Part shown: piece by piece, positions 1-31,792 of the stretch | How the letters are laid out: every line of letters begins with the position of its first letter | Position numbering within the stretch: position 1 is the first letter of the stretch | Position numbers and translations under genes: made by a program | The notes under the pieces: generated by a model | The model's input: only the letters and a program-made list of their open reading frames with translations | Databases searched by the model: none | Told to the model about the DNA's origin: nothing | Source of the DNA: a virus | Virus record (IMG/VR): IMGVR_UViG_3300033571_005902 | Span: 1-31,792 of that record | DNA length: 31,792 bases | Reading direction: 5' to 3' (one strand)

Positions 1-1044
1 ATCCTTGACCTCATAGATGCATGGGGACTCACCTCGATGCTTAAGATAAGCGGGGATGAAATCATTAACTCCAAGAATGGGAACATGATACTGACCCATA
101 GTATGAAGATGACTGATGGCACCATGAGTGCTAAAGGTAAAGGTTTATCTAATGTAACCCACCTTCTAATAGACGAAGCCACAGAGATGCCAAGTGAAGA
201 GGAGTACATCAAGTTAATCGACTCCTTCCGAACCAAAGGGAGTGAGCGAAAGATATTCGTGTGTTTCAACCCCACATCTAAGAATCATTGGATCTACAAG
301 CGCTGGTATATGCCTGACGGAAGCCCGAACCCCAAATGGCAGACAAACCATAATTTTTTACATACAACCTTCCGGGACAATATAGAGAACTTAGATCCCA
401 CTAAAGTTCAGGAATGGTTAGACATGCGGGAGACTGATCCGGATTATTTCGACCACCATATCGAAGGCCACTGGAGGGACTCTGGGGCTGGTGCGGTCTA
501 CAAGAAGTGGACTTGGTTCTATGCTCCTGATCCAGAAAGTGAAGTAGTCTTAGGTCTGGACTTCGGCTTTGCTAACGATCCCACAGCTCTTGTCCAAGTG
601 AACAAGAAGGGCAGCAAGTTATGGATCAGAGAACTTCTTTATACCAGGGGTTTAACCACAGAAGATCTGAGTGATGCTATGCGTCTAGGTGGCGTACCCA
701 AGCATGCAACCATCATAGCCGATAGTTCAGATCCCAGATCTATTCAGACTCTGCGTCGTTTAGGGTGGAGTAACATCTCGCCATGTGTGAAAGGACCGGA
801 TTCTATCCGTCATGGGATAGATGCAATCCGGAGTTATCAGGTGTTTGCCGACCCTTCGTCGAGTAATCTGAGGGAAGAATACGAGAATTATGTCTATCGG
901 GAAGGCACAGATAAGCCTATCGATGGCTATAATCACTTGTTAGATGCTGTAAGATATGCAGTAGGCACTCGTATGAAGATCGGTATGCGTACAGGATATT
1001 CGATTATGACACGGGCCAAGAGCGAATTTGATCTATATTTCTAG
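1..1044 (+). CDS. terL: Terminase large subunit, C-terminal part (5' end outside window)
   Basis: DNA-packaging motor: an ATPase that translocates genome into the prohead, plus a nuclease that cuts concatemers. The frame is open from base 1, so the start and Walker A lie off the left edge; the first in-frame ATG (37) is not taken as the start. Visible are a Walker B (LLIDEATE, about 163-186), a coupling-motif-like FNPTS (about 271-285), and an RNase H-like nuclease domain with three acidic motifs: GLDFGF (Asp at 559-561), ADSSDP (Asp at 721-723) and NHLLDAVRY (Asp at 943-945). The spacing and the closing NH-LLDA-RY motif match the PBSX/Terminase_3 type. The family is usually 400-480 aa, so roughly 100 residues are missing. 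It is followed by a promoter-like motif and the neck genes. Confidence 0.93.
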   Translation: MLDLIDAWGLTSMLKISGDEIINSKNGNMILTHSMKMTDGTMSAKGKGLSNVTHLLIDEATEMPSEEEYIKLIDSFRTKGSERKIFVCFNPTSKNHWIYKRWYMPDGSPNPKWQTNHNFLHTTFRDNIENLDPTKVQEWLDMRETDPDYFDHHIEGHWRDSGAGAVYKKWTWFYAPDPESEVVLGLDFGFANDPTALVQVNKKGSKLWIRELLYTRGLTTEDLSDAMRLGGVPKHATIIADSSDPRSIQTLRRLGWSNISPCVKGPDSIRHGIDAIRSYQVFADPSSSNLREEYENYVYREGTDKPIDGYNHLLDAVRYAVGTRMKIGMRTGYSIMTRAKSEFDLYF

Positions 1045-1053
1045 AAAACCTCT

Positions 1054-1078
1054 CCAAAACCGGAGCGATACATATTCA
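1054..1078 (+). promoter_or_regulatory. Bipartite promoter-like motif, copy 1
   Basis: CCA at 1054-1056, then 13 bases, then ACATATTCA at 1070-1078. The motif ends 14 nt before the ATG at 1093. The same two blocks at the same spacing occur at 11445, 12904 and 15248. If TATTCA is the -10 box, CCA sits at -35 distance (16-nt spacer). A small CTCC/GGAG inverted repeat (1052-1065) overlaps the upstream block. Confidence 0.55.
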
Positions 1079-1092
1079 TTATAAACAGCAAT

Positions 1093-1575
1093 ATGGCAGC
1101 TTCAGGTCCTATTTCCAGCTTCAAAGCAATTGTAGAGTACATGAGAACTCTTAGTCTTTCTCATTTAAACGTCAAACAATTCACATTTGGTCAACCTTCT
1201 GACATTGACGTTGACACTAATACAGATTCCCCTGTTAAATACCCTCTAGTGTTCCTTATCCCTAGACGTGCAGATCTAGATGAATTTGGGAAGACAGAGT
1301 TCTCATTTGCTCTTTCCGTGCAGGACATCACTAACTATGACCTACAAACAAAAGAAGATCAACTGAACACGACCTTTATGATTCTACAAGATTTGTTAAG
1401 TCGTATTAAGATGACAACCTGGGAAGAAGTGGACATGAAGCTGCAATTGCCTGTTGTTGCTAGACCGTTTCTAGAAAGCTACCAAAATAATTTGGCGGGC
1501 TGGTCATGTGAGGTGATCTTTGAAATCAAAGCACCATTTGATAATTGTAACGCAGCATTTGTAAATGGAGACTAG
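1093..1575 (+). CDS. Probable neck / tail-terminator protein
   Basis: 160 aa, no catalytic motif. It lies directly after the terminase and before a gp10-like protein and the tail chaperone, where neck and tail-terminator proteins are normally encoded. The sequence alternates beta-like stretches (PLVFLIPRR, FSFALSVQDI, WSCEVIFEIKAPF) with one amphipathic helix (TTFMILQDLLSRIK), a pattern compatible with tail-terminator folds. I cannot assign a named family; the function is inferred from position and general look. The start ATG at 1093 follows an A-rich leader without a Shine-Dalgarno box and is the first gene after promoter-like motif 1. Its end overlaps the next gene by 11 nt, suggesting translational coupling. 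Confidence 0.6.
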   Translation: MAASGPISSFKAIVEYMRTLSLSHLNVKQFTFGQPSDIDVDTNTDSPVKYPLVFLIPRRADLDEFGKTEFSFALSVQDITNYDLQTKEDQLNTTFMILQDLLSRIKMTTWEEVDMKLQLPVVARPFLESYQNNLAGWSCEVIFEIKAPFDNCNAAFVNGD

Positions 1576-1981
1576 GATAGATCTGAGAGAAGCATATGGA
1601 GTCCTGGCCAGGAAGCTGGAAATCATTCTGCGCTCTCAGGCGCCTAGTGAGAAGATAGCAAGTACCATTCGGGTGGAATCAGATAGAGATGGCATGTACA
1701 TTGTGATGGAACCTAGTTATGGTATTTACTTGTTACGTGGTACCATGGAAGAGAGAAGTCCTGCTTCTTTAGATACTGGTATGAACGTGACCCAAGAATT
1801 GTTAGATGCCTTAAGTGTGTATGCTCCGAGAGAGAATCCAGGAAGAGGCGTAGGCGGTATTAAACCCCGTTATTTCTTAAGCTTTACCGACACGGTTAAT
1901 GAAATGATTGGCGATGAACTTTCGGTTGCGTATGCGCAAGCTATTGAGGCAATGATTGAAGAAGAATTTTACAACATATGA
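1565..1981 (+). CDS. HK97 gp10-like tail-completion protein candidate
   Basis: 138 aa. It has an N-terminal helix (DLREAYGVLARKLEIILRSQ), a central beta region containing YGIYLLRGTMEE, then IKPRYFLSFTDTVNEMIGDEL and a C-terminal helix. A short domain with a central RG motif followed by an aromatic/Pro segment and a long terminal helix is what I know from HK97 gp10-like tail-completion proteins; this is resemblance, not proof. The start at 1565 lies inside the previous gene (11-nt overlap), and the stop overlaps the ATG of the tail chaperone by 4 nt, so three genes are tightly coupled. It would act in the neck, joining head and tail. Confidence 0.6.
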   Translation: METRIDLREAYGVLARKLEIILRSQAPSEKIASTIRVESDRDGMYIVMEPSYGIYLLRGTMEERSPASLDTGMNVTQELLDALSVYAPRENPGRGVGGIKPRYFLSFTDTVNEMIGDELSVAYAQAIEAMIEEEFYNI

Positions 1982-2790
1982 AAATAAACTTTGAATTAGA
2001 CGACCAGAAATGGACTATTGATCAGATTAAAATTCGTGACTACTACCAGATCAAAACGGATCTGTTATTAGATGACACGAATTCTCGTTATCACATTATC
2101 TCTGTCTTAAGTGGTTGTCCGATTGAGATCTTAAGAGATTTCACTCTCTCTTCTTGGAACGAGATTTGGCAGAATCTAGAATTAATGATTCAAGTGGAAA
2201 TGTTTAACCACCAAGAGGTGGTACACCAGTTCACACACGACGGTGTGGAGTATGGTTTACTTGATTTTGATAAGATGACGATTGGAGAGTTTGCAGATCT
2301 AGATGTGATTATCTCAGATCCCAACGCTGATTCTCGTATTCATGAAATTCTAGCTGTCTTATATCGTCCAATTACAGGTCGCAAGTGGAAAAAGAACATT
2401 GTAGAGAAATACGACTATGACGGATTTAAACACCGTTCAGAATTATTCATGGATTTAAGTATCGGTAGAGCACGTGCAGTTAGTGGTTTTTTTTTGGCTA
2501 TCGCACGAGCATCCTTAAGAACTACGCCAATCTATTTGAAATCCCCGAAGAAGATACAGAGGATGATGGAGAAAGAGGCCCAAACCATGTTGCAAAAGGG
2601 TGGTACGGCACTCTCATCGGATTGGCCGGCGATAATCCTCTCGAAGTTTCAAGAGCTTCAGAACTTGGAGTCCGAGAAGCCTTCAACTTCCTTGCCTATC
2701 GCCGAGACGCGATTAAACGTGCTGAAGAAGAAAATAAACAAGTGGCTCAAAAATATAACACGCAAAGATGATAACTCAAGTCTACTTTAG
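1978..2790 (+). CDS. Tail-assembly chaperone, zero-frame product
   Basis: 270 aa read without a shift. The first 172 residues look like the tail-assembly chaperones of Bacteroidota phages: an N-terminal beta region (MKINFELDDQKWTIDQIKI), then YGLLDFDKMTIGEFADLD (about residues 92-109) and a helical segment around LAVLYRPITGRKW. Such chaperones coat the tape measure before the tube polymerises. Codons 170-173 are GGT TTT TTT TTG, within a run of nine T (2487-2495). After it the zero frame continues for about 99 codons into a less convincing, lysine-rich tail and overlaps the next gene by 23 nt. The -1 frame opens exactly here (see the next entry). The first part is secure; which frame is the genuine C-terminus is open. 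Confidence 0.75.
   Translation: MKINFELDDQKWTIDQIKIRDYYQIKTDLLLDDTNSRYHIISVLSGCPIEILRDFTLSSWNEIWQNLELMIQVEMFNHQEVVHQFTHDGVEYGLLDFDKMTIGEFADLDVIISDPNADSRIHEILAVLYRPITGRKWKKNIVEKYDYDGFKHRSELFMDLSIGRARAVSGFFLAIARASLRTTPIYLKSPKKIQRMMEKEAQTMLQKGGTALSSDWPAIILSKFQELQNLESEKPSTSLPIAETRLNVLKKKINKWLKNITRKDDNSSLL
2487..2495 (+). other. T9 slippery run, candidate -1 frameshift site
   Basis: Nine consecutive T between GG and GG. In the zero frame the codons are GGT TTT TTT TTG, giving two overlapping X-XXY-YYZ heptamers (T TTT TTT and T TTT TTG). The -1 frame has a TAG stop at 2481-2483, immediately upstream, and is then open to 2771. The run could support ribosomal frameshifting or transcriptional slippage, or be a homopolymer-length error (T10 would fuse the frames). 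Confidence 0.65.
2493..2771 (+). CDS. Tail-assembly chaperone, -1 frame C-terminal extension
   Basis: About 92 codons in the -1 frame relative to the chaperone gene, entered at the T9 run. The joined product would be about 264 aa. This frame reads as an ordinary soluble protein: YANLFEIPEEDTEDD, then GWYGTLIGLAGDNPLEV, SELGVREAFNFLAYRRD and a charged terminal helix KRAEEENKQVAQKY. The W-led helix followed by FLAY-RD resembles the C-terminal part of tail chaperones. Its TGA (2769-2771) overlaps the ATG of the next gene as ATGA, the usual coupling in this operon, whereas the zero frame overruns by 23 nt. In many long-tailed phages the chaperone is made in two forms by frameshifting (the lambda gpG/gpGT principle). 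There is no independent start codon, so expression requires the slip or a sequence correction. Confidence 0.65.
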   Translation, partial: FGYRTSILKNYANLFEIPEEDTEDDGERGPNHVAKGWYGTLIGLAGDNPLEVSRASELGVREAFNFLAYRRDAIKRAEEENKQVAQKYNTQR

Positions 2791-4321
2791 ACCCAAATTT
2801 TACTCGGCAGGATATAACCCTGTTATCTGGTCAGTGGAATCTGACAAGGTAGAAGAGGTTGATTTTAAATTCGTGTTTGACATTTATGTTGATGGAGTTT
2901 ATGTTAACCGTATCAAGCAAAGACCTAATCCACAAGGTGCAGGTCTGATTGATCTGAGTGTACTTCTAAATGCTTATTTAGATCCCACCCGTTTTGCCAA
3001 TGAAACAGGTACTCCTACTTCGACTCCGTTGAAGATTGGAGAATTTGCTTCTTGTTCTGTGTTCATGTATGTTGGGGAAGAGTACCGCGTTGGTGCTTAT
3101 CCTTCTCCGTTAAGAATTTATACCGGAACTGCTAACACAGTTGGTACACCAAGTTATTATCTGGGTGCGCAAGGATATTCAAATAGACCTGTTATAGCAC
3201 TTCCAATTTCTTTAGATTGGAAAGATCAGCAACAGACTTTAGCGGTGCAACAGTCAAACGATAACGACTATTACGGACTGTTTGGTGCGTTAGCACCATA
3301 TGTTCTAAAGAGTAATGCAATTTATAGCGCCTCCACCTGCGGTGGAGTTGGTAAATTCCTTTCCTATATGCCACGCACAGTGGCAGGCGGAGCATGGCAG
3401 ACAACACCAGCAAGTCCTAGTAAGAACTTTACAGCCAAAGACCTAATTTATGACAGACACACGTTAACATTTCTTAACCGTAATCCTGTCTACCAATACA
3501 AACAAGTAAGTGCAACGTTTCCTTATTTGCAAGCGTCATCACCTAAAGTGGTATGGTATGAATTTTATAACGCAGATAACGAAAGCATTGGACACTATGC
3601 TATTTCGAATTCAGAGAATTTTGGTGGCGGACCTCGTCCAGATTGCGGAGATCCTATTGTAGATTTCGATCAAGAGACTAATCAAGAACTAGTTTCTGTA
3701 CGTGTCGGTCCAAAAGACCTAGATGATATGGGCGTTTTAGATGCTTTACCAGAACTACCAGCTTATTACACAGTGCAATTATTCGCTAATTTAACTATTG
3801 CAGGTAACTGTACTTACTCTGGTGAACCAACTAATCCACTTTCTGAGATTGTGACAATCCAATTAACAGAAGATTGCTACTCGTATTTATACCCGAGAGC
3901 ACGTTTAGTGTGGCTGAATCCACTTGGTGGTAGAGAATACTGGAACTTTGACATGAAAGTTGAAGAGACAGTAGAGGCAGAGAATGCAGAATTCTATCAG
4001 ACAGAAGTAGATTGGAGTGGTACAACTCCTGTAACTCTAATGGGAGACTCTACTCTTAACTGGTTAAGAGGTGGTATGCAACAGTACAACAAAACAACTC
4101 ATACCAAATACACTATCACTTCTAATTTCTTGACCCAAGAAGAAGTAGAATTGTTAAAGACTGCAGTGATGAGTCCGCAACAATGGGTTTATATCGGACA
4201 AGAAGACTGGCCTTATACTTGTACTATTGCTCAGAAAGAATTCACGGTTAAGAGTATTAAACAAGTTAAATTATTTACTGCAACATTTGAAATTGAATTA
4301 GCAGTAGATCGCACAATGTAA
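2768..4321 (+). CDS. Large tail structural protein (distal-tail candidate)
   Basis: 517 aa, rich in beta-type sequence, with no signal peptide or membrane segment. The N-terminus (MITQVYFRPKFYSAGYNPVIW) and the C-terminal block (FLTQEEVELLKTAVMSPQQW, then a Lys/Thr-rich strand ending FEIELA) resemble proteins encoded beside the tail hub in Bacteroidota phages. A few cysteines are scattered in the middle. The ATG overlaps the TGA of the -1 chaperone frame (ATGA). It sits between the chaperone and the giant hub-like protein, so a tail-tip or distal-tail role is the best guess from context. I cannot name a family. Confidence 0.6.
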   Translation: MITQVYFRPKFYSAGYNPVIWSVESDKVEEVDFKFVFDIYVDGVYVNRIKQRPNPQGAGLIDLSVLLNAYLDPTRFANETGTPTSTPLKIGEFASCSVFMYVGEEYRVGAYPSPLRIYTGTANTVGTPSYYLGAQGYSNRPVIALPISLDWKDQQQTLAVQQSNDNDYYGLFGALAPYVLKSNAIYSASTCGGVGKFLSYMPRTVAGGAWQTTPASPSKNFTAKDLIYDRHTLTFLNRNPVYQYKQVSATFPYLQASSPKVVWYEFYNADNESIGHYAISNSENFGGGPRPDCGDPIVDFDQETNQELVSVRVGPKDLDDMGVLDALPELPAYYTVQLFANLTIAGNCTYSGEPTNPLSEIVTIQLTEDCYSYLYPRARLVWLNPLGGREYWNFDMKVEETVEAENAEFYQTEVDWSGTTPVTLMGDSTLNWLRGGMQQYNKTTHTKYTITSNFLTQEEVELLKTAVMSPQQWVYIGQEDWPYTCTIAQKEFTVKSIKQVKLFTATFEIELAVDRTM

Positions 4322-4332
4322 ATCGTTTCTAT

Positions 4333-7300
4333 ATGAAGTCGCAACCACAGTTATACGTTAGAAAGGAACTATCAGATCCTTGGCAACTCTTAGATACTTT
4401 CGATGTTGAACCATTGAGAATGACTTTACGTGTGCAAGATGTAATGGATCCAACTGTTGTTGTAAGTTCTTACTCGCAAACATTCAGAGTGCCTAACACT
4501 CCTGCTAATGGTCAATTTTTTCAAGCTGCTTTTAATGTAAACCAAACATTCTTTGATCCAAGTAAAAAGTCGTATGCCTATATTCTAGACGAAGGTCTAT
4601 TTTACATGGACGGTAACATTCAGTTAATGAGTTGTTACTTTAACGAGCAAAGTCAGAATGTTGAATATGAAATTACATTCTTTGGAGAGACTTCAGACTT
4701 TGCTTCACAAATCGGTATAGATCAAGAACAAGGATTCTTAAAGAATCTAGATTTAACTGCTTATGACCACGAGGTAACTTATGCTAATCTTGTTAATTCT
4801 TGGACTGGTGGTTTAAAAGATGGCGCAGTTGTGTATCCACTAATCGAATGGGGTTATACCTATGCTAATTCAGGCGGAGCACAAGTACCAGTTCAGCCTA
4901 CTATGAGTACTAATGGAGTTAGAACTTTTACTAACTCTGCTAATGCACTTTCAATTCGACAATTTAAACCTGCGTTAAAAGCTCGAGTGATTTGGGATGC
5001 TATTTTTAATACGACCCAATACACTTATAGTTTTACTTCCCCAGATTTTGAAGCATTATTTAATAATCTATTTGTTGTTTCAGATCAAGAAGCACGTTCT
5101 ACCTACGAAGCATTTACTGGATTTTCAGGTACAACTATAGAAATAGAACCAACTATAGGTCAGCCTCAACCATTTTTTATAGATCAAGTAATTTATGATT
5201 ATGGATCTAACTTTAGACAATCTGGTTTTCCTCAAAAATTTGTAGCAAATGCTCCAGGTTTATACAGTTTTACTTTCAGTGCTAATTATAACTGGTATTC
5301 AGGAGGGTATGATCCTAATGTTAGATTTTTATTTACTTTACAAAATCCTAATTCGCCAGTTAACTGGGATAGTGCAGATTTTCCTTTTAGCCAAAATAAC
5401 GGTACATTAAGTGTTACTGCAACAGCAAATTTACTTCCAGGTCAAGAAGTTGTATTTGCAACTTCATTAGCAGGTGGATTTGGAAATACTTTTGGTAATG
5501 TTTTTATCAATAAAGTAAAAGTAGTAGCAACCTCTAATGCTAATCAAGTTCCTATTTCTAATATTCTTCCTGCTAATATTAAGCAGATTGATTTCGTCCG
5601 TTCAATAGTAGAAAGATTTAAATTAGTATTTGTTCCTTCTAAACAAATTTCTAAACATTTTGAAATTTCTCCTTGGAACGATTGGATACAACAAGGAGAA
5701 GTAAGAGATTGGACTTCCCGTTTTAACGGTAAGATAGATTTTAAAACTTATCCTCTTTTCCAAACACAGAATAGATTCGTTACCTATAAAGATCAAGAAG
5801 ACAATGACTTTGTAAACTATAACTGGCAAAATGCATGGAAGCAAGTTTACGGTCAATATAATTTAGATAGTCAAATCGAAGTTATTAAAGGAACGAAAAC
5901 TGTGCAAGGTATTTTTGCACCTCTTTCTATTGCTCCGCTAGGCTACACTTCTACTGCAACCGCTGAACAGATTACAAAAGCAAATACATTTCTAATTCCG
6001 CACATTGCTAAAGACACAGTTTCGGAAGGTAATCCCGGACAAAGACTACCAATGCAACCTAAGTTAAGACTTGCATTTTATAATGGATTATGTGGTGCTA
6101 CTGGTAAGAACACTAACACATCTATTACTTGGTATTTAGATAATGTAGGTACACCAGTAGCTCAAAACAAATATCCTTTAGTAAGTAATTCTTATCCAGA
6201 TCCTTGGGCAGAAAATGCTTATATTTTAGATTGGAAACAAACTCTTCCTGCAACGTGGGATAATACTATTGTTGGAAATCCACCTTTATCTGCTAATAAT
6301 ACTTTTGAAACGTATTGGCGCAGATGGTATGATTCAGCATATGGTGCATTAGAAAGAGAAACTGGAGTAAGAGATTATAGTTCTATTTTAGAATGCGAAA
6401 TAATTCTTAATTATGGTGACATATTAGATCTGAATTTTAATGATAAAATTTGGATTAAAGATGCTTACTATCTAATTAATTCAATCGAAGGATTTTTAGT
6501 TGGACAATCAAGTGCTTGTAAAGTGCAATTGTACAAGTTAAACAATCTAGGAATTGCATTAGATAAACCATTTAAATTAATTGAAGATGTTTGTTACTCT
6601 CCTTCTAGTTTATGTAACGCTTCATGTTGCTTACCAGGTTCGACTGCTACTAACGTTTATTCTACAACTTTAGAAGAAGATTTAGCACCCGGCGATAGAT
6701 TATACACTAACGAAGCAGGAACAACTTTTGCTCCTAATGGTTGGTATGCTATTGGGGATTATGTTTATACAGTGACCGGAGATCAAGGTATTATTTCAGC
6801 ATATGTTGCTAAAGCTCTTGATGGATGTACTTGTATTCCAGAATTATTCGAAGTGGAAGTTTGCTTCTCTGATGCTGTAAATTACTGTGAAGCTTGTTGT
6901 TGCGTATTAGAAACTACAACTTCTATTTGGGCTTATGATAACGATCCAGCAACTTGGTTTTCACAACCAATTTTCTATACAGATGCAATCGGAACAGCAA
7001 GAGTTGCTGACGGATATTATTCTGACGGTACTAATTTTGTTCAGACTCTAAACGGAGTTAACCAACAATCTGGAGATTGCGATTCATGTAACTGTGAGAT
7101 TTATAATCTTACAATGTATTACGGTTGTTACAATAACAATGATGTATGTCTTGCTGTATGTTGTACTGATATCCAAAGACGTTGGTACGGCGATGCCCCA
7201 ACACTTGCAGAATGTACTACTTTATATTCAGACCAAGAAGGAAATACATTTTTTCCTGGAGGTTTTTATTATGATGGTATATCTGCTGTAGAAGTTGATG

Positions 7301-8457
7301 AATTCGGAGAAGTTATTGCTGTTCTTGATCCAGCAGATTGCCAGCCTTGTGCGAATGAAACACTAGATGTGTTTTTTGATTTTGAAGGTAAGGTTTCTGG
7401 AACAGGTACGTTTGATATCTTTAAATCTTTTGATGCTTCTAACTGGATGTTCTTAAGTTCTAAGAATCTTGCTACTATTCCAGCTCTAACACCATTTAAT
7501 TATACCGGACCTATCGCACCAGGTACTTACGTAAGAGGCACATTAAATTATGGTCCTAATTTTACAACTGGTACATTTAACACAACCATTGAACAGACAT
7601 CTGCACTACTAAACACACAAAACACTGTTGCAGGTCCAATTTATACTTTTACTCCTGCTGCATTTTCAGATGTTGGTAATGAATACAGATTTTCTGTAGG
7701 ATTAACAGGTTCTAGTCTTGATTGTGGAATCACAGGAGCTTCGGCTTGGAAGTGTATTGATCCTACTTGTATTATCGACGGATCTAATTCAGATTACGTT
7801 GTTGATTACGACTTAGTTAAATGCTGCGATCCTCTTTACATTTCTACAGACGGTAGATTAATTGTTTACGATGCAACATTAACAGAAGATGCAAACTGTG
7901 TTACTCCTCCAGGTGTATGTTACAGTTGCGGCGAATACGTAAGCGGAAATTATTCTGGTATTGATTATCACGCTTATGAAAATTATTATATCTGTGATGA
8001 TTTAGATACAACAGAAATAACTATTAATTGGGTTACAATCGAAAGACCAAATAGATTTAGCATCTACCAAGATGGAAGTTTGGTTGCAACCTCAGGATGG
8101 ACAGGATATGCAAATTATCCAGGTCCGTGGGGCTTATCTTTAAATACTCCTAGTTCTGGTCAATTATCTACAGCATACGAAACAGGTCTAAACACTTACG
8201 TGTATGTAGAAGCAGGACCTGCAGATCCAAACAATTCTATCAATGATGCATTTAACTTTACTATTTCATGTTCTGATACTTGCTTCTCATATAAAAATGA
8301 ATCAGAAATAATTTGGACAGGAGATTATCAAACATGTGCAGGAACTTGGTTCTATGCTGATACAATATCTCCAGGAGAATCAATCTGTGCGAGAGTAGGA
8401 ACACCATTTACTATTAGTGGTTCAGATCTAACCCAACTTAATCAATGTAATTCTTAA
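4333..8457 (+). CDS. Giant tail hub-like protein with Cys-rich modules
   Basis: 1374 aa. Residues 1 to about 750 look like a baseplate/tail-hub protein. SQTFRVPNTPANGQFF sits near the N-terminus. The region around 430-470 has NILPANIKQIDFVRSIVERF followed by a DWT motif (Asp459), an arrangement I know from Bacteroidota phage hubs. Residues about 760-1005 hold three tandem modules of roughly 90 aa. Each opens with a cysteine cluster (CC at 765, CCC at 855, CC at 943), passes through a G-(W/Y/F)-Y turn motif and ends in C-x-C or C-x-x-C. The remaining part up to 1374 is a beta-rich, cysteine-containing extension. There is no membrane segment. The protein probably forms the tail tip with host-contacting appendages. 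Only 1 nt separates it from the next gene. Confidence 0.7.
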   Translation: MKSQPQLYVRKELSDPWQLLDTFDVEPLRMTLRVQDVMDPTVVVSSYSQTFRVPNTPANGQFFQAAFNVNQTFFDPSKKSYAYILDEGLFYMDGNIQLMSCYFNEQSQNVEYEITFFGETSDFASQIGIDQEQGFLKNLDLTAYDHEVTYANLVNSWTGGLKDGAVVYPLIEWGYTYANSGGAQVPVQPTMSTNGVRTFTNSANALSIRQFKPALKARVIWDAIFNTTQYTYSFTSPDFEALFNNLFVVSDQEARSTYEAFTGFSGTTIEIEPTIGQPQPFFIDQVIYDYGSNFRQSGFPQKFVANAPGLYSFTFSANYNWYSGGYDPNVRFLFTLQNPNSPVNWDSADFPFSQNNGTLSVTATANLLPGQEVVFATSLAGGFGNTFGNVFINKVKVVATSNANQVPISNILPANIKQIDFVRSIVERFKLVFVPSKQISKHFEISPWNDWIQQGEVRDWTSRFNGKIDFKTYPLFQTQNRFVTYKDQEDNDFVNYNWQNAWKQVYGQYNLDSQIEVIKGTKTVQGIFAPLSIAPLGYTSTATAEQITKANTFLIPHIAKDTVSEGNPGQRLPMQPKLRLAFYNGLCGATGKNTNTSITWYLDNVGTPVAQNKYPLVSNSYPDPWAENAYILDWKQTLPATWDNTIVGNPPLSANNTFETYWRRWYDSAYGALERETGVRDYSSILECEIILNYGDILDLNFNDKIWIKDAYYLINSIEGFLVGQSSACKVQLYKLNNLGIALDKPFKLIEDVCYSPSSLCNASCCLPGSTATNVYSTTLEEDLAPGDRLYTNEAGTTFAPNGWYAIGDYVYTVTGDQGIISAYVAKALDGCTCIPELFEVEVCFSDAVNYCEACCCVLETTTSIWAYDNDPATWFSQPIFYTDAIGTARVADGYYSDGTNFVQTLNGVNQQSGDCDSCNCEIYNLTMYYGCYNNNDVCLAVCCTDIQRRWYGDAPTLAECTTLYSDQEGNTFFPGGFYYDGISAVEVDEFGEVIAVLDPADCQPCANETLDVFFDFEGKVSGTGTFDIFKSFDASNWMFLSSKNLATIPALTPFNYTGPIAPGTYVRGTLNYGPNFTTGTFNTTIEQTSALLNTQNTVAGPIYTFTPAAFSDVGNEYRFSVGLTGSSLDCGITGASAWKCIDPTCIIDGSNSDYVVDYDLVKCCDPLYISTDGRLIVYDATLTEDANCVTPPGVCYSCGEYVSGNYSGIDYHAYENYYICDDLDTTEITINWVTIERPNRFSIYQDGSLVATSGWTGYANYPGPWGLSLNTPSSGQLSTAYETGLNTYVYVEAGPADPNNSINDAFNFTISCSDTCFSYKNESEIIWTGDYQTCAGTWFYADTISPGESICARVGTPFTISGSDLTQLNQCNS

Positions 8458-8458
8458 T

Positions 8459-9106
8459 ATGCCAACAGTAGCAATAAACGTACAAGTAAATTCGATTGGA
8501 ACAGATGCATTAACATTCACTATTGCAGATAATGTTAGTGGCATCATTGCAACTAATGTAACAAGAACTTCTTTATTAGGTGGTATAATTGTAAATGCAG
8601 ATTCTGCAGCAAGTGAAATTACTATTGCAGCAAATGCACCATGTGAAAGTGATGTTACAATTCCAATAGATTTTAAACCTTGTGGAAGCCCTACACCACC
8701 TCCTCCACCTCCTCCACCTCCACCTCCATCGAGTGTGACTTGGACGGTTGCTAATAATGATTGCGGATTTGGTGTAGTTTATGATGTAGGAATTAACGGA
8801 GATTGGATGAATTCATTAGATGGCCCAAGTACATTCCCATTAACATCAACATTATACGGAACGAAATTAAATCCTTCTGGAATTAATTGGAATTCGTCTA
8901 ATAACCAAATACTAGTTCATGTCACAACTAATTTACCAGGTACTGGAAATTGTGGTATTGTTTATCTTTATTATAACGGAAATATTATTCCAACATATTC
9001 TGTGTCTTTTACAAGCACTCCGTTTATAACTATTCCAGACGTTTATATTGCAGATGGTGATGACGTTGAAATAAGAGTAAATTGTTACGAAGGACCTTGT
9101 CCTTAA
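8459..9106 (+). CDS. Small virion-associated protein with polyproline linker
   Basis: 215 aa in two beta-rich halves joined by a run of eleven prolines (about residues 80-90, encoded near 8694-8730). The N-terminal half (MPTVAINVQVNSIGTDALTF) is repetitive and lacks cysteine until near the linker. The C-terminal half has several cysteines (NDCGFG, GNCGIV, NCYEGPCP). The linker resembles the TPPPTPP linker in the C-terminal region of the first collagen-like fibre, and the cysteine style matches the upstream giant protein. It follows the hub-like gene by 1 nt and precedes the tape measure. Most likely it is a tail-tip accessory or adhesin; the family is not recognised. Confidence 0.6.
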   Translation: MPTVAINVQVNSIGTDALTFTIADNVSGIIATNVTRTSLLGGIIVNADSAASEITIAANAPCESDVTIPIDFKPCGSPTPPPPPPPPPPPSSVTWTVANNDCGFGVVYDVGINGDWMNSLDGPSTFPLTSTLYGTKLNPSGINWNSSNNQILVHVTTNLPGTGNCGIVYLYYNGNIIPTYSVSFTSTPFITIPDVYIADGDDVEIRVNCYEGPCP

Positions 9107-9120
9107 AATAAATTAATGAA

Positions 9121-11442
9121 ATGGCTACAAAACCTAAAGTAGGAGCAGATACCTCGGAAGCGGAAGGCGCGTTTATTAAACTCCAGTTACAAATCCGAAA
9201 AGCGCAAGTTGCTATGCAAGAAGCACAAGCTACTGGCGATAAGATAAAATTTGCAAGTGCAAAAGCACAATTAGACGAGTTAAATGATTCGTTAGAACTT
9301 ACCACTTTAAAAAGTATGCAACTGGATGATGCACTTGCTGCTCAACCAGGTGTTGTAGGACAGGTTGGTAATGCAATGAAAGGTTTAGATGCAACATTTA
9401 AATCTTTTCTTGCTAATCCTTTTGTCGTAACACTAACCCTTATTGTAGGTGCATTCATGGCACTTAAAGAAGCTTTAAGTCGTACTGAAGAAGGACAAGC
9501 AAAACTAACTAAAGTCTCTGAAGGCTTTACAAAAATTCTAAACGGTCTTTTTGCAGTTCTAGAACCAATTGCTAATCTCTTTATTGATTTAGTAATTAGT
9601 CTAATGGAGAACGACAAGTTCATGAAAGGTCTAACCAAAACAGTTGGTGTACTTTCTGGAACGTTTGGTGCTTTATTTGCGGTTGTTAAGAATTTAGTTT
9701 TTTTAATTGGTGATCAGTTAGTAAACGTATTTAAAACTTTAGTAAATGTTGCAACAGGAGCTGGTAAAGTTCTTAAAGGTGTATTTACATTAGATTGGGA
9801 TGCTATTAAAGAAGGTGCTGCACAGGTTACAGACGGTATTAAAGAAGGATTTAATAATACTGCTAAGAATGTTAAGAATTTTGCAGTTAACACAGTAAAT
9901 GATGTAGTTACTGGTTATAAAGAAGCATCTGCATCAGCAGAAAAATCATTTACAGAAGGAAGTAAAAGGTTAACAGACAAAGAGAAGAAAGATAAAGAAG
10001 AAAGAGATAAAAGAAATAAAGAGGCTGCGGATAAAGCTAAAAAAGACGCACAAGATTTAATTAACACTAATGAACAGCTTCAACAGTCTAATGATGAACT
10101 TGCAGAATCACAACGTAAGAAATCAGAAAGCACAATTCAAGCTTTACAAGACGAGCAAGCTTACAAAGATAAAGAATACGCTAGAGAACAGAAGAGATTA
10201 ACTGATTTAATGGCTCTTGAAAAAGAAGGGTCAAATGAATACAAAGCTTTACTTGCACAAAAAGCAGATTTAGAATCAAAATACAATAACGATAAGACTG
10301 CTAGAGATGCTAAGTTATCAGAAGAGCAAAAAAAGAAAGCAGAAGAAGATAAGAAGTTAGCAGACGAAACTGCCAAAGCCTTAGCAGTTACTGAAAAACA
10401 AAAATACGATTTAGCTTTAGCTGAAAGCGATAAATTTTATAACGACTTAATTGCTAAGAATAAAGGTAACGAAGAAGCTATAACTGCATTAAAAAAAGCA
10501 CAGGCAGAAAAAGCTTTAGAAATTACTAACGATTATAACGAAAAGGTTTATAACGCTAAGAAAGAAGCTCTCGAAAAAGAACAAGGTTTAATTGTTGGAG
10601 ACATCGAAAGAGGTCTTGCAACAATGCAAGAAAAACGCATTAGAGATTTTGACGGCGAGAAAGAATTCTTAGACAAGAAGGCGGTTGCAATGAACGAATC
10701 TTTTGCAAAGCAATTAGAAGCTGCAAAAGGTAATGCTGACGAAGAAAAAAGAATTACAGGTGCACAAACAGATTTTAATGCTAAAATTGCAGAAACGAAT
10801 AAAGCAATTGATGCAGATCAATATGGATTTAAGAGACAACAATTAAGTGAAGCTGGTAATTCAATTGGACAATTATCTGAATTAGTTGGAAAAGATACAG
10901 TAGCTGGTAAAGCATTAGGAATTGCACAAGCAACAATCAATACCTATCAAGGGGTAACAGAAGCATTAAAACAAAAATCTACTTTACCTTCACCTTTCGA
11001 TGTAGTTGCTAAAGTTATTAACGTGGCAACTATTCTTGCTTCTGGTTTTAAAGCAGTTAAATCTATTACCGCAGTTCAAGTACCCACTGCACCAGCAGCA
11101 CAAGGTCCAGCAGCACCACAAGGAAGTAAATTTGCTAAAGGTGGTATACTAGTAGGACCTTCTCACGGGGAAGGAGGAATTAAATCTCCATATGGAGAAC
11201 TAGAAGGTGGTGAATTTGTAGTTAACAAAAGATCTACTAGATCTTTCTTACCTATGTTAAATGCTATTAACTCTGTAGGCAATAGAAAATACGCAGACGG
11301 AGGAGTAACACCAAGTATGGAAGCACTACAAGGAATGATGGCAAGTCAACCTACTCCAGTAGTTAAAACTTATGTGGTAGCGTCAGATGTAGCATCACAA
11401 GCTGAAGCAGATGCTAAAATTGCAAGACTAGCACGTCTATAA
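9121..11442 (+). CDS. Tail tape measure protein
   Basis: 773 aa. A tape measure sets tail length and is released on infection. An N-terminal helical region is followed by hydrophobic stretches (about residues 93-120, LANPFVVTLTLIVGAFMALK; and about 140-215), typical of tape measures. A very long charged coiled coil follows (about 275-560, rich in Lys/Glu/Ala). A second hydrophobic segment lies near 600-645. The C-terminal Gly-rich motif FAKGGILVGPSHGEGGI (from residue 671) leads to EGGEFVVNKRST, a strong hallmark of tape measures. At roughly 1.5 angstrom per residue the length implies a tail near 0.11-0.12 micrometre (rule of thumb). It is separated from its chaperone by three large genes, unlike the usual adjacency. 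Confidence 0.88.
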   Translation: MATKPKVGADTSEAEGAFIKLQLQIRKAQVAMQEAQATGDKIKFASAKAQLDELNDSLELTTLKSMQLDDALAAQPGVVGQVGNAMKGLDATFKSFLANPFVVTLTLIVGAFMALKEALSRTEEGQAKLTKVSEGFTKILNGLFAVLEPIANLFIDLVISLMENDKFMKGLTKTVGVLSGTFGALFAVVKNLVFLIGDQLVNVFKTLVNVATGAGKVLKGVFTLDWDAIKEGAAQVTDGIKEGFNNTAKNVKNFAVNTVNDVVTGYKEASASAEKSFTEGSKRLTDKEKKDKEERDKRNKEAADKAKKDAQDLINTNEQLQQSNDELAESQRKKSESTIQALQDEQAYKDKEYAREQKRLTDLMALEKEGSNEYKALLAQKADLESKYNNDKTARDAKLSEEQKKKAEEDKKLADETAKALAVTEKQKYDLALAESDKFYNDLIAKNKGNEEAITALKKAQAEKALEITNDYNEKVYNAKKEALEKEQGLIVGDIERGLATMQEKRIRDFDGEKEFLDKKAVAMNESFAKQLEAAKGNADEEKRITGAQTDFNAKIAETNKAIDADQYGFKRQQLSEAGNSIGQLSELVGKDTVAGKALGIAQATINTYQGVTEALKQKSTLPSPFDVVAKVINVATILASGFKAVKSITAVQVPTAPAAQGPAAPQGSKFAKGGILVGPSHGEGGIKSPYGELEGGEFVVNKRSTRSFLPMLNAINSVGNRKYADGGVTPSMEALQGMMASQPTPVVKTYVVASDVASQAEADAKIARLARL

Positions 11443-11444
11443 AA

Positions 11445-11471
11445 TGCCAAAAACAGATAAAAACATATTCA
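11445..11471 (+). promoter_or_regulatory. Bipartite promoter-like motif, copy 2
   Basis: TGCCA at 11445-11449, 13 bases, ACATATTCA at 11463-11471. The motif ends 16 nt before the ATG at 11488 of the prohead protease. It starts 3 bases after the tape measure stop codon, so it would begin the head-gene unit. It has the same spacing as the other three copies. Confidence 0.55.
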
Positions 11472-11487
11472 ATATATAAAATGCCCC

Positions 11488-12885
11488 ATGGAAAAAGAGC
11501 TTAAAAGAAAAATAATAGAACTTGAAATTCTTCCAGATATGGAAAGTTCTGGTGTTGAAAAAATATCTTTGGTGTCTGACCCAGCAATAGAAAGTAATTT
11601 TTTATTCTTTGGTAAAGAGAAATTCGTAGAACCTTCTGCTGGAGAATCAGAATCTGATTTCATGGGTAGATGCATTTCTACTGTTATGGACGAAGGTAAA
11701 GACCAAGACCAAGCAGTTGCTATGTGCATTTCTATGTACGAGCAAAAAAACAGTAAAGTAGAATTAGCAGATTATCCTTGGGATGAGTGCATTGCAGATC
11801 AGTTAGACAGAGGTTTAGATCAGGAGTCTGCAGATAAACTTTGTGGATGGATTCGTGCTAATATGGAAAAAGAAAAAATGAGTATAGACGTTTCTGGTTT
11901 ACCCCCATATGTAGATCCAGGAGTTAAAAAGAAGCGTAAATTCAACGAATACGGATGTCCAGCATCAACAGTAGATTTAGAATTAAATCTTAAAAATAGA
12001 CAAGAAGCAATAGATGCTGCTAATTACGGACCTTTAAATCCAGGAGAAGCTAACGAAGAATATTGGCAAGCAAAAGCAGACAAATTTAATACTTCTGTAA
12101 AAGATGCTAAGTCAGCAACCTGTGGTAATTGTGGTTTCTTTGTTCGCACTAAATCTATGTTAGCTTGTATTGCTGCAGGAATTGGCGAGGAAGCCCTCGC
12201 AGATCCATACGATGCAATTGCAGCAGGAGAATTAGGTTATTGCGAAGCATTTGATTTTAAGTGTGCAGCAGCAAGAACTTGTGACGCTTGGATTGGTGGT
12301 GGACCCATACTAGAAGAGGAAGAATTTTTAGAACCTAATCCATGTTGGGAAGGATACGAAGCTTATGGCTTAAAAGACGACGGAACACCTAATTGCGTGC
12401 CTATTAAATCTAGTAAATTAGCATTTGCAACGGAAGAAGTAGGAGATAAAATGATCTTAGTCGGCGCAGCGATGATTCCAGATATGGAAATCCTAAGAAG
12501 AGACGAAGAGACCCAAGAAATTTACTATGTTAAGTTTTCTGCAGAAACAATCGCTTTAATTCAGGAAAAGTTTATGAAGGAAACGCGTAACCATGATACA
12601 AATCTAGAACATGCTGAAAACGACGCTTCTTCTTATGTGTTTGAATCTTGGATTGTAGAAGACGAAGCAACAGATAAAGCTAATTCAGTTTATAACTTAG
12701 GAGTACCAAAAGGAACTTGGATGGTTAAGATGAAAGTAAACGATCCAAAAGTGTGGGCAGAAGTTAAAGCAGGTAAATACCAAGGATTTTCTATAGAAGG
12801 TAATTTTATAGATAAAGCTGATTTAGAAGAAATAAGAAAAGAAAAAGAGGAAATTGCAGGGATCATGAGGATCTTGCAGTCTTAA
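11488..12885 (+). CDS. XkdF-like prohead protease with Cys-rich insertion
   Basis: 465 aa. The protease core resembles the XkdF-like serine proteases of Bacteroidota phages, which mature the prohead by cleaving scaffold and capsid. The N-terminal piece is VEKISLVSDPAIESNF. The core resumes near residue 320 with KMILVGAAMIPDMEI, then RNHDTNLEHAE (His369, His375), SWIVED, LPKGTWMVKM-like GVPKGTWMVKM, and the GFSIEG block (Ser435, likely nucleophile). Between them, residues about 45-310, is an insertion usually absent from this family: two degenerate copies of a C-x(n)-DEG-DQ-x-A-x-x-(M/L)-C helix motif (about 53-86 and 98-126), a compact Cys domain (about 154-274, with CGNCGFF and RTCDAWIGGGP), and CWEGYEAYGLKDDGTPNCVP. 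The start ATG is at 11488; the ATG at 11481 is out of frame. Confidence 0.82.
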   Translation: MEKELKRKIIELEILPDMESSGVEKISLVSDPAIESNFLFFGKEKFVEPSAGESESDFMGRCISTVMDEGKDQDQAVAMCISMYEQKNSKVELADYPWDECIADQLDRGLDQESADKLCGWIRANMEKEKMSIDVSGLPPYVDPGVKKKRKFNEYGCPASTVDLELNLKNRQEAIDAANYGPLNPGEANEEYWQAKADKFNTSVKDAKSATCGNCGFFVRTKSMLACIAAGIGEEALADPYDAIAAGELGYCEAFDFKCAAARTCDAWIGGGPILEEEEFLEPNPCWEGYEAYGLKDDGTPNCVPIKSSKLAFATEEVGDKMILVGAAMIPDMEILRRDEETQEIYYVKFSAETIALIQEKFMKETRNHDTNLEHAENDASSYVFESWIVEDEATDKANSVYNLGVPKGTWMVKMKVNDPKVWAEVKAGKYQGFSIEGNFIDKADLEEIRKEKEEIAGIMRILQS

Positions 12886-12903
12886 AAATAATGGCAAGAT
12901 AAA

Positions 12904-12930
12904 TGCCAGATTGATGGATTTACATATTCA
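12904..12930 (+). promoter_or_regulatory. Bipartite promoter-like motif, copy 3
   Basis: TGCCA at 12904-12908, 13 bases, ACATATTCA at 12922-12930. The motif ends 24 nt before the scaffold-like gene (12955). Two overlapping inverted repeats cover it: TTGATG (12911-12916)/CATCAA (12929-12934) and ATTTACAT (12918-12925)/ATGTAAAT (12934-12941). They could be an operator or alternative RNA hairpins. Confidence 0.55.
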
Positions 12931-12954
12931 TCAATGTAAATAAAAAATCTAACA

Positions 12955-13536
12955 ATGAATTACAAATCTAAATTGAATCAAATTAGAGTCGTGCTAGGTT
13001 TATCAGTTAAGTTAGCTACAGCTAAATTAAAGGACGGTACAGTAGTAGAAGCAGAGGAATTTGCGCCAGGCAGCGAGCTATTCGTAGTTGCTGAAGATGG
13101 TTCAAAGGTACCTGCACCTGCTGGTGAACATATTGGTGAAGACGGAAAAGTCTTCATGGTAGATGAGTCCGGAAAAATTGTCAGTGTAGAATCTCCTGAA
13201 GAACCAACGATTGAAGTTGAGGTGGAAACCGAAGCAGTTAAAGCTTCTGAAGAAGAAGCGGTAGTTGCTGAAGAAGCTACACCGATTAAAGATGCGGTAG
13301 AAGAAAGAATTGCTGAAGCGATGACTAAAGTTGCTGCTGCTATTGAACCAATTGCTAAAGATGTTGCAGAAATGAAACAGAAAATGGCTAAAATGGAAGA
13401 GCAATATGCTAAATTTTCAAAAGCACCTGCTGCTAGTAAAGTTCCAGTGATCAACGAAAGAGATTTCTCTTCGGTAAAAAATAACGTCGATATTGTCGAC
13501 AGATTTAATGAACTAAAAAGTTCATTTAACAAATAA
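12955..13536 (+). CDS. Head scaffold-like protein
   Basis: 193 aa, acidic and highly charged, between the prohead protease and the major capsid protein, where a scaffold is expected. The N-terminal part has a repeated beta motif (LKDGTVVEAEEF, VVAEDGSKVPAPAGEH, KVFMVDESGKIVSVE). The middle is Glu/Val/Ala-rich and low in complexity. The C-terminal part is a predicted coiled coil (ATPIKDAVEERIAEAMTKV, then AEMKQKMAKMEEQYAKF). A disordered acidic middle plus a terminal helix is the usual scaffold design; the DG-containing beta repeats are familiar from scaffold-like proteins of Bacteroidota phages. It is the first gene after promoter-like motif 3 and ends 14 nt before the capsid gene. Confidence 0.7.
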   Translation: MNYKSKLNQIRVVLGLSVKLATAKLKDGTVVEAEEFAPGSELFVVAEDGSKVPAPAGEHIGEDGKVFMVDESGKIVSVESPEEPTIEVEVETEAVKASEEEAVVAEEATPIKDAVEERIAEAMTKVAAAIEPIAKDVAEMKQKMAKMEEQYAKFSKAPAASKVPVINERDFSSVKNNVDIVDRFNELKSSFNK

Positions 13537-13550
13537 AATAATTAAATACT

Positions 13551-14504
13551 ATGTCATTTAACTTAGGTGGTCTTACCCCATATACAGACCAATTATCAAC
13601 AGAATTAGTAACCCGTGCGGTACTAAAACCACAGTCAGTTTCTAACTTGACTGTACGCCCAAATTTAACTGCTGGGACCACTTCTATCAATATTCTTGGT
13701 GTAAACGCAGATATCAAGAACTATGATTGCGGTTTCGGTTCAGCTCAGACTGGATCTAACACTACAATCTTCACTCAAATTCCTTTAGTGAATGTTCAGA
13801 AGATGATGAAAGAAGATCTTTGTCCTCAAGTACTAAGAGATTACTGGTTGTCTTCTCAAATGAGTCCTTCTTCTTATCAAGAAACAGTACCATTCGAGCA
13901 AGCAATTGCTGATCTTAAAGTAAGAACAATTCAAAAATACATTGAAGAAACTATCTGGCAAGGAGATGGTGGAGATCTTGATGGTCTTACCGATCAAATT
14001 TCAGTAGCAAACGGTGCTATTTCTGGTGTTTCTGCAGCTTCTGATTTCACATCTGCTTCTACATCTTATGCAGGTTTCTTTAAATTAGTAGATGCTTTAG
14101 CACTTGCTAATCCAGCAGTATTACAAGAAGATGATCTTATTTGCTATGTGTCTTATGCTACTTACTCTAAGTTAGTACAAGGTTTACAAGCTAAAGGTAA
14201 CTCTATCTTGTTACAATACCCTAACATTTCTAACGTATCTGGATCTCCAGAAAACAGCTTTATCTTCCCAGGAACCAATATTAAGGTTTTTGCAGCTCCA
14301 GGTATTGTTGACTTAGGATCTCCAAAAGTACCAACCGTAATATTGGGCCCCCGTAAGTACGCTATGTTTGGAACTGGCATCTTAAATGACGAGGCGAAAT
14401 TCAGATTTTTCTACGATCCCTCAGTGGATATCGTGAAGTTTTACTCTGCATTTTCGATGGGTACTGCAGCAGTTGCTAACCAGTTTATTTCTACAGTAGC
14501 TTAG
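13551..14504 (+). CDS. Major capsid protein
   Basis: 317 aa, with no cysteine-rich or repeat sequence. It lies after the protease and scaffold genes and is followed by its own perfect-stem terminator, as expected for the most abundant virion protein. Blocks that look like an HK97-fold capsid are an N-terminal arm (LTPYTDQLSTELVTRAVLK), the central helix with FEQAIADLKVRTIQKYIEE, and a C-terminal beta region (KVPTVILGPRKYAMFGTGI, then FRFFYDPSVDIVKFYSAF) typical of the A-domain end. The ATG at 13551 follows an A/T-only leader without a Shine-Dalgarno box. The capsid assignment rests on context plus this pattern; an alternative structural role is unlikely. Confidence 0.82.
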   Translation: MSFNLGGLTPYTDQLSTELVTRAVLKPQSVSNLTVRPNLTAGTTSINILGVNADIKNYDCGFGSAQTGSNTTIFTQIPLVNVQKMMKEDLCPQVLRDYWLSSQMSPSSYQETVPFEQAIADLKVRTIQKYIEETIWQGDGGDLDGLTDQISVANGAISGVSAASDFTSASTSYAGFFKLVDALALANPAVLQEDDLICYVSYATYSKLVQGLQAKGNSILLQYPNISNVSGSPENSFIFPGTNIKVFAAPGIVDLGSPKVPTVILGPRKYAMFGTGILNDEAKFRFFYDPSVDIVKFYSAFSMGTAAVANQFISTVA

Positions 14505-14530
14505 TAATCAACTACTTACACATAACTAAA

Positions 14531-14562
14531 AAAGAGTGTGATTGAAACATATCACACTCTTT
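14531..14562 (+). terminator. Terminator after the capsid gene
   Basis: A perfect 12-bp stem, AAAGAGTGTGAT (14531-14542) with ATCACACTCTTT (14551-14562), and an 8-nt loop. A-rich flanks stand on both sides, so it may act in both directions. The U-tract is short (part of the stem's TTT), so read-through into the next gene is possible, consistent with no clear promoter between them. Confidence 0.75.
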
Positions 14563-14589
14563 AAAAAACAAATAATAAAAAAACATCAT

Positions 14590-15141
14590 ATGAGCTGTTT
14601 AATCCAATATGGCCTCCCACTAGATTGCATCGATAGTATAGCGGGAATTAAGGGTAGCATCTATATCGGCGCAGATGTTGATTTTGGTACATTAACTGAA
14701 TCCTCTACAGCAGGATCAGTATCTTTGATCACTGCTGCAAGCGGTGATTCTGGAGAAATGTATGAGTTTGTAGTTGCTAAAAACACTGCAAGCTTTACAG
14801 AAACTTTCAACATTAGCAATGAAAATGGAACTGCTTTTTTCGATCAGGCCCTTTCACTAAATATACAAAAAATGGAAGCAAACAAGCGTAACGCTTTGCT
14901 TCTAGTAGCCCGCAATAGAAACCTTAAGTTTATCTTCGAAGATAACAACGGTAAATATTGGTTGGGTGGTTTAACAAGAGGTGCAGTAGTTTCTGCTGGT
15001 ACTTCTGTAACAGGAACTGCGCCTGGAGATCTTCAGGGGTATACCTTGACTTTGAGCGCGCAAGAACCGGCCATGGCCTACCAAATTGCTGATACACCGG
15101 AAACAGTTTTCACTGGAATCGACTTTATCGCAGCACCGTAA
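14590..15141 (+). CDS. Probable major tail tube protein
   Basis: 184 aa from ATG 14590. An in-frame TTG at 14542 lies inside the terminator hairpin and is rejected as the start. The sequence has the features of tail tube proteins from Bacteroidota phages: SFTETFNISNENGTAFFDQ, the helix-strand block LSLNIQKMEANKRNALLLVA, then FIFEDNNGKYWLGG and a final GYTLTLSAQEPAMAYQI. Tube proteins form stacked hexameric rings around the tape measure. It sits just after the capsid gene and is followed by an unusual hairpin and a terminator, suggesting separate high-level expression. It is 5 kb from the tape measure and 12 kb from the tail chaperone, an uncommon separation. Confidence 0.75.
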   Translation: MSCLIQYGLPLDCIDSIAGIKGSIYIGADVDFGTLTESSTAGSVSLITAASGDSGEMYEFVVAKNTASFTETFNISNENGTAFFDQALSLNIQKMEANKRNALLLVARNRNLKFIFEDNNGKYWLGGLTRGAVVSAGTSVTGTAPGDLQGYTLTLSAQEPAMAYQIADTPETVFTGIDFIAAP

Positions 15142-15143
15142 TC

Positions 15144-15205
15144 AGGAATTTTGGTAATTAGTAATCCGCGCCAGGGAGGTTTACTGTTACCAGGTACAAA
15201 TTCCT
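15144..15205 (+). other. Long inverted repeat / structured RNA in the tube gene 3' leader
   Basis: AGGAATTT (15144-15151) pairs with AAATTCCT (15198-15205), TGGTAA (15152-15157) with TTACCA (15187-15192), and AGTAA (15160-15164) with TTACT (15181-15185). This leaves a 5-nt bulge (15193-15197) and a GC-rich apical loop. It begins 2 nt after the stop codon and precedes the terminator by 13 nt. It could stabilise the mRNA or bind a protein. Confidence 0.45.
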
Positions 15206-15218
15206 TCATTATAAATAC

Positions 15219-15246
15219 AAAAAGACCAGAGATTCTGGTCTTTTTT
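15219..15246 (+). terminator. Terminator after the tail tube gene
   Basis: AAAAAGACCAGA (15219-15230) pairs perfectly with TCTGGTCTTTTT (15234-15245) around a 3-nt loop. The arm runs into a T6 tract (15241-15246). This is a classic intrinsic terminator, placed directly upstream of promoter-like motif 4. Confidence 0.88.
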
Positions 15247-15247
15247 G

Positions 15248-15275
15248 TGCCCAATTATGGAGGAATACATATTCA
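15248..15275 (+). promoter_or_regulatory. Bipartite promoter-like motif, copy 4
   Basis: TGCCCA at 15248-15253 (CCA at 15251-15253), 13 bases, ACATATTCA at 15267-15275. The motif ends 19 nt before the fibre gene at 15295. It lies immediately after a terminator, the clearest promoter context of the four. The stretch ATACATATTCATTAT is identical to that of copy 1. Confidence 0.62.
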
Positions 15276-15294
15276 TTATTAGAAACGATTAATT

Positions 15295-18200
15295 ATGGCT
15301 ACATCTACAGTAAAAATAGGAACGGGTTCATCCGAAGGCGGTCAAATAACCATCAGTACTAGTGGTACTGGAGGTAACGGAACTCCATCAACCGGTTACG
15401 GTTCCATTTATTATGGTACAGATAAACAGTTACGTCTAATCGACGACACTGGTGCTATTACAGTTTTTGGTGCAGGTGGTGGTACATCAGGTGGTTCTGG
15501 TAGTTCAGGTTCGTCAGGTACGTCTGGAACGAGAGGAGCTGCAGGAACGTCTGGTACTTCGGGTGCTAACGGATCTGTAGGTTCGTCTGGTCAATCAGGT
15601 TCGTCAGGTAGCTCAGGTTCGTCTGGACAGAATGGTACATCAGGTAGCTCAGGAGTTAATGGAAGTTCAGGAAGTTCAGGAACGTCAGGTGCTACCTCTA
15701 TTTTTGTAGGTACGTCAACAAGTTCTTTTAACGTTTCTAATGGTACTAAAACTTTCACTACACAATTAGGTTTAAATTTCACTGTTGGACAAACAGTTTC
15801 TATAGCATACGACGGAACAAACTTTATGGTTGGTGTGATTCAAAGTTATCTTCCTAATACAGGAGCGTTAACTGTGAGTGTTACATATCACGAAGGTTCT
15901 GGAACTTATAATGCATGGAATATTGCTGTTAGTTCAATTCCTGGTACGTCAGGTAGTTCAGGTTCTTCAGGAAGCACAGGTTCTTCAGGCTCGTCTGGCT
16001 TAAGTGGTAGTGCAGGATCGTCTGGTAGTTCTGGTCAAGATGGAACTGCAGGAACGTCAGGTGCTACATTTGGAACATCTGGTACGTCAGGTGTGAATGG
16101 TAGTTCAGGCGCATCAGGAACAGCAGGAACGTCAGGTGTTTCTAACCTATCTGCTAACTGGTATGGTTTTTTTGCTAACACTACTGATCCTCTTACTGTT
16201 GGAACAACCGGGCAAATGATTGCTTGGCCTACAACTGTTACAAGTAGTGGAATCACAGTACAAAGTACTTCTCAAGTAAGAGTATCGAACACTGCAGTTT
16301 ATGAAATGATATTCAATACTGGGTATTTTTCTGGAGCAAGTTCTTCGACTTTAACTGTAGAATTCTATAGAAATGGTTCACAGTTAACCGGGAGTCAAAC
16401 AGTTTTTCAATCCCCAGGTAACCAAAATGCTTACGGTGGGGTTGCTCCTTTTATTGCTAGTTTAAATGCTAATGATTACATAGAAGTTCGAGTATGGGCT
16501 AGTGTTGGTGGAGGTTCGCTTAATCGTGTTAATCTTTTTGGTTCTCCTGGTTATACTGCTTGGTTACAGATCAAACAGATCTCACAAACTGGAGGTACAT
16601 CAGGAACATCAGGAGGTACAGGTACGTCAGGAACGTCTGGTCAGAATGGAACGTCAGGTTCGTCTGGTCAGAACGGAACATCAGGTTCATCTGGTAATTC
16701 AGGAACTGCAGGTACGTCAGGTACTTCAGGCAGTTCAGGTACGTCAGGTACTAGAGGAAGTTCAGGTTCTTCAGGAAGCACAGGTACTTCGGGCAGTTCA
16801 GGTACGTCAGGTACTAGAGGAAGTTCAGGTTCTTCAGGAAGTACAGGTACGTCAGGTAGTTCAGGAAGCACAGGTACGTCAGGCAGTTCAGGTACGTCAG
16901 GCACAAGAGGTAGTTCAGGTTCATCAGGTACGTCGGGTAACAATGGAACATCGGGTTCGTCTGGACAGAATGGAACATCGGGTTCATCTGGACAGAATGG
17001 GTCATCAGGTACTTCAGGAAGCTCGGGTACGTCGGGTGTTAATGGTTTAGGATTAAGTGCTAAATCTGGATCAATCTACGGAACATCCGGTTGGGGATTT
17101 GATGCAGGATTAGGAAGATGGCAATATCAATTAGTTTTTGCTGTACCATTTGGTTCAGACAATTTTACTTCTTATGCTACTCTTTGGCCAGGTGGACATA
17201 GTTCATATGACACTAACGATCCATTTACTTTCATCTACCAAACTGCAAGTGGTCTTTTATTAATTGCAGATGTTGGTCAAGTACCACAAGCAAGTTGGAG
17301 AGTAGATTGGAGTGCAATAGCAAATGGCGAAACTGGAGTACCAGGCACGTCAGGTACGTCAGGTTTATCCGGAACATCAGGTAGATCTGGTGGTCCACTA
17401 AACTCTACATTTGTAGGTAACACACCAGCAGAAGTATTTTTAAATCTATCTGCAGGATCTAATCAGCAAATGGGTGGATGTGGTACTTCTGGCTGGACTA
17501 TTACTCCAATCAGTGAAGGTAAAGTACAGATAACTGTAGATGGTACAGTAGATAATTCAGCTGCACAACAGTACATTCAATTAGCTTACGGCACAGGTAC
17601 ACCACCAGCAAAAGGCGCAGCAGGTACTGGAAGTAGTATTGGTACATCTATTAATTTTTATAATAGTGCTACAAGTTACAATCTTCCTTTCTCTTTAACT
17701 GCTATTGTTAGCGGTTTAACAGTTGGAACACAATATTGGTTTGACGTTATTGTTACAGGTAATAATACGACACAAACTTCAAAATTATACAATCTATCAT
17801 TTAATGGATTAGAACTTTCTGGATATGCTGGAACGTCAGGAACGTCAGGTACTAGAGGTAGCTCAGGTTCATCAGGTTCTTCCGGTAGCACAGGTTCGTC
17901 AGGTTCAGCTGGAACGTCTGGTCAGACTTTTGGAACAAGTGGAACATCTGGAAGCACAGGTTCGTCAGGAAGTACTGGTAGTTCAGGTTCATCAGGAAGC
18001 TCAGGTAGCACAGGTTCGTCAGGTACATCTGGAAGTTCAGGTAATAACGGATTTAATGGATCTTCAGGTAGTTCAGGAACGTCTGGTACGTCTGCACCCG
18101 GAACACCAGGTTCTTCAGGAAGTTCTGGTGTGAACGGAACATCTGGTACTTCAGGTAGCAGAGGAACATCCGGAACATCCGGTCAGAATGGTAGTTCAGG

Positions 18201-19635
18201 AACTGCAGGTACGTCTATGAAATTTATAGGAACTTGGAGCGGTTCTGCTAGTTACATTCTTGGTGACGTAGTTTATTATGCTGGTGCTTCTTGGGGATGT
18301 ATTTTTCCCGCTTTTCCTGGCGATCAACCTCCTACTCTTAATCCTACTAGTTGGAATATAGTTGCAGCACAAGGAGTTCAAGGTCCCGCAGGTACTAACG
18401 GAACAGCAGGTTCATCAGGTAGAAGTGGAACAGCAGGAACATCAGGTACGTCAAGCGCAGGAACACCAGGAACTGCAGGAACATCGGGTACTTCAAGTGC
18501 TGGATCTCCAGGTTCTTCAGGAACGTCAGGTGTTAACGGAAGTCCAGGAACGTCAGGTACTTCAAGTAATGGATCACCAGGAACTTCAGGAACGTCAGGT
18601 AATTCAATTACAGTTTCTAACAACACAAACAACTACGTTACAACTGCTACCGGTGGTTTTAATATTAACGGGGAACAAAACCTACAGTTCGACGGAACAA
18701 CATTAACACTTAGCAACACATTAGGTATTGCATCTGCTTCTGGTAATTTATCATTAGCAGGTCCTACAGTTGATTCTGGTGGTGCTATCACACATAAAAT
18801 GCCTGTTGTAATTAACGGTACAACTTATTATATGCTATTACAAGAAGCAACTCCATCTTATTCTTACACACAATTTATTCAAATAAATGTAACAACAATT
18901 GGTTACATTAAGTACTATAAGCAAGGCGTTGGAACGGTTTACTATTTCGTTCCTATTACCGGTAACTTCTTTATTTCTGATTGCTCTGCAGTGTCTACAT
19001 TAGCACCAGGTATTCCGTTTGCACAAGTAGCAGATTTTACAATTGTAAATTCAGGTATTACTTGTACTGGAAGTAATTACAGACAGAACGTTTCAATTGA
19101 CGTAACAGAAACTGGTTATATTAAATACGATAAATTAGGTGTTGGTACTATACTATTCTATGTAGGTTCTACAGGTAACCAAACTCTATCTGATTGTTTA
19201 GATCCTGCAACATTAGAATATGGTTATCCAACTTCTGATCCAGCAGTATTCACTATTAATAACTACGGTTCAGCATGTGGCGGTACACCACCTCCAACTC
19301 CACCATCAGGTGATATTATTGGAGTAGGTGGTTATATGCAACCATGTATCGGAGGCACTATCGACGACTTTATGGGAGCGTCAGTAACTATTAATACAAC
19401 TTATGAAGTAGATTCAGAGTTTGGCGTCAATGTTAGCTACACAAGTATTGGTGCAAGTTGCGGAAGTGGAACTAGTACTCAATCATTCACAGTAACAATA
19501 CCTGCAGGATCTTTTTCAAGTAACTTCGATGCTTGCTTATACGGAGCATATTTCCCAAGTGGTGCACAAATATGCGGAGCATGTATTACAAGCTGTGATA
19601 ACGCATCAATAGATTTAACCGGATATACTTGCTAA
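15295..19635 (+). CDS. Collagen-like modular tail fibre 1
   Basis: 1446 aa. An anchor-like N-terminus (1-60, containing GYGSIYYGTDKQLRLI and ITVFG) is followed by Gly-X-Y tracts of the GSSGTSG type with globular inserts between them. The inserts are: a beta domain (about 133-215); a C1q/TNF-like jelly roll (about 283-432, ending PGYTAWLQIKQI); a third domain (about 583-682); a fourth (about 700-845); and a CBM5/12-like sugar-binding module (about 973-1032, with YILGDVVYYAGASWGCI and PPTLNPTSWNI). The C-terminal part (1103-1446) has two tandem copies of a roughly 70-aa domain, a PPPTPP linker and a cysteine-rich end. The triplets are nearly free of proline, unlike animal collagen. Function: trimeric fibre for host or surface binding. 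It is first in a five-gene cassette. Confidence 0.82.
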   Translation: MATSTVKIGTGSSEGGQITISTSGTGGNGTPSTGYGSIYYGTDKQLRLIDDTGAITVFGAGGGTSGGSGSSGSSGTSGTRGAAGTSGTSGANGSVGSSGQSGSSGSSGSSGQNGTSGSSGVNGSSGSSGTSGATSIFVGTSTSSFNVSNGTKTFTTQLGLNFTVGQTVSIAYDGTNFMVGVIQSYLPNTGALTVSVTYHEGSGTYNAWNIAVSSIPGTSGSSGSSGSTGSSGSSGLSGSAGSSGSSGQDGTAGTSGATFGTSGTSGVNGSSGASGTAGTSGVSNLSANWYGFFANTTDPLTVGTTGQMIAWPTTVTSSGITVQSTSQVRVSNTAVYEMIFNTGYFSGASSSTLTVEFYRNGSQLTGSQTVFQSPGNQNAYGGVAPFIASLNANDYIEVRVWASVGGGSLNRVNLFGSPGYTAWLQIKQISQTGGTSGTSGGTGTSGTSGQNGTSGSSGQNGTSGSSGNSGTAGTSGTSGSSGTSGTRGSSGSSGSTGTSGSSGTSGTRGSSGSSGSTGTSGSSGSTGTSGSSGTSGTRGSSGSSGTSGNNGTSGSSGQNGTSGSSGQNGSSGTSGSSGTSGVNGLGLSAKSGSIYGTSGWGFDAGLGRWQYQLVFAVPFGSDNFTSYATLWPGGHSSYDTNDPFTFIYQTASGLLLIADVGQVPQASWRVDWSAIANGETGVPGTSGTSGLSGTSGRSGGPLNSTFVGNTPAEVFLNLSAGSNQQMGGCGTSGWTITPISEGKVQITVDGTVDNSAAQQYIQLAYGTGTPPAKGAAGTGSSIGTSINFYNSATSYNLPFSLTAIVSGLTVGTQYWFDVIVTGNNTTQTSKLYNLSFNGLELSGYAGTSGTSGTRGSSGSSGSSGSTGSSGSAGTSGQTFGTSGTSGSTGSSGSTGSSGSSGSSGSTGSSGTSGSSGNNGFNGSSGSSGTSGTSAPGTPGSSGSSGVNGTSGTSGSRGTSGTSGQNGSSGTAGTSMKFIGTWSGSASYILGDVVYYAGASWGCIFPAFPGDQPPTLNPTSWNIVAAQGVQGPAGTNGTAGSSGRSGTAGTSGTSSAGTPGTAGTSGTSSAGSPGSSGTSGVNGSPGTSGTSSNGSPGTSGTSGNSITVSNNTNNYVTTATGGFNINGEQNLQFDGTTLTLSNTLGIASASGNLSLAGPTVDSGGAITHKMPVVINGTTYYMLLQEATPSYSYTQFIQINVTTIGYIKYYKQGVGTVYYFVPITGNFFISDCSAVSTLAPGIPFAQVADFTIVNSGITCTGSNYRQNVSIDVTETGYIKYDKLGVGTILFYVGSTGNQTLSDCLDPATLEYGYPTSDPAVFTINNYGSACGGTPPPTPPSGDIIGVGGYMQPCIGGTIDDFMGASVTINTTYEVDSEFGVNVSYTSIGASCGSGTSTQSFTVTIPAGSFSSNFDACLYGAYFPSGAQICGACITSCDNASIDLTGYTC
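15475..18600 (+). repeat. Interrupted Gly-X-Y coding repeats of fibre 1
   Basis: Six blocks of 9-nt-type repeats (GG-acg/agt/tca, encoding GTS or GSS) lie at about 15475-15690, 15943-16140, 16594-17040, 17344-17390, 17833-18210 and 18391-18600. Within the third block a 63-nt unit starting ACTAGAGG (16750-16812) is repeated from 16813, where the unit is 90 nt, and again in part from 16903. Such near-identical copies favour length change by recombination. Confidence 0.85.
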
Positions 19636-19638
19636 GAT

Positions 19639-20202
19639 ATGATTAATTTAAACGTAAACGAACCGAATCAATTTGTCATCTATGCTGACACAATTGATTC
19701 TAGTGTGCAAGAATGGGGAGACTTATTTCTAATAGGATTTAAAAGTCTTTACAGTAATCATTGGGTATATGTTATTCCTAATATAGTAACTAGAAATTAC
19801 CGTTACGTGCAATTAGAAATGACTCCAGTTCAACAAGGGGAATCTGATGATCCGTTCAATGCTGTTATTGCTATGTTTCCTCCAGGAAACTATGACTATA
19901 AAGTTTGGAATATTACTACACCAGTATTAGATCCAGGGTTTGGTATTCTAATAGATCAAGGACAAGCTATACTAGGAGAGTATACACCGCCAGAAGTAGA
20001 GAATACAGTTTTTATTTCAGACAATGAAGATTTTGAGTCGATTATATACTATACTGGTGTATTAAATAATTGCGTTATTAATTTTGCAAATTCACCTTAT
20101 ATTATTGAAACAGATACAACTAATACATGTCAACCTCTTGAAATAGCTAACACTGGTTACTTATTAGTTAAAAAAGGTTTAACATTAACATTAACATCAT
20201 AA
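19639..20202 (+). CDS. Fibre-cassette structural protein, family unknown
   Basis: 187 aa, beta-rich. MINLNVNEPNQFVIYADT opens a domain in which PPGNYDYKVWNI and a strand ending QAILGEYTPP follow in order. The pattern is familiar from small structural proteins beside fibres in Bacteroidota phages, but I cannot name the family. The C-terminal third (CQPLEIANTGYLLVKKGLTL) may be a small strand-rich cap. It follows fibre 1 by 3 nt and precedes a small protein by 1 nt, so it is co-transcribed. A possible role is as a connector between fibres and the tail, or a fibre-assembly factor. Confidence 0.6.
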   Translation: MINLNVNEPNQFVIYADTIDSSVQEWGDLFLIGFKSLYSNHWVYVIPNIVTRNYRYVQLEMTPVQQGESDDPFNAVIAMFPPGNYDYKVWNITTPVLDPGFGILIDQGQAILGEYTPPEVENTVFISDNEDFESIIYYTGVLNNCVINFANSPYIIETDTTNTCQPLEIANTGYLLVKKGLTLTLTS

Positions 20203-20203
20203 C

Positions 20204-20515
20204 ATGGCAGGAGGACACTTAAAACTAGAAGAGAACGGATTTATAACATTTGGTATTTCAAACGCAACGCCTGAAACACCAGATCAATATTATGTTTCTG
20301 TATTCGCGCAAAACAACGCAATTAAGTTCGTAAATTCAGTAGATGAAGTTTATGAGTTAGGTGTTGCAGGTCAGGTGCCTTCTGACACAACAGCAAATAT
20401 TTTAGCTATAGCAGATCCAGTAGCAGGCATGATAAGATACTCAACAGACGATCAAGTTATGGCTTTTTACGATGGATCTGATTGGATTAAATTACAAAAT
20501 AACGGAACATTATAA
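20204..20515 (+). CDS. Short protein sharing the fibre N-terminal anchor
   Basis: 103 aa. The N-terminal half (HLKLEENGFITFGI, then QYYVSVFAQNNAIKFVNS) matches in layout the first 50 residues of the next gene (GKLRIDGAGEIQFGEN, GYVSLYSQNGVLKAQNSSG) and the start of fibre 1. The C-terminal half (AGMIRYSTDDQVMAFYDGSDW) is a motif common in phage tail-fibre ends. It therefore looks like a fibre without a shaft: an anchor plus a small distal domain. Its stop overlaps the ATG of fibre 2 (TAATG), suggesting coupled translation. It may be a short fibre or a plug at an unoccupied attachment point. Confidence 0.6.
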   Translation: MAGGHLKLEENGFITFGISNATPETPDQYYVSVFAQNNAIKFVNSVDEVYELGVAGQVPSDTTANILAIADPVAGMIRYSTDDQVMAFYDGSDWIKLQNNGTL

Positions 20516-22290
20516 TGGGTACAGGTAAATTAAGAATAGACGGAGCCGGTGAAATACAGTTCGGAGAAAATCCTTCAAACCCGCCTGCGCCCGATTTTGG
20601 ATATGTAAGTTTGTATTCACAAAACGGAGTACTAAAAGCACAGAACAGTTCAGGACAAATTACTGTTTTTGGATCATCTGGTAGTTCAGGTAGTTCTGGA
20701 AATTCTGGAACCAATGGTACATCAGGTCAGTCTGGAACGTCAGGTCAGTCTGGAACATCTGGTAGTTCAGGAGTGTCAGGTAATAATGGAACTTCAGGAA
20801 CGTCAGGAGGAACTGGTAGTTCAGGCACGTCAGGTCAGAACGGAACATCAGGTTCGTCAGGACAATCAGGTTCTTCCGGTAGTTCTGGAAATTCTGGAAC
20901 TAATGGAACATCAGGTCAATCTGGAACATCAGGTTCTTCAGGTAGTTCAGGAGTGTCCGGAAGTGCAGGAACGTCTGGTAGTTCAGGTCAGTCTGGTTCA
21001 GTTTACTATTCTACTTCTACTACTTCTTTAACATTAGGTAATGGTACGCAGACTTTAATAGTTGCTACTGGTTTACAGTTTACGCCAACCCAAGACGTAA
21101 CAATTCTATATCCACCAGATCCTTTAAGTTATAATATGACTGGTGTAATTGCTGGTTATGATTCTAACGACGGAGAATTAATTGTCAATGTTTACCAAAC
21201 AGTTGGAACAGGTACATTTGCAAACTGGATCGTTAACTTAGATGGTGCAGTTGGAGCAGCAGGAAGTTCAGGTACGTCAGGTGCTAACGGAACGAGTGGA
21301 ACCAGTGGTGGTGCAGGTGTTGCAGGAACCTCAGGAACGTCAGGACAGAACGGAACAAGCGGAACTAGTGGAGAGAATGGAACAAGCGGACAGAACGGAA
21401 CTAGTGGTACGTCAGGTACAGATGGTAGTTCTGGACAGAGTGGAACAAGCGGAACAAGCGGAGTATCTGGTTCGTCTGGAACCAGCGGTGCGTCGGGACA
21501 ATCTTCTTCTTTATTTCCTTACAATGCAAGAACAAATATTACTTCAGGAAATCCTGGTAACACAAATATAATTTGGAACAATGCTACTCAAGCGTCTGCA
21601 ACCCAAATTAATATATCGCATTTAGATCGTAACAATGAAGATATTGATGTTTTTTTAGCTTTAATTCAATCAGGCACAAAAGTTATTATTCAAGATGCAA
21701 ACAATTCTACCCAATATCAAGTTTGGACTTTCGGTGCAGGAACTGAAGTAGGACCAAATTCATATTGGGAATTCCCAGTAACATTTGTATCAAGTACTTT
21801 TAGTTTTACTGGCGGTGAAAATATTCTACTAATCATTGCATCACAACCATCCGGTACTTCAGGAAGTAGCGGAACATCCGGTCAAAACGGAACATCCGGT
21901 CAAAACGGAACATCTGGAACGTCAGGTACCTCACAATCAGGTCTAAACTACACAGCAGTATTTTCTGGTAGTGGAGCAGTCATTACACCCGGTGTTATTA
22001 CGTACATACGTGCTCCTAGAACGAGTACAATTACCAAAGTAACATTACTAGCTGATCAAGTTGGAAGTGCTGTCTTAGACATCTATAAGGATAGCTACGC
22101 AAACTTCCCACCGAACTCAGCAGATTCAATTTGTGGATCTTCTAAACCGACACTAAGTTCTGCAAACAAATATGAAGACTCTACTTTGTCAACTTGGACA
22201 ACCAGTATCACAGCAGGTGATGTAATAGGATTCACATTGGATTCTTGCTCTACAATTACTCAGATAACATTACAATTAGAAACAGCATAA
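20515..22290 (+). CDS. Collagen-like modular tail fibre 2
   Basis: 591 aa. An anchor (1-53) resembles the previous protein. Gly-X-Y tracts lie at about 54-162, 243-326 and 447-475. Between them are globular domain A (about 163-242), a visible paralogue of the first insert of fibre 1 (TST-S, NGT-T, GL-FT, GVI, then G-GT---W in the same order), and domain B (about 327-446). A roughly 115-aa C-terminal domain (from about 476, with SGLNYTAVFSGSGAVI and two cysteines) is the probable receptor-binding tip. No trimerisation or autoprotease motif was recognised. It starts in a TAATG overlap and ends 1 nt before the spike-like gene. Confidence 0.8.
   Translation: MGTGKLRIDGAGEIQFGENPSNPPAPDFGYVSLYSQNGVLKAQNSSGQITVFGSSGSSGSSGNSGTNGTSGQSGTSGQSGTSGSSGVSGNNGTSGTSGGTGSSGTSGQNGTSGSSGQSGSSGSSGNSGTNGTSGQSGTSGSSGSSGVSGSAGTSGSSGQSGSVYYSTSTTSLTLGNGTQTLIVATGLQFTPTQDVTILYPPDPLSYNMTGVIAGYDSNDGELIVNVYQTVGTGTFANWIVNLDGAVGAAGSSGTSGANGTSGTSGGAGVAGTSGTSGQNGTSGTSGENGTSGQNGTSGTSGTDGSSGQSGTSGTSGVSGSSGTSGASGQSSSLFPYNARTNITSGNPGNTNIIWNNATQASATQINISHLDRNNEDIDVFLALIQSGTKVIIQDANNSTQYQVWTFGAGTEVGPNSYWEFPVTFVSSTFSFTGGENILLIIASQPSGTSGSSGTSGQNGTSGQNGTSGTSGTSQSGLNYTAVFSGSGAVITPGVITYIRAPRTSTITKVTLLADQVGSAVLDIYKDSYANFPPNSADSICGSSKPTLSSANKYEDSTLSTWTTSITAGDVIGFTLDSCSTITQITLQLETA
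20673..21940 (+). repeat. Interrupted Gly-X-Y coding repeats of fibre 2
   Basis: Three repeat blocks at about 20673-21000, 21241-21495 and 21851-21940. A segment encoding GNSGTNGTSGQSGTSG occurs twice (about 20697 and 20886) with few base differences, pointing to recent internal duplication. AGT/AGC-rich triplets dominate the second block, whereas TCA/TCT dominate the first. Confidence 0.8.
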
Positions 22291-22291
22291 T

Positions 22292-24757
22292 ATGGCAATC
22301 TTTTACATAGACATGGTTAATGGTTCAGATGCAGCAGCTGGAACCTCTTGGGGTACGGCTTGGAAAACTGTTAACAACGGTTCGACAGCAGCACGTATAG
22401 CTCCTGGAGATGAAATTAGAGTTGCTAAATCTGGAGACAAAGCTTCTTTAGGTAATGGTACTTGGACAAGTGTAACAGCTAATGGACAACCAAATACAAC
22501 TTATAATATTTCAGGTGCTACTAATGCAACACCGATTGCAATAACAGTAGCAAGTGGAGGAAGTTGGGCAACAGGAGATGTGGTTTCTATTAACTCAGTT
22601 GCAGGTAATACAGCAGCTAACGGAATTTGGATTATAACAAGTACTGGTGCTAACACGTTCACATTAGATGGATCAGTTGGTAACGGTGCATATACTTCCG
22701 GTGGTACTGCACAGAACATTAATTTCAGATCTGTTAAATTAGCTTCTAATACACAGACTGCATTAGTTAGTGATTGTAATACAAACTGGACTGCTGCTAA
22801 TGGATCAACCTCTGCAGCAAACACAACTTCATGTGTTAAAACTACACCGCAAGGTATTCAAATAACTGCACCAGCTTCAGCAGCAAACAACACAAGGTAT
22901 GCTTATTTTACATTACCTGCTGCTACTGATTTTTCTGCTTATACACATTTAACTTTTTGGGCATTACCTGCAACGCAGGCACCACAAGCAACTACTTGGA
23001 GATTGTGCTTATGTTCCGATACACTAGGAACAACTATTGTAGATAGTATTCCTTTACCTGCTATTACAACTCTTAACCAACTTTATAGTTTTGTACTTCC
23101 TAGAACAGGCGGGGGTGCACTAGGTAGCTCGATTCAATCAATCGCACTATACACTGGTGCTAACTCTTTGAATAATGCTATTCTTGCCTTAGATAATATT
23201 AATGCATGTACTGCTACTGGACTAAATTTACAAAGTATTATTTCTCCAGTTGCAAGTAACACAGATCTTTATGACAACTATCCAATTGCTGGTATAGTTA
23301 ACAATATAGTTTTATTAGACAATGCATATAATACTTTAAATCTAAATACATCAGGATTAAGAGGTTATTACAGTGACACTCTTAATGGAACGATCACAAC
23401 TTACTATAGAAATGCAATAGATTATGCTGGTGTTAACTCGTTAGCATATTCATCTATTGCAGGTGCAATGGCTGATTGTACAGAGAATGGAACTGCCACT
23501 GCAATTACAACGTGGACTGGGGGTTGGGATACAGCTACTACAACACAAACATCTGTTACACTTGTTTATGTTGCTGCTGGTTCTGTTGGTTGGACTCCTA
23601 AAGATTACAACAAAGTTGAATGGATGGGAGTTCTTAGAGGAGTTAGAGGATTTGGAATGAACACGTTACAAGCAAGAACTTATTCTGGCTGGAATATATC
23701 AAATTGTTTTTCATCCGGAGCATCTATCGGCTATCTTTCTTCAGGTAGTTCGGTTTTAACTGGAGCTTTATATCCTAACACAGTTACTAATTTTGGCGTT
23801 AATAATTCAGGTACACCTGGTATTACAACTGCGTTTCAACAGATAAATGGTGACACTATAAGATTAAAAAATTGTCATACTATAACTCCTGCTAATGCTA
23901 ATGCTGGTGCATTTATTAATTCCGGTGCTCAATGTGTGTTTAAAAATGTAGAAGTTTATAACTCATCATTATCAGCAATTGCAAACAATGCACCGACTAC
24001 TAGTTTTTATAACACAACCGCAAAACTTAATGCTGGTTTAATTATTGCTAATGGTACCTCATATCTTAATACAGTTACAACAGCAGGAAATTCTTTCATT
24101 TTTTATGTGCCTGCAGCAGGTAACGCCGATGGTGGTAACCAATATGTACAAGACATTACTTACACAGAATCTTCTATTTACAGTAATGGACAATACGCTT
24201 TAGGTAATTCTTATATGAGTGGTCTAAATGGAAATGCAAGTGACTTTAAAGGTTATAGTTATCAAGCAGAAATTTCTAGAGAGACAACAATCACACATAG
24301 TGGTTCAAGTTCTTGGAGAGTAAATCTTCTAAACATGCCTAGAAATGCAGGTAATCCTGTTGCAATAAACTTTGGACAGATCTACTTAAAAGCAAACGTG
24401 GCTGCTACAATTAGCATGTGGGTATACCTAGAAAATAACCAAGCAGCTGCTAATATGACTTTGGTTGGTTATCAGATACCAGGTATTACTACAAACCAAG
24501 TTGCTACAGCAAATACTGCAATCACAGGCACTTGGCAACAATTATCAATCACAGTTACTCCAACAGCAAATGGTGTAGTAACTCTACAAGCTAATGCTTG
24601 GTTAGCACAAGGAGCAGCGACTAAAAGCGTTTACTTTGACGACATAAGTATACCACTTGGAATTAACACGTTCAATATGGAACAACCATACTTTGGTATT
24701 CCTTATGTACAAAACGCAGCAGCACCAAGTGTAGCATACGCAGCAGTTGGATTATAA
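22292..24757 (+). CDS. Tailspike-like protein (beta-helix start, carbohydrate-binding end)
   Basis: 821 aa. The N-terminus (FYIDMVNGSDAAAGTSWGTAWKT-type block, about residues 4-26, then PGDEIRVAKSG) is the usual beginning of right-handed parallel beta-helix proteins such as tailspikes. The middle is rich in Asn/Thr/Ala/Gly with many short strands, compatible with a beta solenoid, though no clean coil period was counted. Near residues 660-790 there is a jelly-roll-like region, with SSSWRVNLLNM and a closing VYFDDISIP, resembling family 4/9 carbohydrate-binding modules. No catalytic residues can be assigned. It is the last gene of the cassette. Role: binding, possibly depolymerising, surface glycans. 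Confidence 0.65.
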   Translation: MAIFYIDMVNGSDAAAGTSWGTAWKTVNNGSTAARIAPGDEIRVAKSGDKASLGNGTWTSVTANGQPNTTYNISGATNATPIAITVASGGSWATGDVVSINSVAGNTAANGIWIITSTGANTFTLDGSVGNGAYTSGGTAQNINFRSVKLASNTQTALVSDCNTNWTAANGSTSAANTTSCVKTTPQGIQITAPASAANNTRYAYFTLPAATDFSAYTHLTFWALPATQAPQATTWRLCLCSDTLGTTIVDSIPLPAITTLNQLYSFVLPRTGGGALGSSIQSIALYTGANSLNNAILALDNINACTATGLNLQSIISPVASNTDLYDNYPIAGIVNNIVLLDNAYNTLNLNTSGLRGYYSDTLNGTITTYYRNAIDYAGVNSLAYSSIAGAMADCTENGTATAITTWTGGWDTATTTQTSVTLVYVAAGSVGWTPKDYNKVEWMGVLRGVRGFGMNTLQARTYSGWNISNCFSSGASIGYLSSGSSVLTGALYPNTVTNFGVNNSGTPGITTAFQQINGDTIRLKNCHTITPANANAGAFINSGAQCVFKNVEVYNSSLSAIANNAPTTSFYNTTAKLNAGLIIANGTSYLNTVTTAGNSFIFYVPAAGNADGGNQYVQDITYTESSIYSNGQYALGNSYMSGLNGNASDFKGYSYQAEISRETTITHSGSSSWRVNLLNMPRNAGNPVAINFGQIYLKANVAATISMWVYLENNQAAANMTLVGYQIPGITTNQVATANTAITGTWQQLSITVTPTANGVVTLQANAWLAQGAATKSVYFDDISIPLGINTFNMEQPYFGIPYVQNAAAPSVAYAAVGL

Positions 24758-24766
24758 AAACAGAGA

Positions 24767-25009
24767 ATGGCAAATTTAACCTACATAGAAAAATTAACAC
24801 TCTACACGACGAGTTTAGATAAAATGGTTTATAATTACATTGGCGATCATACTTTTGAACACCAGTGTACTTTAATTAAAGCACTACTAGAGTTACTAGA
24901 AAATGCAATGGAAGATTCAGAATACGAATCTGTTAGTGAAGAAGACAAAACAAATATTACAAGGATCAGAGAAGGTGCAAAAGCCATCCTAAAACCTTTT
25001 AATATATAA
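24767..25009 (+). CDS. Small helical protein, unknown function
   Basis: 80 aa, mostly helical and acidic in the middle (ENAMEDSEYESVSEEDK). One hydrophobic patch (LIKALLELLE) could form a helix-helix interface. No motif is recognised. It sits 9 nt after the spike gene and 16 nt before the portal gene, and so belongs to the late structural unit. It could be an assembly factor, but nothing in the sequence proves it. Confidence 0.55.
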   Translation: MANLTYIEKLTLYTTSLDKMVYNYIGDHTFEHQCTLIKALLELLENAMEDSEYESVSEEDKTNITRIREGAKAILKPFNI

Positions 25010-25025
25010 AGTATAAAACAACATT

Positions 25026-26204
25026 ATGTCAGAAGAAATAAACAAAAGGGTATACTCGATGAAGATGGAAAAGGTCTTCTCGCCTGCAGTTCCTGAAGTT
25101 CTTGAACATCGTTTCAATAATACAAAGTGGGTTTGGTTTGGAATCGATAATCTCTATCCACAATTTATTGTAGAACTATTTAACAAATCTGCAATCAACA
25201 GAACTTGTTTAATATCTAAACAAATTGCAGTGGTAGGTAACGGACTTAGAACAATGGATCCAGGACAAGAATCACTATTAGATTACATTAACCCTAATGA
25301 AAGCTGGACAGAAGTATTTGAAAAATTTGCACTTGACTACCTAACGTTTGGTGCTGGTGCTTTAAATGTAATTTGGTCTAATGACGGTACAGAGATTGCA
25401 GAGATTTACCACGTAGATGTAAGTGCAGTTCGTTCTGGACATATCAGTTATGACACACAAAGTGTAGAAGAATACTATGTGAGTTACGACTGGGCAAAAT
25501 ACAAGAAAGCAGAATGGAAGCCTAGAGCATTTCATAAATTCGATCCAAGTAAAGCATTAGAGCATCCAAGTCAAATTCTTTACTACTATGATTATTCTAT
25601 CGGACAATCCGTTTATGCACTTCCTAGTTATAGCGGAAGTATGACGGACATAGCCACGGACATAGAAGTAAGTTCGTACCATCTTTCCCAATTGAAAAAT
25701 GGATTAACTCCTAATCTAGTAATCCAAATGAATGATGGAACTCCATCTGCAATTGAAAGAAACGCTATCTACCAAGATGTAACTTCAGCCTTCAGTGGTA
25801 CGGAAAACGCTAGTAAAGTACTAATGTTTTTCAATTCAGGTCCAGAAAATAAAGCAGATGTTACAACGTTGGCACCTACTGGAGATGATTATTTTCTACA
25901 ACTTAATTCAAGAATAGAACAGAAAGTATTACTAGGTCATCAAATTTCTTCGCCAAAGCTATTAGGTATTTACAACACTGAAGCATCTATTCAGATAGGT
26001 AATAACCGTGACGAAATATTGACTTCATACGAGCTCTTTAAGCAGCAAATTATTATTCCCAACACTAAAGCTTTATTAAAACCATTTAACAAATTGTTTA
26101 AGTACAAAGGTGGACAAGGAGATTTGTACATCGAACCTATTAAACTATTTGACAACCAAGAAGGACAACCAGTAGACACACAAGTAGTTACTGAAATGTC
26201 TTAA
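25026..26204 (+). CDS. Portal protein
   Basis: 392 aa. The portal is the dodecameric ring at one capsid vertex through which DNA passes. The N-terminal half has WVWFGIDNLYPQFIVELFN, NRTCLISKQIAVVGNG and FALDYLTFGAGALNVIW, an order matching PBSX-type/Bacteroidota portals (helix, G-N-G loop, then a WxxxG-type beta motif). The clip/stem region covers the middle. The end (QKVLLGHQISSPKLLGIYNT, then a Q-rich helix, KALLKPFNKLFK) is the usual crown. The length fits the family. It is 24 kb downstream of the terminase in this window, whereas portal normally follows terminase directly. The leader is A/T-rich (ATATATAA). Confidence 0.85.
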   Translation: MSEEINKRVYSMKMEKVFSPAVPEVLEHRFNNTKWVWFGIDNLYPQFIVELFNKSAINRTCLISKQIAVVGNGLRTMDPGQESLLDYINPNESWTEVFEKFALDYLTFGAGALNVIWSNDGTEIAEIYHVDVSAVRSGHISYDTQSVEEYYVSYDWAKYKKAEWKPRAFHKFDPSKALEHPSQILYYYDYSIGQSVYALPSYSGSMTDIATDIEVSSYHLSQLKNGLTPNLVIQMNDGTPSAIERNAIYQDVTSAFSGTENASKVLMFFNSGPENKADVTTLAPTGDDYFLQLNSRIEQKVLLGHQISSPKLLGIYNTEASIQIGNNRDEILTSYELFKQQIIIPNTKALLKPFNKLFKYKGGQGDLYIEPIKLFDNQEGQPVDTQVVTEMS

Positions 26205-26223
26205 TATATAAGAAAAAATTATC

Positions 26224-26874
26224 ATGACTAACGAAGTACTTTTTGTCAGTGAAACCAAACTCAAGGCCTTTACCTCGATCAACACCAATGTGTCACCGAG
26301 TGTACTGATTCCATTTGTCTATGACAGTCAAAATTTGGATCTCGTAAATTTACTGGGCAGCAGACTACAGAACGAATTGAAGTTACAAATTAAAACGGGA
26401 ACGTTAACAGCAGATAATACTTATCTCTTAAATAATTTTATAGGCAACGTAGTTTTAAACTATGCATTGTATAGAGCATTGCCTTGGATTCACATGCGCA
26501 TCTTAAACAAAGGTGTCATGACAATGAAGAGTGAAAGTGGAGATCCAGTTAAGATGGAAGAGATCCAATGGCTACAAAAGGAACAAAAGAATATTGCTGA
26601 CATGTACGCATTTCTTATGCAGAAGTACTTGTTTGGAAATATGAACCTGTACCCCGCTTGGAATCAGGCAAATGCCCTCGAAGGTATTATTCCTGATCGT
26701 TCTTCACCATTCACTTCAGCTTTAATTGTACCTTCACAACCGTATGCATTCACTAAGAGATTAAATGCTATGCGCAGAGATGGTAACTACATGTACAATA
26801 TAGCAGGAGATACCCCAGCTGGTTCAGCAACCACATGGTGTGACTTCCCTGCCTGGTTATACTTCGGAACCTAA
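26224..26874 (+). CDS. Head-tail connector protein (adaptor candidate)
   Basis: 216 aa. It starts with an N-terminal segment (VSETKLKAFTSINTNVSPSVL), then LIPFVYDSQNLDLVNLLGS and a helical region (LQNELKLQIK, YLLNNFIGNVVLNYALYRAL) of the kind seen in adaptor/connector proteins encoded after portals in Bacteroidota phages. The second half includes a helix with KMEEIQWLQKEQKNIADMY and a C-terminal aromatic tail. It follows the portal by 19 nt. The most likely role is sealing the portal and forming the neck. I recognise the general type but do not claim a named family. Confidence 0.68.
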   Translation: MTNEVLFVSETKLKAFTSINTNVSPSVLIPFVYDSQNLDLVNLLGSRLQNELKLQIKTGTLTADNTYLLNNFIGNVVLNYALYRALPWIHMRILNKGVMTMKSESGDPVKMEEIQWLQKEQKNIADMYAFLMQKYLFGNMNLYPAWNQANALEGIIPDRSSPFTSALIVPSQPYAFTKRLNAMRRDGNYMYNIAGDTPAGSATTWCDFPAWLYFGT

Positions 26875-26881
26875 TAGACAT

Positions 26882-26998
26882 ATGGAAAAGAAAATTAAAC
26901 TTAAGGAGATTAAACTAACTAAGCGTGACAATAAAAAGAGAGAAGATAACGCTAAGAAGTTGAAACAATGGATTGAACACAATCTAAAAAGAGAGTAA
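26882..26998 (+). CDS. 38-aa basic helical protein
   Basis: A 38-codon ORF from ATG 26882 to TAA 26996-26998, starting 7 nt after the connector gene. It is strongly basic (MEKKIKLKEIKLTKRDNKKR, then ...NAKKLKQWIEHNLKRE) and predicted as one long helix. The tail resembles AKEMIQWLRAN in a small ORF at 31319. It is the last gene before the terminator at 27036. It could bind nucleic acid or be a small virion protein; nothing specific is recognised. Confidence 0.5.
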   Translation: MEKKIKLKEIKLTKRDNKKREDNAKKLKQWIEHNLKRE

Positions 26999-27007
26999 TA
27001 AGTACTT

Positions 27008-27016
27008 CCATATTCA
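27008..27016 (+). promoter_or_regulatory. Half-site of the promoter-like motif
   Basis: CCATATTCA followed by TTAC, matching the downstream block of the four full motifs except for its first base. No CCA stands 13 bases upstream. It lies only 20 nt before a terminator hairpin, so it may be a relic, a weak promoter for a very short RNA, or chance. Confidence 0.25.
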
Positions 27017-27035
27017 TTACACTGAGTTATATTTG

Positions 27036-27070
27036 AAAGTCTGGCCTACATATAAGCCAGACTTTTTTTT
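27036..27070 (+). terminator. Terminator at the end of the structural region
   Basis: AAAGTCTGGC (27036-27045) pairs perfectly with GCCAGACTTT (27056-27065) around a 10-nt loop and runs into T8 (27063-27070). This separates the portal/connector unit from the HNH gene row. Confidence 0.88.
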
Positions 27071-27088
27071 GCGTGTTGGAATAGTGTT

Positions 27089-27120
27089 TTTGGAACTTAT
27101 CTATGAATCGGATATATAAT
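27089..27120 (+). promoter_or_regulatory. Candidate housekeeping-type promoter for the HNH genes
   Basis: TTTG (27089-27092), 20 bases, then TATATAAT (27113-27120), 20 nt before the ATG at 27140. The layout fits the Bacteroidota -33/-7 promoter (TTTG, about 20 nt, TAnnTTTG) with an imperfect second box. It stands just after a terminator and differs clearly from the CCA-N13-ACATATTCA motif. Confidence 0.45.
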
Positions 27121-27139
27121 CTACAAATAACATCCCAAC

Positions 27140-27628
27140 ATGGAAAAAGAACAATGGAAAGACATTAGAGGCTATGAAGGCCTTTACCAAATCTCAGATC
27201 ACGGCAACGTAAAGTCTTTTGTCATAGACAAGTACGAAGGCCGACTCCTTAGACCTAAGACTACAGTCCAAGGTTATAAAGCTGTCCTATTCAATGACAG
27301 AAGCCAACATCTGGTTCACAGATTAGTTGGAAAAGCATTTGTACCTAACCCATTCGGTTACAAAGAGATAGACCATATTTCAAATGTGAAAACCGAGAAT
27401 CATTACAAAAATCTTCAGTGGACTTGTAGCCGAGACAATGTTCAGAAAGACCAAGCAGATTCTATTCTCTGCTCTCACGAAACTGGTAAAGAGTTTATAG
27501 TTGCTGGTACGAGAGCAGCTTCTGAAGCGACATCATGTTGGAGAGGATCAGTGATCTATAGTCTAAAGCATGGTACGGTTAGTAGAAGTGGTTGGAAGTT
27601 TACTCTTATAAAAAAATCAAACGTATAA
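27140..27628 (+). CDS. HNH homing-endonuclease-like protein 1 (NUMOD4-HNH)
   Basis: 162 aa. It starts with the NUMOD4 motif (EQWKDIRGYEGLYQISDHGN, residues 4-23), a DNA-binding module of homing endonucleases. The HNH core follows: HRLVGKAF (about 55-62), then EIDHISN and NLQW with NV after it. The central H of the metal-binding motif and the terminal N are in place, so catalysis is plausible. The C-terminal part (AGTRAASEATSCWRGSVIYS) looks like a NUMOD1-type helix-turn-helix. These are mobile nicking or cutting enzymes that spread into phage genomes. It is first of three such genes, separated by 1 nt from the next. Confidence 0.85.
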   Translation: MEKEQWKDIRGYEGLYQISDHGNVKSFVIDKYEGRLLRPKTTVQGYKAVLFNDRSQHLVHRLVGKAFVPNPFGYKEIDHISNVKTENHYKNLQWTCSRDNVQKDQADSILCSHETGKEFIVAGTRAASEATSCWRGSVIYSLKHGTVSRSGWKFTLIKKSNV

Positions 27629-27629
27629 T

Positions 27630-28268
27630 ATGGAACAAGAAGTATGGAAGACAACAGTAGAAAGTGATCTCTATGAAGTATCTAATTGGGGTAATGTTCG
27701 CCACGTCGAAAGAAAGAAAAACCTAGTAACAGATAAGAAACATGCAAGTGGTTATCTTTTTTGGACTAGAAAACTAAACAATAAAAATCTTAATTCTTAC
27801 GTACATCGCACTGTATATCAAGCATTTGTAGGTTCTATACCAGAAAAAGGACAGATTGATCATCTAGATTTTAACCCACATAATTGTAGACTTGATAATT
27901 TAATTTTGTCTACACCTGGGAGTAACCTACAAAGATCAAGAGATGCTGGAAGATTTAAAAATGCAAATTTAAAACATTCTAAAATAATGAAAGAAAAATG
28001 GGCTAATGGATTTAAAATAGAATTAAGTGAAGAAGCACGTAAAAGTATAGGAGCTCATACAAGAGAAAGAATTAAACTTAATGGGCATCCGCTTAAAGGA
28101 AGAACCGGATTTAAGAATCCATTATTTAATTTTACATCTGAACTTTTAATTCAAATCCGAGAAGATAGAGCAAATGGTTTTACCTATGCTAAATTGTGTG
28201 AAAAATATAATAGATCACACTCATCAATCTGGAATGTTTGCCACGGAAAATACAAACATTTAATATAA
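27630..28268 (+). CDS. HNH homing-endonuclease-like protein 2
   Basis: 212 aa. A degenerate NUMOD4 start (EQEVWKTTVESDLYEVSNWG) is followed by the HNH core (VHRTVYQAFVG, then QIDHLDFNPHNCRLDNLILS). The H-x(n)-DH-x(n)-DN-x-x-NL pattern is complete. A basic middle contains repeated Lys-rich segments (KNANLKHSKIMKEKW). The C-terminal HTH-like end is LLIQIREDRANGFTYAKLCE with YNRSHSSIWNVCHGKY, which resembles a resolvase-type recognition helix. Compared with neighbour 1 the protein is about 50 aa longer because of the linker. It is probably a DNA-cutting selfish gene or a site-specific regulator. Confidence 0.82.
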   Translation: MEQEVWKTTVESDLYEVSNWGNVRHVERKKNLVTDKKHASGYLFWTRKLNNKNLNSYVHRTVYQAFVGSIPEKGQIDHLDFNPHNCRLDNLILSTPGSNLQRSRDAGRFKNANLKHSKIMKEKWANGFKIELSEEARKSIGAHTRERIKLNGHPLKGRTGFKNPLFNFTSELLIQIREDRANGFTYAKLCEKYNRSHSSIWNVCHGKYKHLI

Positions 28269-28277
28269 CTAAACACA

Positions 28278-28802
28278 ATGGAAGAAGTATGGAAGCAACA
28301 CGAGGAATACCCTCACGTAGAATTTTCTAACATGGGCAATGTCCGTAAACTATTACAAAATGGAGAATACAAAACTTACAGTCAGACACACTGCAGTGCA
28401 CAGCCTTACAAACAAGTTAATGTTAAAGCAGGCAAAAAACTGTATACACACAGAGAGGTCTGTAAATTATTTAATTATAATCCAGATCCTACAAAATACA
28501 CACATGTCTTGCACAATAACAACGATAGCCATGATAATCGAGCAGAGAATCTTCGCTGGGGAGATCAGAAACTTAATATGCAAGATCGGTTGGAGGCAGG
28601 ACATTATAGTAGAGGATTTGGACATAACATGGCCAAACTCACTAACCTCGATATCTTTGCAATTAGATGGCTATGGATACACCGAGCAGCAACCCAAAGA
28701 GAGATTGCTTCTTACTTTGGAATAAAACAGTGTACTATTTCATTCATCACAACAGGCAGAAGCTGGAAACATTTATTAAGAGAAGGCAGAATAGAAGAAT
28801 AA
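28278..28802 (+). CDS. HNH homing-endonuclease-like protein 3 with HTH
   Basis: 174 aa. The N-terminus (MEEVWKQHEEYPHVEFSNMG) is a shortened NUMOD4-like start. The HNH region is HREVCKLFNYNPD, then VLHNNNDSHDNRAENLRWG and NMQDRL. A leucine replaces the usual D of the DH pair (VLH), and the rest of the motif is kept; activity may be reduced. The C-terminal HTH (TQREIASYFGIKQCTISFI) is clean. The gene starts 9 nt after neighbour 2 and ends 3 nt before the winged-helix gene, so it appears embedded in an operon. Confidence 0.8.
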   Translation: MEEVWKQHEEYPHVEFSNMGNVRKLLQNGEYKTYSQTHCSAQPYKQVNVKAGKKLYTHREVCKLFNYNPDPTKYTHVLHNNNDSHDNRAENLRWGDQKLNMQDRLEAGHYSRGFGHNMAKLTNLDIFAIRWLWIHRAATQREIASYFGIKQCTISFITTGRSWKHLLREGRIEE

Positions 28803-28805
28803 CTT

Positions 28806-29069
28806 ATGAAGTACTTAAATTTTTATGCACCGATCTGGCAAGATCATAGACTAAACACCACCGAGAAGTTAATAGCAAATTACTTCTGGCAATGGACAGT
28901 TAATTCAAATTACACTTGGGCAAGCAGCCAAACTATAGCAAACACGTTTGGAATTGACGTAGACGTCGTTCAGGACGTCGTAGCAAGACTTTTAGAAGAG
29001 AGATGGATAAAGTACTTGGATTGTCCAGAAGGCACTTGTATTGAGTTCCTATTAACGAAATACGAATAG
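28806..29069 (+). CDS. Winged-helix DNA-binding protein, short
   Basis: 87 aa. FYAPIWQDHRLNTTEKLIANYFW at the start, the recognition-helix segment WASSQTIANTFGIDVDVVQDV, and the wing (LEERWIKYLDCPEG). The order matches phage replication-organiser or MarR-like winged helices that use LN-TEKLIA at the start. It may regulate or bind the phage origin. It begins 3 nt after the HNH gene and ends 7 nt before the next winged-helix gene; the two may work as a pair. It cannot be told from sequence alone whether it is replicative or regulatory. Confidence 0.65.
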   Translation: MKYLNFYAPIWQDHRLNTTEKLIANYFWQWTVNSNYTWASSQTIANTFGIDVDVVQDVVARLLEERWIKYLDCPEGTCIEFLLTKYE

Positions 29070-29076
29070 AATAAAA

Positions 29077-29481
29077 ATGTATATGGAAGTACAAAAATTC
29101 GTTAACCCGGCTACGATGTATCTGATGGCAGCGAAAGAAGATAAAAGTTATTACAGATCCTATCCAGTCTTAAATCGAAGACTGGGTCCAGTGGCAGGTA
29201 CACTACTAAACTACCTACTAAACGAGCAATGGAGAATAGAGACTGATCCTAATCTTAAACGTAGGTTTCCTCATTACTTTCAAAGCACTCGACAATTAGC
29301 ACACACCTTAGGTTATTCTGAGAAAAAGATTAAAGAAGCATTAGATCTGCTAAGAGATAATGAATTGGTCAGGACTGAACGTAAAGGTTGGCCAAGTAAG
29401 AATAACTTCTACTTCGATCAGCAAAGAATAATGGATGTGATCTTAGATAAGCCTTCACTAGATCGTAACACGGGGGTCTGA
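29077..29481 (+). CDS. Winged-helix DNA-binding protein, long
   Basis: 134 aa from ATG 29077 (a second in-frame ATG is at 29083). The middle holds GPVAGTLLNYLLNEQWRIET, then the helix-turn-helix FQSTRQLAHTLGYSEKKIKE and the wing LLRDNELVRTERKGWP with an aromatic end NNFYFD. This layout is that of initiator- or regulator-type winged helices. A role in replication or transcription is plausible. It follows the short winged-helix gene directly and is followed by an AT-rich stretch with a repeated 9-mer. Confidence 0.68.
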   Translation: MYMEVQKFVNPATMYLMAAKEDKSYYRSYPVLNRRLGPVAGTLLNYLLNEQWRIETDPNLKRRFPHYFQSTRQLAHTLGYSEKKIKEALDLLRDNELVRTERKGWPSKNNFYFDQQRIMDVILDKPSLDRNTGV

Positions 29482-29482
29482 C

Positions 29483-29525
29483 TATCTAGTAATACTTAGT
29501 AACAAGTGATATAGTATATCTAGTA
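29483..29525 (+). repeat. Direct repeat of a 9-mer in an AT-rich gene gap
   Basis: TATCTAGTA occurs at 29483-29491 and 29517-29525 (34-nt offset). The bases between are AT-rich and include CTTAGTAAC and GATATAGTA. It lies between the long winged-helix gene and a small gene at 29559. Possible operator or promoter region; also compatible with chance in AT-rich DNA. Confidence 0.3.
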
Positions 29526-29558
29526 CTCTTAGAGCCCCAAACCCAAAACAAAACAGAT

Positions 29559-29786
29559 ATGACAACAAGAGAAAGGAATATCCAAAACCTAAAGATAGGT
29601 ACGATTAAAGGACAACACGTTATCCGTCTAAACAATAAGTACTATCCACTAAGACCTAACTGGAAGAAGGTATTCGCTAATGGAATCGATAAAGACAATT
29701 GGGACAACACCTGGTTGTTAAGTCCTAGGGTTAAACTAGAATACGATCAAGACTCTAAAGCCTTTAGTGCTAACCGAGCTTCGTAA
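29559..29786 (+). CDS. Small protein, unknown function
   Basis: 75 aa, basic and hydrophilic, with no domain recognised. It reads as a folded small protein: KIGTIKGQHVIRLNNKYYPL gives a two-strand beta start and NWKKVFANGIDKDNWDNTWL a loop and helix. It starts after an A/C-rich leader. Its end overlaps, tail to tail, the only reverse-strand gene by 40 nt, so the two transcripts would interfere. Confidence 0.5.
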   Translation: MTTRERNIQNLKIGTIKGQHVIRLNNKYYPLRPNWKKVFANGIDKDNWDNTWLLSPRVKLEYDQDSKAFSANRAS

Positions 29787-30172
29787 CGCCTACGCATGTA
29801 TTCACTTCTCTGTTCATAAGTGTGTGCTCTAACAAGGGGTTTAGCTTCCCAAGCACTGGGACTTATCCGCAGAGTGAATCTAGTAAAACAATTAGTTCTC
29901 TCCTCGACAGAACGAGAACGTTGGGGTTCAAGAACTTCAACATAACCATATTCCTCTAGAAAATGTAAGCACTTCTTAGGAGTCTGAATTGTGATCCCGA
30001 CATTCTTTTTTAATAATCCGATCAGTGTGCGAGAATCTGTGCGAATCCAATCATCCTCGCCAGTATCTAAATGTCGGCACAGAATATCGAACAGGAAAAC
30101 GTGTTGCTTCTTTAATTTGCCGTTATCAAAAAAGCTTTCAGGAAAAGGTTTGTGAAAATGGGGTCTATTCAT
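29747..30172 (-). CDS. Reverse-strand winged-helix-like regulator
   Basis: 141 aa from the ATG at 30172; an in-frame TTG at 30220 would add 16 residues and was not preferred. This is the only gene seen on this strand. QHVFLFDILCRHLDT, then DDWIRTDSRTLIGLLKK (helix-turn-helix region) and PKKCLHFLEEYGYVEVLEP give a winged-helix pattern: helix, recognition segment, then wing. The C-terminus is very basic (RRRYEARLALKALES). It fills a 420-nt stretch that has no convincing forward gene. It is head-to-head with the sigma-like gene and tail-to-tail with the 75-aa gene. A repressor-like role is inferred. Confidence 0.6.
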   Translation of the reverse strand: MNRPHFHKPFPESFFDNGKLKKQHVFLFDILCRHLDTGEDDWIRTDSRTLIGLLKKNVGITIQTPKKCLHFLEEYGYVEVLEPQRSRSVEERTNCFTRFTLRISPSAWEAKPLVRAHTYEQRSEYMRRRYEARLALKALES

Positions 30173-30206
30173 ACACGATATATACTCTCGAATCCAAACA
30201 CATAAT

Positions 30207-30701
30207 TTGACAATAGACAACTGGGTAGAGGTAAATTATATTCCATTCCAGCAAGCCTGTTATCGTATCACAAGCGGTGATCCGCTGTGGGAAGAATTAG
30301 TGTCATATTGTATGATCACCTTATTAGAACATAAAGACCGAGCAACCATTCTAGAAAGCGGAGGAGCATTCTATTTCTCGTTAAGAGTGGCAACTAACGC
30401 TTGGAACTCCACAACCTCGCCATTCTACACAACTTGGCGCAAGACGCACGAACCCATCTCATCTAAGCACGAAGAAGCGCTTTGGGAAGATCCAGAACGA
30501 GAAACCGACCCCTTTACGGCACAGATAGATAGTATATTAAACGAACTAGATTGGTATTCCAGAGAACTATTCAGAGTGCACGTGGCTCACGGAACAAACG
30601 CCAGTAAACTAAGTAGAGAACTAAAGATACCCCGTAAAAGTATTTCGTTGACAGTGAACAGGGTTAAACAACATATTAAACAAAGACTAAGATATGAATA
30701 A
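30207..30701 (+). CDS. Small sigma-factor-like protein
   Basis: 164 aa. The start codon is probably TTG at 30207; no in-frame ATG exists between the upstream stop (30153) and residue 36. The N-terminal half, FQQACYRITSGDPLWEELVSYCMITLLE, resembles sigma region 2. The C-terminal half, LDWYSRELFRVHVAHGTNAS, then KLSRELKIPRKSISLTVNRV and KQHIKQRL, reads like the region 4 helix-turn-helix. Length and two-domain layout fit ECF-type sigma factors or phage late regulators. A role in reading the repeated CCA-N13-ACATATTCA motif is an inference. It ends overlapping the next gene by 8 nt. Confidence 0.65.
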   Translation: MTIDNWVEVNYIPFQQACYRITSGDPLWEELVSYCMITLLEHKDRATILESGGAFYFSLRVATNAWNSTTSPFYTTWRKTHEPISSKHEEALWEDPERETDPFTAQIDSILNELDWYSRELFRVHVAHGTNASKLSRELKIPRKSISLTVNRVKQHIKQRLRYE

Positions 30702-30945
30702 ACTCATCCGATGGCGAATAGACCATCCAGAACATCCCATGATCTATGAAACAGAAGAATGGAGGCTCGAAGGAGACATCGAAGCCATTAAATGGGAGAA
30801 CAATCTCTCACACGCTAATATAATCTATATCCATGACGACATACCTACAGATACTGAGCCTGATAACAGCCTTAGTCCTCATAAAGAACCAATCCCAGTA
30901 CCAGCAGCTACTCCAAAGCGTAAACCTAGATCGAAAGCCTCTTAA
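30694..30945 (+). CDS. Small protein with basic Pro-rich tail
   Basis: 83 aa. The N-terminus is acidic-aromatic (WRIDHPEHPMIYETEEWRLE). The C-terminal third is Pro- and Lys/Arg-rich (PIPVPAATPKRKPRSKAS) and probably unstructured. Overlaps: 8 nt with the sigma-like gene and 113 nt with the membrane-protein gene in another frame. The function is unknown. The dual-coded region holds the low-complexity end, so the constraint falls mostly on the other frame. Confidence 0.5.
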   Translation: MNKLIRWRIDHPEHPMIYETEEWRLEGDIEAIKWENNLSHANIIYIHDDIPTDTEPDNSLSPHKEPIPVPAATPKRKPRSKAS

Positions 30946-31084
30946 TTGTGGTCTGTGTTTAGCATTCTGGAGCTCATTAGCGGCACTTTGTGTCCTAACC
31001 GATATAAACATATGGACACTACCAATAGCGTTAAGCTACGGGTACCTAGGCAACGAATTAGATAAAAGATATAACACTTATTAA
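30833..31084 (+). CDS. Small membrane protein with CxxC
   Basis: 83 aa with three hydrophobic segments: about 4-18 (YLQILSLITALVLIK), about 39-56 (CGLCLAFWSSLAALCVL), and a weaker one at about 62-75 (IWTLPIALSYGYLG). The CxxC-x(3)-W signature just before the second segment is a pattern I know from small phage membrane proteins of the DUF1360-like type. It starts inside the previous gene in a different frame; the first 38 residues are dual-coded. It ends 1 nt before the next gene. Membrane location is inferred from hydrophobicity. Confidence 0.55.
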   Translation: MTTYLQILSLITALVLIKNQSQYQQLLQSVNLDRKPLNCGLCLAFWSSLAALCVLTDINIWTLPIALSYGYLGNELDKRYNTY

Positions 31085-31085
31085 G

Positions 31086-31319
31086 ATGAATAAACCACAA
31101 CCAGGTCTAACCCAAGAAGTATTCGCATTACTGAACGAGCACTACGACCTACTAGAAAGACCGAAGCAAGTATGGACAGCACAAGAGATGAAAACGATCT
31201 ACGCAATCTATAATGCATACACAGGTGAACAAGCCACTGATTCAGGATGTGGAGGTTGCAGAACAAGTAAAGTAAACAAGGTCCGAAAGATCTACGAAGA
31301 ATATAAAAGAGCATTATAA
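31086..31319 (+). CDS. Small CxxC protein, unknown function
   Basis: 77 aa. It contains HYDLLERPKQVWTAQEMKTI and YAIYNAYTGEQATDS, then GCGGCRTSKVNKVRKIYEEY. The CGGCR motif, followed by a short basic helix, is common in small phage proteins and may bind zinc. Its stop overlaps the next ATG (TAATG). No function can be stated. Confidence 0.55.
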   Translation: MNKPQPGLTQEVFALLNEHYDLLERPKQVWTAQEMKTIYAIYNAYTGEQATDSGCGGCRTSKVNKVRKIYEEYKRAL

Positions 31320-31465
31320 TGAGTTTCGAAGTAAAAGAACAACTATCTGTCAAACAGAAAGAAAAAAAGGCTAAAGAAATGATCCAATGGTTAAGAGCCA
31401 ATGGATATGCACATTTATTAGCACAACCCGAAGAAGAATGTGGACCTACCAAAACAGAAGCCTAA
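31319..31465 (+). CDS. 48-aa charged helical protein
   Basis: ATG at 31319 (overlapping the previous TAA as TAATG) to TAA 31463-31465, 48 aa. MSFEVKEQLSVKQKEKKAKE, then MIQWLRANGYAHLL and an acidic end with one Cys (EEECGPTKTEA). The KKAKEMIQWL segment resembles NAKKLKQWI of the 38-aa protein at 26882. Coupling to its neighbours suggests a real gene; the function is unknown. Confidence 0.45.
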   Translation: MSFEVKEQLSVKQKEKKAKEMIQWLRANGYAHLLAQPEEECGPTKTEA

Positions 31466-31476
31466 ACTTAACCCCA

Positions 31477-31792
31477 ATGACAGAAGCCTATATAGATTAC
31501 TGTCTAGATAACTGTCGAAGGATTATAAAGTGTTACAAGTTAGAGGGAGGTAAGAATGAATGGGGATTTCTAGAGAGTTGTCTAAGACAATTCCAGAGAG
31601 AATGTAAAGCTATTAAGAGATATTCTCCAGATAGAACAGAAATGGAGTATCTAAACCAAGCTATTGCTTATCTACAAGAAAACGGAATATCACTTTGGCA
31701 GGACTACAAAGACGACCCAGAATATCGAAAAGAAATAGGCCAAAGTTATGTATGGACTAGAGGAGGATTAAGTCATTACAGACACCCACCTA
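31477..31792 (+). CDS. Partial gene at the right edge, unknown function
   Basis: An open frame from ATG 31477 to the window end (105 codons, no stop). The translation is a sensible soluble protein: DYCLDNCRRIIKCYKLEGGK, WGFLESCLRQFQRECKAIKR, EYLNQAIAYLQENGISLWQD, with four cysteines in the first half. It is mostly helical. It follows the 48-aa ORF by 11 nt. The end lies outside the window and no family is recognised. Confidence 0.5.
   Translation, partial: MTEAYIDYCLDNCRRIIKCYKLEGGKNEWGFLESCLRQFQRECKAIKRYSPDRTEMEYLNQAIAYLQENGISLWQDYKDDPEYRKEIGQSYVWTRGGLSHYRHPP

Follow-up and report, generated by a model that had tools for sequence, protein, structure and literature searches.

A repeated bipartite element upstream of virion genes and a putative phage-encoded ECF-type sigma factor in a family of uncultivated phages

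The late promoters of Salmonella phage 7-11 that belong to the phage sigma factor SaPh711_gp47 were mapped experimentally and are bipartite (GTAAtg-(16)-aCTA), while gp36 of coliphage phiEco32, which is without region 4 homology, has a single-element promoter (tAATGTAtA) (PMC8948821). Promoter positions are conserved between these two phages and promoter sequences are not, and the authors of the 7-11 study foresaw the discovery of more such pairs of sigma and promoter (PMC8948821). The motif predicted earlier for 7-11 by computation was a different one (PMC4331800), which warns against relying on motif prediction by itself; the argument made here rests on conservation across species together with covariation.

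The window, that is, the whole stretch of DNA analysed, is the complete viral contig IMGVR_UViG_3300033571_005902 (31.8 kb). The string CCA-N13-ACATATTCA occurs in it exactly four times, always on the plus strand and never on the other, against a chance expectation of 0.01 copies in dinucleotide-preserving shuffles of the window. Re-scanning returned all four positions of the original prediction as well as its distances of 14-24 nt to the ATG, the end of TATTCA lying 14, 16, 24 and 19 nt before the start codon in copies 1 to 4. The upstream extension that had been claimed was also present, as TGCCA at the copies at 11447 and 12906 and as TGCCCA at the one at 15251, and copy 4 was indeed found behind a hairpin followed by a T run. 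What had to be reworded was the motif itself: it is bipartite and present four times, but the core conserved in relatives is TGYCA-N16-TAYTYA and not CCA-N13. The four sites, named P1 to P4, are listed in Table 1 together with the neighbouring features.

Table 1. Coordinates of the features discussed (nucleotide positions in the window).
Feature	Position	Strand	Remarks
Terminase large subunit	37..1044	+	5' end beyond contig
Promoter P1 (putative, weak -35)	1052..1078	+	CTCCA 1052-1056, N16, -10 TATTCA 1073-1078
Unit after P1, g1093 to tape measure protein (9121-11442)	1093..11442	+	ORFs
Promoter P2 (putative)	11445..11471	+	-35 TGCCA 11445-11449, N16, -10 TATTCA 11466-11471
Head maturation protease-like protein, after P2	11488..12885	+	
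Promoter P3 (putative)	12904..12930	+	-35 TGCCA 12904-12908, N16, -10 TATTCA 12925-12930
Scaffold-like gene and major capsid protein, after P3	12955..14504	+	Position and conservation
Intrinsic terminator	15219..15245	+	Immediately 5' of P4; terminator-promoter pair
Promoter P4 (putative)	15248..15275	+	-35 TGCC(CA) 15248-15253, -10 TATTCA 15270-15275
Fibre-like genes with Gly-Thr-Ser repeats, after P4	15295..22290	+	
Portal protein	25026..26204	+	Own TGYCA promoter in 12 relatives
Phage-encoded ECF-type sigma factor, predicted	30207..30701	+	164 aa, TTG start; proposed reader of P1-P4

P2, preceding the protease gene, and P3, preceding the scaffold-like and major capsid genes, match the core fully. 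The other two copies have weak or shifted -35 boxes: in P4, which precedes the fibre-like genes, the TGCC is displaced by one base, and P1, which precedes the unit running from g1093 to the tape measure gene, combines a perfect -10 box with only CTCCA and scores low against the family matrix. When both strands of the window were scanned with a matrix built from other phages only, the three best sites were copies 3, 2 and 4, whereas copy 1 fell outside the top 25 because of its CTCCA; in the relatives, the family element was found in the orthologous gaps. The P1 site is also present in L050, and relatives carry TACTCA with a [CG][TG]GCA box at its position. The gap orthologous to that of P2 holds TGGCA/TGCCA-N15/16-TAYTYA, and ten relatives have TGTCA-N16-TAYTCA at the point of P4 in the DNA alignment. 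At the P4 gap, relatives too have a hairpin and a T run adjoining the -35 box on its 5' side, the hairpin being maintained through changing sequences.

A search with the major capsid protein gave 25 related viral contigs, for which whole records were retrieved, and about 50 related phage contigs were compared overall. Among isolate phages, neither nucleotide nor protein searches gave a match to the capsid or the sigma-like protein described below, so the comparison rests on metagenome contigs. The exact CCA-N13-ACATATTCA string was found only in the window record and in none of 16 relatives, one of which had a copy with one mismatch, but in the same gaps the relatives have an element that is clearly homologous. 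It reads TGTCA-N12/13-ACATATTCA or TGTCA-N13-ACATACTCA in the gaps before the scaffold and fibre genes, and TGTCA-N16-TACTTA-type sequences stand before the portal gene and the g19639 homologue of more distant members, giving the family consensus TGYCA-N16-TAYTYA. The element is not equally frequent inside genes: in the capsid-defined set, 43 of the 52 strict matches were intergenic, though only about 6% of bases are, and 32 of 55 were intergenic in a second set (intergenic share of bases across both sets, about 6-8%). When gaps of 5 to 30 nt between TGYCA and TAYTYA were counted, a gap of 16 was found at 36 upstream places, 15 at six and practically no other; in 50 other records defined by the sigma gene, a set overlapping the capsid-defined one in family, the gap was 16 at 29 places. 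TGNCA-N15/16-TA was present in all 23 scaffold gaps of the main clade as compared with 5% of random 110-nt windows, the compared records being kin, with capsid identity within the clade down to about 50%, and their counts therefore not independent trials. In an unselected alignment of fibre-gap DNA, the conserved blocks were a T run and the two boxes, -35 and -10, and the spacer was variable. In relatives the -35 box sometimes lies inside the upstream gene.

In an A/T-rich genome, chance composition or a simple repeat might be suspected as the origin of the motif, half of which (the -10) is an A/T word, yet the shuffles (0.01 against four copies), the fixed gap of 16, the 23 of 23 scaffold gaps and the recurrence at the same places in dozens of relatives refute this reading, whose probability we regard as negligible. 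The motif could conceivably be a signal for translation or RNA processing, considering that it is always shortly 5' of an ATG and that such hosts lack Shine-Dalgarno sequences. This is however very improbable, since the distance to the ATG ranges from 3 to 50 nt across sites while the spacing from box to box is fixed, the -35 box can fall within the preceding gene, and the motif may stand directly behind terminators. The original proposal, late promoters for neck/tail, head and fibre units, is supported by the strict 16-nt spacer and by the intergenic, coding-strand location before structural genes in dozens of relatives.

We found a strong candidate for the reader of P1-P4 in the ORF at the right-hand part of the window, which would encode a phage ECF-type sigma factor. 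Its product matched two RNA polymerase sigma factor families in PHROG with E values of about 1e-3 (1.3e-3), the best PHROG sigma match of its family reaching 1.3e-5. The window's own protein was below Pfam detection for sigma models, while Sigma70_r4_2 was matched by 25 of 42 family members (best 8.7e-6) and Sigma70_r2 by two of 42 (best 1.4e-3). An AlphaFold model based on 42 sequences (mean pLDDT 83.5) consisted of two helical domains with a linker of low confidence between them, and nearly all of the best PDB matches found by Foldseek (about 30) were sigma factors, mostly of the ECF type (SigL, SigW, SigH and RpoE), with a best E value of 3.2e-3 and a probability of 1.00; the viral matches included RpoE-like phage proteins. 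Global TM scores were low, at 0.3-0.4, owing to the free placement of the two domains in the model, and the isolated sigma4 domain gave about 0.7 (target-normalised). The protein has the ECF layout, sigma2 and sigma4 only in 164 aa (ECF factors have about 150-200 aa). Fold and domain layout, and weakly the sequence, thus support a divergent two-domain ECF-type sigma factor. An ortholog was present in every relative covering that region, a short way 5' of the gene for the terminase large subunit; comparison with L050 showed the same sigma-terminase order across the ends of the window contig.

A search based on the sigma protein gave 58 loci. TGYCA-N16-TAYTYA was present in 18 of 23 whole records with a sigma gene, nearly always on one strand and with a reversed-pattern control near zero, and the five records without it were exactly those with the five most divergent sigmas. 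Those divergent phages, the G020 fragment apart, had other boxes in orthologous gaps and with nearly the same spacing: TTAGCCA at four sites in G021, GRAACA at four to five sites in G017, and WACCA with TATAAT in G018 and G019 (four sites in G018). Shuffles gave 0.01-0.23 expected sites for each alternative -35 class, these classes having been found post hoc, in few records and with few sites per phage. In the other sigma clades the classes RRAACR, WACCA, TTAGCCA and TTGCACA all go with a TATA-type -10 and nearly the same spacing, and no record contained, in the sense orientation, the motif of another clade's class. As an out-of-sample check, further relatives of the distant clades were scanned: RRAACR was found again in G017-like loci and TAACCA in four G018-like lineages. 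TTAGCCA was not recovered in the phages closest to G021 by capsid, L150 among them, which have TTGCACA at the same positions; this failed prediction was explained only afterwards, by a different sigma where one was seen.

The -35 class goes with the recognition helix of the sigma rather than with the phage backbone, because G021 and L150 have different -35 boxes with capsids 73% identical and sigmas 29% identical, while the window and G012, with capsids only 52% identical, have the same box and a common recognition helix (IPR[TK]SIS). This helix is common to the TGYCA phages down to that capsid identity. Lysine instead of threonine in the helix of the window's sigma (IPRK versus IPRT) was considered as the cause of the C at position 3 of its -35 box but is not supported, as IPRT phages sometimes also have C. 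A de novo count of 5-mer pairs was swamped by A-rich words. That the element is phage-specific, as originally proposed, agrees with its absence or near absence where the sigma family is missing or more distant: about 870 kb of distant relatives contained one sense and one antisense match to TGYCA-N16-TAYTYA, and four other Bacteroidota phages had none.

The sites could also be promoters read by a housekeeping or ECF sigma factor of the host, the phage sigma-like protein acting elsewhere. Many phage structural operons rely on unmodified host polymerase, and the core of the TATA-type -10 is A/T-rich like any -10. The best matches of the terminase were to Nonlabens and Bacteroides phages among others, and the only relative of the sigma found in bacterial genomes was a partial one in a Bacteroidales MAG, so that the hosts are apparently Bacteroidota, from which the expected host sigma preference follows. 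A scan with the sigma-70 consensus was not above shuffles and the Bacteroidota pattern TTTG/TAnnTTTG showed no clear intergenic enrichment (6 of 33 matches, with 8.6% of bases intergenic), in accordance with the earlier observation that neither consensus fits the sites, which are of the TGYCA/TAYTYA type. The published Bacteroidota consensus being unmatched and not concentrated between genes, and the -35 box varying in step with the phage sigma helix even in the pair with 73% identical capsids, we consider reading by a host sigma unlikely. Phage activators of the T4 MotA type exist, and the two-part layout with a box that is not a canonical -35 would also suit an activator site aiding the host sigma at a weak -10. 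This seems somewhat less likely still, given that the strict 16-nt spacer equals the distance between sigma regions 4 and 2, that an ECF-type sigma is conserved in all covering relatives, and that a non-exhaustive search found no other covarying conserved DNA-binding protein.

The element, its positions, spacing and conservation, the sigma-like protein and the covariation of -35 box and helix, all established by computation, are best accommodated if P1-P4 are, as is highly probable, promoters of virion (late) genes read by core polymerase with the phage ECF-type sigma; physical recognition, late timing and the initial expression of the sigma gene are what we infer from them. Host-type promoters would drive the sigma gene at first, and the sigma, with the host core RNA polymerase, would then direct transcription from P1-P4, the region 4 recognition helix (IPRKSISLT...) contacting the -35 box and region 2 opening the -10. 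In this way the tail (P1), protease (P2), scaffold and capsid (P3) and fibre (P4) units would be turned on, the last of them insulated by the terminator placed directly before P4. "Late" is suggested by the nature of the downstream genes and by the precedent of phage 7-11. The tail or neck role of the P1 unit is supported mainly by the tape measure gene, and the scaffold-like and capsid genes, whose profiles gave no informative name, are presumed from position and conservation. For the portal gene, no TGYCA promoter was recognised in the window. Transcription usually starts 6-8 nt from the -10 box. At such distances, transcripts would be leaderless or nearly so in many relatives, where only 3-9 nt separate the -10 from the ATG, and for the window leaders of roughly 8-18 nt are predicted.

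Taken over the superfamily, the data make it fairly probable that the phages form a natural and rapidly diversifying series of sigma/-35 pairs (TGYCA, RRAACR, WACCA, TTAGCCA and TTGCACA), in which specificity has been switched repeatedly with promoter places fixed and many transcripts near-leaderless. With both factor and sites named, the control of late transcription in this large group of uncultivated phages, whose hosts are apparently Bacteroidota, can be described at the level of sequence. As signal and sigma change together across related phages, the matched pairs make it possible to ask, with simple reporter assays, how specificity can shift in a sigma factor and in all of its promoters at once while function is kept, and they are candidate mutually independent expression tools for Bacteroidota.

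Among described systems, Nonlabens phage P12024L, a cultured analogue, also has a sigma-like gene (gp35, sigma-70 region 2) just before the terminase, and we found six bipartite AAACAAA-N14-CGTTAAT repeats before its genes, for which the literature searched held no earlier description as promoters; sequence similarity is barely detectable and its boxes are different. The ECF (group IV) sigmas SigW, RpoE and M. tuberculosis SigL share with the window protein the two helical domains and promoters of the -35/-10 type, at only about 10-15% identity, and no anti-sigma gene was recognised. The usual ECF -10 is of the CGTC type, from which TAYTYA differs. Like the window, phiEco32 has an ECF-like phage sigma, gp36, which drives middle and late genes; in contrast to phiEco32 with its single element, the window family combines region 4 with a -35 box. 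The nearest experimentally tested precedent is gp47 of phage 7-11, and by analogy the system of the window appears to work like it: both would use a phage sigma with region 4 and the host core polymerase, and both have bipartite promoters with a 16-nt gap, several copies before late genes, and promoter places conserved in relatives whose sequences differ. Phage 7-11 itself has other box sequences and is a larger, enterobacterial podophage. The distinctive feature of the present system is the series of -35 classes, several sigma/-35 pairs, in contrast to 7-11, being found inside one, apparently Bacteroidota-infecting, phage family.

In nearly all phages of the main clade, that is, those using TGYCA, the start codon of the sigma gene (at 30207 in the window) is TTG (or GTG) and not ATG, and this replacement of ATG suggests that translation of the sigma factor is deliberately weak. 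A complete TGTCA-N16-TACTTA was observed within the sigma gene itself, at about nt 200-270, in several related phage records and sigma loci (G010, L059, L064, L069-L077 and L100). It was found in two different sigma subclades and was oriented toward the downstream genes, on the terminase side, and could be an internal promoter. Homologues of the antisense ORF overlapping the start of the gene (see table) were kept in three related records (G001, G003 and G004), with identities of 25-30%.

Features in the window and in Nonlabens phage P12024L
Feature	Coordinates	Strand	Context
Hairpin	14531-14562		Between capsid gene and next gene
Long Gly-Thr-Ser-Gly-Ser-Ser repeat tracts	15295-19635 and 20515-22290		Fibre-like proteins
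Perfect CATATTCA -10, no -35 box	26990-27016		Gap after portal region, upstream of hairpin/T-run terminator
Three HNH/NUMOD4-like genes	27140-28802		In a row; homing endonuclease type
Antisense ORF	29747-30220	-	Overlaps start of sigma gene
gp35, sigma-70 region 2 protein	21405-21884 (P12024L, isolate)		Directly upstream of terminase gene

The CATATTCA located after the portal region is probably not a promoter. The position of the hairpin that follows the capsid gene was conserved in nearly all relatives, with differing stem sequences; this structure may possibly act as an attenuator or RNA stabiliser.

Comparison with the related locus L050 placed the two ends of the window (31792 to 1) about 0.9 kb apart on a circular map; judged from this distance, the window holds a near-complete phage genome that lacks the beginning of the terminase gene. 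The first gene of the HNH/NUMOD4-like trio was confirmed by Pfam and the other two by sequence similarity only. The repeats of the fibre-like proteins resemble collagen-like repeats.

A partial sigma relative with an interrupted frame was observed in a Bacteroidales MAG contig (L108, 9959-20000), a possible prophage remnant. The contig also carries a homologue of the window gene g14542, and gives a hint of the host phylum.

Six AAACAAA-N~14-CGTTAAT sites were observed in Nonlabens phage P12024L (L141, NC_018272.1), at 2999, 5380, 22059, 24740, 25979 and 27580, all on the coding strand and each with an ATG directly downstream. Together with gp35, these sites probably represent another phage sigma/promoter pair.

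Follow-up and report, generated by a model that had tools for sequence, protein, structure and literature searches.

The stretch of DNA analysed here (the window) comprises 31,792 nucleotides of IMG/VR virus record IMGVR_UViG_3300033571_005902, a phage that encodes TerL, a portal, and a tape measure protein. An open reading frame at 1978-2790, on the plus strand like its downstream neighbour and the tape measure and candidate tube protein genes described below, reads GGT TTT TTT TTG GCT through a run of nine T's (T9) at 2487-2495, which is the only A/T run of at least nine nucleotides in the window. Upstream of this run, positions 1978-2486 encode an N-terminal domain of ~170 aa that resembles a tail-assembly chaperone, would be common to both predicted isoforms, and is conserved in every homologue. 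Downstream, the zero frame continues into a 98-aa C-terminal tail (2494-2790), which overlaps almost fully with a 92-aa C-terminal domain in the -1 frame (2493-2771) that can only be reached by a shift. As the original prediction had described, the -1 frame carries a TAG at 2481-2483 and is then open until a TGA at 2769-2771, which overlaps the ATG (2768) of the next gene (2768-4321) as ATGA, while the zero frame overruns this ATG by 23 nt. The near-equal lengths of the two outcomes noted there also hold, with 264 aa for the composite product entering the -1 frame and 270 aa for the zero-frame product. Within the T run, a putative slip site, an X XXY YYZ heptamer is present in the zero frame (T TTT TTT at 2487-2493), with U UUU UUG as another site in tandem.

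The gene sits within the structural gene set of its phage. A tape measure protein, the client one would expect for a tail chaperone, is also encoded (9121-11442; PHROGs tape measure, E 6e-9), although that gene is not immediately downstream of the chaperone-like one. In L242, a distant homologue in which both domains are fused, the fused gene is flanked by relatives of window positions 14542-15141 and 1093-1575; the former, whose homologue stands directly before the fused gene (26% identity, pairwise E 2e-6), is a candidate tail tube protein. The N- and C-terminal parts were modelled apart. The N-terminal domain gave a model of good confidence for which the HK97 chaperone 2ob9 was the first among the matches listed (Z 3.7 over 75 residues; Foldseek E 6.1), a score too low to show homology, and confidence was poor for the -1-frame domain (pLDDT 55) and below 50 for the zero-frame tail. 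The gene has no sequence-family match to known chaperone families: searches of Pfam, PHROGs, and PDB sequences yielded no named tail-chaperone family, with no hit in the PDB profile search and nothing meaningful in Pfam. A search for the tape measure in eight related contigs found one and is uninformative, since many of these contigs are fragments. A tail-assembly-chaperone identity is therefore likely, not proven, and the name given in the original prediction draws on the genomic surroundings and on a fold match of low score.

The joining of this gene to the -1 frame is supported: both T9 and the -1-frame C-terminal domain recur in relatives. Two closer IMG/VR relatives (74% amino acid identity) carry the exact GG-T9-GG at the same place. 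A profile search retrieved 309 further IMG/VR relatives, most of them sharing some 25-30% identity with the window protein; 80 were kept, and in all 79 readable junctions GG-T9-G was found with the -1 frame continuing into the C-terminal domain. Searching with the C-terminal domain gave 56 new loci, partly on the same contigs as the 79-locus set, again with GG-T9-G in 56/56. From another branch, 207 relatives were obtained, and the 80 kept comprised 68 with T9, 10 with T10, one cut at T8 by the contig end, and one ending before the junction. Altogether, the junction is T9, or T10 in 10 loci, in 158 readable IMG/VR loci (some contigs counted twice), with the -1 frame carrying the C-terminal domain. 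L034, L190, and L219 run into the ends of their contigs and do not count as exceptions. No uncut junction in the IMG/VR sets has 7 or 8 T's, and no non-T heptamer was seen. Because the searches used peptide patterns or protein profiles, these sets were not selected for the T run. Beyond IMG/VR, T9 occurs in the cultured Nonlabens phages P12024L and P12024S and in five bacterial genomes, G001 (Flavobacterium), G205, G216, G465, and G807. In INPHARED, tblastn with the window protein or its N-terminal domain gave no match, and profile search A10 in viral_contigs returned no conserved stretch. A DNA pattern search for T9, biased by construction and kept out of the counts, picked up a divergent branch (L235/L239) with T9 and the -1-frame domain, plus three unrelated matches.

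Distant homologues provide a natural control. In L242, L243, and L245-L254, which belong to the same taxonomic order as G465, both domains lie in one open frame, so the -1-frame domain is a real continuation of the gene. Those junctions that were read have no long T run (e.g. GGC TTT TTT ATA GAA) and retain a similar hydrophobic stretch without the need of a shift, indicating that T9 tracks the need for a shift and not the Phe-Phe motif. Relatives conserving only the zero-frame C-terminus, the pattern that would speak against the join, were not what we found, given that the fused relatives carry the -1-frame domain. These fused, non-frameshifted homologues sit in bacterial genomes, where they may be part of prophages or of other tail-like elements.

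Conservation is stronger in the -1 than in the zero frame. Together with the homology of the -1 frame to the C-terminal domain of fused relatives, this leaves almost no room for a zero-frame product as the sole real one with a chance ORF in the -1 frame, even though the zero frame is uninterrupted and open beyond chance. The zero-frame tail nonetheless does not look like junk and appears to be under selection as well. When the -1 frame is recoded synonymously, the window's zero frame stays open across the whole domain with P ~0.0003; 54/90 of its residues are identical in L002, where simulation gives 38-41 (sd 4). Synonymous differences in the marine clade fall to 0.23 in the overlap, compared with 0.37 before and 0.48 after it. 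Among 52 representatives, the zero frame is open longer than expected (Wilcoxon p 6e-10; mean percentile 0.86), and closure comes sooner in the +1 frame, after a median of 2 codons against 5.6 expected; the rows of both the marine-clade and the 52-representative tests are phylogenetically related, so the p-values serve as guides only. An open zero frame with early +1 closure would be expected of a gene whose mRNAs come in all three frames.

The same data bear on a homopolymer miscount, raised in the original prediction, whereby the true run would be T10 and the gene one continuous -1-frame fusion. The nearly equal product lengths and the existence of shift-free fused homologues fit such an error. 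However, the exact T9 recurs in independent assemblies, being found in the two close relatives, at well over 100 loci, and in two cultured phages; the T10 loci still require a shift; and both frames, including the zero frame, are under selection. A sequencing error is practically excluded on these grounds.

What slips is a finer question. The run occupies all three codon phases (0, 1, and 2), and the two in-frame TTT (Phe-Phe) codons are preceded and followed by (1,2), (2,1), (3,0), or (2,2) T's, with nine layout changes on the 52-row tree and a total constant at 9 or 10. The T's on either side of Phe-Phe therefore compensate, and only the total run length is kept. A ribosomal U_UUU_UUU heptamer requires only seven in-frame T's. 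Conservation of T9/T10 in three codon positions suggests that RNA polymerase, and not the ribosome, slips, with the qualification that extra T conservation may partly reflect coding constraints in two frames. In many bacterial genomes, selection against A/T runs, attributed to polymerase slippage, begins at nine nucleotides (PMC1088944), and in E. coli ribosomes shift less readily on U_UUU_UUU than on A_AAA_AAG (PMC5009743).

The same two proteins could arise from a uniform mRNA if ribosomes underwent a programmed -1 frameshift at U_UUU_UUU in the way known from lambda-type tail chaperones; we regard this as possible but rather doubtful. The architecture is shared with lambda G/GT, and T9 offers a usable heptamer in every codon phase, a point that also limits the slippage reading; the window has the tandem U UUU UUG in addition. 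Folding of four sequences revealed no downstream RNA structure of unusual stability (z-scores -0.95 to 1.25, pseudoknots being outside the model); this counts weakly against a ribosomal shift, because shift sites of tailed phages often lack stimulators (PMC5009743) and low-level -1 shifting there is often structure-free. The ribosomal account, however, leaves unexplained the constant length of 9-10 with a varying codon register and the absence of 7-8 T runs and non-T heptamers, and it does not predict the early closure of the +1 frame. Between the two options that the original prediction had left open, the comparative data make transcriptional slippage more likely than a ribosomal -1 shift, short of proof.

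Our comparative analysis supports a conserved T9 site and selection acting on both frames, and we infer that the slipping is transcriptional. Polymerase slippage is probably the mechanism by which the chaperone-like gene (1978-2790) makes two isoforms through T9, in the manner of lambda G/GT. RNA polymerase would slip at T9, where an rU:dA hybrid forms, so that a share of the mRNAs gains one U or loses two. Translated in the standard way, these slipped mRNAs would yield the 264-aa product that ends in the conserved -1-frame domain, unslipped mRNAs would encode the 270-aa zero-frame protein, and slips in the opposite direction would produce a protein ending within a few codons. By analogy with lambda, the common part may bind the tape measure, and recruitment of the tube protein may fall to the shifted domain. 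More broadly, we see an even chance that this is an ancient family of phage tail chaperones whose isoform ratio is determined by polymerase slippage at an invariant T9/T10, with ~90 codons here dual-coded into C-terminal domains of near-equal length.

Recoding in tail chaperones is a textbook case of ribosomal frameshifting, and transcriptional slippage, too, has known examples. Like lambda G/GT (Xu et al. 2004, as described in PMC5009743), the window gene has two overlapping frames, a common N-terminal domain, and a conserved -1 change, which in lambda lies near the end of G, and both phages encode a tape measure protein. Here, however, an invariant T9/T10, which may fall in any codon phase, takes the place of a codon-registered heptamer as the slip site, and in the window the unshifted protein is no shorter than the shifted one (270 vs 264 aa). 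An A/T homopolymer of at least nine nucleotides joining two coding frames, found at the junction of all readable split homologues, is also a feature of Shigella mxiE (a run of U), Thermus dnaX (A9), and Citrobacter tssM (A11) (PMC1088944, PMC4256274). Those are bacterial genes, whereas here the gene belongs to a phage, the run is kept across very divergent phages, and slippage is predicted. Phages P12024L and P12024S of Nonlabens (Persicivirga) have a homologous gene with T9 and the -1-frame domain, annotated in P12024L as two hypothetical proteins (AFM54760/AFM54761); they differ from the window in a protein identity of only ~22%, a zero-frame tail of only ~24 codons, and a run in codon phase 1. 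Open-access papers yielded no description of such a T9 site in a tail chaperone, and an earlier mention elsewhere is possible. Relative to the papers searched, the new elements are the invariant T9/T10 across very divergent phages and, in the window lineage, the almost complete overlap of the two C-termini. If the slippage account is true, the transcribing polymerase would determine the isoform ratio in a large phage family, and the cultured P12024 phages would offer a directly testable system. For annotation, the two frames at T9/T10 should be merged in genes of this family.

Elsewhere in the window, 15295-19635 and 20515-22290 each encode a large protein with abundant G-T-S-G/S-S-G repeats, probably a collagen-like fibre protein in both cases. 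The second-longest A/T run of the window, a T8 at 27063-27070, falls outside the listed ORFs (at least 60 aa), between 26874 and 27140, and is followed at 27140-28802 by three consecutive ORFs resembling HNH-type homing endonucleases.
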